From Mesostigma viride (Eukaryota > Streptophyta > Mesostigmatophyceae > Mesostigmatales > Mesostigmataceae): a stretch of 64,000 nt of DNA. Positions 1 to 64,000 of this stretch are shown here, one piece after another (the first letter of the stretch is position 1; each line of letters starts with the position of its first letter). The notes under the pieces were generated by a model that saw only the letters and a list, made by a program, of their open reading frames with translations, did not search any database and was not told the DNA's origin. The stretch spans positions 927,510-991,509 of the forward strand of contig RPFO01000595.1 in the NCBI GenBank assembly GCA_009746045.1, written 5' to 3'. The position numbers and the translations under genes were made by a program.

Positions 1-96
1 GGTTGGAACCAGCGTTCATAACTATCATGCACTATGAAATGCAATGTCCTTGATGAACCATGAAACCCCGTCCCCCCCCCCCCCTCCCCCCCAAAG

Positions 97-606
97 GTCG
101 TCCGGTCACTTCTCCCAGGGTATGGTGGCCAGGAAGTCTGCGCCGAAGAAGGCTCATTCACCCTCGTCTTCCACGATCCCGTCGGTGCGCTCCGTTGGGC
201 CATGGACATGCAACATGGCCTTCTCTTCCCTCGGGCTGTGCTAGAGGAGGCTCCCGTGGGACGGTTGGCAGCGCTCAAGGTGCGCCGGCACAGCCTGGAT
301 GCCGCCCGATCGGATTGGCCATTGCCATTGCTCAAGTATGGACGCGGCGTGGATGTGCAATCCTCGTTCAACCGGTCGCTGCTCTACCGGGGCCTGCGGG
401 TGCGCATGGGCATCCACGTGGGGGTCCCTGACGCTCAGCAGGGGGTGTCAGTGGGCCAAAACTCGTACCAGGGGGAGTACGTGGACGTGGCAAGGGCGAT
501 TCGGGACATTGCGTCTGGCGGCCAGGTGCTCCTGTCGATGCAGGCGTGGCGCTCGCTTGGCATGCACATGACTTCTACCGTGTGCCACCACATGGGCATT
601 CATGAG
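97..606 (+). CDS. Class III nucleotide cyclase copy A, exon with first cyclase domain
   Basis: Internal exon of an adenylate/guanylate cyclase-type gene whose 5' part lies left of the window. The frame is open throughout and starts at GTCGTCCGG after a C-rich tract ending AAAG. It encodes an EGSFTLVF block, then about 95 residues on GLRVRMGIHVG, the usual core of class III cyclases, and then a GGQVLLS strand. The exon ends at CATGAG before the donor GTGGGT in phase 0. It aligns along its whole length with the 513-nt exon of copy B at 60863-61375. The second metal-binding Asp (EGD-type motif) is Ser here, and the usual N-x3-R pair is replaced by a D-containing segment. The domain may therefore be catalytically weak, or work only as a partner of domain II. 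Family assignment is firm; substrate (ATP or GTP) is unknown. Confidence 0.82.
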
Positions 607-698
607 GTGGGTGCTCAGCACCTCCCTAGATAGCACATCTTACCTATTACCTTTTGGGTTATTGATATGTGTTGATAGGTATGATCCATTATTCATTG

Positions 699-726
699 TC
701 TGCCACCACATGGGCATGCATGAGAT
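699..726 (+). repeat. Partial duplicate of exon end and splice donor
   Basis: The stretch TGCCACCACATGGGCATGCA repeats, with few differences, the last bases of the exon at 583-606 and the start of its donor. The copy lies 116 bp downstream inside the intron. It could act as a decoy donor. Similar junction duplications occur in copy B. Confidence 0.6.
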
Positions 727-1139
727 GAGCAAGAATAGCCTACTTGCTTAGGTAAGCGTGACATCCGTTTTAAAGAAAATCATGCGGAGTGAGATGAAGA
801 AAAAAGCAGGCATTTGCGGACGGAAATTCAGCAGGAAGATATGGAAACTGCAGATGATGTTGTTAGGAAACTTAGCATAGTTAATTTGAGACCGTGCAGT
901 GAGCGGGCGGCATCGCACGCCGCGGGCATGGTGTGTGGGTATGGGGCTGTGTTTTTTTCAGGAAAGGGTAAGGCAGGTTGTAGGTAAGGACCATGGGCTG
1001 GAAGAGAATCTCAAAACAGGGGAATTTTTTTTGGTAAGGAATTCGAGGTTAGCGTTGACATATGGGTCAAATTTTCGGTAGTATGATTAGTGAGTAACTG
1101 TCAGTTGCATGTGATGCACCGGCGGCTTTGACGCTGGCA

Positions 1140-1413
<274 letters not shown>

Positions 1414-1424
1414 CGGCGGGCAGG

Positions 1425-1540
1425 GCGGGAGGGAGGGAGGGAGGGAGGGAGGGAGGGAGGGAGGGAGGGAGGGAGGGAGGGAGGGAGGGAGGGAGGGAGG
1501 GAGGGAGGGAGGGAGGGAGGGAGGGAGGGAGGGAGGGAGG

Positions 1541-1610
<70 letters not shown>
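1425..1610 (+). repeat. (GGGA)n followed by (GA)n microsatellites
   Basis: About 30 GGGA units (1425-1548) run directly into about 30 GA units (to 1610). With the AGAC array this forms a three-part purine-rich compound repeat inside one intron. Confidence 0.97.
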
Positions 1611-1616
<6 letters not shown>

Positions 1617-1879
1617 ATTCTACGAAACCTACTGTGGCTGGGAGGCTGAGCCCGCAAGCCGCAACGGATCGCTTATTGAACCACTTTTGGTGGGCCAGGC
1701 CATCAAGGAGCTCCGTTGCGCAGCGCTAACCGATATGTACCCTCAAGTTGCTGACCCAAGACTACCAGTACTCAGCAAGCCTGTGCACGTCCTCGCGCCA
1801 TGAAGGTCTTTGGCTTGGTCCACCAGATGTAACACTGTCCTGCTCCTGCCCTGTGTGCCCCCTGACCCTCGCCTGCCAG

Positions 1880-2370
1880 GTGAAAGAGGGCTTGCCCCCC
1901 ATCCACCTGATGCAGGTGCTCCCTGAAGAGCTGGCCAAGCGCGCCCCGTTCCCCCCCCTCAAGTCCACAAAGCAGCTGGGGCTGTCTTTTTTTGATGCGC
2001 CGGCGGCTGAGTGCTACGTGAAGGGCGAGCCACCCAAGGACCCTGTGGTGATCGCTTTCGTGTACGTGGCGTATGCCAAGATCCTGCGCAAGACGCCAGG
2101 GTACCAGGGGGGCGTGGACCTGCTGGTGGCATTTGTACAAAGTCGGTTGGCGGAATTTGAGGCGTACGAGGTGGAGGAGAAAGACGGGAACTTCCTGCTG
2201 GCGTTCCGGTCGGCGGGAAATGCCGTCCGGTTTGCCGAAACGATTCAACGGGAGGCAATGGACCTCCCCTGGAGCCCAAAGCTTCTGGAAGAAGAGCAGG
2301 CGGAGGAAATCGTCAAGCCCGCGCTGCCAAGTGTTGAGGGCGGCTTGGCAAAAGAGATGGTCGTGTTCAG
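1880..2370 (+). CDS. Cyclase copy A, exon with N-terminal half of second cyclase domain
   Basis: 491-nt exon, entered in phase 0 after CCTGCCAG and left in phase 2 at TTCAG before GTATGC. It encodes FPPLKS..QLG, then VVIAFVYVAYAKIL, then FEAYEVEEKDGNFLLAF, the order seen at the start of the second domain in tandem algal cyclases. The first metal-binding Asp is lost (VYVAY where D-x-E-G is usual) and the second is Asn (DGN for EGD). Domain II therefore probably cannot bind both catalytic metals by itself. The exon is the same length as its partner at 59891-60381 and differs by few residues. All three reading-phase constraints fit, so the boundaries are well supported. Confidence 0.85.
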
Positions 2371-3260
2371 GTATGCGGATGACAGCATGACGCTAGAAAT
2401 TACAATGACGACAGCCGCCACTGGTGGTTAGGTGAACTAGCACGACATTTTAGGTGAGCAGAGAGCGTGTTAAGTGGCCTCCGTAAGTGCATGGTGGTTT
2501 AGTGTGCACGTACTAGCGATTACATATGTCGGAATAAGAACTTATCTGTTGGAATGCGATTTGATTATTCCTGTTGTAATAAGAACTAGTTATGTCTGCA
2601 ATAAGCAAGCTGTTTTTGTCTGTACGGTGTCTGACTGTGTCATCACAAGTTATGGAATCCCTTTGTCTGCGCTGGGGACGTAACGCCTGCACGACAATAA
2701 CTGACTTTGCCAGCAGCCATGATGCGAATGCATGTTTGCCCCGGTTATTCATTTCTTTGCTCTCATACTTCAATTACTAGCAGCACTTGAGCACAGTATA
2801 CAATAGCCACGACAATGTGTTTTAGCTTCTTGCTCGGGGGATGATATAGTGGATAGAAGGGTGGAGAAGCGGGGGGCAAGAGGCAATGTAGTCTTGATTT
2901 CGTGTACATACTTAAGTGCAGGGCTTGCATTAGCATTACAATTGTTGAGTTGAGTGGCTCTTGCCACTTATTTCTTATGAGTTACTACAAAATACGTGGG
3001 TTAATGATCGGTGAGTAATGGACTCTGTGAGCACGTGCATATGTGGGACAGCATACATGGATCCCCCCTGAAGAACTTAACTGCCCTTTCTATACACCCG
3101 CACACGCCATAGTCCATGACATGCAATACGAGCTCACATGAACCCGGATGGCATGAAATGCTGTCTCATATGGAACTGGGAGGTTCTAGGCCCCCTATCC
3201 TCCTCTTGCTATTGACCCCCATCCCCCATCCCGACTATGGATGCACTATGCACCCTGCAG
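2371..3260 (+). other. Intron of cyclase copy A
   Basis: 890 bp, comparatively AT-rich, ending in CACCCTGCAG. I see no coding segment, repeat array or RNA gene in it. Confidence 0.6.
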
Positions 3261-3486
3261 GGGCCTGCGGCTGCAGATCGGCATGTGCATGGACGTGCCC
3301 AGCGACTGCCAGCCGCACATGGCCACCGGGCGCGCCGCCTACTTTGGGCCGGTCGTCAACCGGGCGGCCCGCATCGCCGCCACAGCCGCCCCCGGCCAGA
3401 CGCTGGTCAATCAGCCGTGCTATGCGATTGCCAAGGATCTGAGCGGGCCCACGCTATTTAAGGAGTTGGGCCAATTCCAGCTGAAG
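3261..3486 (+). CDS. Cyclase copy A, exon with C-terminal half of second cyclase domain
   Basis: 226-nt exon after the acceptor CCCTGCAG. It supplies GLRLQIGMCMD and then AYFGPVVNRAARIAATAAPGQ, the classic Y.G..VN.AAR block of class III cyclases with the transition-state Asn and Arg (NRAAR) intact. Its exact length and reading phase match copy B (58576-58801). The donor at 3487 is GTGCGG, which is weak; GTAAAC six bases downstream would lengthen the exon by two codons without changing frame. Copy B uses a consensus GTAAGT at the equivalent point. Confidence 0.85.
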
Positions 3487-4428
3487 GTGCGGGTAAACAC
3501 AATCTGGCCTATAAACTGTCGTATGTGTGGTGGTTAGAGAATATTGGTTATTGATCAACTTTCCGATAATGTATTACTGATAATACTATTAGCGGCAGTG
3601 TTATAATAGGATTACTAAACAGATTGTTGTTAAATAGTATTGAGGACATTAGTTTGTATTTGTCGGGAGCTGTGGTCTTCTTGTGAGTCTTGCGCCTTGG
3701 GTACCCCATTACATTTGGCCCCACCATTTTGGGGGCACCCATGTGTGGTCAACGGTACTTGCATCAGTCCTGCCTCCCACGGTGGGCACATTCGGCTGGA
3801 CGACTCTCTTACATGCACTGGCGCTTTTGTTGTTCTTGTCTGGATGGCTGTGTGTGTTTGTTTGCTGCTTAGCACTAGGTTTGTGTTAACGTGACAGCCA
3901 GGCCTTTAAAGTAAGCAGCAACTCTCACATGTCTTACCCCTATGCAGCGAATAAACGCTCCCTTTGACAGACAACTGACCCTTGGACCCTTTTGCCCTAG
4001 GGTTAAGCCCTCACTTCATGCCTGGGTCTAGGTGTTTGCCACATACTTCTTTGTTACATGCGTGTTAACTTTAACTCTAGAGTAAAGAAAGTCTTTTATC
4101 TAACTAAATAGAAGTGATAGTAATAGTAATTCTGATCCGTCTACTGTGAATGCGCACTGAATTTTGTGCGGAGTAGTCGTTTATCCCCTAGATCTGCACC
4201 AATTTGAATCCTTCTCATGTCCACCACATTGAAACGTTTTGTGCCTCAAGAGCTCATCGCAATAGAATTCATAGCATCGTAATAGAATTCATAGCGAAGT
4301 CTGAGTAACCCCCCGTGTTTTCTTTGGCCTCTTGATTCCACTTGTAAAGCACATCCTCGATCAAGTTTATTAACCCACAATCAGCAATGAATTCCCAACG
4401 TGTGCTCGTGCTTGCTCCGCATGTGCAG
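3487..4428 (+). other. Intron of cyclase copy A
   Basis: 942 bp, no recognisable coding or repeat content. It includes a 20-bp direct repeat with AATAGAATTCATAGC near 4262-4294. Ends at CATGTGCAG. Confidence 0.6.
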
Positions 4429-5034
4429 GGTGTCAAGCAGCCGATGCACCTCTACCAGGTGTCCAGCGCCGAGCTCAGTGTGCGGCTCTTTCCCCGCACG
4501 CTCAAGCTTGCAAAGGTCACAGAGCCCATCGTGGAGTTCGAGGTCACAACCCCCCGTGCACAAGACGCCGAGGACTCGGTGGCCGACGGCCTCCGGCTGC
4601 CGCCCCACCTGGTGCTCTCCATCTCCCTCAACGCCAAGACGACGCGGAAAAGCATCTCGATGCACGTCAACGCAGGTGGGGGCCTGCAAACCCTGGGCGT
4701 GACCCGGAATGGTGAGAGCCTGGCGCGCAGAGACAACCGCATCAGCCGGCTGCTGTCAGGTCTCTCGACTTCACCACCCATGTCTGATGCCCCCTCCGCT
4801 CCCCACTTGCCGACGAAATCGGGGGCCAACCAGGGGCATCGTAGGCGTGGGCGTCCCTCTGACGAGGCCAAGTCGCACGGACGGCGGTCAGAGGAGTCCA
4901 CCGCCACATGCGTGAGCATCGATGAAGCCTTGTATGACGAGATGTCGTATGATGAGCTGCTCAAGCTGGCCATGAAGCAGCACGAGCAGATAAAGGCGCT
5001 CAAAAAGCTTCCGACGAATGTGCCAGAGAAGTGA
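4429..5034 (+). CDS. Cyclase copy A, terminal exon and C-terminal tail
   Basis: 606-nt last exon, phase 0, ending in TGA at 5032-5034. It opens with GVKQPMHLYQVSS, the strand that closes a cyclase domain. About 25 residues on it has SVRLFPRTLKLAKV. A Ser/Arg-rich, probably disordered linker follows, then a short helix (YDEMSYDELLKLAMKQHEQI) near the C-terminus. The equivalent helix is conserved in copy B although the linker is not, so the tail probably has a function such as dimerisation. The four exons together give 1833 nt, an exact multiple of three, with no stop inside, so this partial gene looks intact. Confidence 0.82.
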   Translation, partial: GVKQPMHLYQVSSAELSVRLFPRTLKLAKVTEPIVEFEVTTPRAQDAEDSVADGLRLPPHLVLSISLNAKTTRKSISMHVNAGGGLQTLGVTRNGESLARRDNRISRLLSGLSTSPPMSDAPSAPHLPTKSGANQGHRRRGRPSDEAKSHGRRSEESTATCVSIDEALYDEMSYDELLKLAMKQHEQIKALKKLPTNVPEK

Positions 5035-5144
5035 CGCCCTGAGATTAGAAGTGGAAGTCCTGAGAAGTGAAGTCCTGATGCTGGCGGGGATGGCTGGGGT
5101 GTTACCGGCGCCCAAGGGGCTGGAAACGCATGTGGTTTTGTATC

Positions 5145-5149
5145 TGTAA
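5145..5149 (+). terminator. Candidate poly(A) signal TGTAA
   Basis: TGTAA lies 111 bp after the stop codon of cyclase copy A in an AT-rich stretch. TGTAA is the usual poly(A) signal of chlorophyte green algae. The motif is short, so this is a position-supported guess. Confidence 0.45.
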
Positions 5150-5339
5150 TAATTTTCCTCTCTGATTTTTTGTACAGCAGGCTATGAGGAAGATTACTTC
5201 CTCGTAGAAAAGTTCTTCGTCGAGAAACTCAGGGCGTTTTTTGCTGGTCATTTCTGTGGGGAGGTTTTTTAGGAGGGCTTTTGTTGTTGTTATGATTAAG
5301 GTGGCTCCTGGTCACCAGGCGGACAAGTGTCGATTCATT

Positions 5340-5615
5340 AATTACTACTAATTGATTAATGAATTATTTAATTACACGTAGACTGTATCACGTGAGCATC
5401 AATCAATGTGGTGTAGACACACATTTGACACACATGAAGACAGTGCTTGCCAAATGCAGTGACACACTTTGCCCCATGGACTGACATGGGGATTCGATGT
5501 CGTTCATAACCTCGTGCCATCGCTCTTTGCGGGTCATCGATCTTACATCTCCAGATTACAGAGAAGTCAGGAGGCGAACCGGGGTTCATTAGCGCGTTCT
5601 TTCGAGGATAGCACA
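5340..5615 (+). repeat. Short interspersed repeat with degenerate palindromic head
   Basis: Begins in an AT/TTAA-rich tract, continues with a damaged version of the CACGTGAC-TGC-GTCACGTG palindrome (5376-5396), and ends with CCAGATTACAGA..CAGGAGGC..TAGCACATG. The same head and end occur at 7952-8402, and the end also at 26552-26715. SINE-like in size, but I cannot identify a convincing RNA polymerase III promoter. Confidence 0.5.
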
Positions 5616-7620
5616 TGACAGTCCATGGGGCAAAGTGCGCAGCTGCCGGCAGAAGCACGACGGCAAGGGGGCCTGGTTCTGGTACAAGCGCCTCGGGCAC
5701 CCGGACGGCCTCGGCCGGCCCCACCGCCACGACGTTCCTGGCGCCCCAGCCAAGCGGCTTCGTACCTGGGCCGCAGTCACTGCCGAGGTCGTGGGGACAG
5801 CTGCACCGCCCCGGCCCCTGCTCCCAGCCGCCGCCGCCCCCGGCCCCGCCTAGGTCAGCGGCAGACTACCTAGTCCCCCCGCTGATCGGCCCGCTTGGCG
5901 CCCCGGCCGTCAGACATGCCTCCTTTCACCTCTCGCGAGGTCACGGAGGCGGTCCAGGGTCTGCGTTATGACGCCGCCACCGGCTCCGACGAGATTCCAG
6001 CCGCAGTTGTGAAACTTGCAGCCGAATTGGAGGACACTGGTGTCATGCTAGGCTCTTCCGGGATATCTGCAACCGCCTTCTGCTGTCGTCCGGCAACCAC
6101 CTCCAGCGGCCTGGCAACACAGTTTTCGCACTATGCTGTACAAGAACAAGGGGTCACCAGCCGTCCCCGGTAACTACAGAGGGGTGTGCATCCAAAGTCG
6201 GCCCCCCTCAAGCTTCTCATGCGGCTCATCCTGAACCGCCTGCGCACAGCCCTGGACGGTCACCTCAGCGAGACTCAGCACAACTTCCGTTCAGGTCGCA
6301 ACACAGTACAGGCGCTCTTCGCTACTCGCCGAGGAAAAACTGCAACGCCTTCAGCCTGGTGAGTCCCCTCGATCTGCACCTTGTGCTGGTGGACTTCATC
6401 AAAGCCTTCGATTCGGTTTTCTGGCCTGCGCTATGGGACATCCTCGCGCTGTTTCGGATCCCCCGCCCCCTTATTGCTGTCATCCGCAACCTGTAATATG
6501 AAGGGTCCACCACTTCGGTGCGCACTTCCTACGGGACCACGCCACCATGCCCTATACAGAAGGGGGTGTGGCATGCTGTCGCCCTACCTGTTCATTATTG
6601 TGGTCGAATACGTACGTAATGATTCAGGCGCGCAAGCGATTTGCCCGCATCGTGGGTAGGGCACCAGGGGTGCGGGTTGACAACCATTTCTGGCATGGCG
6701 GGGCGGAAACGGAGATTCGGCTGGCGGACATCATCTATGCAGACGACACCACCCTCTTCGAGGACACAGGGCACGTGCAGACGTGGCTTGACTGCCTGGC
6801 TATCGAGGCCCGCGCAGTGGGGCTTGAGGTCAGCAAGAAGACAGAGGCTCTGGCGATTGGGCTCACTCACCCACCGCCAGCCCTCTTTCTCCTTGACGGC
6901 TCTCGAGTCCTGTATCGGGACCGTGTCAAGCTGCTGGGCAGCCTCCTTCCCAGCTGCGACTCAGGCTGATGTGAACCACCGCATCTCCCTCGCCTGGCAC
7001 GCTTTACGCCAATACCGGGCCCTGTGGCGCAAGCCCCTGGGCAAGATCGAGAAACAGGACCTGTTTAAGGTTGTCGTCCTTCCTGTTCTTACGTATGGGG
7101 CCGAGACGTGGACCCTCACCGCCGACCTGGCCCGCAAGCTGGACGGCGCGGTCGCCAACTTGCTGCGATCCATTTTCAGAGTAGGATATGCTGCTCATGT
7201 CCGCAATGAGGACCTGTACCTTGGCATGCCATATATCACCAGCAGCATCAAGCAGCGGCGCCTGCAGCTAGTAGGGCACTTAGCTCGCACCAACCAGGTA
7301 GACACCTCACGTGGCCGCCCCCCCGCGGGACTGCGCCCAGCTCAGCCTGGCTGGTACCTCCAGACATGGGCCGGGCCCCGTGATGCTAGACGCCGCAAGG
7401 CCCGCACCTTCAAAGACCAGCTCGTAGAGGACATGGGGGGCCTAGGCCTCTCCGTGATTTGGAAAAAGATTATGGACAAGGCCAAGTGGGCCCAGGTCAT
7501 AGAGGACCGAACGAGCCCCCCCCCGTGGGGAAGCGCCCGCGTGTGCAAACATAGGGGAAGCACGCCAGACAGGTCCCCTAGGGTAGAATTGATCTTGATA
7601 GATGTTTGTAGTAGATAGCT
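5616..7620 (+). pseudogene. LINE-A: decayed non-LTR retrotransposon reverse transcriptase
   Basis: RT core followed by the C-terminal region. Readable blocks are FTSREVTEAV and GSDEIPAAVVKL (about 5925-6020), NFRSGRNTVQALFATRR (about 6282-6330), LVDFIKAFDSVFWPALW (about 6388-6440), LSPYLFIIVVEYV (about 6575), the catalytic IIYADDTTLFEDT (about 6730), LTYGAETWTLT (about 7090) and KQRRLQLVGHLAR (about 7250). Fragments of the same family sit at 29.7-30.6 kb and 55.4-57.2 kb. At least three frameshifts and one in-frame stop break it. No endonuclease domain is visible upstream. The GAETWTL and RRLQLVGH features fit the APE-type LINEs (RTE/Jockey/L1 groups). The exact clade is not resolved. Confidence 0.8.
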
Positions 7621-7659
7621 GTTGTAGATAGATTAGACCGGTATGTAGGACTGTTTGCA

Positions 7660-7731
7660 CCCATCCATCCATCCATCGGGGTTAACAGCTCCGTGACTCC
7701 CCAACGGGAGCACGAGTCTAATTAATTAATT
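7660..7731 (+). repeat. LINE-A 3' terminus: CATC repeats, stem-loop, TTAA tail
   Basis: Short CATC repeats, then ATCGGGGTTAA, a stem-loop in which CTCCGT pairs with ACGGGAG around a GACTCCCCA loop, then GAGTCTAATTAATTAATT. The block recurs almost unchanged at 12797-12869 and 55677-55754. Since it follows the LINE-A reading frame in two of three places, it is best read as the 3' end that the reverse transcriptase recognises. Confidence 0.7.
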
Positions 7732-7732
7732 T

Positions 7733-7945
7733 ATGACAGTCCATGCCTAGCCTATATCCCTGAGCAGGCCGGCGACCTTAGCTGGCCGTGCGCGGCCCAG
7801 GGGCTGCCATTTGAGGATGTTCCGCCCGGTTTGCGCGGGCTTGGTGCCTGCTAGTTTATCTTATGTAGGTGTCTACTACCTGAACTTTGCGAGCCAAGTG
7901 GCCCGGCTAGGCCGAGGCGGCTGTGCCTATAAGAATGAACCAGTC
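7733..7945 (+). repeat. Interspersed repeat shared with 29590-29740
   Basis: GC-rich block of about 160 bp with GCGCGGCC, GCGGGCTTGGTGC, CTAGTTTATCT, GTGTCTAC and GGCTAGGCC..GGCG..TGTGCCTA in the same order and orientation as at 29590-29740. No open frame. Function and class unknown. Confidence 0.55.
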
Positions 7946-7951
7946 TCAGCC

Positions 7952-8402
7952 ATTAATTAATTAATCAATTAATTCATGAATGAATTAATAGACACGTGAC
8001 TGCGTCACGTGAGCAAAAGTCCTCAGTGGGAGGGGAACATGGCGGGATGGAATGGATTAATCAATTAATTAATTAAGTAAGTAAGTAAGTAATAGACACG
8101 TGACTGCGTCGCGTGAGCAAAAGTCCTCAGTGGGAGGGGAGCATGGGATGGAATGGATGGTGTAAGCTATCTATGTGAAGTGTATTTTAAAAAAAAATTA
8201 TACAGGGTTGTGGGCACCGCGGCCCGAATCGCTATGAATGCCATACGCGGTCACAGGCGGAGCCCCCACAGGCTTGGGGGTGGTCTCCGGCTTCATCACT
8301 ACTTGCCATCTATCCTTGCGTACCATCTGCCTCCAGATTACAGACAAACCAGGAGGCTGCCCGGGTGTGAGCCCGTCACGTCTAGTGTAGCAGTAGCACA
8401 TG
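7952..8402 (+). repeat. Two tandem palindrome heads plus SINE-like body
   Basis: Two TTAA-rich tracts are each followed by GACACGTGACTGCGT(C/G)(A/G)CGTGAGC and then AAAAGTCCTCAGTGGGAGG (near 7994 and 8097). A 200-bp body with GGGCACCGCGGCCCGAATC, a GCCCCCAC..GGGGGTGG hairpin and CCAGATTACAGAC follows (8205-8402). The first palindrome is perfect: CACGTGAC and GTCACGTG around TGC. The body recurs at 26552-26715 and in part at 5455-5615. Confidence 0.6.
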
Positions 8403-8559
8403 TCCATATATATTAACTAATATATTAAATAATATAATTACTTACAGCAGAGTGAAATCACTCAAACCAAAGCAAACGCCCAGCTATAAACATATATACA
8501 GAGCCATGTCAAAGCTCTATACTACGATAAGACCAATGGAAACGCCTAACGGGAGGAAC

Positions 8560-10727
8560 CTAATAGCCCTGCTGCACCGCAAAATCAGCCCGCGTACGGC
8601 GGAGCATGATGTCAGCCATGGCCCGAGTCAGCGCCACCGACAAGCGCTGACGCCAACATGACGTCCAGTTCCGCGCCGACCATGGGGCCCGCTGGCCCTC
8701 CAGGTCCAGCCGGTCCTCTCGGAGCCGGCAACACTCCTTGAAGAAGGCGGAGGTCAGGGGCCCCATGGCCCCAAACTCCTCCAGGACAAAGGGCACCACA
8801 CGATGGTGCCCGACGTCGCCGTAGGCCAGGAGCTTGGCCCGCTCCGCCCGGTCCGCCGTGTAACCTGCCGTGAGGGAGGCCCCAGCCACGTGGCTAAGAG
8901 CCGAGGGCCGCGCCACGGAAACGTCGATAAGCAGATGCCGGCCACCCCCCTCAAAGTCCAGCACCACGATGTCAGGCCGGTGGTTGGGGGAATAGAAGGC
9001 AGCGCCATCCGCATCCTCGGACCGGATGTTCGCGTGGGGGAAAACCGACCGAATCATGGCGAGCACCACCGTCAGGAGGACAGTGTGCAAATACAAATAC
9101 CAATTCTGATTCTGTTGGCCCCCCATGCAGGAAAGGTAGTGAGTCCCCGTGGGATCCAGCGGCTGCCCACAGCTACCACAAGGCCACCCGGCCGGAACAA
9201 GAGGCTGCGGGGCAAATAGCTGGTGCCGGAGCGCCACCGAGTAGTGGCTGGGAGCCAAGGCGAATGGGGGGGCCATAGGAAGAGCACGAAGGTACGCCGA
9301 GCCCACACTCCGCAAGGAAAGCGAGAACAGCCACGCACGTCCCTGGGCGTTGAGGTCCGCGAAAAGAGCAATCCAATTGCAGCCGTGTGCAGAATACCTG
9401 CGTAGGTTTTCTGGTGTTTATCGATGACGCGAGCAGGGAATGCGGCGGGAGATTGAACGGAGGCGACCGAGGGAGTGCCGCGAGGGAGGTGGCGCTGTAC
9501 CGCCTGAGCGGCACGGACGGGAGAACAGGCCTGCTGGATCTCAGCATAGGCCGCCTGGATGCATGGCGGTGACGAAGGGCAAAGGGCTGCTGGGGTCCAG
9601 GAGGTCAGGCGCTGCCGTTGCCAAAAGGGGCAGGAGCCGGCAGCTTTCCGCCCACGACTGAGCGACGGAGCCCAAAAATGCTGCTGGGGCCAGCCGGGCG
9701 GCACGAGTCAGACCACAGCCACCCATCCGTGCAGGCAGGGAGGCAATGCGAATAGCATGTGGCGGGAGGTCGGGGCCCGGGACCAGCTGCGCCAAGGCCG
9801 ACTGGATGCGTTCGTCGTGGCCCTCGGCGGCCAGCCGGACCTGAGCCGGAAGAGCGCCCCGGAGCCAGTGAACGACGCGAGGGTGAGCGCAAAACCACAG
9901 AAGCAGACCCTTGGTCTGCGAATCATGAAGGCGCGCAATCAAGGGCAGTACCTCAGTGCGTGCCTCGAGGGCGGCCCGCAGAGCATCGATGACAAACGCG
10001 GGGTCGCCAACCGGAACGCCGAGGACATCCAACCCATGGAGGCGCTCGTCCCGGCCCAAGAGCTGGGGCGGAAAGCCGGAGCAATCACCTTGGGGCGAGT
10101 ACACCGCGCACTTGGCCAGGGTCAACTGGAGGTTGATGTCGGCCACCGCGGTCTGCAGTGCCATGCAGCAGAGCCGCGGTGGTGTCCGGCACAGGGCCCA
10201 GAAGGTAGATATCATCCAAGGAGGCCTGAATAGCGACCGCCGGGTGGGCAGCATGGACCGCTTGGAGGCAACCCTGGAGGGGGGCGGCAAAGTACAGGGG
10301 TCCCAGGGGGTCCCCTTGCTGGGTGCCCGACCGCGACAGCAGGCCGCCGCGAGTGCCGTCCTCCATGATGTGAACCAGTTGGCCGGGCTGGCCGTAGCAC
10401 ACGGCTGTCCAAGCGTACAAGTCCTCGAAGGACTCCATGACGGCCGCAAACATGCTGGCGCGGGACAGACTGTTGAACGCGTTGTGGCAGTCGACCTTGA
10501 CGACAGCGTGGGTGGGGTGGGCCTCAAGGTAGGCCTGCACCGAATGGATGAGGATATCCGCCCCGCCGGGAGTCGTCACCCCCAGCTGGGCCGCCACCGA
10601 GGTCTCACCCGCTGCGAGGGGCGGGCAGAAAAAGGCACGGAGCTCGGGCGCCTTTTGGCGGCAGATCACTGTGCCCACGAGCTTGCGGATCGAGCACCTC
10701 ACCGCAGGCGATCGGGCGCACCTTGCC
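8560..10727 (-). pseudogene. RLE-LINE: 3' part of a restriction-like-endonuclease retrotransposon
   Basis: Reads from VRPIACGEV (about 10715) through VVKVDCHNAFNSLSRA, SGTQQGDPLGPLYFA and the catalytic ASLDDIYLL (about 10210). It continues to LHDSQTKGLLLWFCAHPRV, a zinc finger C-x2-C-x8-H-x4-C (CGSC..THYLSC, about 9140-9175), and RPDIVVLDF...HLLIDVSVARP (about 8920-8980). That last block is the PD/D restriction-like endonuclease type found in R2-like LINEs. The tail has WSARNWTSCWRQRLSVALTRAMAD. Several frameshifts break the reading frame. The gene stops abruptly at the inverted repeat starting at 10728; its missing 5' part is at 27855-28440. Confidence 0.8.
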
Positions 10728-10800
10728 GGGTGGTCCCACGCGGAATGGGGTCATTTTTTGCGCATTTTGCAAGAAAAAAACGCTAGTTTCAATCGTCCGA
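10728..10800 (+). repeat. Left terminal inverted repeat of the 17.1 kb element
   Basis: The outer 24 bp are identical to the reverse complement of the right end. After an extra 9-11 bp the match resumes and runs to AATCGTCCGA. Confidence 0.8.
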
Positions 10801-12389
10801 TCGCGTTTTTTCGCGCGAATTTGGCGTCCGATCGCGTATTTTCGAGCTAATTTGGTGTCATAATGCTTAATTCATGTCAATTTGAGCGTACATTCCACAT
10901 CGAGAGGCTTGAAATTTAGTAAAACATGTCAATCTAAGGGTATATTTCACATGGAGAGACTCGACAACAACCTAAACTTCGAATCTAAAACAATAGGACG
11001 AGCACTGCCAACCACATGGAGCGCTCATCATTTCCCCTCAACTTTTTTCCTGTGGGGGAGGACGGAGGGAAGTTGAAGAGGCAGTTGTACTGGATGCCGC
11101 TAGACTACGTGATAAAGGTGGCAGAGCTGACGGACAGCAAGAGGAGGAAGTCGAAAACGCAAGAGCAGATTGCGGAAGCGAAATTACGGATAAGGCCCTC
11201 AAAAAATTAAGTGCGACTGACGACCCTCCTATTGGTGTCGTATCCAGACATCTGCCCATAAAGCATCACGTCTTCTAACTTTGCATACATTGGATTCTCC
11301 GGATCCTTGTTCCCTGCCTTCATAACGGCAGAAGTCCACCCATCAGACCAAAAGGCCTCTCGTGCTCCAAAGTCTTTTTCCCCGTCCATAGTTGTCTCAC
11401 TTAATAAGTCTCATTTCCAACGTGGGCTTCTCATCACCCTCATTGCCCGCCCCCTTAGCCTCTCTTCCGCCCCCTTAGCCTTCCCTCCGGAAGTGTCAGC
11501 ATGTTGAGCCGCTGGTCCGAAGTCCACCGCCACATTTGCCAAGTGTAGGATCCGCTCCACATCCTCCTTACCTGCGCGCATACCGATCAACCCATCAACG
11601 AGTGACTAAAATCGAGTTATTAGAAGAAGAGGGATTGCCAAAGTTTGGATATCAAGTGAGGACACAATCCACTCGCAGAAATTTTAGATTACCCTTCTTA
11701 TAATTTACCCTTGTTGTCTTTGCACATGGTGCGGTTCGTCCTTCAACCTCTCCTCGCAGATAGACCCGGGCTGGCATAATCTTACTACGTACTCAAGGCA
11801 CGGAAAGTTGGGGGGGCAAAAGTGAAAGTTCCTGAGAGCCGACATGAAGATTCAAGGGTCGGCGGAGGAATCGGGAAGTCGTCCGTCAAATACGGTAAGC
11901 AGAGATTCTTAATACCTGGAATCGTCTTTTCGACGCACACCAAACCCGTAAAGGAAGGTTGACCTGCGTTGGATACGTCCGATTTCTGAAATCCTGGACA
12001 CGGGGGCAACTAGCCAACTACACGAAAACTCACGAAAATCGGTGTCAAATGACTGGGCAGCAACCCAGAATTACTGCTTGATCAGGCATTTTTTTTTTTG
12101 AGAGTTTTATCGAGACAAATGAAAAAGACAATCCGAGCGTTATCCGTTCCTCGCTGCCAGATTCTACTGGATTCCATGCGCTGACTCGCGTTGACCAAGC
12201 TTTATTCTTTGGGTTATCGGCTTCCCAACTTTCCGTGTACTAGACTGGGCCTAAGCCTAAACATAGTACTGCTGGTTGTCTCCTTGATAGTACCACCGAT
12301 ACTAAATATATCCGGCCCTCGGCCACTACAGATTCTCTGCTGCCCATGTGCGGCGTGAGACACAACAACAACAACAACAAGCCTAAACA
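10801..12389 (+). other. Left interior of the 17.1 kb element
   Basis: About 1.6 kb with only short open frames, none resembling a known family. It contains a T-run near 12090. I see no RNA gene or array here. Confidence 0.5.
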
Positions 12390-12730
12390 GTACGGCGTCC
12401 AGGTCCGCGCCGACCCAGGGGCCCGCTAGCCCTCCAGGTCCACGCAGTCCTCCCGGAGCCGCGGGCAACACTCCTTAAAAGAACTTCCGCAGGTACTTAC
12501 TTACTCCTTAAAGAAGCCGGCGGTAAGGGTCCCCAAGGCCCCGAACTCCAAGACGAAGGGCACCACACGGTGGTGCCCGACATCGCCTTAGGCCGTGGGC
12601 TTGGCCCGCTCAACCCGATCCGCCGGGTAGCCCGGCCGCCGCCTGGGATGCACCAACTGAACCATGCGCACATGGCTAAGAGCCAAGGGGCGAGCCACAG
12701 AAACGTCAATGAGCAAGTGCCGGCTGTCTT
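12390..12730 (-). pseudogene. RLE-LINE C-terminal scrap inside the 17.1 kb element
   Basis: Matches the RLE-LINE C-terminus on the - strand: LAPWLLAM, GTTVWCPSSWSS and, in another frame, the region around GDVGHHRVVPFVLE. It has several gaps and an inserted ACTTACTTACT segment near 12492-12503. It is an older, truncated insertion. Confidence 0.6.
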
Positions 12731-12796
12731 ATATATTTGAAACATTAAGGAGACAACCACATGGCAGCAAGTATCACGGTTTTCCATATACACCGT

Positions 12797-12872
12797 TTCC
12801 ATCCATCCATCGATCCATCGGGGTTAATGCTCCGTGACTCCCCAACGGGAGCACAAGTCTAATTAATTAATT
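12797..12872 (+). repeat. LINE-A 3' terminus, second copy
   Basis: CATCC repeats, GGGGTTAATGCTCCGTGACTC, the same stem-loop and AATTAATTAATT as at 7660-7731, but no LINE-A coding sequence precedes it. Confidence 0.65.
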
Positions 12873-13439
12873 AGTATACATCCTTTCCCGTTCATCACAA
12901 CCCTCAAACTTGTACTTCTGGACTCGCCAAATCAATCAACGAGCGTCGCCCATAAAAAAGCACGACAAGGTATGACACTCCCAACATCCGACTTCAACTG
13001 TAAAATGCACGATTCGGCAATCTTCAAAACATGAAAAATGTAGTCCTCCTTGACACTGTTCCCGATTAGGGATCACGCTATGGCTTCCAACATCGCAATG
13101 TGGTCCAGCCAGTTATCTGTGTAAGCTACACTCTCGCACAACTTAATTTGCGCGCCGACGGCACCCGCACCCGCCATCTCAACACATAGCAAGCACTTAG
13201 TATGGCAAGCGGATTATGGCCTTATCCACTTAATAGCCCGCCTCACCCTTCAAAAGTTTCATTACCGTCAATGTCTCGGGCTGCACATAACACAACAAAA
13301 ACACAGTCACGCATACCGTCGTCAAGCACCTGTAGTCTACGACGCGTCGCTCGAAAACATTTACAAAAAATGATGCAAAGCAACGGAGGCATTTCGAAAG
13401 TATTCGACGAATCAAGTACCCCCGCACAAAAGCATGTTT
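12873..13439 (+). other. Interval between LINE scraps and satellite array A
   Basis: 570 bp without a recognisable gene. The frames here are short and match nothing I know. Confidence 0.5.
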
Positions 13440-14020
13440 CACAACCTCGAATTGGGGAGGGGTCTCGCTGCAGCTAGACCCTTCCGTGAACGCAAAAAAT
13501 AAACATCGAATAAGTGGGAGGTCTTCCTGCAACTAGACCCCTCAAATCATACAAAGATGAAACATTGAAGTTGGGAGGGGTCTAGCTGCAGCTAGACCCT
13601 TACAGGAATGCGAAAAAACAACCAATAATTGGGAGGGTCTACCTGCAGCTAGACCCTTACATGCAATCAAAAAGGATGAAACCTTGGAAGTTGGGTGGGG
13701 TCTAGCTGCAGCTAGACCCTTACAGGAATGCGAAAAAACAACCAATAATTGGGAGGGTCTACCTGCAGCTAGACCCTTACATGCAATCAAAAAGGATGAA
13801 ACCAGGGAAGTTGGGAGGGGTCTAGCTGCAGCTAGACCCTTACAAGAATGCGAAAAAACAACCAATAATTGGGAGGGTCTACCTGCAGCTAGACCCTTAC
13901 ATGCAATCAAAAAGGATGAAACCTGGGAAGTTGGGAGGGGTCTAGCTGCAGCTAGACCCTTACAGGAATTCGAGAACTTTATCACAAATGAGTAACATCG
14001 TCTCTCTGCAAAGAGACCCT
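13440..14020 (+). repeat. Array A: 120-bp satellite with 22-bp palindromes
   Basis: Rows from 13561 repeat with an exact 120-bp period, about 3.5 full units plus diverged flanking units. Each unit holds two palindromes of the form GGGTCTAG-CTGCAG-CTAGACCC, or a one-base variant, about 60 bp apart, separated by CGAAAAAACAACCAATAATT or ATGCAATCAAAAAGGATGAA. Because the unit is a multiple of three it gives long open frames on both strands (KGLAAARP motifs), which I treat as artefacts. The same array lies in the opposite orientation at 25155-25810. Confidence 0.92.
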
Positions 14021-14029
14021 TGCCAAACA

Positions 14030-15012
14030 TGCAAGGACTGGCGTGGGTGTGCTGGGTGGGATGCGTGGGTGTGGTGGGCATGTGTGCGTGGGTGTGGTGG
14101 TGGGCTAGCATGTGTGCGTGGGTGTGGTGGGTGGCTGGCATGCGTGCGTGGGTGTGGTGGGTGGGTGGCATGCGTGCGTGGGTGTGGTGGGTGCCTGGCA
14201 TGCGTGCATGGGTGTGATGGGTGGCTGGCCTGCGTGCGTGGGTGTGGTGGGTGGCTGGCATGCGTGCGTGAATGTGGTGGTGGGCTAGCATGCGCGCGTG
14301 GATGTGGTGGTGGGCTGGCCTGCGTGCGTGGGTGTCTGGGGTGGCTGGCATGCGTGCGTGGGTGTGGTGGGTGGCTGGCATGCGTGCGTGAATGTGGTGG
14401 TGGGCTAGCATGCGTGCGTGGGTGTGGTGGATGGCTGGCATGCGTGCGTGGGTGTGGTGAATGGCTGGCATGCATGTGTGGGTGTGGTGGTGGGCTAGCA
14501 TACGTGCGTGGGTGTCGCGGGTGGCTGGCATGCGTGCATGGGTGTGGTGGGTGGCATGCTTGCGTGCGTGGGTGTGGTGGATGGCTGCCATGCGTGCGTG
14601 GGTGTGGTGGATGCGTGCATGGGTGTGGTGGGTGGCTGGCATGCGTGCGTGGGTGTGGTGGATGCGTGGCATGCCTGTGTGGGTGTGGTGGTGGGCTGGC
14701 ATGCGTGCGTGTGGTGGTGGGCTGGCATGCATGCGTGGGGTGTGTGTGGTGGCTGGCAGGCCTGTGTGCGTGGGTGTGGTGGTGGATGCATGGCATGCGT
14801 GCGTGGGTGTGGTGGATGGCTGGCATGCGTGCGTGGGTGTGGTGGTGGGCTGGCATGCGTGCGTGGGTGTGTTGGATGGGTAGCATGCGTGCGTGGGTGT
14901 GGTGGGTGGCTGGCCTGCGTGCGTGGGTGTGGTGGATGGCTGGCTTGCGTGCGTGGGTGTGGTGGATGTGTGCGTGGGTGTGGTGGGTGGCTGGCATACG
15001 TGCGTGGGTGCA
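14030..15012 (+). repeat. Array B: 30-bp GT-rich minisatellite
   Basis: About 32 units of 30 bp built on GTGGCTGGCATGCGTGCGTG plus GGTGTGGTGG, with small variants. His/Pro/Thr-rich and Trp/Gly/Cys-rich reading frames exist in all six frames and are by-products of the repeat. The reverse-complement array is at 23985-25110. Confidence 0.95.
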
Positions 15013-15029
15013 CCGGGAAGGGGGGTGTG

Positions 15030-15615
15030 ACATTTTGTGATATTTTGTGACATATCACGTGACATTTTGTGATGTGGATGTGACAAAATGTGACACTTTG
15101 TGATTTTTTGTGACAAAACTGTGATATTCTGTGACATTTCGTGATAAATCATGTGATAAAACCAGCATATTCTGTGATTATCTTTGTGACAAAAACAAGG
15201 AATTTATCACAAAATATCAATGTCACGACTTGACAAAACGCACTGACAAAATCCGTGACATTATCACTGATATATCACGAAAAAAGGGTGACAAATCCGT
15301 GACATTATCACAAAAAAAAGGGTGACAAATCCGTGACATTATCACGAAAAAAGGGTGACAAATCCGTGACATTATCACTGATATATCAGGAAAAAAAGGG
15401 TGACGAAATCCGTGACGTTATCACTGATATATCAGGAAAAAAAGGGTGACGAAATCCGTGACATTGTCACTGATATATCAGGAAAAAAAGGGTGACAAAG
15501 CCGTGACAATGTCACTGATAAATCTAGGGAGAAAACAGTGACATAAAACCACGGGCGATCATGACATATCACACAGATATATCGTGACATATCACACAGA
15601 TATATCAGAACACAT
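15030..15615 (+). repeat. Array C: TGTGACATTTTGTGAT-type and GTGACAAATCCGTGAC repeats
   Basis: Degenerate tandem repeats, first of GTGACA/TTTTGTGA words and then 30-60 bp units with AAAAAAGGGTGACAAATCCG and GATATATCA. The part with GTGATAAAACCAGCATAT is present in reverse complement at 21612-21650. Joined to array B by ACCGGGAAGGGG. Confidence 0.85.
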
Positions 15616-16824
15616 TCCAAAGCAAAACGGATGAAAAGCACACCTCGCGATTTCTTTATTACAAATATAAAGATAAATGTAACAGATCTTCATTCTTCAT
15701 TCTTGATTCTTCATTCTTCAACAGTGATTATCGATCAGTGACAATTTGCAAACGCCGGCTTGGCGCTTGTCGTTGCGTGACAGAAATCTCAGAATGTTCC
15801 TGGAATGCAATAAAAAACGCACATGCGCAAGAAACATGAACGGATGGTTGGTGTCAGCTGTCTCATCTGCCACCGCACCCTAGAAAACCAATTCATGAAC
15901 AAGAAAGCGCTCGATATAGATCAAGAAAACAAAAACAAACCTGCGCAGCCGTGGCGCCTAGATGACGATGTTAAGTGGACGACGACGAGGAGGCCGGCAC
16001 CTTGTCTCCCTGTGAGCAGAAAAAAAAAGGCAAGTTTGAACACTCAAGATTTGTCATAGCCTTTCACAGCCTCGATCAATAGAAATGTTGCACATCAAAA
16101 TCAATGTGTTGCCTAGAACATCCTTGAATGGGTTTCAAGAACAGCAAGGCGGCCTCCCCCGCCCGCAAACTCATAATCCCAGTGTTTACAACCCCCTCAT
16201 GAGGGGGTTGTAAAATTGCAATCAGTCATTTAAAAAAAAAAAAAAATCCCAGTTTCACACACTGCCCACTCATAAATAATCCCAGTTTCCCACAGCCCCC
16301 ACTCAGCCCACTCTGACATAAACCACCCCAGTTTAGACACCCCCTCTCATGAATAAGCCCAGTTTCCCACAGTCACCTGGGAGACCGCGCAACCTGGGGT
16401 CAGTCAGGTCAGTCACAGCCGGTGCGGCGCTAGATTACAATACCGGTCCGATGTAGTGTAGTGGGGTGGGTGGGGTGGGGGTGGGGTGGGGGAAGGGGGG
16501 GGGGTTCCCCTCTCCTTTGGTGGGTGTCAAGGGGGACATTGGTAGGGGTTGATGATTTAGTAGTTGTGGAACGCAGTTGTAAATGTGGGTAGCTCGTGCG
16601 TAGGTCACAGGTTCTTGTGAGGGGTGGGGATGCTTGGGTTGCCGTGGTGGCTTGCCTACGGTACGTAGGTGCCTGAATACAGTGGTGGGCAGGTGCACTT
16701 CGTGCACCCAGAGCAGGTGGCAGTTTACATTCCCCCACCTGCAAGAAATAGCCAAGAGTGTATTAAAGGCCATATGCCCCTTCTCAGGGCTAAGTGCTAC
16801 ATATACTCCCAACGGAGTTATGTT
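15616..16824 (+). other. Unassigned interior with C/G-rich low-complexity segments
   Basis: Contains TTCATTC repeats (15688-15720), a run of A (about 16230-16245), CCCAGTTTC-type imperfect repeats (16247-16375) and G-rich sequence (16460-16505). No supported gene; the short frame at 15823-16059 has a CLICH motif but nothing else to recommend it. Confidence 0.5.
16185..16214. repeat. Perfect 30-bp palindrome
   Basis: TTTACAACCCCCTCA is followed immediately by its exact reverse complement, with no spacer. It could extrude as a cruciform. Confidence 0.9.
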
Positions 16825-16861
16825 CCTAATTAATTAATTAATTAATTAATTAATTAATTAA
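16825..16861. repeat. (TTAA)n microsatellite
   Basis: About nine TTAA units. LINE-A tails and the CACGTGAC palindromes elsewhere in the window also adjoin TTAA tracts; here neither is present. Confidence 0.9.
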
Positions 16862-19800
16862 TGGTACGTAGGCGGGCTTGGCGATGGTCTATGCAGCAGG
16901 GTCAGTTATGGTTGAGTGGACAAGGGGTTGGTTGCCCCGGAGGCCGGGGTGGGCGGGGTTGGTTATGGTTCACGTGGATGGTGGGGTGGAGTCATCGTAT
17001 ATTAGGGCAGCGGGGGGTGGGGTCACTGGGCGGGGTGCAATGGTGTAGGGGAACCTCGTTGTGGGGCGGTAGGGTGGTTTAGTGGATGGTTTGCGATGTT
17101 GGTGTGGAATGTGGTGGAGGTAATACGGAAGGGTGGTAGTCACATAGGTTGGCTAGGGGGACTCAAAAAGTGGATGGTCGGGTGGGTCAGCGTATGGTTT
17201 GGGAAGGAGGGCAGTGTATGGTTTGGGGAGGAGGGCGGTGTTACGGTGTTGTGGGGGACCTCAGGGTGGGGGCGAGAGTGGTCCGTAGTCAGGGGGGGAT
17301 GGATAGCGGCATGTGGATGTCCGTAATGTATCTTTGTGGGTGGGGTGGGTATGGAACAGGCAGGGGAGTGGGGCGAGTGGGGGTTAGCAGGGTGGAGGGT
17401 GCTGGCATTGTGGCGGGATGGTTGGAGGCACATGGACACACATAATGGCAAGAGTAACTGCATGCATAGCAACATGGGACCAGCTGTTCCGAGAACATCT
17501 GCAACCCTCACCATGCAACAACCAACAGCAACCGGCAACTGCCAACAGTGACAACGTTCGCAAGATGTGACGCCAAGGCCATTGGAGATCCTGATGTAAT
17601 TTCGGGGGGTTCCTAGTCCTGCCGTGTACTTAACTTAATTCAGGGCCGCACACTTCGTGTGGTGCAGTGGTGCAGCGAGGGCTCATGGCCGGTATGGTGG
17701 TAGCCGGTAGGTGAAGACCTTGCTGCGAATCGAGGGCGTGATATTGCATGGGAAAATGATGCCGAGAGTCTCAGGGCGTCTCGCGTGGTGACAGCTGCAG
17801 CGTGTGGGCCGAGGAGCTCGAGATGCAGGTCTCGTCGGTACATGTGGGCCACTGGTGAGGGCGCCAATGTGATGGAGGCCTTTCCATCGTGCCAGTTGGA
17901 CATCACTCAACAGCCAAAGGGGCGGCTGCATTGGCGGTGGGGCTAGAATTCTGGTAACTGCACAGAATTGACCCAAGAAAGCTCGAATCGCGGGCATGGG
18001 CAGGCGAGGTAAAAGAGGGAAACATTGCGCCAGCGGTTGAGGAAAGAAGGCCTGTTTACAGTGCTGGGCCTCAGAAGGAGTCGAGGCGTCGGCTCAGTTG
18101 GCAGGGCGACGATAAGTCTGTCAAAGCTGCGCATGGGTGGCGCAATGAGAGCTCATTAGGAAGGTCTCGCGCAGGAGGTTTCGATAGGCTAAAATTTTTC
18201 TCAGTCCTCGAAGATTAGGCGGGTGAAAATCGTAAATCCGCCATAGCCGCCATTTAAAAAATTTTCCCGCTTTCCATGGGATATACTGCCTAGCCTTACA
18301 GTAGCCAAATGGATTTGCGTGCGCCTCAGTCCATGCACCTAGTCGTTCGCCATCGGTTTCGGCGCAATATTTGAATTTTGCGCAAGGATCCTGACGGGTT
18401 GATTCCAGACTTGCGCTTGTTGCGAAAGATTATTGATTTATTTTGTCCATTCATTCCAGACTCCCAAGCTAGGGGCCGCCGTCGACTGTAGTCTGAACGG
18501 TACGGCTAACAGTTACGATGCCAGGCCAGCAGCAAGCGGTCAAAACCAAGCGATACTAGAGAGTCATGTCAGTCGTCTTTTTACTGGTTTCGTCACTCAG
18601 TTATTCCTCATGTATGTCAAACTACTTCTACTTGGGAAGATATGTAGTAGCGGCGAATCGGAAGTGGAAGTGGGCAGGGGGGGGCGGGAAGTACGACTGA
18701 TGCAATATACCGTACGTTAGTTATCGTCACAAAGCGAGTGACTGACGATAGTAAAGGGCCTCTAATGACGACAGTGATGACGATAGTATTTGGCACTGAT
18801 GAGTGATGACAGGAAGAGCGATGACCCCAAGTTACCAGACTTTGCGACGTTGATGAGACTTAGCGAATTGCGAGCCCTCATTCCAGTGGTTGCGCGGGTG
18901 TTACCGTTGAAGTTGAAGAAAAAAAAACTTGACTTGAACATCTATCCACGCTGCACAGGTGGGAAAGGTGGAAGGGAGCTGCGATCGGCTCGCAGCCAAG
19001 GCGGGATTATGTGCCTTTTGATTTCCAGCAATGTCGCTTCTGTATGAACGCACGTGGTGGTTGGAATAGGAGCATAGGCTTACTGATGACCGTCGTGATT
19101 TATGTAGCCATTAGGGCGTCGTCTTAAATGAATTCAGGAGCGAGCTCGGACAAGGCTACAAGCAGCCATCGGGGGAGAAACATAGGCATGGTCTGGAATA
19201 AAGCTTCAATCGATCTGTTCGCTCAGTGGTAGGCACAGCACATTCGGACATCCAGAAGCTGCCCACTCTTTACCAGTTGAGGTGAGCAAGGAATTCCTCG
19301 CCTGAAATTCTAATAAGTTTGCATCGACTTTAACATGCATGCCGTACGCACGTGGCATTCTCACGTATCGCCCTAGGGCCAAGGCTGCTATGGGCCGCTC
19401 GGTTTCATGCCAAGTTAGCCGTGCTTGCCATGAATGCTGCAGCAGTTTCACTATCTCATTCGTACAAGGTCAATAGACTATGCAAACGACATCCGATTTA
19501 GTTTTCATGAAGGGCATAACCTTGTTCAGATTGAGAGTTGCATGGCATGGGCTGCTCTTGCGCCACTTTCCTTGTCTTAACCTACTGATTCTCTGTTTAT
19601 GCTTTCGGTCGTTATACATTCGTATGTGTGCATCTGTGCTGCCATTGTGGTGTCAATTTTGCGCGTGTACTTGTGATGCCTGATACCGTTGGACTTGCAC
19701 GCGGCCCCATCGCATGTGGCAGCGACAAGCTCTTGGTCGCCTGTCCAGCGCGGCGAATTCTTGATGGTGAGCAACGGTGATCATTCTTTATGTAGTGCTC

Positions 19801-21530
19801 ATTCCTCAAATTATCAACGTGCTGTGCGTGTCAGCCACCATTGGCCTTGTTCTTCCAGCTTCCGTGCATGATTTTTTTGTAGCCCGCTGGTGATGCTCTG
19901 AGCTACAAATAGTTTGCATTATTTGTCCCAATTCCTTCGCTGTCGGTAGAATCTTCTTTGCAATCCAGTAGCCTTGGTTGACATTCGTGGCATTGCTGGA
20001 CTATATCTCGCTTCCTTGCATGGGTAGCATCTTTGCATATTTATCCTTTTTGCTCAGATCACAGCTTTTTGTCATTCCCTCCCCCCGCTCCCCACCCTGA
20101 ACGACTCCTGCTAGTGTCAACTGCAGACGTAGAGCCTTCAGCCTCGTTAGAGTTCATCCTACCTGTAACGGGGCATATTGTTAGTTGATTGGCCTTGCAT
20201 TTTCTTGGCACTATTCAGGCGTTTCTTTCTTATTGCCGTATTAACCATACAGAGATTGCAATGAAGTAGATTGTGAGGCCTCTTGGCATGTTAGGGAACC
20301 TTTGCGACTCCAGGATTTCTGGGTGTGCAGTTCCCTACAACTTGTGAGGCATGTAGATACAATTTAGGTGAACATCTATGGCCAATTTTTTTTCTCGAGC
20401 ACCCCTGTCTCTCTCTTGGCCCAGTATCTCACCTTTCTTTGTCCTAAAATTAGGCCGGTACTCATAGATAGCCACGCAACTGCTGCGATCTCCCCCGCAT
20501 CCTTACATACAAGTGAACTGAAGTCATGCAAAGTTGTTGGCACGTCCAGCGCGTAGCGTTCATCTCACTAACAAATTTTTGTGTGTACCGATGCGTGCTT
20601 TGCCGGATGATGTATTTTTGTCTTGCATGCAGGCAATATACCTAACACAGTCGGGCCGGGCACATCCGTCAGTCCAACACGGCGAGAGGCCACATGCGGA
20701 TGCAGATTTTGTAGGCTCTGAGCCTTCAATGGTCACATTGCCGTCGCACTTGACAGTGTCCTGTGATTGTTTCTAGAGAGTCATCCAGTTACTTCAGCAA
20801 TGGTGGCTGGGACAGCCCTCGTGATGGTTTCGGTGATGATGAGGATGATGACTTTGATGACGAGGACTGTTGAGCCCCGTTGTACTTCTCGGTCAACAGA
20901 TTTTATATTGCATTTGTGAGATGATTGTGGGTGTCCATTTTGCACACCACCCACAGCCATGCTTGAGTGCACCGTTCCTTGTGTGTGTATCAATACAGTT
21001 TGTGTTCGTATTTGATCAGTTGTGCCATTTCATCGGGTTGTTGCATGCCATCTGAATATGTTCACTCCCCGTTGCCATTTTATCATACTAGTGTTGTGAG
21101 CTCAGAGCAATGGATGCATGATGCAGTGTTGTGATTCAGTGTAGATATTGACGATTTTACCTTTGATCAGCATGATGGATGCTTGGCCAGCGATGGGTCG
21201 GAGGTTGACACTTGATGACCGTGATGATCATTGCCCTGAATGTTCAATATTGGTGTTTTTCTTAACATCCCAGTCGATATTTTTGCAATAAACCATGTCT
21301 CCCACGGCTCATGACATTGTGGTGCATTTTATCATGCACCTGAGAGTGTTTCCAGCTTGTTTTGTCAGTTCCTTTCAGTACGCTTGCCCCGTACCGCTGC
21401 ACGTGTTGTCTCTCCTGGCATTGCCACCTTGTCGTGTCCCACCTTGGCCTTTTCCTTCTCCGTCTCTGCTGCGGCACGCACTTCCTTGCTGCGGATGTGC
21501 ATTATGCGTGCTTTGTGATATATCACTTCC
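16862..21530. other. Central interior of the 17.1 kb element, no genes recognised
   Basis: The first 550 bp are strongly G-rich (GTGGGG words). The rest is of mixed composition with only short frames on both strands. I looked for transposase, integrase, DNA polymerase, helicase and recombinase motifs and saw none. Intron-broken genes with short exons cannot be excluded. Confidence 0.5.
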
Positions 21531-21539
21531 CCTGAGTGG

Positions 21540-21815
21540 TTGTGATTTATCACCTTGTCACATTTTGTTTTTCTGTGGGTTTGTGACATTTTGTGACACT
21601 TTGACATTTTGTGATAGTGACGTTATCACAAAATATGCTGGTTTTATCACGTTTGTCACGTTTTGTCACAATCATGACATGTCTCGATCACAATTTGTCA
21701 CAGTTTTATCACATTTTGTCACATTTTGTCACGTTTTATCATTTTTTTATCACAAAATGTCACAAAAGTGACATTTTGTGATAAAAAAATATCACAAAAT
21801 GTCACAGACCCCTTC
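21540..21815 (-). repeat. Array C, inverted copy
   Basis: Repeats of TTTTGTCACA and ATCACAAAATGTCAC, with the reverse complement of the GTGATAAAACCAGCATAT segment of array C. The last 70 bp hold a hairpin in which TATCACAAAATGTCAC and GTGACATTTTGTGATA face each other. Confidence 0.8.
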
Positions 21816-21821
21816 CCGGTG

Positions 21822-22022
21822 TGTGGTGGGTGGCTGGCATGCGTGCATGGGTGTGGTGGGTGGCTGGCATGCGTGCGTGGGTGTGGTGGGTGGCTGGCAT
21901 GCGTGCGTGGGTGTGTTGGATGGGTGGCATGCGTGCGTGGGTGTGTTGGATGGGTGGCATGCGTGCGTGGGTGTGTCGGATGGGTGGCATGTGTGCGTGG
22001 GTGTGGTGGTGGATGCGTGGCA
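21822..22022 (+). repeat. Array B, short third copy
   Basis: About six to seven 30-bp GTGGCTGGCATGCGTGCGTG units in the same orientation as 14030-15012, joined to the inverted array C by CCCCTTCCCGGT, the reverse complement of the B-C junction on the left. Confidence 0.9.
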
Positions 22023-23635
22023 TGCGGGAAGTGACGCAACGAATGTTATGGCCGAGCAAACTGGGCCTCCTTGCCCGTGGCTGACGGAAATACAATTCAA
22101 ACAGACGGCCTCAAAGCATAGTAATGAATGCAACGACGTTCAAAAGCGTCCCAGATCGACATGAAAAGAAACCGAGCGCTAAAGCCGGTAGAATACATGC
22201 ATGGCGGGACATGATGTATTGGAAAAGCCTGGTTGCCTCCGTATCCGCTCCTGACGTGAACAAATGGAAAGAGACCGCCTGGAAGCCAACATATGCATGC
22301 GCCACTGTTCCGAAGCCCAGCAAACACGAACAGAGCTTACCCAGGCGTCATTCCGGGTGCCACCATCTTACCCTGACAGTCGTCATCCTAGCAACCTCTA
22401 GCAGAGCTTACGGCCCCCACAGTCCAGGAGTTTCCATGACCCATCATAACGTACCTCAGCATCGGTGACTTTAAAACCACGCTTCTAAGCGTACAAGAAT
22501 ACCACTAGCTTTCCTGTAACAAACATGACCAACTGAGCACGTCGCTGTCGACAGCCATACCATTTGTCCAGCGGCCATTTGCGACGCGATGCAATTGATG
22601 TGCATTATTTTGCTGGGCCCGTGGGCCACATCGCCGTCAACGGCTCAACGCTGCGCTCTGGTGGGTCTTCACGTGTGGACGTCAGCCTTCAAGTGTCGTC
22701 CAATCTGCTTTCTCGGTTTCGAAAAATTTGGTCGAGACGATTGCCATCGGCGCCGCGCTTCCACTTTCCGGCGACTGCGAGGATGCCACGTTACCGTTTT
22801 CTACCCTTTTACAGCCGTACGCTTTGCGACCGTTTTCATTACTAGTGTTCCTTTGGAATACGACATTATTAGTAACCGAGCAAGAAGATTGGACGACACT
22901 CGAGGGCTGACGGTTCACACGTAAAAACTCAAAGCGCAGCGTTGAGCCGTTGACGGCGATGATTGTGGCCCACGGGCCCAACAAAATGATGCACATCACA
23001 ATTCTAACAAAAACCAGCAGCCTACCTATTACCTACCCAACCCTAATTGCATCACGCTGCAAATGGCCACGGGATTACGGTATGGCTGTCGATAGGAAAG
23101 TGTTCAGTTCGTCATGCCGTTGGGAAAGCTAGCTCTCTTTTTGTGCGCTTAGGAGCGCGGTTTTAAAATCACCGATGCTTAGGTACGTAATGATGGGTCA
23201 TGCAAGCTCCTGGACTGTGGGGGCCGTAAGCTCTTGGAGAGGTTGCTGGGATGACGACTGTCAGGGTAAGACGGTGGCACCCGGAATGACGCCTGGGTAA
23301 GCTGCATTTTTGTTTTCTGGGCTTTGGAACGGTGTCGCCTGCATATGTTGGCTTCCAGGCGGTCTCTTTCCATTTGTTCACGTCAGGAGCGGATACGAAG
23401 GCAACCAGGCTTTTCCAATACATCATGCCCCGCCATGCATATATTCCGATATGCATATATTCCACTGTATTTTGCGCTCGGTTTCGTTTTATTTCGATTT
23501 GGGACGCTTTTGAACGTCGTTGCATGCATTACCATGCTTCGAGGCCGTCTGTTTGAGGTGTGTTTCCGTCAGCAACGGGAAAGGAGGCCCAGTTTGCTCG
23601 GCCATAACATTCGTTGCGTCACTTCCCGCAAGGCA
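22023..23635. repeat. 1.6 kb imperfect palindrome
   Basis: The sequence from CGGGAAGTGACGCAACGAATG (22025) reappears as its reverse complement ending at about 23630. The shared segments include GTTATGGCCGAGCAAACTGG, GAACAAATGGAAAGAGACCG and, near the centre (about 22.8 kb), TGGGCCCGTGGGCCACAT against its complement at about 22966-22983. The arms differ by substitutions and small gaps. Mirrored short frames with MCIILLGPWAT on both strands result from the symmetry. Confidence 0.82.
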
Positions 23636-23639
23636 GGTA

Positions 23640-23984
23640 TGACTCCCGCTCTTTGTTTATGTATTTCGATTATGGACAACGCCTTTTTATTCTCTTACCA
23701 GCAACCGGGCAGTGTTTTTCCGTTGTGTTTCGGTCAGCAACGCTTACCGAGCATCTCTGGTGCGTTATTCCCTGTCACGCAGATATTCCTTCGTTCTTCT
23801 AACTGGGGTCTGTTGTATTTCGATTGTAAGTTTTATGAAATTCCCATCAACTGATTTGTTGGCATATTTTGGCTGTTGCACTTACTGCATGCAACTTTGG
23901 ATAGGCAACGATTAATAGCTATTATATATTATGTTTGGTAACTATATGTCCTTTTTAAAACTATATTATTCTCAGTATATAAAC
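23640..23984. other. Spacer between palindrome and array B
   Basis: AT-rich 345 bp. Nothing recognisable. Confidence 0.5.
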
Positions 23985-25110
23985 GCCAGCCCCCCAACAC
24001 ACCCAGGCACGCATGCCACCCATCCAACACACCCACGCACGCATGCCAGCCACCCACCACACCCACACACGCATGCCAGCCACCCACCACACCCACGCAC
24101 GCATGCCAGCCACCCACCACCCCACGCACGCATGCCAGCCACCCACCACACCCACGCACGCATGCCAGCCACCCACCACACCCACGCACGCATGCCAGCC
24201 ACCCACCACACCCACGCACGCATGCCAGCCCACCACCACACCCACACACGCATGCCAGCCATCCATTACACCCATGCACGCATGCCAGCCATCCAACACA
24301 CCCACGCGCGCATGCCAGCCCACCACCACACCCACGCACGCATGCCAGCCCAACACCACATCCACGCATGCATGCCAGCCACCCACGCACGCATGCCAGC
24401 CACCCACCACACCCATGCACGCATGCCACCCATCCACCACACCCACGCACGCATGCCAGCCATCCACCACACCCACGCACGCATGCCAGCCCACCACCAC
24501 ACCCACGCACGCATGCTAGCCCACCACCACATTCACGCACGCATCCCAGCCACCCACCACAACCAGGCACGCATGCCAGGCACCCAACACACCCACGCAC
24601 ACATGCCAGGCACCCAACACATCCACTCACGCATGCCAGCCCACCACCACACTCACGCACGCATGCTAGCCCACCCGCGCACGCATGCCAGCCATCCACC
24701 GCACCCATGCACGCATGCCACGCATCCACCACACCCACGCACGCATGCCAGCCATCCACCACACCCACGCACGCATGCCAGCCCACCACCACACCCACGC
24801 ACGCATGCTAGCCCACCACCACATTCACGCACGCATGCCAGCCACCCACCACAACCAGGCACGCATGCCAGGCACCCACCACACCCACGCACACATGCCA
24901 GGCACCCACCACATCCACGCACGCATGCCAGCCCACCACCACACTCACGCACGCATGCTAGCCCACCCGCGCACGCATGCCAGCCTTCCACCGCACCCAC
25001 GCACGCATGCCACGCATCCACCACACCCACGCACGCCATGGCAGCCACCCACCACACGCACGCATCCACCACACCCACGCACGCATGCGACACACCCATG
25101 CCAGTCCTCA
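23985..25110 (-). repeat. Array B, long inverted copy
   Basis: About 36 units of the 30-bp minisatellite in reverse complement (GCATGCCAGCCACCCACCAC on the + strand), with a larger internal duplication: the block at about 24480-24700 recurs at about 24780-25000. Confidence 0.95.
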
Positions 25111-25154
25111 CATGATTGGATTAGGTCTCTCTTCAGATCTGCTCCCATGAATTT

Positions 25155-25810
25155 GTGATAGAATTCTTGCCTTCGTTGAAGGGTCTACCTGCAGAGAGAC
25201 CCCTCCCAACTTCCAAGGTTTCATCCTTTTTGATTGCTTGTAAGGGTCTAGCTGCAGGTAGACCCTCCCAATTATTGGTTGTTTTTTCGCATTCCTGTAA
25301 GGGTCTAGCTGCAGCTAGACCCCACCCAACTTCCAAGGTTTCATCCTTTTTGATTGCATGTAAGGGTCTAGCTGCAGGTAGACCCTCCCAATTATTGGTT
25401 GTTTTTTCGCATTCCTGTAAGGGTCTAGCTGCAGCTAGACCCCTCCCAACTTCCAAGGTTTCATCCTTTTTGATTGCATGTAAGGGTCTAGCTGCAGGTA
25501 GACCCTCCCAATTATTGGTTGTTTTTTCGCATTCCTGTAAGGGTCTAGCTGCAGCTAGACCCCTCCCAACTTCCAAGGTTTCATCCTTTTTGATTGCATG
25601 TAAGGGTATAGCTGCAGGTAGACCCTCCCAATTATTGGTTGTTTTTTCGCATTCCTGTAAGGGTCTAGCTGCAGCTAGACCCCTCCCAACTTCAATGTTT
25701 CATCTTTGTATGATTTGAGGGGTCTAGCTGCAGGAAGACCTCCCAGTTATTCGATGTTTATTTTTTGCGTTCACGGAAGGGTCTAGCTGCAGCGAGACCC
25801 CTCCCAACTT
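25155..25810 (-). repeat. Array A, inverted copy
   Basis: About 4.5 units of the 120-bp satellite in reverse complement with the same palindromes on CTGCAG. It lies outside array B exactly as array A does on the left side. A lone diverged palindrome follows at 26372-26395. Confidence 0.92.
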
Positions 25811-27786
25811 GGAGGTTGCGAAAAAATTGTTTCTCAGGTCTACATGATTCTTACGGATACTTTCGAAATTGCTCCATGGCTTTGTATCATTTGCTGCAGA
25901 TGTCTTGGAACGATGCGTCCTATTATTCAAAGGCCAAGGCCACCAATGTTTCACCGCAAACAGTGAGCCCCCCGGGATCTCCGGATTAGGTGGGGAAGGT
26001 TCCAGAGGACGTTCCAGCCTTGCCTCCTCGTGCGTCCCCTCAGACGCATTAGGGGTCTGTCATGTCCGTTAGGTCTCCAGCTCCGGCCACACTGCCCGCA
26101 TCGTTAATTTTGATTTAGCCGAAAGGCCCTTCGGAATTAGACGATAGCGTTTTATTAGCTGCAAGTGCTACTGTGCCCGTGCAAATAAATAATTAGTAGC
26201 TTGTTTTTTTTGTTAACGAACAACTCTTGAACTTGCTGCGCAACTTAATAATTCTTTGTTTGTTTGGTATAACCCAACGGAAGGGGGAGTTGAGGCACGC
26301 ATGTTGAGAACGGGGAGGTTAAGTGTGAAGTTGCACACACCATATGGTAGAATCGATGTTGAGCAAGTGGGCGAGGGTCTAGCTGCAGAGAGTCCTCAAT
26401 TGCAATTATTTTCGTTTCGCTTTGTGCAAGTATTCCAATTGGAGTTGAATTCGGAAATATATACCTGCGCTGGTTGTCTCCTTGATAAGCCGACTCAGTA
26501 CAGTCGAGTGTGATGGGATGGATGGCGCTTATTATCGAAGTCCTAGTGACAGGGGTATGTGGGCACCACGGCCCGAATCTGGGGTACTGTGAATGCCTCC
26601 CACCGGCTTGGGGGTGTCACACGCGGAGCCCCCACTGGCTTGGGGGTGGTCTCCTTCATTACTAATTGCCACCTATCCTTGCGAACAATTGGCCCCCAGA
26701 TTACAGACACATCGATGGATTACGACACTACTTTGCAATACTCGTCGCAAATGAGGGACGTCTTGAAGTCACATGTGACGGGATGGGCCGCGGCAACAGG
26801 GGTTATAATTTTGCTGCTGTTGTTCGAAGGGGCGCACTTTGACATGTATTTTCTACACTTTGACATGTATGCTCGGTTTCTTTCAAAGCACACCTAGTCA
26901 ATGTTTGCGGTGCATGGTTCACGCACGAGATGAAGGAGCAAGAGGTGGCCCGGAACGAGGGTGAGTAAAGGTGAGTCGTTTTTTGTTGAATTGAGGGAAT
27001 TACTATTCTATGCGGTCAAGATAGAGCCATCAGGTTTCTTCCTAGTATTCTGATCCTAGTATTGTTGGTGATGGTTGTTGTGAAGCCTCTTTTTGCAGCG
27101 CGACCTTGATTTTATTATTTAAGTTATGTAAATGATATAGGCAACGGACGAACTGAAGTGCACGCGATAGCAGGAACGGTAGTAGTCTGAAAGACTTCGA
27201 CAATTTCCGTCATCAGGTTGTCCCCGCACCTTTTTGTAGGCACATTGCCTTGTCAATTAGTACATGCAAATATATATACGATTCCATCAAACTTTTTTTA
27301 GAGTTTGTTGATTCCCTGAATTGATAGTAAAAAGCTGCTAGCAGGCCATGGAGACGAATTGTATTAGTGCAGGCCACGCACGAATTTTGAAGTGGCCCGC
27401 CGAGCGGCTGTACAATTTTTCCCAGTGAGCGCGCTGCCAAGTGTACTTGTGGGCAAATTTTTAAGTGCCCCGTCACTTCGAGGTATTAAAAATTAGGCTA
27501 CGGTACGAATTCAGCGAATTTCAGAGAATTTTCAGTCGAACGAAAGGAAGTGACGCCAATTGCCAAAAAGTTTCTGTTACGAATTTTCTAGTCCAACACT
27601 TGGCGCAAAAGGAAGTGACGGCCAAAACGTTTCCGCTACAAAAATTTCAGTCCCTGAGGCATGGGACAAAGTGCACGCGACAGCAGGAAAAGGTCAAGTT
27701 AAATAAAACTGGCGCAAAGTCCGGCCGGCGGAAAATTCGCTCGGCTGCAAAAAATTCGGCAAGAATTTCGGCGCAATGTCCGGTTT
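25811..27786. other. Right interior of the 17.1 kb element
   Basis: No supported gene. The block at 26552-26715 (GGGCACCACGGCCCGAATC, GCCCCCACTGGCTTGGGGG, CAGATTACAGACAC) is a copy of the SINE-like body at 8205-8402. The last 350 bp carry repeated GGAAGTGACG and AATTTCAG words near the terminal repeat. Confidence 0.55.
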
Positions 27787-27850
27787 TCGGACGATTGAAA
27801 CTAGCGTTTTTTTCTTGCAAAAATCTACCCCATTCCGCGTGGGACCACCC
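27787..27850 (-). repeat. Right terminal inverted repeat of the 17.1 kb element
   Basis: Reverse complement of 10728-10800 apart from one gap and a few substitutions, directly followed by the TGCC target duplicate. Confidence 0.8.
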
Positions 27851-27854
27851 TGCC

Positions 27855-28440
27855 CTCGGGGGGGGGCAAGACACCCTTGAGCAGAGCGAGGAGGCGAGCG
27901 CCCGCTAACCACTCGCGCGCAGCGGGAGGAACGCGACCAGCCGCCACTGACAGGTCAATGAGGGTGTCAAAGAGAATGTCCTCGCCCCCATGCCCCACCA
28001 GGACCTCCAAGTGCTCGTAGCGCCAGCCCGACGGCCCGGTAGAGGAAGCCCGCGGGACCGCGCGCATCACCTCCAGGAAGCAGTCGCGGTCCAGCCGGAG
28101 GGGGGCCGGCAGGGGGTCCGGCACGGGCAGCTGGAATCCGGGCTCCGCAGGGTGAAGAGCCTCCAAGGCCGCCAGGGTAGCCGCATTGGCGGGGGCCAGC
28201 TTGGCCATTTCCAAGCGGGTCATGGCCCGGCTGAGCTGCCCCTCGCGGACGAGGCGGATGACGTCGGCGGCCACCCGCTCGAAGCTGACCTCCCCCGACA
28301 GCCGGGCCGTGCGCGGGGGCGGCACGCCAAACAGCTAGCCCCTCCCAGTCCCCCTGCAGAAAGCGTCGGCAACGGGCAATAACCGCACCCTGGAGGCCGC
28401 GCACACCACGCCCGAGAGGGGTGAGGAGCAGGCGGGGGGT
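27855..28440 (-). pseudogene. RLE-LINE: 5' part of the interrupted element
   Basis: On the - strand it encodes LVREGQLSRAMTRLEMAKLAPANAAT (two shorter blocks), LEALHPAEP, ASSTGPSGWRYEHLEVLV and LLALLKGVLPPPEG. These are the blocks that precede the reverse-transcriptase core in this LINE group. The frame ends at the inverted repeat at 27850. The next expected motif, VRPIA, is found at about 10715 on the same strand. A frameshift near 28330 separates a further upstream segment (RCRRFLQGDWEGL). Confidence 0.75.
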
Positions 28441-28676
28441 CACCATATGCAGTAAAATATATATATTCATTGAGAATGATAGACTTACGGAGGTGAGATA
28501 GGCATGCAACATAAGGAAAAACCCGATAATCGGGAGAATAACCCTGAAGAAATTAATAGTAATCCGACACAGACATCCAAGGATCACGCCAGCGGCACAA
28601 GGTACAACTAACTATACATCACAAAACTACACGCAGCAACAGCGCTGCCGGCCCACCATGCAGGCCTGGAAGGGAT

Positions 28677-29550
28677 CTAGACCGCATGGGTCGCGACAAA
28701 GTCGGCCCGGGTGCGGCGGAATAACACATCAGCCACGGTGCGAGTGAGGGCTAGTGACAGGCGCTGCCGCCAATACGAGGACCACGTGCGGGCCGACCAC
28801 GGGGCGGTCTGACCCTCGAGGTCGAGGCGGTCTTCACGGCGCTGGCAGCACTCGTGGAAAAACTCCGCTGTCTTGGGGCCCAATGATGGCCCCGAACTCC
28901 TCATGCAAGGACAAAGGGGATGACCCGGTGGGGCCCCACATTGCCGTAGGAGGCAAACTTGTCGCGCTCAGCCACAGCGGCAGCAGCGCCGGCATCCACA
29001 GCCGCCCGGAGGATGTGGCGACCGGAAAGCGGCCGAGCAACGGAGACATCGATGAGCAGGTGGCAACCCTGCCCGTCGTAGTCAAGCACGGTAATGTCGG
29101 GGCGGTGGTTGGGTGAGTAGAGGGCGGCCCCATCCGCGTCCTCGCACGTACTTGATGGTGGAGTGGGGAAAGACCGACCGAACCATGGCACACACCACCC
29201 GGAGGAGAGCGGTATGGAGATAGAGGAACCAGTTCTGGTTCTGCTGGCCACCCATGCACGCGATGTAGTGCGTCCCAGTAGTATCCAGAGCAAGCCCGCA
29301 GCTGCCGCAGGACGCACCCGCCGTGATGAGAGGTTGCGGGGCAAAGAGCTGGTGGCGGAGAGCGATGGCGTAAAGGGCCGGAACCAGCGTGAACAAAGGG
29401 CTCATGGGGAGGGCGCGCAGGAATGCGGACCCCACGCTCCCCTCAAGGGAAACGGAGTGAAGCCAAGCCTTCCCCTGATCGTTCAAGCTCGCATGCAGAC
29501 CCATCCAGTCGGCACAGTGTAGTAGACCCGCGTAGGTCTTAAATATATAT
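28677..29550 (-). pseudogene. RLE-LINE: second, separate copy of the C-terminal half
   Basis: Starts at TYAGLLHCADWMGLHA and ends at TAG after DFVATHAV. Contains VGSAFLRALPMSPLF, the zinc finger CGSC..THYIAC, SPNHRPDITVLDY..HLLIDVSVARP, and WSARTWSSYWRQRLSLALTRTVAD. Two frameshifts break it (near 29150 and 28900). It is clearly diverged from the copy at 8560-10727, so it is an independent, 5'-truncated insertion. A 235-bp AT-rich gap (28441-28676) lies between it and the interrupted copy. Confidence 0.78.
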
Positions 29551-29589
29551 ATGCCAAGTCTATCACGAAAAGTCCACGGGTGGCGGCCC

Positions 29590-29740
29590 TGCCGCGCGCG
29601 GCCTAGGGCACGCCAGGTGAGGACATATCACCCAGGCTGGGCGGGCTTGGTGCGAGCTAGTCTATCTGATGTGTCTACCTGATCTGTGCGGGCCAGGTGC
29701 CCGGCTAGGCCCAGGCGCCTGTGCCTACTATTATGTGGGA
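29590..29740 (+). repeat. Interspersed repeat shared with 7733-7945
   Basis: Same ordered words as the copy at 7733-7945 (GCGCGGCCTAGGG, GCGGGCTTGGTGC, GGCTAGGCCCAGGCG, TGTGCCTACTATTATG). About 70-75 percent similar by eye. Confidence 0.5.
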
Positions 29741-29744
29741 AACA

Positions 29745-30338
29745 TAGGGCAAATCAGCGTACAAATCCTCATTGCTAATGTGCAAACCAAAGGGGATGTC
29801 AGTAAGGGCCTTGCGCAGCATCTTGGTGACGTTGCCGTCGAGTCGTTGCTCCAGCTCCTGCGTCAGTGTCCAGGTCTCGGCGCCGTAGGTCAGGATCGTC
29901 AGAATGACGACCTTGAAGAGGTCACGCTTGACAATCCGGGCCACTAATACTCCAAATTAATAGGGCGGTTACAGTTACTCCAAATAGGGCGGGGTTACTC
30001 CACCAGCGGCGGTGGTCATGGAGTTGCGCCCACGCCATGCCGATCCGTGTCGTCAGGTCGTCCTCGCAGTCCGGAAGCCAGCTGCTGAGCAGCTTGAACC
30101 GGCCTGAAGTAGGGTAGTTGACCTCGGTGTCGTCTAAGCCGGGGCGGAGTGTGGGTGGGGGCCCTGCCATGCCGAGGGCCAAAGCCTCCGTTTTGGGGCT
30201 GATTTCTAGGCCAACCGCCCGAGCCTCGAGCGCCAGGCAGTCCAGCCTAAGTTGGGCAGACTCCGGCTTCTCGATGAGCGTGATGTCGTCGGCATAAATG
30301 AGGTCAGCTAGTAAATTCTGCTTGTTAGTCTCAGCCAT
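29745..30338 (-). pseudogene. LINE-A fragment
   Basis: Encodes LIYADDITLIEKPE, LDCLALEARAVGLEIS, FKLLSSWLPDCEDDLTTRIGMAWAQL and, after a break near 29940, KRDLFKVVILTILTYGAETWTLTQ. Both ends are truncated. The break contains a CCAAAT(T)AGGGCGG direct repeat (29951-29995). Confidence 0.75.
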
Positions 30339-30371
30339 ATACCAAGAGTTATGGCAGCTTTTACTGGCGGG

Positions 30372-30560
30372 ACCTCTTCAAGGTCGTCATTCTGACGATC
30401 CTGACCTACGGCGCCGAGACCTGGACACTGACGCAGAAGCTGGAGCAACGACCCGACGGCAACGTCCTGACTGATCAAGATGCTTCACAAGGCCCTAAAT
30501 GTTACGTCGCGGACCGGCCTACACCGCCTCCTGGACCACGACCTATCAAAGAAGCTCGTC
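30372..30560 (+). pseudogene. LINE-A fragment, inverted relative to its neighbour
   Basis: About 100 bp (RDLFKVVILTILTYGAETWTL, then QKLEQR) are almost identical to the reverse complement of 29830-29935, after which the match fades. The two copies form an inverted repeat 440 bp apart. Confidence 0.7.
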
Positions 30561-32722
30561 TAACCCTACCTAACTGACTAGTGAGGCCGCCGGTCACTGA
30601 GGAGCTACTCTGTACGTGCGAAAATCGGACGAGACGATTCAGATCTAAATGCATTTACATATGTATAACTATAGTATGCCATAATAAACCAGATATGCCG
30701 TGACCAATTCAATTCAGGATACATTACGAAGGAAACACCTGACAAGCCATGACCCAAGCTAATATGTGTTACAGTTCATAACAATCGACAAGTGCCAACA
30801 CGAGGGGTAGAACGTGCATCAATGACCACCAACGGCCAGACATGCTTGGGCCGACATGACCCTCGCATGTGGAAACCACGCTGGTCCACTACATCTACAC
30901 GAAGGATAAGGACCACTACTAAAGTACGCAGCGCGGCGCACTGAACTGCACCGAACTACAGTACCACACAATTTCGACGTCACCGGCCTGGGGAACCACC
31001 GGCCAAAGGTACTAACTACACGTAAGCGTAGCCGGAAAGCCCACGGTCATAACCACAGACCGTTACGGAATAACTGAGGCAGCTGGAACGTAAGATGTAC
31101 ATTTACGGCGTAACTACTACAGATTGTTACGTGCCATAACACCTGCCCCCCCCCACAAAGGTAAGGAGCCCTCTCCCTACGTCCAGGGAGGAAACAAGGG
31201 GTAGGAAAAACCTAACGCACCCAACTATATAACCCAACACAATCAACTAGCCACCCAAGGTCCACAGTATAAATATGTTAACCGCGAGTCCACGTACCCA
31301 AACGGTTGAGGGTTCACCAGCACCACGCCGGGTGTTAGGCTTCCCCTAACTGCCTGGCACAGAGGCTTGCCGGGAGGGACGGCACTAGGCAGCCGACAAG
31401 CGTAGGAAACAATATTCACACCAAGGGCAAAGGATGACCAACCAACTGGTCAGGCACAGAGGGCGACTCTTTATACCGGAGGGACAACACCCTCAGGTCG
31501 GGCCTAGGGCCCTCTATCTAGTTGCCATCTGTCTGGAAGGTACCGCGCGCGCATGGCCATCAGAACATCCACTGTATACGCATGGTAATGAGCCACATCA
31601 TCAGCATTGTCATGTCAGTCGACAGTGAGAAACACATCCGCCCTTGGAAACGCCATCTGGAAACAGGCCCAGGAAAGCCCAGTAGTATGTACTATGCAGT
31701 TGGTTATTCAAACCGACCATCGTCCTCTGATTCACCTGCAACCTGTCACAACCCAACCTCACTCCTCGGCAAGCGCGGTGGATTGAATTCCTTGCGCAAT
31801 TTGCTCGACCCTGGAGGGTCCCTGGCATGGAAATGTATCAAAATTGAAGCCCCCTAATAACTACAGAAATGCAACTGACAACCACTGAATGATGTTTGGG
31901 GACCATAAACATGATGTTTGGGCATGAATACCACCACTTGTTGGGGGTACTACCCCCAGCCACACACCGGCTATGTGCTAAAAATAGAAATAAAAACGCT
32001 GTCCGGGGCACATCTTGCCCAGAACAGTGGGAGAACCAGTTGCATGAAAAAAGCACAACCCATATAAAAATGTCATGGGACATGGTTTCTACCTAATTGG
32101 ATCAACAAAATCAGCACATCCCTATGAGTTATTAATTTTTGGGCCAAAAATACGCTTTTTTAGGCGGGGCGTCCCCATACACACTCATAACACATCAATT
32201 AGGCCTGAAAAGCACAAGTCAAATTCTGTCATGAACATAGAAGGCACTGTCAAAGTTTGGTGGCATTCTGAGCTCAGCTGTAGCAGTTATTAATTTTGGC
32301 AGTTGGCCACCTGTGCAGACGCTAAGGAAGGCATTAGTGAGTATTAAGCACACTAACACTTCCTATGCCATCCAAAAGGCTCCTGACCATGCCCAATTCG
32401 ACCACAATGTACAAGGAGGTGGCTGGGCACGTCATGTGCCCTTGCCTTACCTCGACACGGGTAACCTGTTGCGTGTGTGCACAACAATGAGGCAGGTAGC
32501 TCTACATGCCTAGCCAACACTTCTAAAGCATATTCCAGGTTTATGGTGTGGGCATCATCCCAAAACCAAGCTCAAACACACCCTAGAAAGCCATATCCAC
32601 TAATTGCCCAACAAGGGTACTGTAACAACAGACAGTCCACAGAGAAAGCATTATTATCATACATGCTGCTTGCCAAGGCTTCTTACCATGGTTACCTTGC
32701 CTTGCTAGCATATGAATTAGGG
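30561..32722. other. Interval without recognised features
   Basis: 2.2 kb with short frames only. It has a C-run near 31146. No repeat array, RNA gene or known domain was seen. Confidence 0.5.
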
Positions 32723-34378
32723 CTCTCCCATTTTAGGGGACCCGTCCCTCCGAATTTTTGGCGCCAAAAAATTCGCGCCGGTACCGCAGGTCATAAATTT
32801 CACGTGCACGGTGCGCGCACCCCTTGCGGAAGTGGCCATGGCGACTGCGTTCAGGCGAAACTACCACACTAGGGCAGGCGAAATGCAAAAATTTTACTCG
32901 AATCTAAAAGAGGATGAGTTTATGATGTTAGTCTGTGGCGGAAATCAGCTGGTTTACAATATCGCTGTTGTTTTTTTATGCCATCGGCATGGGGGGTAAT
33001 CTGAATTTTTTGGTCGCGCGGAATGAAATATAATTCATGATAGCGGCTGTCAAATCGCGGTTTTGGGGGTTGTTCTGACCGTGAAGCAGGCGTTAATATC
33101 GGTTGCATCGAATTCTGAACCGAGCTGGTGCTTTTTGCCATATTTTCGGCCATTATCGGTAAGTAATTGTTCAGACCTGCGCAGTGCGTGTCTGACCTGT
33201 CCATGGAATAACGGCTGTTATTGCGCGCCTGGGCGAGGGATTTACGAGGGCGAGTTACAGATTTGTCGCGAATGTTATATGCTGTCAGTGCCTTCTTCTA
33301 TGAGCTCATCGTTCGATTTTTTTTGCGTTCTTTTTGGGCAGTTTCCGCCAGCTAGCTTGCCGTCGCTTGCCGTTGTGTTGCCGAATACCTGGCAGCTTTA
33401 GATTGTTTTCGTTGATGTCGTGATCAGGGCCGCTTCAGTCGCAGCCTATAGCTCTTCGGAAAGGTATAAGGCATTTCATAAAACGTGTTCTGGCAAGGAT
33501 GTTGTGCGTATGGACGCTTCTTGTTGTTTGAGAGTGACGCACCCTCTCTTCGCAGGCCGCAGCGGCATCACAGCGCTCATGCGCTGAAGGGCCGCCAATG
33601 GTTTCTTTGCATTTTATCGTGCAGGGATGGAAGTGTTATAGTGATGATGATGTTGGAGATATTGCATTTGTGTGACTGCATGTAGATAGCTGGCACCAAT
33701 GGTTGTTTGAGCTTTCCTTTGTTATGATGATGTGACAAGACTACAATGTGCTGAGCCAACCATGGTTGACATGCATGACTGCATGCAAGCTATATATACC
33801 ATGTTCCTACTTGGTTCCTTGCCCTCCATAGTCCCAGTTTGTCATCCATGCCGGGGAGGACAGTTTAGGAGGTGTTGTTGAGCTGATTAGCTTGGTTGGC
33901 ATCAACCTTACACTCTAACCTGGGAGAAACATAGGAAATGCTGCTTAGGCATGTTAGGGCTACCATCGTCAAGGCTATGAACATATTTACAAGGCTGGCC
34001 ATGCTGGAGGGATGATGAACACATATGAGGTGCGTGGCCACCCCTTTGTACTTTGTAAACATACTCTGCATGGTTTGGGTGCATGTTGGATGGCATATTA
34101 AGTGGCACTGTGGGGTTACTAACTTACTGAGTGGTCCTTAGCGCCTTGTCAGGTGGTCATATAGGAAACCCATCAACTTGAGTAGTTCTTGTCACAATGA
34201 CCCCCCACGTTGAGCATGCGTTGCCGTCAGCGTGCAAGAGTTAATCATGTGTGCTTTGGTCAGTTTGCAGATGTCTTTGATGAAGAAGGAGGTGCTAGTG
34301 TGGCTGAATGGTTACTATAATTTCCTTGTAGTGTCTACATGGGTGGCCGTCTTGGAATGGTTGTAACTTGGGCAGTTC

Positions 34379-34894
34379 TTGTCAGAACGTCGTCAAACCT
34401 TGAACATAGGAGGTACCATATGTGCAGAGGATGGTAGTATGTGGTTGGGAATCACGGTCACACGTCCGGCTGTGGAGGAGCAGCTGGCCTCCCTCAAGCT
34501 GGAGAGGGCACGCCAGCAGGCCAAGAAGAGGGACCCAAACTGGCGCAGGATGCGCAAGAAGAAAAAAACTGAGGCCCAGGGGGGCAAGTGGAAGGATAAC
34601 AAGGCCGGGGGGGGGTATGAGCATGGCAGTGGCTATGCCATCTACGGGCAGCCCGTGGCTGGGCAGGAAGGGGGGGGGGAATCCAGTGACAGTGGCAGTG
34701 ACAGTGTGCTCTGCACGGTGTGTGGCGGTGCAGAGCACAAGAAGGTGAACCCCTTTCTCTTGTGTTCCAACCAGGATCCGGGCGACCATGGGGGCCACAT
34801 GTTGTGCTTGGGTTTCACGCTGTCCACCGTGCCTGGTGATCCCTGGTTTTGTGCAGCATGTGATGACACGGGGGCCAACAGTGTGCTTGATTGA
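34379..34894 (+). CDS. PHD-finger-like protein or terminal exon
   Basis: 171-codon open frame. Residues about 40-80 are basic with a KKRDPNWRRMRKKKK stretch. Residues about 115-165 form a zinc-binding module: CTVC, a further Cys in FLLCSNQD, HMLC, then WFCAAC. The spacing and the Trp two residues before the last CxxC pair are those of a PHD finger, with the second cysteine pair reduced to one Cys. PHD fingers usually read histone tails. The Met start follows a CAG and may be an internal Met of a terminal exon. It lies inside the probable DNA transposon, so it is more likely an element-borne or captured gene than a host gene. Confidence 0.55.
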   Translation: MSERRQTLNIGGTICAEDGSMWLGITVTRPAVEEQLASLKLERARQQAKKRDPNWRRMRKKKKTEAQGGKWKDNKAGGGYEHGSGYAIYGQPVAGQEGGGESSDSGSDSVLCTVCGGAEHKKVNPFLLCSNQDPGDHGGHMLCLGFTLSTVPGDPWFCAACDDTGANSVLD

Positions 34895-35404
34895 CAGTTT
34901 TTCCAGTTTTTTCCAAGTCCTGAAAAGGGCTATAACCATGATCATATGTGTGTTTTACTGGTCAGATTGAGCTGAAAATTGGTCAGTATACATTTCCCAC
35001 CATGTAATATTTGATTTTAACCCCGCTGGCCATATAACATGTGTTATTGATTTGATTTATTTTTTTATGTGCTAAAAAAGACCCTTTTTAGGTCAAAATT
35101 TAACACCTACTAGTTTGAAGTACCATTTTTGGGACCCAACTAGCCAGGTTTTTTGTAAACAGTGGGAACTTAAAGAAAATATCATGGCTGATTCAATTTG
35201 GTCTTGCCATGACCCTATGGTTTAGCGTATTATGCTGGCATCCGGTGTATAGCCAGGGGTCATGAACCCTACAGGTGGGGGGATGCATGCCCAAACATGT
35301 TGTTTTGATGCCCCAAACTCAAATCTGGACATATCATGTGGACTTACAATGTTATTACATGAGTTCACTTTTGGGGTGGTTAGAAGGGACGGGTCCCCTT
35401 TAGT

Positions 35405-35409
35405 GGGAG
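35405..35409 (+). repeat. Target-site duplicate GGGAG, left of the outer LTR element
   Basis: The same five bases follow the other LTR at 53488-53492, fixing both outer boundaries of the element. Confidence 0.85.
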
Positions 35410-35638
35410 AGTTGAGTAACTCTAGAGCCCTAGGATCTGGCTCTAAGTTCCCCATGTCCGTCCGCACGCCTTCCGCTAGCGTGCGCTAAGCCGCCGGCTA
35501 TAATCCGGCGGTCCGATGCGGTCGACCGGTCTAAGGGCGGCGCCTAGGGTCGGCGCCACCTAGGCCCCAGTCCGGGGCCTTATCCGGGTCGGTACGGACA
35601 GCTAGCCTGTCCCACGGTTACGGCTTACCGGATAGGCT
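35410..35638 (+). repeat. 5' LTR of outer element, first part
   Basis: Matches 53141-53369 with one substitution. It includes a cluster of strong hairpins: CCGCCGG/CCGGCGG around CTATAAT (about 35491), GGCGCC/GGCGCC (about 35539-35558) and GGACAG/CTGTCC (about 35595-35612). Interrupted after GGATAGGCT by the 3.4 kb insertion. Confidence 0.88.
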
Positions 35639-38600
35639 CACATCACCTAAAAATGGCCTTTTTTGTTACATGGGGTCATATCTCCCACACACATAGTCAG
35701 ATCGGGGTGCCTTTCTGGACTTAAGGTCCCCCTAGGACCCTGTTCACATCACATAAATTGGGGGGCCAACTGAACTAGTTTTAGCATCAAACCGTGACGT
35801 GGAAAAGTGCAAAATACGATGTTTTCCAGGCATAAGGAGGCATAGCAGCCACACACAAGTAGTAAATGTAGTCCAATTCAGCTGGAAATGGTCATGCTTA
35901 TTAATTTACATCCAAAGACAAAGGCCGCCCTTAAGTATGCAATGTAGGACCAAACTATGTGCTATAATTCTGGCATACATGAGCCAAAACACCGTTTTAG
36001 TGCATTATTTTCAAACTTATGAAGCCCCTGCCAGCACATATATGTGGCCCAATCATGCCAGAATTCGTCACATTAATAGCACAATACTTGAATTTACACT
36101 AGAACACAAGTTGGACATATTAGGACCACTGCCGGCCCACTTAAAGTGACGGATGCAAGCAGAAATAGAGCGATTTTTGCCAAAATACTCCATATTCTGC
36201 GCCATTGTCTCGTAAAACTTTGCATTCTTCACTCAATTATCGTCATGGCTGTCATGGGATTCATATACATGCCACTGGGGCTGGATACATTAGCCAACAC
36301 AGACTAAAAAAGCGATCTTCAAGGGAAAAAATCACCATCAATCACAGTAGATGCTGGCATTCGGAACAAGCACCGTAGTGCCTACAAGCCTCAAAAGGGG
36401 AGCTTGGCTGACCAGTCGTGCCTGTCGGCTGACCAGTCTCTTTTCTAAACGGGCCCCGCTCGGCAGCACACACAATCTCCTTTGCAGTACTTGGCCCACT
36501 CTGCTGGGCACCCCTGCTGTGCGTGTCTTATAGCAGCTAATCCAAATATATATCTGCCAGGTGCCTCTCTGCTACATGGAAATACAAAGCGCAATCAAGG
36601 ACAGCAGTGGCTTGGGCTGCTATTCGATTGAGCTCAGCACCTAGCTGCTGTGCAACATGATTCTGCATCAGTGCCTGTCCTAATTGCGCCCCCCCGCCCC
36701 CTTGCCATCATCGTCATGCTCATCATAGTCTTTGGAACGTGCACTGAACTCCAACCCTTGGACAGTCCATAGGTCATTAAGAATCTGTGCATGTAATGCT
36801 AGCTCTTCTCAGTTGAACTCATCTACCACCCTCTCATGGTCGTGTCATCTCTCATGTAATCCACCTAGGTTTATCGTGGCCACTGATCTTTCAGCCCCTC
36901 CTGACATCAAAATCTGGGCAAACACACTGTTGACATCGCCCTTCCTTTTTAGCCTGCATGGCTCCTCATGTTTACCCTTATCTCATCCCTCAACACACCT
37001 AGAACTGTCTATTCATCCCCCTTGCATAGGCGGTGCATAACTGCGGCGTGATGGGGGATTGCCAAAAATAGGTGTAAAATGCATGGGATGGCACGGGGAG
37101 GCTCACACTCATCTTTACAATCACACTCATGTGCTAACAATGTCCCTCTCTGCTTTTGACACTGCATGCACATGCATTTCCTACCGGCTATATCAAGCCT
37201 TTAGTGTGGTTTGGTGCATCAAGAGACATGGCAGGTCAGCTGAGTGCATCAGACCACATTTGTGTTAAGTGTACGCTTGCAACGCTGTTTGCCCACCGCA
37301 TGGAGCTCCCCTTTCGGACAGTGGCACAAGTAGCACTTACACCTTACTCCCAGCCGCTCACCCTGCCCATGCTAGCAACAAGAACAAATGCATGGTCCCC
37401 ATCCCAACGTAAGGTGCATCACATTGATGGCCCTGCCATCACCTAGCAGTGTGCCACCCCTCTCCACCTCAACCTACTCTGAAAGGCCAGGGCCCCAACA
37501 AACCTTTCAAGACATGGCACTCCTCAAAGAAGGCAACCCCTCAAAGAAGGCGAGGCAGTTTAGGTCTAGGGGGGCTTTGGGTAAGTTAAAAGATGATAGA
37601 GTTCACTAACACAGGCCACGGCAACGACAACCTGCTTCACCCGCTGCATCCATACATCACAAGCCATAAACTGCACAGCCTGGCATGATTGCCTAAGGGT
37701 CACGTGATCCAAGATGCCCTTCAGGCTCACCCCAGCACACCGGCCCATCCTCACCACCCCACTGGTCATAGTCATCTACAGTGGCATCAAACTCCTCTAG
37801 GACAGAGTGCAGTAAAGGCAACATAGACGTCCTGACACAATTGAATAAGAACGTGGCTGCTACCTACTGCCCTTAAAAAAAATGTCGATTGCTTGCACAC
37901 ATACGCATTCAATTCTTCAAGCAAGCATGCTAACACCTTCACAGCACATCCCAAGGTTGACATCCATCGAGCTTTGTCAACAAGCATGACTTCCTGATGC
38001 AAACTTAGCTGTCAAGCTAGGAGGAGGAAAGCTAGGTAAAGAGGTGAGATAGACCCCCCCACAGCACCTTCCTGCACCAAAACCATGACAATATCATCCA
38101 GAGCTTGCTAAATACGTACAGCTAACCGGTAGCGGGCGACCTTGCAGTCCAGGTTCAGCGCGAACATCTCGTGTCAGCACCCGGCGGAGATGGCGGACGC
38201 GAACCCACAATGCTTTAAAAGCGAGTCATAAGACTATTTCGGGGAGCGGTGAACGGCTTGGAACACCGAAGGTATGCCGCGACAAAAGCCTGAAGTTTTT
38301 CTCGGAAATACACGCCTGGATGTGGATAAGGGCACCGTTGTCGTGCTTGTGCTTGCGTTGCGAGCAGGCAACCAGTGTTTCTTGCAGTGTCGAGCAGTAA
38401 CAGATGGTGGCGCGAGAGCAATATGTGACTTTTAAATCATGGCTACACAGCTTACACCTCCGCAGGCATGTTGGAACAAGCCCCGCCATGCCGTGAGCCG
38501 AAAAAAAGGAAGAAACGCATCAAGCAAGGACGGTCGTAAACGTCACTGAAAAACAGCAAAATCTGACCTGCCGGCAGGTAATGCGACAGCCTGGAAAATG

Positions 38601-39035
38601 TGATTCGTTTCTCGAAAAACTGATTAGCGCTCGTGAAAGTAGACTTGAAGCCCATTCGGATTCGACCTTTTGGGAATTGTGAGCTTCCAACAAAAAAGTT
38701 TCCCCCACAATTAATAAACATGCATTTTCGCTGCCAATTCCAGATCTGGCCGACACAAAAAAACAGCGTCTCAGTTTGCGAATTATTTTGACGCATGAAC
38801 ATACGCGAATAATATCTACCATGCATCGTCGCAAAGCAGGAGAGTTTACGCGTCGTTTGCATCCATCGCAGCGACTTAACATGCATAATTGACTTATGAC
38901 TGATATTCCGGCGGACATAGGGTCGACAGCCATGCGAGGTGGAATTTTTCTGGTCCCGTCGTCCTCAACGCGACGCGTTCGCGCCAAAATTCCCAGGATC
39001 TCATGTAACCGGACGGACCGATTTTAGGTGATGTG
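35639..39035. mobile_element. 3.4 kb inverted-repeat element inserted in the 5' LTR
   Basis: Starts CACATCACCTAAAA and ends TTTTAGGTGATGTG, a perfect 14-bp inverted repeat. Weaker similarity continues to about 40 bp (GTTACATGGGGTC against GTTACATGAGATC). The intact 3' LTR shows the uninterrupted site GGATAGGCTTTGCTGG, so the boundaries are exact. At most one T is duplicated. The interior has no recognisable transposase and only short frames, so it is non-autonomous or badly decayed. Superfamily not determined. Confidence 0.8.
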
Positions 39036-39154
39036 TTTGCTGGCTAAGACATAAACCAGTGGTTGGCCAGCTCCGACAGCAGTTCTCTGTGTTCACCTTA
39101 TCCCAAGCTCAACGTGACCGACCGCCATAGCTCAGCCGGTCGGGGGCTTTAACT
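39036..39154 (+). repeat. 5' LTR of outer element, second part
   Basis: Matches 53370-53487. Contains a 7-bp stem CCGACCG/CGGTCGG enclosing TAGCTCAGCCGG, a sequence that fits the tRNA A-box consensus. Ends AACT next to the gag leader. Confidence 0.88.
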
Positions 39155-39173
39155 TGTATTCATAAAAATCCCG

Positions 39174-39978
39174 ATGGCTTCCGGTACACGGAGCCGCACG
39201 GGCGAACACACAGATACGCCAAGTGGCGAGGCCGCAGGGACTGTCCTGCCACGCTTTAGTGCGGACGAGGCCACGAGGTTGATGCAAACCCTCGTGGCGC
39301 AACCTGAACTGGCCAAGCAGTTCAAGCATTTGATGCTTGCTGCTGACGATGCACTGAATCGCGGCCCTCTGAAGCAAACGGAGGTGCCCGCTGATCTACC
39401 TGCCGACTATACGGCGGGGCGACGCAGCAGATTTTCTGGCTGCTCTCAAGCGTCTGCGCGATGGACGCGCGGACAAAGATTCGGAGCTGATTGGTAAGTT
39501 CCGTGCAGTATTCTGCAGTACAACCAAGCACCCAAACATTGCCAATCTAGTTCGCATTGCGGACGACAACAAACAAACCTGGGAAGTTTTTTACAACGGT
39601 CTAGATGCCCACTTGTCGCGGTCTAAGGAAGAGGCCGACGAGCAAGCCTTCAACGACTTCGAGGGCTATGCAGTTAATAAGGCAAATTTGCCCGGGGCTG
39701 CACGTGATTTCCAGGTCTTCGTGCACAAGCACAAGCTGCTAGATACTCTCAAGCCCATTTTCCTGTGCAATCGATTTCTCAAGAAATGCGACCTGTCGTC
39801 GGATGTGCATCTGACCATAGCGACGGAACTCAAAAAGAAGAGTGCTGTCAGTTTCGACGAGGGCATGCTGTATTTGATCTCATGCTTCAAGAGTGCGCAG
39901 TCCAAGCCCACTGCCTCGGCCGCTCTGCCATCCCTGCGCAAGGTGGATACCGGCGCGTCTTCTTCTTCAGGCGCATAG
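39174..39978 (+). pseudogene. Outer element gag
   Basis: Starts MASGTRSRTGEHTD, breaks with a frameshift near 39405, and continues in another frame as FRAVFCSTTKHPNIANLVRI, DEQAFNDFEGYAVNKANLPG and YLISCFKSAQSK. The content is mainly helical and resembles the capsid region of LTR-element gag proteins, without recognisable sequence identity to named families. The next segment, in a third frame, carries the zinc knuckles. Confidence 0.65.
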
Positions 39979-40089
39979 GCTCCAATTACGCGGTCGGAGC
40001 TTACGGCCATCCTGAAAAAGGTCGTCGGCCACGGCAACAACGGGGGCCAGCAGGGGCGCAAGCGCAGGCATGGTGGCGACGCCAAGCAG

Positions 40090-40801
40090 GGTGATAATGC
40101 CCCGGCCAAGCGGCAGCAGGGGGCGTCTACCATGACCGCAAGCAACGCTGTGAGCGCTGCTTCGGACGTCGCCATGTCCGGGATGACTGCCGAGTTCGCC
40201 CGGACCTGGAGCTCGAGGACAACCTATGCCGCAAGTGCCACGACGTTCTGCGTGGTCACAGCGTGGAGGCGTGCAAGGCCAAGCGCATCGTCGTCCACGG
40301 CACACGCGAGGAGTGGGCAGAGCGACGGGCAGCACGAAAGTCAGGTGAGAGCACGCTCGATACCCCTTCTTTTGCTCCATGTGTCACGCTGAACCGGGCC
40401 GTCGTAGAGCCTGACGTCGTTCCTAAAAGCAACGTGACTGCATCCCCTGTCTCATTCCGTGATGTGCTCACACAATCCGTTGATGCTGCTCTGGCACTGT
40501 CGCGCCAGGATCACGTGCTTACTGAGCACGGATCTACAATGCGTGACCTAAGCAATGTGGTGCCTTCTAGGTCGGGTGTGTACAACGCCGAGCGACCAAG
40601 CACTACTGCAGCACCCCAGCTAGATACTGGGGCGGTTGGGCGTATGAGGAATGTTGAGACAGTGCAAGAGAATGCTGGGCGGGCAGATGTTCTCGGTACA
40701 CACCACCCTAGTGTGGATCTTCACATTGGCAAGGTGCTCACACGGGCGGCCTTTCGTGCAGCCTCTGAAGCTGCACAGTTAGCCAATGTCACTACCCATC
40801 C
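40090..40801 (+). pseudogene. Outer element gag C-terminus with zinc knuckles, and linker
   Basis: Encodes CERCFGRRHVRDDC, a perfect C-x2-C-x4-H-x4-C nucleic-acid-binding knuckle. CRKCHDVLRGHSVEAC follows, a variant with six residues before His. Then comes a linker of about 150 residues to the stop at 40803. No protease motif is present here, where canonical Copia elements carry one. Confidence 0.7.
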
Positions 40802-40869
40802 GTAGTCACCCCATCTGTTGAGAATCCTGACAATGCCACTGCACCTCAGGCTGTCACGCTGAAACTGTT

Positions 40870-41780
40870 AGCATACCAGATGCACCGTGCATACGGGCAT
40901 GAGGCCCAAGCCGAGGTAGAGGGGGCACACATGTTAGGGGCACCTTTATACAACGAGCTGAAGAATGTGCGTGCTCAGTGTCCTGCCTGCATCAAGATCA
41001 GGAAGAAGTCGCGTAGGCGGCATGCCAAGACTCCACCCTTGGAGCGAGGGTACCTTGTGGGGGATGTCATGCACATGGAAGGGGGGAACACCTATTTCAT
41101 AGTCAAGGATAGGTTCAGCAAGGTCACCTACATTGAGCCGCTGCCTCACATGTTTGAGGCTGACCTGCACAGGGCTATCAAGATCAGCCTGGCTTTCTTT
41201 GATCCCATAGTGGAGCTCATGCTAGACCAGCAGTTCCGCTGTGTGCAAGGTTTGCCGGGGATGGAGGCCGTGGTCATCGTGGGGCGTGAGGATCACGGCA
41301 ATATGGGCATGATAGATCGCACTGTAAGCTATGTCAAGACTGTACATGGCAGCCAAGCGACAGGATAACCCACATGGCAAATCCTACACGGCCAAGACGG
41401 CGTGGTGCAAGGAGCTCATGCATGTGTGCAACCATAGGCACGTGCTCGATGTCAAGGGCTTTGGGCTAGTCACGCCTCGGGGGCTGTCAGCGGGCACCTA
41501 CTCACCCGAGGTAGTCGAGGCATACCAACAGCATCTACAGGATACCGCCGCCAAGCTGCGGCTCAAGGATGCCACGCTGCCTGATTTGTCTAGCGCTTTT
41601 GAGGTCGGGCAGTTGGTCATGTTCCACAAGGAGAGCTCGCCCAGCGGCAAACAGGGCACCATGCAGGGGCCTGGGGCCATCACAAAGTTAGACTGGCCGC
41701 TGCGGGTCATAGACATAGAGTGGAATGATCGGGTGTATAGGGTACCATGGGCATCGGTGCCGGCAGGCTATAAGCAAGGG
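40870..41780 (+). pseudogene. Outer element integrase
   Basis: HHCC-type module MHRAYGH...CPACIKI (from 40880). Then the catalytic core with VGDVMHMEGGNTYFIVKDRF and VELMLDQQF, and GMIDRTV, where the last catalytic residue appears as Asp in place of the usual Glu (G-x-x-E-R). A one-base frameshift near 41340 shifts to a C-terminal region (AWCKELMHVCNHRH, FEVGQLVMFHKESS, DRVYRVPWASVPAGYKQGDG). The frame is cut by the nested element at 41786 and resumes in frame at 50256 (MESELAAN). Confidence 0.72.
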
Positions 41781-41785
41781 GATGG
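41781..41785. repeat. Target-site duplicate GATGG of nested element
   Basis: Repeated at 50251-50255 on the other side. Removing the insert and one copy restores the outer reading frame (YKQGDG-MESELA). Confidence 0.88.
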
Positions 41786-42432
41786 AGTTAGACGAACCAG
41801 CCCAGAGCGTGTGAGCTCTTGGTCTTTCACGCAAAGCTTGAGCCAATTGCTGGGGACAGCAACCTTTAGCCCAAACACCAAGCCACACCTTGTTGGTCAC
41901 TTCCACGTTCAAGTGGGCAACCAGAGCGCGTGCTTCCGAGATAGCTTGGCCATCCCCATGACCAAGCTATATGCCTCTTTGTTGCTCCTCGTTCCCATCG
42001 GTGTGACGAGGCATGTTGCAGGCTTGCTAGCAAATCCTCAACGTCCACTGGCATCCTTGCAGAGCCAGGACGAACTGGATTTACCTAGCTACCTGCAACC
42101 TAGGAAGTACAGGACCTGTCACAAGCCTGCAAGGCCTAGTATCCTTGCAGCCTTGTGCCAGTTCCAGCACCCCACCAGTCGCAGGCTGCTGTCCCTCCTG
42201 GTCTACGTGGACTACAGTCACGTGATAGTCAGGCTAAGCCTGTGCAGGCACGGCCTGCCACGTGTCCTGTCCACTACCCCAGAAGGTTGCATCCTCGCCA
42301 ACCGCGGACGGCTAGGACTTCGGGACCTCATATCTTTCTTGTCCCTTGTCTGTTTCAGGCGGTCAGCACGGCGTTGGAAAGGTCTTTCCAAACTGCATCC
42401 ACTTAGCATATTGGTTGCCCAAAATGCTAACT
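41786..42432 (-). repeat. 3' LTR of nested element
   Basis: Near-identical to 49605-50250. Termini AGTTAG and CTAACT form a perfect 6-bp inverted repeat, in place of the usual TG...CA. Confidence 0.9.
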
Positions 42433-42436
42433 CCAA

Positions 42437-42451
42437 CCCTTTCTTCTTTTT
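42437..42451 (-). promoter_or_regulatory. Polypurine tract of nested element
   Basis: AAAAAGAAGAAAGGG on the - strand, four bases (TTGG) before the 3' LTR. This is the expected plus-strand DNA primer. Confidence 0.8.
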
Positions 42452-43433
42452 GGAGCTGGACCAGCTTGAAACAACCTAGCCTAGCTTGTGCCCACTCAGC
42501 CACAGATCGCTTGGTCCCTTGAGGTTGATCAGACCTGTCAGGGCCCAGGTTCCTGCCTTCCTTTTGGGAACACAACATATGTGCCCTTGGAACAGCTTAG
42601 GTATGCTGGCCAGTGAATCAGAGGTCACCCCAGGTTATCCCCTGACCCCTTGGTCAGCTCCCAACCTTTCCTTGGGAACTTGGTGTTGGATTAATGTCAA
42701 GGTACATTACCTAGCTCAATGGCTGGGATTACAGGATGCCAAGAACGTACTATTGTGAGTTCCTGGTCTTTCACAGTTATCACAGGCGCCCGTTCTTATG
42801 GCGCCCGCCTTGGCCAACCTTTCCCTTCTGCTCAAAGAACCCAGGTAGCACCTAGATTAATGCTGTCTCCTTGGGGAGCCCATGTCTTCACTGGGTGTTA
42901 AGCCCAGGAGTCATTCACGCCAGGCTGTGGCTCTGCTGGGGAATTGAACCCCACCCCAACCTCCAGGTTTATAGGTGACCTGGAACTTTCACAAGACAAA
43001 CATGACAACCATGAACAACATGAGAATGACATGATTATGTTTTATTCAAGCATTATATAACCCAGAATGTGGCTCCCTGGCAACCATGTCACATGGTCAC
43101 ACAACCAGGTTCTTTATTAGCAACAGGTTGGAAACAAGCACTAGAAAACATATGTACAGCAACCTGTAAGAACCAGCATTCGGGTTGCCCTTGCATGGCC
43201 TAACTGTTTGAGGCCAAAGGCGTCGACTTAAGTCCTGGCGACTCTTCTGAACCCCATGGGGAGGGCCAGGCATGATTCTCAGCTGGTAGGAGTGACATTC
43301 CACACCAACTCCTGTCCAGGAGGGTGTACCTAACCCTGAAGGACCAGTTGTCAACCAGCAAGCACCAGTCACCACTTGGCACTTTGGTCAAACAACCCAC
43401 CGGGGACACCCAAGCTGAAGCAAGGCCTGGTCT
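42452..43433 (-). other. 3' non-coding region of nested element
   Basis: About 980 bp between the RNase H stop and the polypurine tract. No open frame of note. Confidence 0.6.
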
Positions 43434-46142
43434 CTATGGCCGCCCGTGCAAGGGGTCCATGAGCCCACGGAGCAGGGGGTACTGCCGCTCCGCCTTCTCC
43501 TCCAGCTTGGTGAGGGCATCTGCAGGGTTATCCACACCAGGCACATGTTCAATGTGAGCTAGGTAGGACATCTCCTTGAGCAACAAGTAGTCAAGGTCCC
43601 TGCTCCTGGCTAGCTGCCTGTGCACAAATTGCACCATGCCCATGCTATCAGTCCTCACCAGTGTGTGCAGCTGCAACCTACAGGAAGCCACTTGACATAG
43701 CTGGTAGAAGAGCTCCCTTAAGTAAAGAGCAGTATGCAGCCCTTCACAGATTGCCCTGCACTCAGCAATATCACTGCTGGGTGTAACCCTGTTCTGCAAC
43801 CGACTGTACCAGGTAACAAGTGAGGTGTGATCTTGCTCCAGGGTGACTAATGCTGCTGCCCTGCCCCTGACTTCTGTGACCTTCCTATTGTCCATAGAAC
43901 TGTCCACATAAAGGATCATGTCAAGGGGCTTGTACAAATCCACAGGACCCAGTATAAGAGGGGGAGACATCATGACAGCCTGCACCACACTCTCAGCACC
44001 CACCTCAACCAGCTGGGAATCAGTGAGTCGACTCAAAACCAGCAGGTCAGGGGCACATATACTTGCAAGCCATGCCAGCATGCCCCTGATGGTAGCACAC
44101 CTAGCCTGCGTGATGGGCTCCTGCAATGCATCTACAATCTGCTGTGGGTAGTCCTTACCACCCTCCATCCTGATGAACCACGAGCCCTTGGCTTGGAACA
44201 ACGTAGCCTGCATGCCACAGAAGACCATAGGCTCATTCTCCACCATGTGCTGTATCTTACCCAGCTCAAACCGCTTCTGGATCTTGGCCAAAACAGCCTC
44301 AACCCAGTCTGGTGGACCTATGAGATGCAGGTCATCACCATGCAGTGAGGCAAAGACAGGAAGGCCATTGTGGGACCCTTGGAACAAACAGGGATCCACT
44401 GGAGACACAGAAAACCCACAAGTATTCTTCAAGAATTTCTCTAGGCTCTTTCTCCAGATAATGGGACTGGACCTGAGACCTTCCAACCCTTTCAGAATTC
44501 TCAGGTACCTGGCCTTTATCTCTGCTCTCCATACAGCAGGTACAGTCACAAAGAAAGGAGGGATATCTCTCCAAGTCTGCCTAGCCTGATCTTGGTCACC
44601 CTTGAGAAAAGCCCTCTTGAAATCAATCAGCACAGAGCTATAGGGCACACCCTTGACCAGAAAAGACAGAAATATACACAGCAGAATCCTCCACGTGTCA
44701 TGCAGCATCCCTGGAGTATAGAGCTCCTCATCTAACAACTGGCCAGTGCCATGATACTCGGTTACAACTGGTCTGACATGTGGCACCTGGACACCATCTA
44801 CCTCCTTGAGCTTGAGGACAAACATCAATCTGAGCAGCTGGTGAACTTCTGGCAGCTCATCCACAGGTTCTGCACAGTTGGAAACTATCCACTCATGCCC
44901 AGAAGCAACAAAGCCAAGAGTCCATGCCTTAGCCATCTTGGGGCTTTGCATCATCTCGACTAGCTGGCGCCAGGGAATAGGACTGTGAGCAGCTATCTGA
45001 TACCTGTTTACCCCTAACTGCCGTGGATCAAAGGTGGTTGGGATTATCAACAGGTCCTCAGCTATGGGCTCCTGACCTTGAGGACCCTCAGCTGGCTGAC
45101 TCTTAACAGCCTTCACCGCCACTGCAAGACCCTGGGAATAGTGATATCTTTCAAGGGGGAGGCTGCCCCTGCCTTCTAGTGCCAACTCATCAGAGGTCAA
45201 AGTAACCCCTGGCATGCACAAGAAGTTCTGACCCAGAATGGCAGGCCCCTGATAGCCCTCTACCACACAGAACGTGGTGGGCACCCCTAAGATAGGCACA
45301 CTCACTTCCCCAAGGATCTTCATGGACACCTTTCCTGAGAAATCAGACACAGCAAGGCAACTGGGATGGGACATCTGTAAGCCTACAGCATCCTCTTCCC
45401 TGATGACAGACACCTGTGAGTTGGTATCTACCTCCATTGTAGCTGCCCAGCACGACCCCCACCCCGTGAGCTTGGATACCTTGGGATCATGTTTGCTGCG
45501 CATGAGTGCTCGGATGACGTCCGCCATGAGAGGCCCCCGGGCCTTAGGTGGCTGCCCCGTCCCCTCTGGCCTTGTGACAGTTGCTTCAGCAGCCTCCTGC
45601 TCGTCATCTTCCAGTAGGGACAGACCATCATCCACCACCAGAGGATTGTTAGCTGCTGCTGCCTGGCTCTGGCCTGGCTCCTCAACCCAACTGGGAGGGC
45701 CTGGCCCGTCTGCAGGCCAGATTGCATGTGGCCTTCTCTCCTTGACATGAGCCCAGGACAACCTGTACACGTGCCTTGGATCCTTTTCCAAAGCCACCAG
45801 GCAAGATCTGTTAGCTTCCTCCACACGAGTGACAACCCCATCCTGCCACTTCCCCCGCTTGCCTGGAATAGATGGTTCCTTCCACATCCTGACCTTCAGC
45901 CCCACCTGAGGCCTCAGCACATTCCAGTTCTTGTCCTTACGTCTCAGCTGGGCAAACAGCCTGTCTGCCTTTCTAAGACTGGCCTGCACCACATTCTCAG
46001 GTAGTAAGCTATACTGCAGGGCCAGGGGAGAGACAGCCACACCATCAAAGTAGTAATTAACCCTGTGGTTCAGCTGCTCTTCTATCCCCTTACACCAGGC
46101 TGCCCTCTCTAAGGCAGATGCCACAAGTGGCACTGACTGCTG
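43434..46142 (-). CDS. Nested element: integrase C-terminus, protease, reverse transcriptase, RNase H
   Basis: About 900 codons without a stop. The start is not a real Met start; the frame opens after a TAG at 46145-46143. Order: integrase tail (WCKGIEEQL near residue 13; GKRGKWQDGVVTRV to HVYRLSWAHVKERRP at about 95-150); retropepsin with EVDTNSQVSVI (Asp codon 45428-45426) and AILGQNFL; RT with LIDFKRAFLKGD, GLEGLRSSPIIW and ASLHGDDLHLIG (44336-44331 are the Asp pair); RNase H with LYVDSSMD, SDIAECRAI, VRTDS and GVDNPADALTK. RT and RH are Copia-type. DTN for DTG in the protease and HGDD for YVDD in RT are unusual. Confidence 0.88.
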   Translation of the reverse strand, partial: QQSVPLVASALERAAWCKGIEEQLNHRVNYYFDGVAVSPLALQYSLLPENVVQASLRKADRLFAQLRRKDKNWNVLRPQVGLKVRMWKEPSIPGKRGKWQDGVVTRVEEANRSCLVALEKDPRHVYRLSWAHVKERRPHAIWPADGPGPPSWVEEPGQSQAAAANNPLVVDDGLSLLEDDEQEAAEATVTRPEGTGQPPKARGPLMADVIRALMRSKHDPKVSKLTGWGSCWAATMEVDTNSQVSVIREEDAVGLQMSHPSCLAVSDFSGKVSMKILGEVSVPILGVPTTFCVVEGYQGPAILGQNFLCMPGVTLTSDELALEGRGSLPLERYHYSQGLAVAVKAVKSQPAEGPQGQEPIAEDLLIIPTTFDPRQLGVNRYQIAAHSPIPWRQLVEMMQSPKMAKAWTLGFVASGHEWIVSNCAEPVDELPEVHQLLRLMFVLKLKEVDGVQVPHVRPVVTEYHGTGQLLDEELYTPGMLHDTWRILLCIFLSFLVKGVPYSSVLIDFKRAFLKGDQDQARQTWRDIPPFFVTVPAVWRAEIKARYLRILKGLEGLRSSPIIWRKSLEKFLKNTCGFSVSPVDPCLFQGSHNGLPVFASLHGDDLHLIGPPDWVEAVLAKIQKRFELGKIQHMVENEPMVFCGMQATLFQAKGSWFIRMEGGKDYPQQIVDALQEPITQARCATIRGMLAWLASICAPDLLVLSRLTDSQLVEVGAESVVQAVMMSPPLILGPVDLYKPLDMILYVDSSMDNRKVTEVRGRAAALVTLEQDHTSLVTWYSRLQNRVTPSSDIAECRAICEGLHTALYLRELFYQLCQVASCRLQLHTLVRTDSMGMVQFVHRQLARSRDLDYLLLKEMSYLAHIEHVPGVDNPADALTKLEEKAERQYPLLRGLMDPLHGRP

Positions 46143-46157
46143 CTAGCACCACTGTCT

Positions 46158-46997
46158 TCACTCACGTATGGATCTTTCTACAGCCCCTTGCTGCCCATGA
46201 CTCTCCCTGGGGACTACTACCAGCTTACAAGGCAGCTGGTCCTGATGCTTGAGCAAACAGTCAAACTGCAAGTCTGCCTGCACACTCTTGCATACCCCAA
46301 AGCCTGGGATCAGGGCCTTCATACCCAACAACAAGTGATGCTCCTGCATACCAGGTAGAATGTCTATCAGTCTATATCTACTGAACCTGTCCACCCCCAC
46401 TAATATATACAAGCCCCTGATATGCTGGATATCCATCTGGATGTCGCCACGCTCTCTAGCAGGCTCCCTAGCATGGGACTGGGGTGGGTGAACAGCATTC
46501 TCCTGGCAACCACAGTTCTCAGCAGCAGCCTGGCATGCCTCCCACAAAGGTTCCCTACCTAACTTCCAAGCAAACATTGCTGCCTGCCCAGAATGTCCAA
46601 ACATGTGATGCAACCTATGGCCAGCCTCAGCATAGCTCAGCACTCTCTCAGTACTGACCTGGCGAGACGTCTGAACCGTGTGTGGGGACACATGATCCAC
46701 TCCTGAGGTTCCAGGGCTTCCCTGCAGGCCATCCTGACGCCCCAAGCCAGGCCCTGCACCCTGGACCGCTCCAGGCCCTTCCAGCAAGGTCCTTTGGCCT
46801 CCAGGCCAGCACCTGCTGGAGACCCACCACCTGCATGAGGCATAGGGATTCAGCTGCAGCATTGTTATTGCAATCCAGTGGAAGAACAACATCCTTACAC
46901 CCTTGGTGCTGCACAAGGGGCACACCCCCATCCTTATGTACATCAGCACACCTTCCCCAAGGGGTGATTGACTATTTACAGGGGATGATGTAGCTAG
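46158..46997 (-). CDS. Nested element: integrase zinc-binding and catalytic core
   Basis: Same frame as gag, separated from it only by TGA. The C-terminal 160 residues hold an HHCC-like module (HRLHHMFGHSG...CQAAAENCGCQ), then DIQMDIQHIRGLYILVGVDRFS (first Asp), VQADLQFD (second Asp) and ESHGQQGAVERS (catalytic Glu). The N-terminal ~100 residues look unlike a protein domain in this frame and read more naturally in the other frames, so small frameshifts are possible there. It ends at TGA (46160-46158); a TAG follows in frame at 46145-46143 before the protease/RT frame. Confidence 0.75.
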   Translation of the reverse strand, partial: LATSSPVNSQSPLGEGVLMYIRMGVCPLCSTKGVRMLFFHWIAITMLQLNPYASCRWWVSSRCWPGGQRTLLEGPGAVQGAGPGLGRQDGLQGSPGTSGVDHVSPHTVQTSRQVSTERVLSYAEAGHRLHHMFGHSGQAAMFAWKLGREPLWEACQAAAENCGCQENAVHPPQSHAREPARERGDIQMDIQHIRGLYILVGVDRFSRYRLIDILPGMQEHHLLLGMKALIPGFGVCKSVQADLQFDCLLKHQDQLPCKLVVVPRESHGQQGAVERSIRE

Positions 46998-48383
46998 TCA
47001 CTGCTGCCCAGACTGGCCCCCTGCCCCAGCAGGCTTGGCCTTCCTGTCAGGGCACTCACGACGCCAGTGACCTTCCTTGCCACACACAAAGCATGCTCCA
47101 CCCTTCTTTCCAGACCCAGCCCCACCCTTGCCAGGCTTCCCCTGGCCTCCCTGAGGCTGCCCACCCTGCTTGCCCTGATTGCCTTGAGCTTGGCTCTTGC
47201 CTTGCCCTTGGCCACCCTTGCCCTGCTGACCACCAGCTTGCTGGCTCCCAACCCCTCCTTGGGAACCTGCACCCTTGCCACCCTGAGCCCCATTCCTCTG
47301 GCGCCTGAAGCGCCTACGCTTGTTAGGCCTTGCCCCACCACGGGCTGGGTACCCGGGGACATCACCTTGGGCCTGTGCAGCGGAGGTGGCATTGCTGCCG
47401 TGGGACTGAATGGCTTTGCAGGCAGGGTCTGGCTTCCTGATACTAAGGATAACCAGCTCTAGAGCACGCAAGGTCCCATCTGTCTGGTTCAGAAACATGC
47501 GGGCACTGTTCCTCCCATCCACACTCAACCCCATTCGGTCCAGGAAATAGTCTGCCAAGGCTCTATCTGTGACCAGGAAGCCATACTTGGCCCCCTTGTC
47601 TCTGATACGGTTGAGCCTGGCCCACTCCTCTGCAACAGGGCCAATGATCTCGAACGTGTCATACTGGTGTTTATAGTAGTTTGTGAGGTTCAAAACCTTG
47701 TCTGAAAACTCCTCCCTCAGTCCATCCAGGAACTGTGCCCAGGTTAGCTTGTCCTTCACAGCCACCCTAGTCTTCTCACGCACACGTTCAGAGGAATCCC
47801 GGTTGCATGTTGAGGAATGAAAGACTTGCACCAGATTCACGGTGGGATCCACAGAGAGCACCACCAGCTCCATGTCCTCAAGCCATTTATCTAGTGCTTC
47901 CTGCGCTAATGGTGGACAGAGAGGCTTTTGGCCATTCATGACGGACACGGCGCTCATGTGAGGCCTCGACCCCGGTAACGCCCTAACTGTCTCAGCCACA
48001 GGGGGCGTCACAGCAGCGACACCAGTCACAGCGGGCGTCACAGTTACGACACCACTTGGGCCAGCAGGGTTGGGGGAGGGCACGTCTACATGACGACGCT
48101 TACCATTATCGTCAGAGGACAAGTCCCTCTTACGTTTCTCCAGCGTTGGTTGTCCGCCAGCCACCAGCACAGCATCTGAAGGCCACTCCGCCCGCGCCCG
48201 CTTGGCCTCCTCCATCGCCTCCTCATGTTTGCGCTTGCCTCCCGGCCTCTTGCTCCCGTCACCGTTGCTAGCAGGGATTGCTTCCCCCGCCATGGGCTCC
48301 TTCTCCTTTCGCACCACCTGGCCCGTTTCCACAGGCCTCTCCTCCTCGCCTTTGTCGCCGTCGCCGGCCTTCCCACGAGGCAT
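46998..48383 (-). CDS. Nested element gag with zinc knuckle
   Basis: Starts at MPRGKAGDGDKGEEERP (48383), ends at TGA (47000-46998). The N-terminal third is charged with KKR-type basic clusters. The middle is helical (EALDKWLEDMELVVLSVDPT, WAQFLDGLREEFSDKVLN). The Gly/Gln-rich C-terminus carries CFVCGKEGHWRREC, a perfect C-x2-C-x4-H-x4-C knuckle. No protease motif lies between the knuckle and the stop. Confidence 0.85.
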   Translation of the reverse strand: MPRGKAGDGDKGEEERPVETGQVVRKEKEPMAGEAIPASNGDGSKRPGGKRKHEEAMEEAKRARAEWPSDAVLVAGGQPTLEKRKRDLSSDDNGKRRHVDVPSPNPAGPSGVVTVTPAVTGVAAVTPPVAETVRALPGSRPHMSAVSVMNGQKPLCPPLAQEALDKWLEDMELVVLSVDPTVNLVQVFHSSTCNRDSSERVREKTRVAVKDKLTWAQFLDGLREEFSDKVLNLTNYYKHQYDTFEIIGPVAEEWARLNRIRDKGAKYGFLVTDRALADYFLDRMGLSVDGRNSARMFLNQTDGTLRALELVILSIRKPDPACKAIQSHGSNATSAAQAQGDVPGYPARGGARPNKRRRFRRQRNGAQGGKGAGSQGGVGSQQAGGQQGKGGQGQGKSQAQGNQGKQGGQPQGGQGKPGKGGAGSGKKGGACFVCGKEGHWRRECPDRKAKPAGAGGQSGQQ

Positions 48384-48441
48384 TATATTATGTACAAAGC
48401 GACACTGCAACACGCAAGGGTATGCAAAAGAAGACAGGACT

Positions 48442-49577
48442 TCAAGCGTCGGGCAGCTCCTCTGCCTCGCGCTCTGCCTCAGCGGCGGCTTCTCTCTCCC
48501 GCTCTTCAGCAGTGACAGCCACCGGCGTCCTCACCCGAGGAATAGCTCGCACCTCCTCCTCAGAATAAGGTCCAAGAAGGCGACTGACGGGCCTCCCGTC
48601 TGTGGTTTGGTCAAACGGCACACTCCTCTCGTTAGGGCGCCTGCCCCACACCACGTTACGCACCCAGCGTCCTCCCCACCTCGTCGCTCGTTGTATGCCC
48701 CAAGGCCGTAGGTGCTGTAGTCGTGCAACGGCTCCGGCGGGATGTGATAATCTGCACGTTGCCGCTCGGAGAACCCTGCTGCAGAACCGTCTCCCTCGTC
48801 CAACTGCTGGGACGAGCGTACAATAACACCCGACGGGCGGTCGACGAACTCGTCGTGCACTGCCTGTGGGACAGCTCCCGACCTGTGACGATTTCCACCG
48901 ACGGACCGTATGCACCGGGGGCTCCAACAACACGAGGGTGTCTAATGTGGACCAGATGCCGGCAGGACGCGTGGTGATAAGCCACCGATCTGCGTGGCCT
49001 CGCGACTCTTGAAGCAAAATGTTAACAAGGTGCTCACAGGTTTGAGCAACTACTTCTTGCGAGGACCAGGGGCTGTCCTGCTCACGCACCTGCGCGTCAC
49101 GCACGAGATGTGAAGCGTTCGTCCCTTCACCGAGGGAACTCGTCGCGACCCAATGGTTAAATAATCGGGTGGCACCAAGGCTGATGGCGACTAACTGTCC
49201 CAACGCCTCTCGAGCAAGATCCAAACCGTGCAGCGTAACGTGACCACCTTGATAGGCGATCTCAAGGCTGTAGATAAGCGCTGCGACCTCGTCTCTCAGC
49301 GCAATCAAGCGCTCCACCGTCACACGACTCGTCTCCCCCGGAGAAGTCGTGGCCCGCACACGCATCACAACAGGGTCGTTGGCAGACGGCCCTTCCGAGT
49401 TGCCGAAAACAGCTACCCAGCCTCCCCGCGCCAAGCCCTCGCCAAATGCGCAGCTTGTACAAACGTGGACGCGGTTTCTGGCTGGCTGTATGGATGCAGA
49501 GGTCCTTCTGCCTCCTGCCGCGGCACTGCGGCTCCTTGGCTTGGCGATTGCTCAAGCGCCGGAATTTCTTCCGACAT
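48442..49577 (-). CDS. Nested element: extra ORF upstream of gag
   Basis: Begins at MSEEIPALEQSPSQG (49577), 27 bp inside the 5' LTR boundary, and shifts frame near 49425 into a 330-codon frame (VAVFGNSEGPSAND..., RLIALRDEVAALIYSLEIAYQ, ALGQLVAISLGATRLFNHWV). The last third is Arg-rich with a low-complexity EEREREAAAEAEREAEELP tail. I recognise no domain. It ends 59 bp before the gag Met. It could be an accessory protein, a gag N-terminal module or a captured host sequence. Confidence 0.5.
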
Positions 49578-49578
49578 G

Positions 49579-49596
49579 AAATGCGCCACGGAACCA
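49579..49596 (-). promoter_or_regulatory. Candidate primer-binding site of nested element
   Basis: TGGTTCCGTGGCGCAT begins with TGG eight bases inside the 5' LTR, as expected for pairing with a tRNA 3' CCA end. I cannot name the tRNA, and the spacing is longer than usual. Confidence 0.35.
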
Positions 49597-49604
49597 ATAG
49601 TACG

Positions 49605-50250
49605 AGTTAGACGAAACCAGCCCAGAGCGTGTGAGCTCTTGGTCTTTCACGCAAAGCTTGAGCCAATTGCTGGGACAGCAATCCTTAGCCCAAACACCAA
49701 GCCACACCTTGTTGGTCACTTCCACGTTCAAGTGGGCAACCAGAGCGCGTGCTTCCGAGATAGCTTGGCCATCCCCATGACCAAGCTATATGCCTCTTTG
49801 TTGCTCCTCGTTCCCATCGGTGTGACGAGGCATGTTGCAGGCTTGCTAGCAAATCCTCAACGTCCACTGGCATCCTTGCAGAGCCAGGACGAACTGGATT
49901 TACCTAGCTACCTGCAACCTAGGAAGTACAGGACCTGTCACAAGCCTGCAAGGCCTAGTATCCTTGCAGCCTTGTGCCAGTTCCAGCACCCCACCAGTCG
50001 CAGGCTGCTGTCCCTCCTGGTCTACGTGGACTACAGTCACGTGATAGTCAGGCTAAGCCTGTGCAGGCACGGCCTGCCACGTGTCCTGTCCACTACCCAG
50101 AAGGTTGCACCCTCGCTGACCGCGGACGGCTAGGACTTCGGGACCTCATATCTTTCTTGTCCCTTGTCTGTTTCAGGCGGTCAGCACGGCGTTGGAAAGG
50201 TCTTTCCAAACTGCATCCACTTAGCATATTGGTTGCCCAAAATGCTAACT
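49605..50250 (-). repeat. 5' LTR of nested element
   Basis: 646 bp, about 99 percent identical to 41786-42432. Followed by the GATGG duplicate and the resumed outer element. Confidence 0.9.
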
Positions 50251-50255
50251 GATGG

Positions 50256-50965
50256 CATGGAGAGTGAGCTGGCAGCCAACAGGGCACTGGGGTGCATGGT
50301 AGTGAAGGATAATGCGCCTGTCGTAGCATCTGAGGTGGTACCCCACGGGTCGCTCCCAGGGGCAGACACAGCTACACCCCCCCCCTCCCCTGGGCCCCAA
50401 TATGACCCCGTGGATGGGTGGGATGAGGATGGGGTGGGTTTGACGGGGGCCTAGTGCACGTAGTGACTCACCTCCTGTGCTAGCCACGGATAATGTGGGA
50501 GGCCCGCCTAGTAGCGTGGCCTCGCCGGAGGGTCAGGGTCCTGCCCATGCGCCTCGCCCACCTAGGGACCTGGCTTCAACGGTCACGGCCTTGTGGCGTG
50601 CTCAGGCGCTTAAAGCGAAAGCTGCATCAGGGGTGGCTCAGGTCAAAACTCTCTCACAGGGGGTCAGGCCGGTTAAGTCAGCCTTGTTTCCTACGTGTAG
50701 ACCGTGGCAGCTAGTGGCTGTGGACACGCAAGCATCCGTGTCTATTATCTCTCGTCGGGCGGCCACCCTGTATCCAGTGCTAGAGTCGCCGTACAAATCA
50801 GTGACCGACTTTGCAGGCACTTCGGCATATCAAGTTACCGGGATGGTGGTGCTGCCGGTGTTGGGCATTGACACGCCATTTCACGTCGTGGATGGCTACG
50901 AGGATGTGGCCTTGCTGGGCGAACCTTTCGTATCATACCCAGGGTTCTCAGTGTCCACTGCATGA
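50256..50965 (+). pseudogene. Outer element: linker and retropepsin after integrase
   Basis: The frame resumes after the nested insertion with an acidic/Pro-rich linker (stop at 50452). After a one-base shift it encodes WQLVAVDTQASVSIISRRAA (Asp codon 50723-50725), YQVTGMVVLPVLGIDTPF and DVALLGEPFV. That is a retropepsin fold pattern: D-T-x-A-S-V-S-x-I, a flap-like middle and a final L-L-G. The Gly of DTG is Gln. As in the nested element it lies after integrase. Confidence 0.78.
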
Positions 50966-52752
50966 CTTGATGTCGGTCGCGGGGGTGGGCAGCATCCCGC
51001 TTCGCGAGTACCATGCTCCATTGGGGGTGGTGGTAGGGCAGCCCGGCGTCGTGCGGCGCTTACCGATGGCGGCGTTTTCCACACCGCCGCTCCTCCAGTC
51101 CATCATTCAGCCTCAGGATTGGCACCCGCGCAGCTCGAACGGCCTCCACTCACACTCACTGGCGGCGGATAGCCCTGTGACGTGGGAGCAACTTGTCCTG
51201 GACTGTCAAGATCCTCTCAAGTTTGCTTCGTGGCGCGACGCGTTCATTCGAGCCAAGGAGCAGTGGCGAGAGCGCGAGGTCTACCGAGGATTGGAGAGTG
51301 TGCCAGCCGGGGCCACGCGGTTGCGGTTGAAGTTCGTGCTCACCTACAAGCCGGAAAAGACCAACTCTTCGGTGGTGTTCCGGGTTAGGCCCGTGGTCAC
51401 GGAGACGAAGGGGTCCTCCCCGCTGGATGCCAAGGATCTTTATACCCCTGGGCTCAACCAATGATGTTTCGCATCGGCTACTGACGGTCATCTACTTGGG
51501 CAAGCGGAACGCGGGCAAGGACTACGGGATGTGGTGCGGTGACTTTCAGCGGGCATTCCTTCACAGCGACGCTGGGGTCGCGCAGCAAACATGGCAAGGC
51601 ACCGTACCCGCTACGTGGTGAAGGTCCCGGTGGTCTGGCTGGCAGGATGGCACCATTGGCAGCGAGTATATCGAGCTGTTTACAGGGGTGGAGGGGCTGC
51701 AGAGCTCTCCCATCATCTTCCGCATTTCCGCGGAGGAGGTCTTGCAGAGCTTAGGGGCCACGTACCATCGCGCTGATCCTAACTTCTTTGTGGTCCCCAC
51801 CGGCGTCCCTGGCGAGCCCGCCCTCTTCGTGTGGCATGGCGATGACTTCAAGCTGGTGGCACCTCGCACATTTGCTTCCCAGTATCTTGCTGCAGTGGCG
51901 GCTAAGTTTCCCCTGGGCAGGGCGGTGGATCATGAGGAGGGTAAACCCGTGGTGTTTTGCGGCGTGCAGTCTACGTTGCAGCGGGATTCGTGTTCTGGCG
52001 AATGGGTCATGCACATGCAGGATAGCCGCAACTATGTGGTTGACCTGCTGGCCGACTTCCCGTCCCCGCTGTTGGCAACCCATGGGCCCTCGGTTAAGGG
52101 CAAGCTCGGGTGGTTGGCGGACACGGTGGCACCTGATTTGGCAGTGCTCGCTCGCCTGCCCGATGATGTGCTGGAAGGACTCGGGTCCATTCATGTTTGG
52201 CGGCAGCTGGCCATGACGCCCGGCATTGTGCTTCGTGGGCTCGATTGCTCACAGCCGGTGCACCTCGAGATAGTGACGGATGCTAATCTAGAGACGCGCA
52301 CAGTCAGCCAAGTGCGGGCCCGCATGGGGGCACTGTTCTTTATCAGAAATGAGGGCCAGCCTGGCATGTTGTTAGATTGGTACTCGCGCCTGCACAGCCG
52401 CATTGCCACTAGCCCCAACACGGCTGAATGCCGGGGCATTGTTTCAGCTATCTCACATGGCATGTGGCTGCGGTACTTGCTGGGTTGGGTATTTGGCTCG
52501 TGTGGGTTCACTCTTCACTGGACTAGCACGGTGCACACTGACTCACAAAGTTGTTTGGCCTTCCTTGACAATCCCTATGCGCGGTCACAGGACGTTGATT
52601 ACCTCGTACTCGCTGAGGCGGCCTCCTGCGTCACGCGTCTCCAGCACATCGCGGATGAACTCAATCCCGCGGATGCACTCACCAAGGAGGCGCGGGAGGC
52701 TGCCCCGCAGTACGCAGTGTTGCGCAAGCGCATGACGATGCAACACACGTGA
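50966..52752 (+). pseudogene. Outer element: reverse transcriptase and RNase H
   Basis: Blocks: RLRLKFVLTYKPEKTNSSVVF (two parts) and RVRPVVTETKG, then LYTPGLNQ, GDFQRAFLHSD, GLQSSPIIFR, LFVWHGDDFKLVA (Asp pair 51841-51846) and KGKLGWLADTVAPDLAVL. The RNase H region has EIVTDANLETRT, WYSRLHSRI, NTAECRGI, VHTDSQSCLAF, RSQDVDYLVLAE and DELNPADALTKE. Frameshifts near 51460 and 51650 break the RT, but the last 354 codons (51688-52752) are open. Ends at TGA 52750-52752. Confidence 0.85.
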
Positions 52753-53140
52753 GCCACACAGGGTTACGGCTCGGGCGCTTTATGAATACAGCCATAACTC
52801 ACCCTGTGTTGCTAGCATTCACGAGTATCTTGGTGGTAGTTTTTTTTTGCTTGTCCTCGGACCATACCCTAGCCACGTTGGACGGTGCCTTGGGCTCGTC
52901 GGCGGGTCACTGGTCCTAATAAATGGGTCACCTTTTGTCTGGTGGCATAATAGTTGTTTTTTTTCTCGATACTTCTTACATCACTATTCATGTGTGATCA
53001 CAAGGGCGCGGGTCGATACCGTGGTGATTTTGACGGCCTTGTTGAGGCCCCCTTGTGTTGCCTACCTTAGAGGGTTTTGTATGGTCTGCATTTGATGTAA
53101 TTTTTTTGATAATTAATCAAAGAACAAAAGAGTATGTCGG
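52753..53140 (+). other. 3' non-coding region of outer element
   Basis: T-rich sequence. AAAGAACAAAAGAG at 53119-53132 is a weak polypurine-tract candidate eight bases before the 3' LTR. Confidence 0.5.
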
Positions 53141-53487
53141 AGTTGAGTAACTCTAGAGCCCTAGGATCTGGCTCTAAGTTCCCCATGTCCGTCCGCACGC
53201 CTTCCGCTAGCGTCCGCTAAGCCGCCGGCTATAATCCGGCGGTCCGATGCGGTCGACCGGTCTAAGGGCGGCGCCTAGGGTCGGCGCCACCTAGGCCCCA
53301 GTCCGGGGCCTTATCCGGGTCGGTACGGACAGCTAGCCTGTCCCACGGTTACGGCTTACCGGATAGGCTTTGCTGGCTAAGACATAAACCAGTGGTTGGC
53401 CAGCTCCGACAGCAGTTCTCTGTGTTCACCTTATCCCAAGCTCAACGTGACCGACCGCCATAGCTCAGCCGGTCGGGGGCTTAAACT
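53141..53487 (+). repeat. 3' LTR of outer element, intact
   Basis: 347 bp, AGTTGAG...AAACT, followed by GGGAG (53488-53492). It is the reference for the interrupted 5' LTR and carries the same hairpin cluster. Confidence 0.9.
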
Positions 53488-53492
53488 GGGAG

Positions 53493-54351
53493 AAAGGCCA
53501 ACAAGACAACGATAACCCCTACCTATGTTGTGCAGTTCCACCCATGCAGTATGCCCCTCAGAAAAACCACTGCCACCTTTCTTTCCAGCGCAATTGTTTG
53601 CCAAGAAACAAACTCAAGCTTGTGAGCCTCTATAACCACAATGAAGCCTCTGCTAAGAAAGGCCGCGTCAATATTCACACAAAACTGAGTGCTGTTAGCA
53701 ATCTCCTTCCAAAAAACCACTCAGCAAATCCCTGACAACTCGATGATATGCCACGGTCACGCTTTGACACGTCCCAGCCATGCAACGTACATAAAAACCA
53801 CTGAAAGGTGCCAGGAATCTGGCAATGCGCAGCACGGAATGGCATTATACCTGGCGCTAACTGCACGGAAAGAAGCCGAAAACTTGCGTCGATAACCCAT
53901 AAAGGAAGCGAAACATTCATAGGGTCACGTTGATCACACGATCGTACCATTACCGGCATTGTCCTTCGCCCAGCGGCGCAAGAAAGAACAACCTTCCATG
54001 GAATAATAAGACGCGCATCCCGCGAGCCTGGCGGAGTGTCTTACCGATCATGACGGAAATCTTGCCGAAACCCAGCAATTAATTTTTTAAAGCTTTACCA
54101 ATAACAACTTAAACGCATCCTTGACGCTAGGTAAAGCCCATAAAACCTGACAATCACCGCCGCCAGCGTGCATTCTAATTTATTCCTCTCGACGAAAACA
54201 TCAGATTGGACCCCCGTGGCGATGGTCATCAATAAAATCATCGACACAGTCTGCAAAAAACGCGAACTCCGCTACGAAGTAGTATCATTTACTCACCGCG
54301 TCTTTAAGATTCGCTCAGTTTCTCTGCATTCCGCGAGCTATCTTTTTCTAC
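53493..54351. other. Right interior of the probable DNA transposon
   Basis: 860 bp, no recognisable coding sequence or repeat. Confidence 0.5.
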
Positions 54352-54478
54352 TCTGCCTGAAAGCACGTCGCCATGGCCAGCTCCGGTAGGGGTGCGCGCC
54401 CCGTGCACCACTTTTTCACGGTACGGACGGGTACCGCGAATTTTTCGGTGCCAAAATATTCGCGCCGGGACCGTCCCC

Positions 54479-54690
54479 TTAAATTGCAATACATCAAGGG
54501 TGTAGATAATATTGTACCTAATGCTTTATCCCGACATCCTGACTATTCCTTTATCGAGGATTTAGATGTCCTTCTACCACCCTCGTTCCTACTCCTCTTG
54601 CATGGTGATTCCCCCTATGGTGACATCCCTCATCACGGGCAGTATACCTACCTTTTCCATACCTCTGTTCGCTTTCCTGATCACTAGTAT
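54479..54690 (+). pseudogene. Ty3/gypsy RNase H fragment
   Basis: LKLQYIKGVDNIVPNALSRH followed by PDYSF matches the end of the Ty3/gypsy RT-RNase H region (K-x-YIKG-x-DN-x-V-x-x-ALSR). It starts exactly at the right end of the DNA transposon and stops at 54687. No other part of a gypsy element is present on either side. Confidence 0.75.
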
Positions 54691-55025
54691 TGGCCAGCCT
54701 TCTTTTGATGTTCATCCCTGATGATCGACTGTTGCCAGGGACATCATAGTTTGCAGCCTGTTGTTTGAGTCTGGAAGAGCATTTGCAGCATGTGTACCGA
54801 GTACGGGGGGTGTCAGAAGTATCTGGATACACCTGCTTGGCAACCGATAAGTTAATATAATTTGGTCAAAGTATTTACGTTTGTGGCAGGGAGTAGATGC
54901 TGACTCATGAGACTAGAATATTTGCGACTGAACAGAACAAGTATTCCTTGATCATGGAATAAATAGTCATCGTACTTAAGCTAATTAGCTACTTGGACAT
55001 TTTTGTTGTGATTGGCCACGTGATC
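54691..55025. other. Interval without recognised features
   Basis: 335 bp of mixed composition. Nothing identified. Confidence 0.5.
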
Positions 55026-55754
55026 CGGATTAATTAATTAATTATTAATAAGCACGTGACTGCGTCACGTGGGTGCCAATACAGAGTCAAGGAACCTTCA
55101 ACTCTATATACACAGCGAGAAGGATCGAGAGAGGGCGCCCTAGCTTCTCTCACTGCCGCAACTTAGTGGGGAGGCCACAGAGCGCTCTCTCCACAGCATG
55201 GTGCCGGGGCGCAACACTGTGGGTGCGATACAACCAGTACAATACCATAGGCAGGATGACGCATAGCTTATGCTACAAAGGTGAGGTGGGCTAGCTCAAG
55301 ACGTCGGCTATGTGGTGATCCGAAAGAACGGAACGTACAGTGGCAGAGGATAATGTAATGCATCAGAGCAGCTCCAGTCCATCGTGCTGCGGTCCCCGCG
55401 TGTGCTAGTGGCCACTTTTTCGGCCACTGAGGGGGGGCCTAGGCCTCTCCGTGATTTGGAAGAAGATGATGGACAAGGCCAAGTGGGCCCAGGTCATAGA
55501 AGACAACGAGCCCCCCCCTGTGGGGAAGCGCCCGCGTGTGCAAACCCGCGGGAGGCACGCCAGACAGCTCCCCTAGGGCAGCGTGATGCTGCTTAGATAG
55601 ATGTTGTAGTTAGTGATGCTGTTAGATAGATGTTGTAGGTCGCTGATGTAGATAGATTAGACCGGTAGGATCCACCCATCCCTCCATCCATCGGGGTTAA
55701 TGCTCCGTGACTCCCCAACGGGAGCACGAGTCTAATTAATTAATTAATTAATTA
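55026..55754 (+). mobile_element. Short LINE-A derivative: palindromic head, LINE-A tail, TTAA flanks
   Basis: Starts in ATTAATTAATTAATTATTAATAA, then CACGTGACTGCGTCACGTG (55053-55071), about 360 bp of unrelated sequence, then the LINE-A C-terminal coding end (LGLSVIWKKMMDKAKWAQVI, 55439-55498), the 3' stem-loop and (TTAA)n (55733-55754). It looks like a non-autonomous derivative with an internal deletion. Confidence 0.55.
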
Positions 55755-56174
55755 ACATCAAAGCCGTCATCAATAGCCCAGACGCCCAAGGAAGGTGCGT
55801 CTTCCATGAGTACGTTGAAGGTGACATGCGCAGGCCTGCGTAGGTTTTTACCGTGAATGCCGGAAATGTAACAAGAACGGTCGGGAAGCTGCGGCACAAA
55901 TTCGATAACACTGTTAAGTTAGCTTCATAATCGCTCTTTAGAGCCTGCGTTGCCTCACAATCGCTGCTGCAAACCTGCACTAAGTTTCATTATTCGCAAA
56001 AGAAATTCCATCCTGGACCCCTGCGCCCGTAGCTTCTGATCAGGCCCGTAGCTGTTCGAGAAATTAACGATATTGCAAACCGTAAACTTCCCGCCATTAA
56101 ATGAGGTCATCAACTAATCTTCTGCAAAATTCATGCAGTTTTTCTAGCTTTTCCCATGCCATATTAATTAATAT
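55755..56174. other. Interval without recognised features
   Basis: 420 bp; possibly the interior next to the transposon end at 56175, but no homology to the other copies is visible. Confidence 0.4.
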
Positions 56175-56280
56175 TGCCTAAACGCACGCCGCCATGGGCA
56201 CCTTCGCTAGGGGTGCGCGCTCCGGGCACACATTATACACGGTACAGACGGTACCACGATTTTTTTGGCGCAGAAAATAT
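56175..56280 (+). repeat. Solo end of the DNA transposon family
   Basis: Shares GCCGCCATGGGCACC..GGGGTGCGCGC, ACGGTACAGACGGTACC and TTTTTTTGGCGC with 54352-54478. It is truncated at GCCGTCC next to the LINE-A fragment. Confidence 0.65.
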
Positions 56281-56284
56281 TCGC

Positions 56285-57180
56285 CGTCCTGGTAAACGTA
56301 CCATTCAATCTGGACCTTAGATGTTCAGTAAGTGTCCAGGCTTCTGCCTCATTCGTCAGAACAGTAAGAACAAGGGCCTTGATAAGATCCCGTTTCCGGC
56401 CAGCGCCTGGGTCCTTCGCGTGCCGCACTCTGTCTGATTTTCGCAAAGCCGTCCACGCAAGACCTATGCGTGTATCGATGTCATCCTTGGTGTTTGGAAG
56501 CCAACTGCCCAAGAGCTTAAAATGCTCGGTGTAGAACCGCTGTGCCATCCAGGTGTAATAGCGGTGGGGGGCGACCGTTAAGGCCCAGGGCCATTGTTTC
56601 AGTCTTCTTGCTGATTTCCAGGCCAACTGCTCGTGCTTCCAGGGCCAGGCAGTCCAACCAGAGCTGGACATGCTCGGTATCCTCGATGAGACTGGTATCA
56701 TCGGTGTAGATCAATTCTGCCAGGCGGTATTCCGTCCCATCGGCATTGCCACCCGGCGTGCTGGGGTCGTTGTGCATGACCAGGCCAGGCGCATGCCCTA
56801 CACCATTGGCGAAGCGGGCGCGCGCCTTGCGCATGACCTAGTCCACGACAACGATGAACAGGTATGGTGACAGAACACAACCTTGCCACCCCTGTTTGGA
56901 GGGGAAAGGGCGGGCGGTGCCATACGACGTACGGACTGATGCCGTAGACCCCCTCATACAACTTGCGGAGGGCAGCAACCAACGGCTTGGGAACCCGGTA
57001 GAGAGCAAGTATATTCCAAAGGGCAGGCCAGAATACTGAGTCAAAGGCCTCGACATGATCCACGAAGACCAAGTGAACAGGGTACTCACCCGGGCTCAGC
57101 TGCCGCACTTCCTCCACAAGCCGGCGTGCAGCCAAGACTGCCAAAATAGTATTACGGCCACAATTAGGTTGCATGCCAAT
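56285..57180 (-). pseudogene. LINE-A fragment with RT core
   Basis: Encodes MQPNCGRNTILAVLAARRLV, LVFVDHVEAFDSVFWPALWN, VLSPYLFIVVVD, LIYTDDTSLIEDT (YTDD for YADD), LDCLALEARAVGLEIS, FKLLGSWLPNTKDDIDTRI and AEAWTLTEHL. Several frameshifts. Truncated at both ends and not followed by the LINE-A 3' tail. It lies in the 3' flank of cyclase copy B. Confidence 0.75.
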
Positions 57181-57203
57181 CTCATCTCATCAGTCAGTCT
57201 GTT

Positions 57204-57292
57204 GGATCCCACGCCGGTCATATACAGCCAGACATATACTATAGAAGGCCGAGGGCCGGATAATATATCACGCACACGAGGCGTGGGATCCT
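57204..57292. repeat. Inverted repeat in the 3' flank of cyclase copy B
   Basis: GGATCCCACGCC near the left end and GGCGTGGGATCC near the right end are perfect complements about 65 bp apart. The interior contains GGCCGAGGGCCGGATA, also found (reverse complement) near 12307-12325. Confidence 0.7.
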
Positions 57293-57369
57293 ACATCTCC
57301 GTCGCAGGGAACCCTCTGAGGCTCCAACACAGGGCCCACAGACCCCGGGCCCTTGCCATTTAAACCTTG

Positions 57370-58086
57370 TCATTCTACTGGGTGCATGGCCGGCCGCTTC
57401 TTCAACTCCAGGATCGCACGGTGCTGCTTCACGGCCAGCTTCACGAGCTCGTTGTACGACAGCTCGTCATACTTGATGTCCTCCAGGCTCGTCGTCCGAC
57501 CAAGCGATCCTGCACCATCTGACGTCCTGCGCTTTCCTTCCTCGGATGAATGCCTCCCCTCACTGGACTGCTGCCGTCGTTCCTCGGATGATCGCCGCCG
57601 CTCCTTGCCCTGTTGCCCATTCATCGAAGCCGTCGGGCTCGCGGTGGCAATGGGCGCCAACCGCGACTTTGGGCTCTTTCCTTCCCAGTTCCCCCCCTCC
57701 CTCGCGAGAAGCCCGCTCAGGCTCATGAGGTGGCGATGCCGGCTTGGCTCGGCCGCATTCCCTGATGGGGATCCCAGCGGGGACTCAGCACCGGCAGGCA
57801 TGGAGGCAACGTTCAGACCCAGCCCTTCCGCAAGTCCTTCCACAAGTCGCACCACGATGCTCTTTCGCATGGGCCTCGGCGCGGAGGAGGTCTCCAGCGC
57901 GAGCCGTGTGGACGACTCTCGAATCGACTGCATGCTCGTGTCTCTCTCCGAGTCGCTCTCTGTTAACGTGCCCTTGAAGGTGGACACCGTGCGCGGGATT
58001 CTCGCGAGCTTGAGCGTGCGGGGGAAGAGGCGGGCGCTCAGCATGGGGGAGGAGACCTGGAACAGGTGCATGGGGTCCTTGACACC
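57370..58086 (-). CDS. Cyclase copy B, terminal exon and C-terminal tail
   Basis: 717-nt last exon, phase 0, after the acceptor CGCCCTGCAG; stop TGA at 57372-57370. Opens GVKDPMHLFQVSS, followed by SARLFPRTLKLARI, then a Ser/Arg-rich linker longer than in copy A, and ends with the conserved helix YDELSYNELVKLAVKQHRAI. Compared with copy A the two ends of the exon are conserved and the linker is not, so both ends appear to be under selection. Confidence 0.82.
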   Translation of the reverse strand, partial: GVKDPMHLFQVSSPMLSARLFPRTLKLARIPRTVSTFKGTLTESDSERDTSMQSIRESSTRLALETSSAPRPMRKSIVVRLVEGLAEGLGLNVASMPAGAESPLGSPSGNAAEPSRHRHLMSLSGLLAREGGNWEGKSPKSRLAPIATASPTASMNGQQGKERRRSSEERRQQSSEGRHSSEEGKRRTSDGAGSLGRTTSLEDIKYDELSYNELVKLAVKQHRAILELKKRPAMHPVE

Positions 58087-58575
58087 CTGCAGGGCGTGGG
58101 TGGGGCGCGTACAAAGTCATGTGCGTGTTTGGGGAGGTGTGTGGGGGGGATGCGTGGTAATTCATAGGAAAGCACATGCAGGCGCCACGGAATAAGAAGA
58201 AGAATCAAGAAGAAATCGGAGTTGAAAATAGGGTCGAAAAAACGCGAATGGAAAACCCGTTTGGGGCACAAACACACCATATGCAATGGTGATCCACAGA
58301 AATACCTTGATAGAATCAAGGCAACGGATAGCTCGATGACCATTGAACTCCTGTTTTTTACGGGTAGGTTGGAAGTTGAACTGGTCTTCATAGGTAGGTC
58401 CCAGCATCCTGCGGTGGCTGACATAGTAGAGATGGTACAGGGTACGTAACAGTATACTACTATGCGGGTATGGAAGATAGCGAAAGGCCAAGCCTGGAGG
58501 TTGGCTTTAGCCGGTCTCGTGGGATACCGCGGTACTAGCTGGGGTGGCACTAGCAGCGAGGACTTGAAGACTTAC
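58087..58575 (-). other. Intron of cyclase copy B
   Basis: 489 bp, bounded by GTAAGT and CCTGCAG. No coding or repeat content seen. Confidence 0.6.
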
Positions 58576-58801
58576 CTTAAGGTCAAACTTGCCCATCTCG
58601 CTGAAGACGACCCGACCAGAGTGATCCTTGGCCGCCCGATAACACACATCATTGACCAGCATCTGGCCGGGGGCGGCCGTGGCGGCGATGCGGGCCGCCC
58701 GGTTGACGACCGGCCCAAAGTAGGCGGCGCGCCCGGTGGCCATGTGCGGCTGGCAGTCGCTGGGCACGTCCATGCACATGCCGATCTGCAGCCGCAGGCC
58801 C
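58576..58801 (-). CDS. Cyclase copy B, C-terminal half of second cyclase domain
   Basis: 226 nt between CCCTGCAG and a consensus GTAAGT donor. Encodes GLRLQIGMCMDVPSD and AAYFGPVVNRAARIAATAAP, followed by GQMLVN. The first 52 residues are identical to copy A, pointing to recent duplication or gene conversion; the last 23 residues diverge (CYRAAKDHSGRVVFSEMGKF). Confidence 0.87.
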
Positions 58802-59484
58802 CTGCAGGGTTCCGGGGAAGGTCCAAATGAGCGCACTTCAAGGACGTTACGTTCCGATTCCTGTCGATATTCTATGGGGAGTAGACATATGCCCGGCCCA
58901 CGGCTATTAAAATAATCGCTATGCATGACGGCTACGCTACGGAACTGCATGAACCCAACAGCGATAGTCCATTTCAAGCAATATGGAGCTGGCCTTTCTC
59001 ACACGAGCAAACCAGAGTTTGCCCGTAACCTACGATTACACGAGTAAGCAAACGCGGGCGCATGGATGCAGGCTTTCGAATGTAATGCGCGGGGTCAGGG
59101 AAGCCTAGAAACACATACAGACATGCCAACCTTTCTGGCGCCAGCGTGAGAAAACCCTTACTTCCTAGCGCCCATGCTATGTTCTACTGGCGCCTGCCGC
59201 AGGGATCAGCTAGTAACGACTAGCAGGCGCCTGCTTACGATAATTTACTAGGCATGTCCTATTCGGAGCCTGGGTGGCAAGGGAGGGATCTAACAAGGTG
59301 GCAAGGAGTGAGACACAAAGGCGCACAGAGCCCTACACCCGTGACACTTTGGCCTGGTAAGTTGTAACCAAAGAGAAGCTACAGTAACATAGTGTGAATA
59401 AAGAGCCATCTGTCATAGTAGTAACAACAATAACAATAACAATACCGATAGCGATAACAATTGCAATATCAAGAACGAACGATA

Positions 59485-59632
59485 ACGATGGCGATGGCGA
59501 TGGCGATGGCGATGGCGATGGCGATGGCGATGGCGATGGCGATGGCGATGGCGATGGCGATGGCGATGGCGATGGCGATGGCGATGGCGATGGCGATGGC
59601 GATGGCGATGGCGATGGCGATGGCGATGGCGA
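59485..59632 (+). repeat. (GATGGC)n hexanucleotide array
   Basis: About 24-25 perfect units, directly joined in phase to the next array. Confidence 0.97.
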
Positions 59633-59760
59633 TAACGATAACGATAACGATAACGATAACGATAACGATAACGATAACGATAACGATAACGATAACGATA
59701 ACGATAACGATAACGATAACGATAACGATAACGATAACGATAACGATAACGATAACGATA
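59633..59760 (+). repeat. (GATAAC)n hexanucleotide array
   Basis: About 21 perfect units. The unit differs from its neighbour only by GG to AA, and the switch is sharp. Confidence 0.97.
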
Positions 59761-59774
59761 ATAATAATCATCAC

Positions 59775-59822
59775 AAAGTGCAGGGGCTCATTTACCTGAA
59801 CACAACCTGGTCCTCTGCAGGA
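59775..59822 (-). repeat. Duplicate of exon end and splice donor in copy B
   Basis: AAAGTGCAGGGGCTCATTTA followed by CCTGAACACAACCTGGTCCT repeats 59868-59915 with three or four differences, 93 bp into the intron. It contains a full copy of the donor region (GTAAAT). Confidence 0.85.
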
Positions 59823-59890
59823 GTAAATAATAGCAATAATAAAATAACAATAACAATTACAACAATTACAAAGTGCAGGGGCTCATTTAC

Positions 59891-60381
59891 CTGAAGACGA
59901 CCTGGTCCTCTGCTGGACTGCCGTCTGCTGGTGGCGTGACAGGTTGCAGAACTTCGGCCGCGAGATCCTCCCCAAGTAGTTCTTCACTCCAAGGGAGGTC
60001 CATAGCCTCTCTTTGCACCATCTCACCAAACTGGACGGCCTTGGTGGCACTCCGGAACGCCAGCAGGAAGTTCCCGTCCTTCTCCTCCACCTCGTACGCC
60101 TCGAATTCCGCCAACCGACTTTGTACAAATGCCACCAGCAGGTCCACGCCCCCCTGGTACCCTGGCGTCTTGCGTAGGATCTTGGCATAGGCCACGTACA
60201 TGAAAGCGATCACCACAGGGTCCTCGGGTGGCTCGCCCTTCACGTAGCACTCAGCCGCGGGCGCATCAAAGAAGGAGGGCCCCAGCTGCTTCATGGACTT
60301 GAGGGGGGGGAACGGGGCGCGCTTGGCCAGCTCTTCAGGGAGCGCCTGCATCAGGTGAATGGGGGCCATCCTGGGTGACAA
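59891..60381 (-). CDS. Cyclase copy B, N-terminal half of second cyclase domain
   Basis: 491 nt, the same as copy A, if the acceptor is CATGCACCAG at 60382; it reads LSPRMAPIHLMQALPEELAK onward in phase 0. Contains FPPLKS, VVIAFMYVAYAKIL and YEVEEKDGNFLLAF. As in copy A both metal-binding Asp positions are lost (VAY; DGN). Ends DQVVFR in phase 2 before GTAAAT. The first 120 residues are nearly identical to copy A; the end is more diverged. Confidence 0.85.
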
Positions 60382-60862
60382 CTGGTGCATGAAACGCAGA
60401 TGGAACGTACAGAGAAGGGAGGTGTCGGAAAAATAATTGCTGCCCGACTCAAGCCCACACGCCGACATCCCAAAATATTCCGATCGAACGTATTCCAATC
60501 AAACACATTGCACTCAGGCTACGTGTCGTCGCTAAGTAAGGTCAGGGCTCTCCTAAGCTCCCCTTAAAGCGAGCAACAGCTGACAAAACCTACAACAACT
60601 AAACGACAAGGGTTAAACACCGGCCTACAAGGCAAGCCAAGCACAGCAGATGTCAATTGTGTCAACCTCTGGAAGTAAACGGAAAATGTTGGAAGTCCAC
60701 TGTTTCAACCTCTGACAGTGCACCTTTTCGACCAAAGGAAGTCAACCGTTTCAACAAGGGATTGCCTCTGCAACGCCTGGGTCCAAGGACAGGCCCTACC
60801 GCCCGCCCTACTATACTCATCATGTGCAGGCCTACATACATCAGGCCCTATGTAATACTCAC
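60382..60862 (-). other. Intron of cyclase copy B
   Basis: 481 bp. ATACTCATCATGTGCAGGCC at 60813-60832 is an 18/20 match to the exon end and donor at 60855-60874. Confidence 0.65.
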
Positions 60863-61375
60863 CATGTGCATGCCCATGTGGTGGCAGACGATGGACGTCG
60901 TGTGCATGCCCAGGGAGCGCCAGGCGGGCATCGACAGGAGCACCTGGCCGCCAGATGTCAAATTTCGTATCGCGGCAGCCTGGTCCACCACCTCCCCTTT
61001 CCACCGGTGGCTTAACCCGACGGCACGAGGGCTAAGATTATCCATGATCCCTACGTCAATGCCGACCCGGGCCCGAAGCCCCCTGAACAAGGTCTGCCCG
61101 GTGACCGGACAGCCCGCCTCGGCCGACTGCCTCTGCTTCAGCAGTGCCGAGGGCCAATCGGAGGCAACGTCTCCCGCGCTGTTGCGCCGCTGCCGGAACT
61201 TGGCGAGCGCGCCCGTGGACGTGGTGTCCAGGAACCGCGGTGGGTGGAGCAGGTGGTGCTGCAGCTCCATCGCAAAGGTCAGCGCGTCGAGCGCCTCGTG
61301 GAATATGAGCATGAAGGCGCCGTCGTCTGAGGCCGCCTCGTGGCCGTAGTGGTGCGGCAGCTGTGCGCGGATGAC
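60863..61375 (-). CDS. Cyclase copy B, first cyclase domain
   Basis: 513-nt exon from GGCACAG|GTCATCCGC to CACATG|GTGAGT, phase 0 at both ends. Encodes VIRAQLPHHYGHEAASDDGA then FMLIFHEALDALTFAMELQ, and later FRGLRARVGIDVGIMD and SGGQVLLSMPAWRSLGMH. The alignment with copy A is clear but looser than for domain II. The second metal Asp (EGD motif) is Ala here. Confidence 0.85.
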
Positions 61376-61490
61376 CTGTGCCAAGGAAGGAAAGGAGCAA
61401 GGAATATGGGATGGTTATGAATTGGGCTTTAGGCGTCATGGGCTATGAAAGGGGCCAACACCGCGCGGATGACCTGAGTAACGGAATACG

Positions 61491-61492
<2 letters not shown>

Positions 61493-61537
<45 letters not shown>
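61493..61537 (+). repeat. (TAA)n microsatellite
   Basis: About 15 units in the intron of cyclase copy B. Confidence 0.95.
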
Positions 61538-61539
<2 letters not shown>

Positions 61540-61952
61540 TAGTAATGATGATATTGCAAGGTGCAACAGCGTGCGAATGACCTGAGTAAAAGGGATAAGG
61601 GAATAAAAGATACTAGTAGTTATTTATAAGATTTGCTGAAACATAACATAACATAACAGAAACATGTGCATAACCGGCATCCGTAGTGACATATGGGGGG
61701 TTGTATGGAGACCATCCGTAGGGAATGGAAGGTTTATCTCAAGGGTCATATCTGTTTAACAATGAATACATTTCTTGTTTTTGGTCCATTGGAGGTCCTT
61801 CCCACCAAGAGAAAAATCGATTTTACATATTTGTGTGCTATGCTTTACAACACCTTCAAACGCAGTGCACATCATTATCAAGTTGGTTATTGTAGCACCA
61901 TGCTGGGGGCCCAGCATTCTCGAACACAAGGTGTTGCCCCTCTTAGCAGCGT

Positions 61953-62083
61953 GGGTGGGTGGGTGGGTGGGTGGGTGGGTGGGTGGGTGGGTGGGTGGGT
62001 GGGTGGGTGGGTGGGTGGGTGGGTGGGTGGGTGGTGGGTGGGTGGGTGGGTGGGTGGGTGGGTGGGTGGGTGGGTGGGTGGGA
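61953..62083 (+). repeat. (GGGT)n microsatellite
   Basis: About 32 units with one TGG interruption near 62032. The G-runs on one strand could form four-stranded structures. Confidence 0.96.
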
Positions 62084-62774
62084 GCTGAAAAGAGGCCTCC
62101 CTACGTCCCCTACACCACTCTAAGTACTAACTATCATTCACATTGTGCCACGCAGGCCTCCCGGCTGGCGCAGGTACAAGGTGTACTGACTGCCCATCAC
62201 AGTTGCTCCACGCCAGGCGGCTGGCGCAGGTACAAGGTCTAGTGATGTACGTTAGAAGCTACCTAGGCCTGCACTTCGGAACCACACTCAACGTCGGCAC
62301 AAAAAGGGCCGGCCGGTGCAGAACCCTCGTGACAAGCGCTAGTTTTACGCTACCTACGGCAGGTCGGTCTGCTTTGAGCCCGTCCACGCGTCATGTATAA
62401 AATGAGCGAAGCTCAACAAGTAGCTGTGGAAAGGGCTACTAGAACTGCGAGTATCCCTTGGACCCAAATGAGGCCCCATTTACGACAGTAATCACGTTTT
62501 TCGCATGCAGCAAACAAGGTAGACGTCACGGGCACCTGTGACATCGCATCCGTGGTTTGCTGAAACCCCTCACCCCAGGCAAGGGGACCACACTGGCCAG
62601 GTTGTGAAATAGCTGGAAATTCTAATCTAATCTGATCATCTGTGCAATATACATGTGGCTACTGCTGTCATTTACCTGCCATCCAATCCTCGAGCAAGAC
62701 TTCCAGAGATAATTCATCCAATGGTTTAAGGGTTAATGCAATTTCAGTAGAACCGTAGGTGCGATAGATTCAAA

Positions 62775-62955
62775 CATCCATGGCTGCTGCAAGAAATATG
62801 CGTGGCTGCTGTAAGTAACATGTGTGGCTGCTGCAAGTAATATGCGTGGCTGCTGTAAGTGATATGTGTGGCTGCTGCAAGTAATATGCTTGGCGGCTGC
62901 AAGTCATATGCGTGGCTGGAGTATGTAGCACGTGTGGCTGCTGCAAGTAACATGT
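62775..62955 (+). repeat. 22-bp minisatellite
   Basis: Eight degenerate units of GTGGCTGCTGCAAGTAATATG plus one base. Confidence 0.9.
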
Positions 62956-63119
62956 GTGTTGTTTCTGTATCCTACCCTCGAACAAGAGTTACATAACGAC
63001 TGGGACGGCCTCAGGGCCTTGTTGGTCATGGCAGCATCCTAGTACATTTACATCCTACTATCATACATCTTACTATCATACTTCTAATGATTTATTACTA
63101 GCTCTATCCAATCACATAC

Positions 63120-63193
63120 TGACTGAAACAGCCCCAGGGCCTTTCTGGTGGTGGATGCGTCCCACACCAGCAGGTCTTGCAGCCCGTCCACAT
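63120..63193 (-). CDS. Cyclase copy B, upstream exon with start of first cyclase domain
   Basis: Encodes VDGLQDLLVWDASTTRKALG then LFQS before GTATGT. The following exon starts VIRAQLP, which matches the usual class III sequence (D-x-E-G...AL-x-LH...). It would supply the first metal-binding Asp of domain I (S-D-V-D-G). The acceptor GGCTTCAG|AT is the first AG after a long T-rich tract. Coding-like sequence (NGRHYFGMAS) extends upstream of it, so the true start may be higher (to about 63232). The gene's 5' end is not identified. Confidence 0.6.
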
Positions 63194-63242
63194 CTGAAGC
63201 CATGCCGAAGTAATGCCGCCCGTTGTCACAAAGTTGGATGCA

Positions 63243-63350
63243 TGGAAACATGACACGTCAAAAAACACAAGCAAACATGGCACATCCAAAAACACAAGCA
63301 AACAGGGTGCGTTCAAAAACACAAGAAAACAGGGCACGTTCACAGAACAC
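63243..63350 (+). repeat. 27-bp tandem repeat
   Basis: About four units with AAAAACACAAGCAAAC and GG(G/C)(A/G)C words. Confidence 0.8.
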
Positions 63351-63589
63351 AAGGAAGAAACAGGCTGGGAAGTGGGATGAGACAGCACGGGCATGCTACA
63401 GAAAAGTTGAGGAACGTTTCTAGATTGCGACCTAGCCGCAGGCCCACCAGAGCTGAAGATCCCTGTAACAGGTCAACGACAGCATTTAGGGAAGTTGGGT
63501 GGGAAGTAAGAAGAAAAGAGGAGCTCGAGAGGAGCTTTCGAGCTGACGTTGCGGGTGCTTCAGCAAGGTATCCTATTTCAATGCCTCCC

Positions 63590-64000
63590 ATAACCGCAGC
63601 CATCCAACAACACACCCATCCATGACAGCCCCCCCCCCCCCCTATAACCTCCACCCACCATAACACCCATCGATGACTGCTGCCGGGATACTTCCCCCCC
63701 CCCCCCCCCAAGAACATCCACCCAACAACAAGACCTCCCCCAACACCCAGCCATTTATGCCGACACCCCCCCTCGCCCTTCCACCCACCCACCCCATACC
63801 CCATGCTACACCTACCCACGACCGCTCCCACATCCTTACCCCCCCCCGCGTCCCCATCCGGTACCCAACATGACACCCACCCATCACCGCACCCACCCAC
63901 CCACCAACCCACCCTCCCATCACAGCTGCCATGATACTTGGGACCGCTTCCCCACCCCCCCTTCCCCCCACCCACCGATGGCGACCGCCGTGATGCAAGC
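63590..64000 (+). repeat. C-rich low-complexity and degenerate minisatellite
   Basis: CCCACCCACC words, two long C-runs (about 63631-63644 and 63694-63709) and recurring ACAGC(T/C)GCC(A/G)TGATAC-type segments. Probably upstream intron or flank of cyclase copy B. Confidence 0.7.

Follow-up and report, generated by a model that had tools for sequence, protein, structure and literature searches.

The order of the Pol domains is a main defining character of the superfamilies of LTR retrotransposons. Canonical Ty1/Copia elements have the protease (PR) before the integrase (INT), with a DSG triplet in the protease, YVDD in the reverse transcriptase (RT) and LTRs of the form TG...CA. Ty3/Gypsy elements, retroviruses and Caulimoviridae have a contiguous PR-RT-RNase H (RH) run, and the integrase comes after RH or is absent. 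The Tca2 element of Candida albicans is classed as Copia type.

Excerpts of the corresponding reports describe a changed integrase position within an LTR superfamily for the Gmr1 lineage of Ty3/Gypsy (PMC2774666), and, for SymbioDIRS-Dnmt3 of Symbiodinium, distinct and shuffled arrangements of the Pol domains and the integrase inside a single group of elements (PMC5890265). According to its abstract, the report on Tca2 found gag and pol separated by a UGA stop, and in yeast the flanking sequence was not sufficient by itself for readthrough (PMC2194720).

Here, a 64,000-nucleotide stretch of DNA (the window) was analysed, whose host is probably a streptophyte alga (Mesostigma), not a chlorophyte. 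Its two LTR retrotransposons very probably belong to one diverged Copia-like lineage, in which Pol has the order INT-PR-RT-RH and not PR-INT-RT-RH.

Two LTR retrotransposons, one inside the other

Both elements have paired direct LTRs and a target site duplication (TSD), and enclose gag and pol (Table 1). The LTRs and 5-bp TSDs define the ends of the outer element at 35410-53487; the initial annotation had placed it at 39174-52752, of which 39174 is the gag ATG. The nested element (41786-50250) lies between the integrase and the protease of the outer one, and since GATGG is duplicated on both sides of it, these two flanks were contiguous before the insertion. Frame breaks occur in the outer copy in gag, the linker before INT, INT, PR-RT and RT, and in the nested copy in the pre-INT linker and at the junction of the INT ORF with the 902-aa ORF, which encodes the INT C-terminus, PR, RT and RH unbroken. 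The three gap columns between the nested LTRs are single-base homopolymer gaps, which suggests assembly errors. A zinc knuckle had been assigned to both elements: that of the nested gag is borne out by Pfam (zf-CCHC), while the outer gag has a Cys/His cluster recognised by eye only, whose best Pfam zinc-finger match has E 7.1. A by-eye search recognised no primer-binding site.

Table 1. Positions in the window of the features of the outer and nested elements
Feature	Position	Strand	Remarks
TSD GGGAG, outer element, left	35405..35409	+	second copy at 53488-53492
Outer 5' LTR, part 1	35410..35638	+	begins AGTT
3.4-kb insertion splitting the outer 5' LTR	35639..39035		14-bp terminal inverted repeats CACATCACCTAAAA
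Outer 5' LTR, part 2	39036..39154	+	terminates AACT
Outer gag and Cys/His cluster	39174..40330	+	approximate extent, frame breaks; cluster recognised by eye
Outer integrase	40775..41759	+	HH...CC, D...D...D, C-terminal domain; two frames; tblastn
TSD GATGG, nested element, left	41781..41785	+	second copy at 50251-50255
Nested 3' LTR	41786..42432	-	AGTTAG...CTAACT
Nested RNase H	43503..43928	-	92/142 identical to P0001
Nested reverse transcriptase	44223..44990	-	HGDD; Pfam RVT_2 E 1e-4, below cut-off
Nested protease core	45207..45446	-	DTN codon starts at 45428; ILGQNFL
Nested integrase, C-terminal part	45735..46142	-	beginning of 902-aa ORF 46142-43434
Nested integrase, HHCC and catalytic core	46158..46640	-	rve E 0.05, below cut-off; fold of relative P0002
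Nested gag stop TGA	46998..47000	-	reads TGA CTA G; the next ORF is in frame with it
Nested gag, 510-aa open frame	46998..48530	-	CCHC knuckle aa 479-494; zf-CCHC E 4.2e-6, above curated cut-off
Nested 5' LTR	49605..50250	-	
TSD GATGG, nested element, right	50251..50255	+	
Outer protease	50660..50965	+	DTQ at ~50723; ALLGEPF
Outer pre-RT stretch, RT and RH	50964..52749	+	HGDD in RT; several frames; these ORFs have no Pfam match
Outer 3' LTR	53141..53487	+	
TSD GGGAG, outer element, right	53488..53492	+	

The domain order and the protease after the integrase

The order Gag-INT-PR-RT-RH had been proposed for both elements, and it holds for both. In the nested element, integrase-like sequence covers ~46640-45735 over two ORFs and RT-RH covers 44990-43503, with DTN at 45428 (-) between them; in the outer element DTQ (~50723, +) falls between integrase-like sequence at 40775-41759 and RT-RH within 50964-52749, so that both motifs are confirmed where they had first been placed. 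P0001, an uninterrupted 1214-aa protein from a separate contig (439/917 identical), has the order INT-PR-RT-RH in one frame. Since this separate relative has it too, the order looks inherited, a feature of an unusual retrotransposon lineage. Together with the divergence of the two families (34% identity in RT-RH), P0001 supports the earlier suggestion that both inherited the order from a common ancestor.

Four proteins were left out of the count of independent elements: P0012 is encoded in the window, and P0004, P0007 and P0010 match the nested element at 99-100% identity. In each of the three protein searches, scoring was limited to the ~8000 candidates with the most words in common, and some relatives may have escaped detection. 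The viral contig collection yielded no relatives of the nested ORF, P0001 or alignment A2, and the genome contig collection none of alignment A2.

A local artefact, produced by chimeric assembly or by recombination between nested copies, is an extremely unlikely source of this order. Two nested elements in one window, their frame breaks and the apparent assembly errors in the nested LTRs would be in keeping with it, but the TSDs are intact, the nested 902-aa ORF is unbroken from the INT C-terminus to RH, and the frame of P0001 is uninterrupted on a separate contig.

Pfam, a profile against the PDB and the predicted fold identify the DTN/DTQ segment as retropepsin-like, as first annotated. Pfam gag-asp_proteas (PF13975) matches the post-INT segment in three of three members, always weakly (best E 0.0026). 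Against PDB sequences the PR profile has five matches, of which the best four (E 0.43-0.49) are to retroviral-like aspartic protease 1. The retropepsin fold itself is seen in the predicted structure only, for which two comparisons with the PDB gave only retroviral or Ddi1 proteases among the 50 matches listed by each. A viral structure library returned 316 matches with E values up to 10, and none of them reached 0.001; the best were an equine infectious anaemia virus fragment (E 2.4e-3) and a bracovirus aspartyl protease (E 3.7e-3), and lower-ranked matches were mixed. The PR-RT-RH profile (A3) matched nothing in the PDB up to E 10. The nested ORF alone, compared with the PDB, returned only unrelated chains (E 0.95 or worse), which were rejected.

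The pattern goes beyond chance: the PR core of the nested element is 52% identical to that of P0001 (41/79), versus 34% in the linker before it (25/74) and 29% in the spacer after it (19/65). Another all-beta linker domain that resembles a protease is a very unlikely identity for this segment: profile, Pfam and structure agree on one family, and Asp-Thr and LG stand at matching positions.

All full-length PR sequences observed, namely those of the nested and outer elements, P0001 and P0010, have DTN or DTQ as their active-site triplet; the D and T of the canonical D-[ST]-G are kept and the G is replaced. Such a triplet would suit a degenerate, non-catalytic retropepsin fold, cleavage being left to an undetected protease elsewhere or to a host enzyme, and D[ST]G triplets do exist upstream of INT: two in the outer 1716-nt upstream stretch (LDTGAV and VDTGAS) and one in P0002 (VDSGSQ). 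We nevertheless consider a non-catalytic domain improbable. The catalytic D, the T and the ILG/LLG motif are retained across elements with 30-35% PR identity (28/79, or 35%, between outer and nested), whereas the upstream triplets are not conserved: P0001 has none before INT, and the nested 3004-nt leader-gag-linker stretch has none in three frames. None of the upstream triplets has an LG motif downstream. In P0002, the predicted model of the 127 residues that precede INT has pLDDT < 50 and lacks secondary structure, and a Pfam scan of the gag and linker ORFs upstream of INT detected no protease family. The initial statement that no protease motif lies between knuckle and integrase is supported for both elements. 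As the retropepsin search pattern was designed after these motifs were known, the two hits that it gave do not count as independent evidence, and only the upstream absence of hits is informative. Because the upstream triplets are not conserved, to regard them as remnants of a lost first protease is speculation only.

Reverse transcriptase, integrase and placement of the lineage

The RT matches in Pfam are all to RVT_2 (E 1e-4 for the nested ORF and 3e-7 for P0009, both below the curated cut-off). The outer RT ORFs and P0003 have no Pfam RT match, and RVT_1 is absent from the Pfam lists at E 1 and at E 10. In a single comparison with one conventional Copia protein the profile gave E 2.6e-9, and HGDD stands where YVDD occurs in P0014. 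By sequence, RT-RH appears distantly Copia-like, a membership based on RT and RH resemblance and not on a tree. The Pol order is INT-PR-RT-RH, with no PR found before INT, and not the PR-INT-RT-RH of Ty1/Copia; in P0001 and in both elements of the window INT precedes RT, and does not follow RH next to an RVT_1-type RT as in Ty3/Gypsy.

The domain that precedes PR has an integrase fold in the predicted structure of P0002, and is of the retroviral type, with HHCC and an RNase-H-like D,D,E core. The D/D/E motifs are present in the nested element, P0001 and P0002, and the outer copy has D,D,D. In tblastn, the outer INT is matched at 27-33% identity by P0001, P0002 and the nested ORF; it has no Pfam rve match. 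In NCBIfam, P0001 and P0002 have weak IS481-transposase matches only, and the nested ORF has no match. The INT profile aligns unconvincingly with P0014, a conventional Copia protein (score 0.9, E 0.01, ~20 residues). Of the Pfam matches listed for the lineage, that of the nested zinc knuckle alone is above its cut-off.

The distance of RT-RH from Copia (RVT_2 below cut-off, E 2.6e-9 against one protein), together with HGDD, the AGTT...AACT LTR ends and nearest PDB sequences to the protease that are retroviral-like aspartic protease 1, would also suit a separate, older LTR branch that kept the original order. We regard this as unlikely, though with some weight, because the RT family matched is RVT_2, not RVT_1, and INT, as in Copia, precedes RT. 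A tentative and somewhat doubtful proposal is that of an ancient family-level lineage, as yet unnamed, defined by INT before PR-RT-RH, a glycine-free DT[N/Q] protease, an HGDD RT and a Gag-Pol made by UGA-CUAG readthrough.

Putative expression, origin and comparison with known systems

A diverged Copia-like lineage would make a Gag-INT-PR-RT-RH polyprotein. In the nested element a UGA-CUAG stop separates gag from pol, and its family perhaps passes this stop by low-level readthrough; the sequence downstream of the gag stop does not support a structured RNA there (z -0.99, 30/200 shuffles fold equally well). The protease may dimerise in the particle, excise itself from between INT and RT, and free Gag, INT and RT-RH. 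RT-RH would then copy the RNA, and INT would insert the DNA with 5-bp target duplications. Most simply, the order would have arisen once, by recombination in the ancestor of all three elements, along one of two possible routes: (i) INT moved to the Gag/PR junction, (ii) a duplication of the PR-INT segment was followed by loss of the first PR and of the second INT.

The integrase has a third placement relative to PR-RT-RH, before it, in addition to inside it (Copia) and after it (Gypsy), which implies a lability beyond the superfamily definitions. Classifiers based on domain order or Pfam cut-offs may miss or misfile these elements. The lineage offers a test of Gag-Pol maturation with the protease between INT and RT, and the conserved DT[N/Q] a natural experiment on whether an aspartic protease needs glycine as the third residue of its triplet.

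The window elements resemble Ty1/Copia in an RT that appears to be of the RVT_2 type, RH directly after RT, INT upstream of RT, zinc-finger Gag and 5-bp TSDs. They differ in having PR after INT, HGDD, DT[NQ] and AGTT...AACT LTRs, and the nested element in its gag-pol stop. With Ty3/Gypsy, retroviruses and Caulimoviridae they have the PR-RT-RH run in common, but INT comes before PR. Tca2 has a UGA gag-pol stop like the nested element, and its abstract makes no mention of the INT-PR order (PMC2194720). The SymbioDIRS-Dnmt3 elements, as the excerpted passages describe them with no mention of a retropepsin, are DIRS elements with a tyrosine recombinase, whereas those of the window are LTR elements with a DDE integrase and a retropepsin (PMC5890265). 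Gmr1, as excerpted, is Gypsy-type with a Copia-like INT position (PMC2774666), whereas here a Copia-like RT is combined with a protease that follows the integrase.

Integrase upstream of the protease-RT-RNase H unit

In both elements integrase (INT) precedes protease (PR), reverse transcriptase (RT) and RNase H (RH), as the initial annotation had claimed. The nested gag (510 aa) has a CCHC knuckle exceeding the Pfam cut-off (E 4.2e-6), and the 902-aa ORF that carries PR, RT and RH is 48% identical (439/917) to P0001, an independent relative of 1214 aa whose frame is uninterrupted and whose ENA source has 6224 bp as its longest contig. By tblastn, P0001 aligns with the nested element over 1132 columns at 46% and in the same domain order. 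The outer element repeats that order, but in pieces. P0002, a gene model labelled jgi/Mesvir1, matches the nested INT part and linker (156/221 identical, 71%), stops short of PR, and beyond residue 514 matches 43522-43409, near the RH end, a jump that is either a deletion or a predicted splice. Because three diverged elements share the order, the simplest reading of the sequences is a single ancestral change, in agreement with the earlier view that this is no local rearrangement.

Coordinates of the two elements and their parts
Feature	Position	Strand	Details
Outer LTR element	35410-53487	+	Self-comparison and inspection of ends
Outer LTRs			348 and 347 bp; ends AGTT...AACT; GGGAG duplication on either side of element
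Insertion splitting outer 5' LTR	35639-39035		3.4 kb; 14-bp terminal inverted repeats
Outer INT	40775-41693	+	27-30% (tblastn)
Outer PR	50660-50998	+	31% (tblastn)
Outer stretch before RT	50964-51455	+	35% (tblastn)
Outer RT-RH	51475-52734	+	34% (tblastn)
Nested LTR element	41786-50250	-	Self-comparison and inspection of ends
Nested LTRs			647 and 646 bp; ends AGTTAG...CTAACT; GATGG duplication flanks element
Nested INT	about 46640-45735	-	Spread over two ORFs, after gag
Nested 902-aa ORF	46142-43434	-	INT C-terminus, linker, PR, RT, RH in that order

The claim that PR is missing upstream of INT also stands for the regions covered (nested element, outer element and P0002), with a single VDSGSQ before INT in P0002 as a point against it. 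Even with E values as high as 10 admitted, four ORFs from gag, linker and INT matched no protease family; D[ST]G is absent from all three frames of the nested 3004-nt leader-gag-linker region, and of two in the outer 1716-nt region neither has the downstream motif. In the predicted structure of P0002 (6 sequences, mean pLDDT 51), residues 1-127 have pLDDT below 50 and no secondary structure, and integrase comes next. Low pLDDT from so shallow an alignment does not establish disorder. For the integrase, the 50 Foldseek matches listed are retroviral integrases throughout (best E 1.6e-11).

Age and surroundings of the insertions

Between the outer LTRs there are 2 substitutions and, where the 3.4-kb insertion sits, 1 gap column; the nested pair shows 5 substitutions together with 3 gaps of a single base in homopolymers. 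From these few differences we infer that both insertions are young; given the homopolymer gaps, errors in the assembly may account for some of the frame breaks. The insertion in the outer 5' LTR has perfect terminal inverted repeats (CACATCACCTAAAA) and, among frames listed from 36000 on, longest stop-to-stop frames of 170 and 167 aa; it is perhaps a non-autonomous DNA transposon.

Elsewhere in the window, self-comparison finds short inverted matches in mirrored order between 500-4550 and 58000-60960 (1893-2274 to 60368-59987 at 91%; 3252-3439 to 58810-58623 at 94%; further ones involve 514-602 and 4424-4511). The frames there look cyclase-like by eye, and a single gene may be present at the window ends in two opposed copies, with the repeats between them. 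Frames that by eye resemble fragments of LINE-type reverse transcriptase, some of them related to one another in the self-comparison, lie at 6500-7600, 8560-10750, 28800-30380 and 56200-57190 (e.g. YADDTTLFED). Dense self-matches, as in short tandem repeats, occupy 13440-15010, 21820-22026 and 23985-25810; these blocks are related and partly inverted.

Likeness to Copia and peculiarities of the coding regions

In Pfam the nested element matched RVT_2 (the Copia RT family) and rve weakly, and the outer RT and INT matched neither. RVT_2 E values, all below cut-off, were 1e-4 (nested ORF), 2.3e-4 (P0004), 1.9e-4 (P0005), 3e-7 (P0009) and 0.014 (P0001), with no family match in the outer RT ORFs or P0003, and RVT_1 is absent from the matches listed. 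For rve they were 0.05 (nested INT), 0.15 (P0001) and 0.051 (P0002). In a single comparison, the RT-RH profile of the lineage matched the conventional Copia protein P0014 at E 2.6e-9; the INT profile gave no convincing match to it. On the RVT_2 and RT-RH matches, the elements are taken to work like a Copia element; they are putative members, since their order is not the one that defines Copia.

RT carries HGDD in all seven sequences covering the site (nested, outer, P0001, P0003, P0004, P0005 and P0009, of which P0004 belongs to the nested family); P0014 has YVDD at this site. At 41300-41323 of the outer INT, Asp (GMIDRTV) replaces the catalytic Glu of relatives (AVERSI, LVERTI), perhaps through decay. 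Around its stop the nested gag reads CAG CAG TGA CTA GCT, and TGA-CTA-G is a leaky stop context. The next ORF, which holds the INT core, continues the gag frame, although its linker aligns in part with P0002 in a different frame. No significant RNA structure was found 3' of the stop. CUA is not contained in the available text of a readthrough study (PMC2754532); a precedent for the stop is the UGA between gag and pol of Tca2, as the accessible part of PMC2194720 has it.

P0004 (jgi/Mesvir1) matches 52% of A3, the PR-RT-RH query, with 100% identity, which makes Mesostigma viride the probable host if 'Mesvir' stands for that species. The EukProt entries P0005, P0008, P0010 and P0011 also match the nested element, under the names Prorocentrum lima (80-87%) and Lingulodinium polyedra (99%); either library contamination or horizontal transfer would account for them.

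Proposed cycle and known domain orders

Given the observed order, LTRs and target duplications, and the folds as predicted, a Gag-INT-PR-RT-RH precursor would be made, from which PR would dimerise and release itself; reverse transcription and then integration would follow.

INT lies after the PR-RT-RH unit in Gypsy elements and retroviruses, and inside it in Copia. Among the open-licence papers listed on domain order and on Copia elements of Mesostigma or dinoflagellates, there is no description of an INT-PR-RT order (an earlier one is possible in subscription papers or Repbase, outside this scope), and the available portions of PMC2806351 and PMC6952103 hold nothing on it. Symbiodinium DIRS elements have Pol domains in distinct orders, according to the accessible text of PMC5890265, a related kind of shuffling but in another element class. 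Gmr1 is a Gypsy lineage with a Copia-like INT order in the available part of PMC2774666. Whereas INT stands after the unit in Gypsy and retroviruses and inside it in Copia and, on that text, Gmr1, the present elements place it before.
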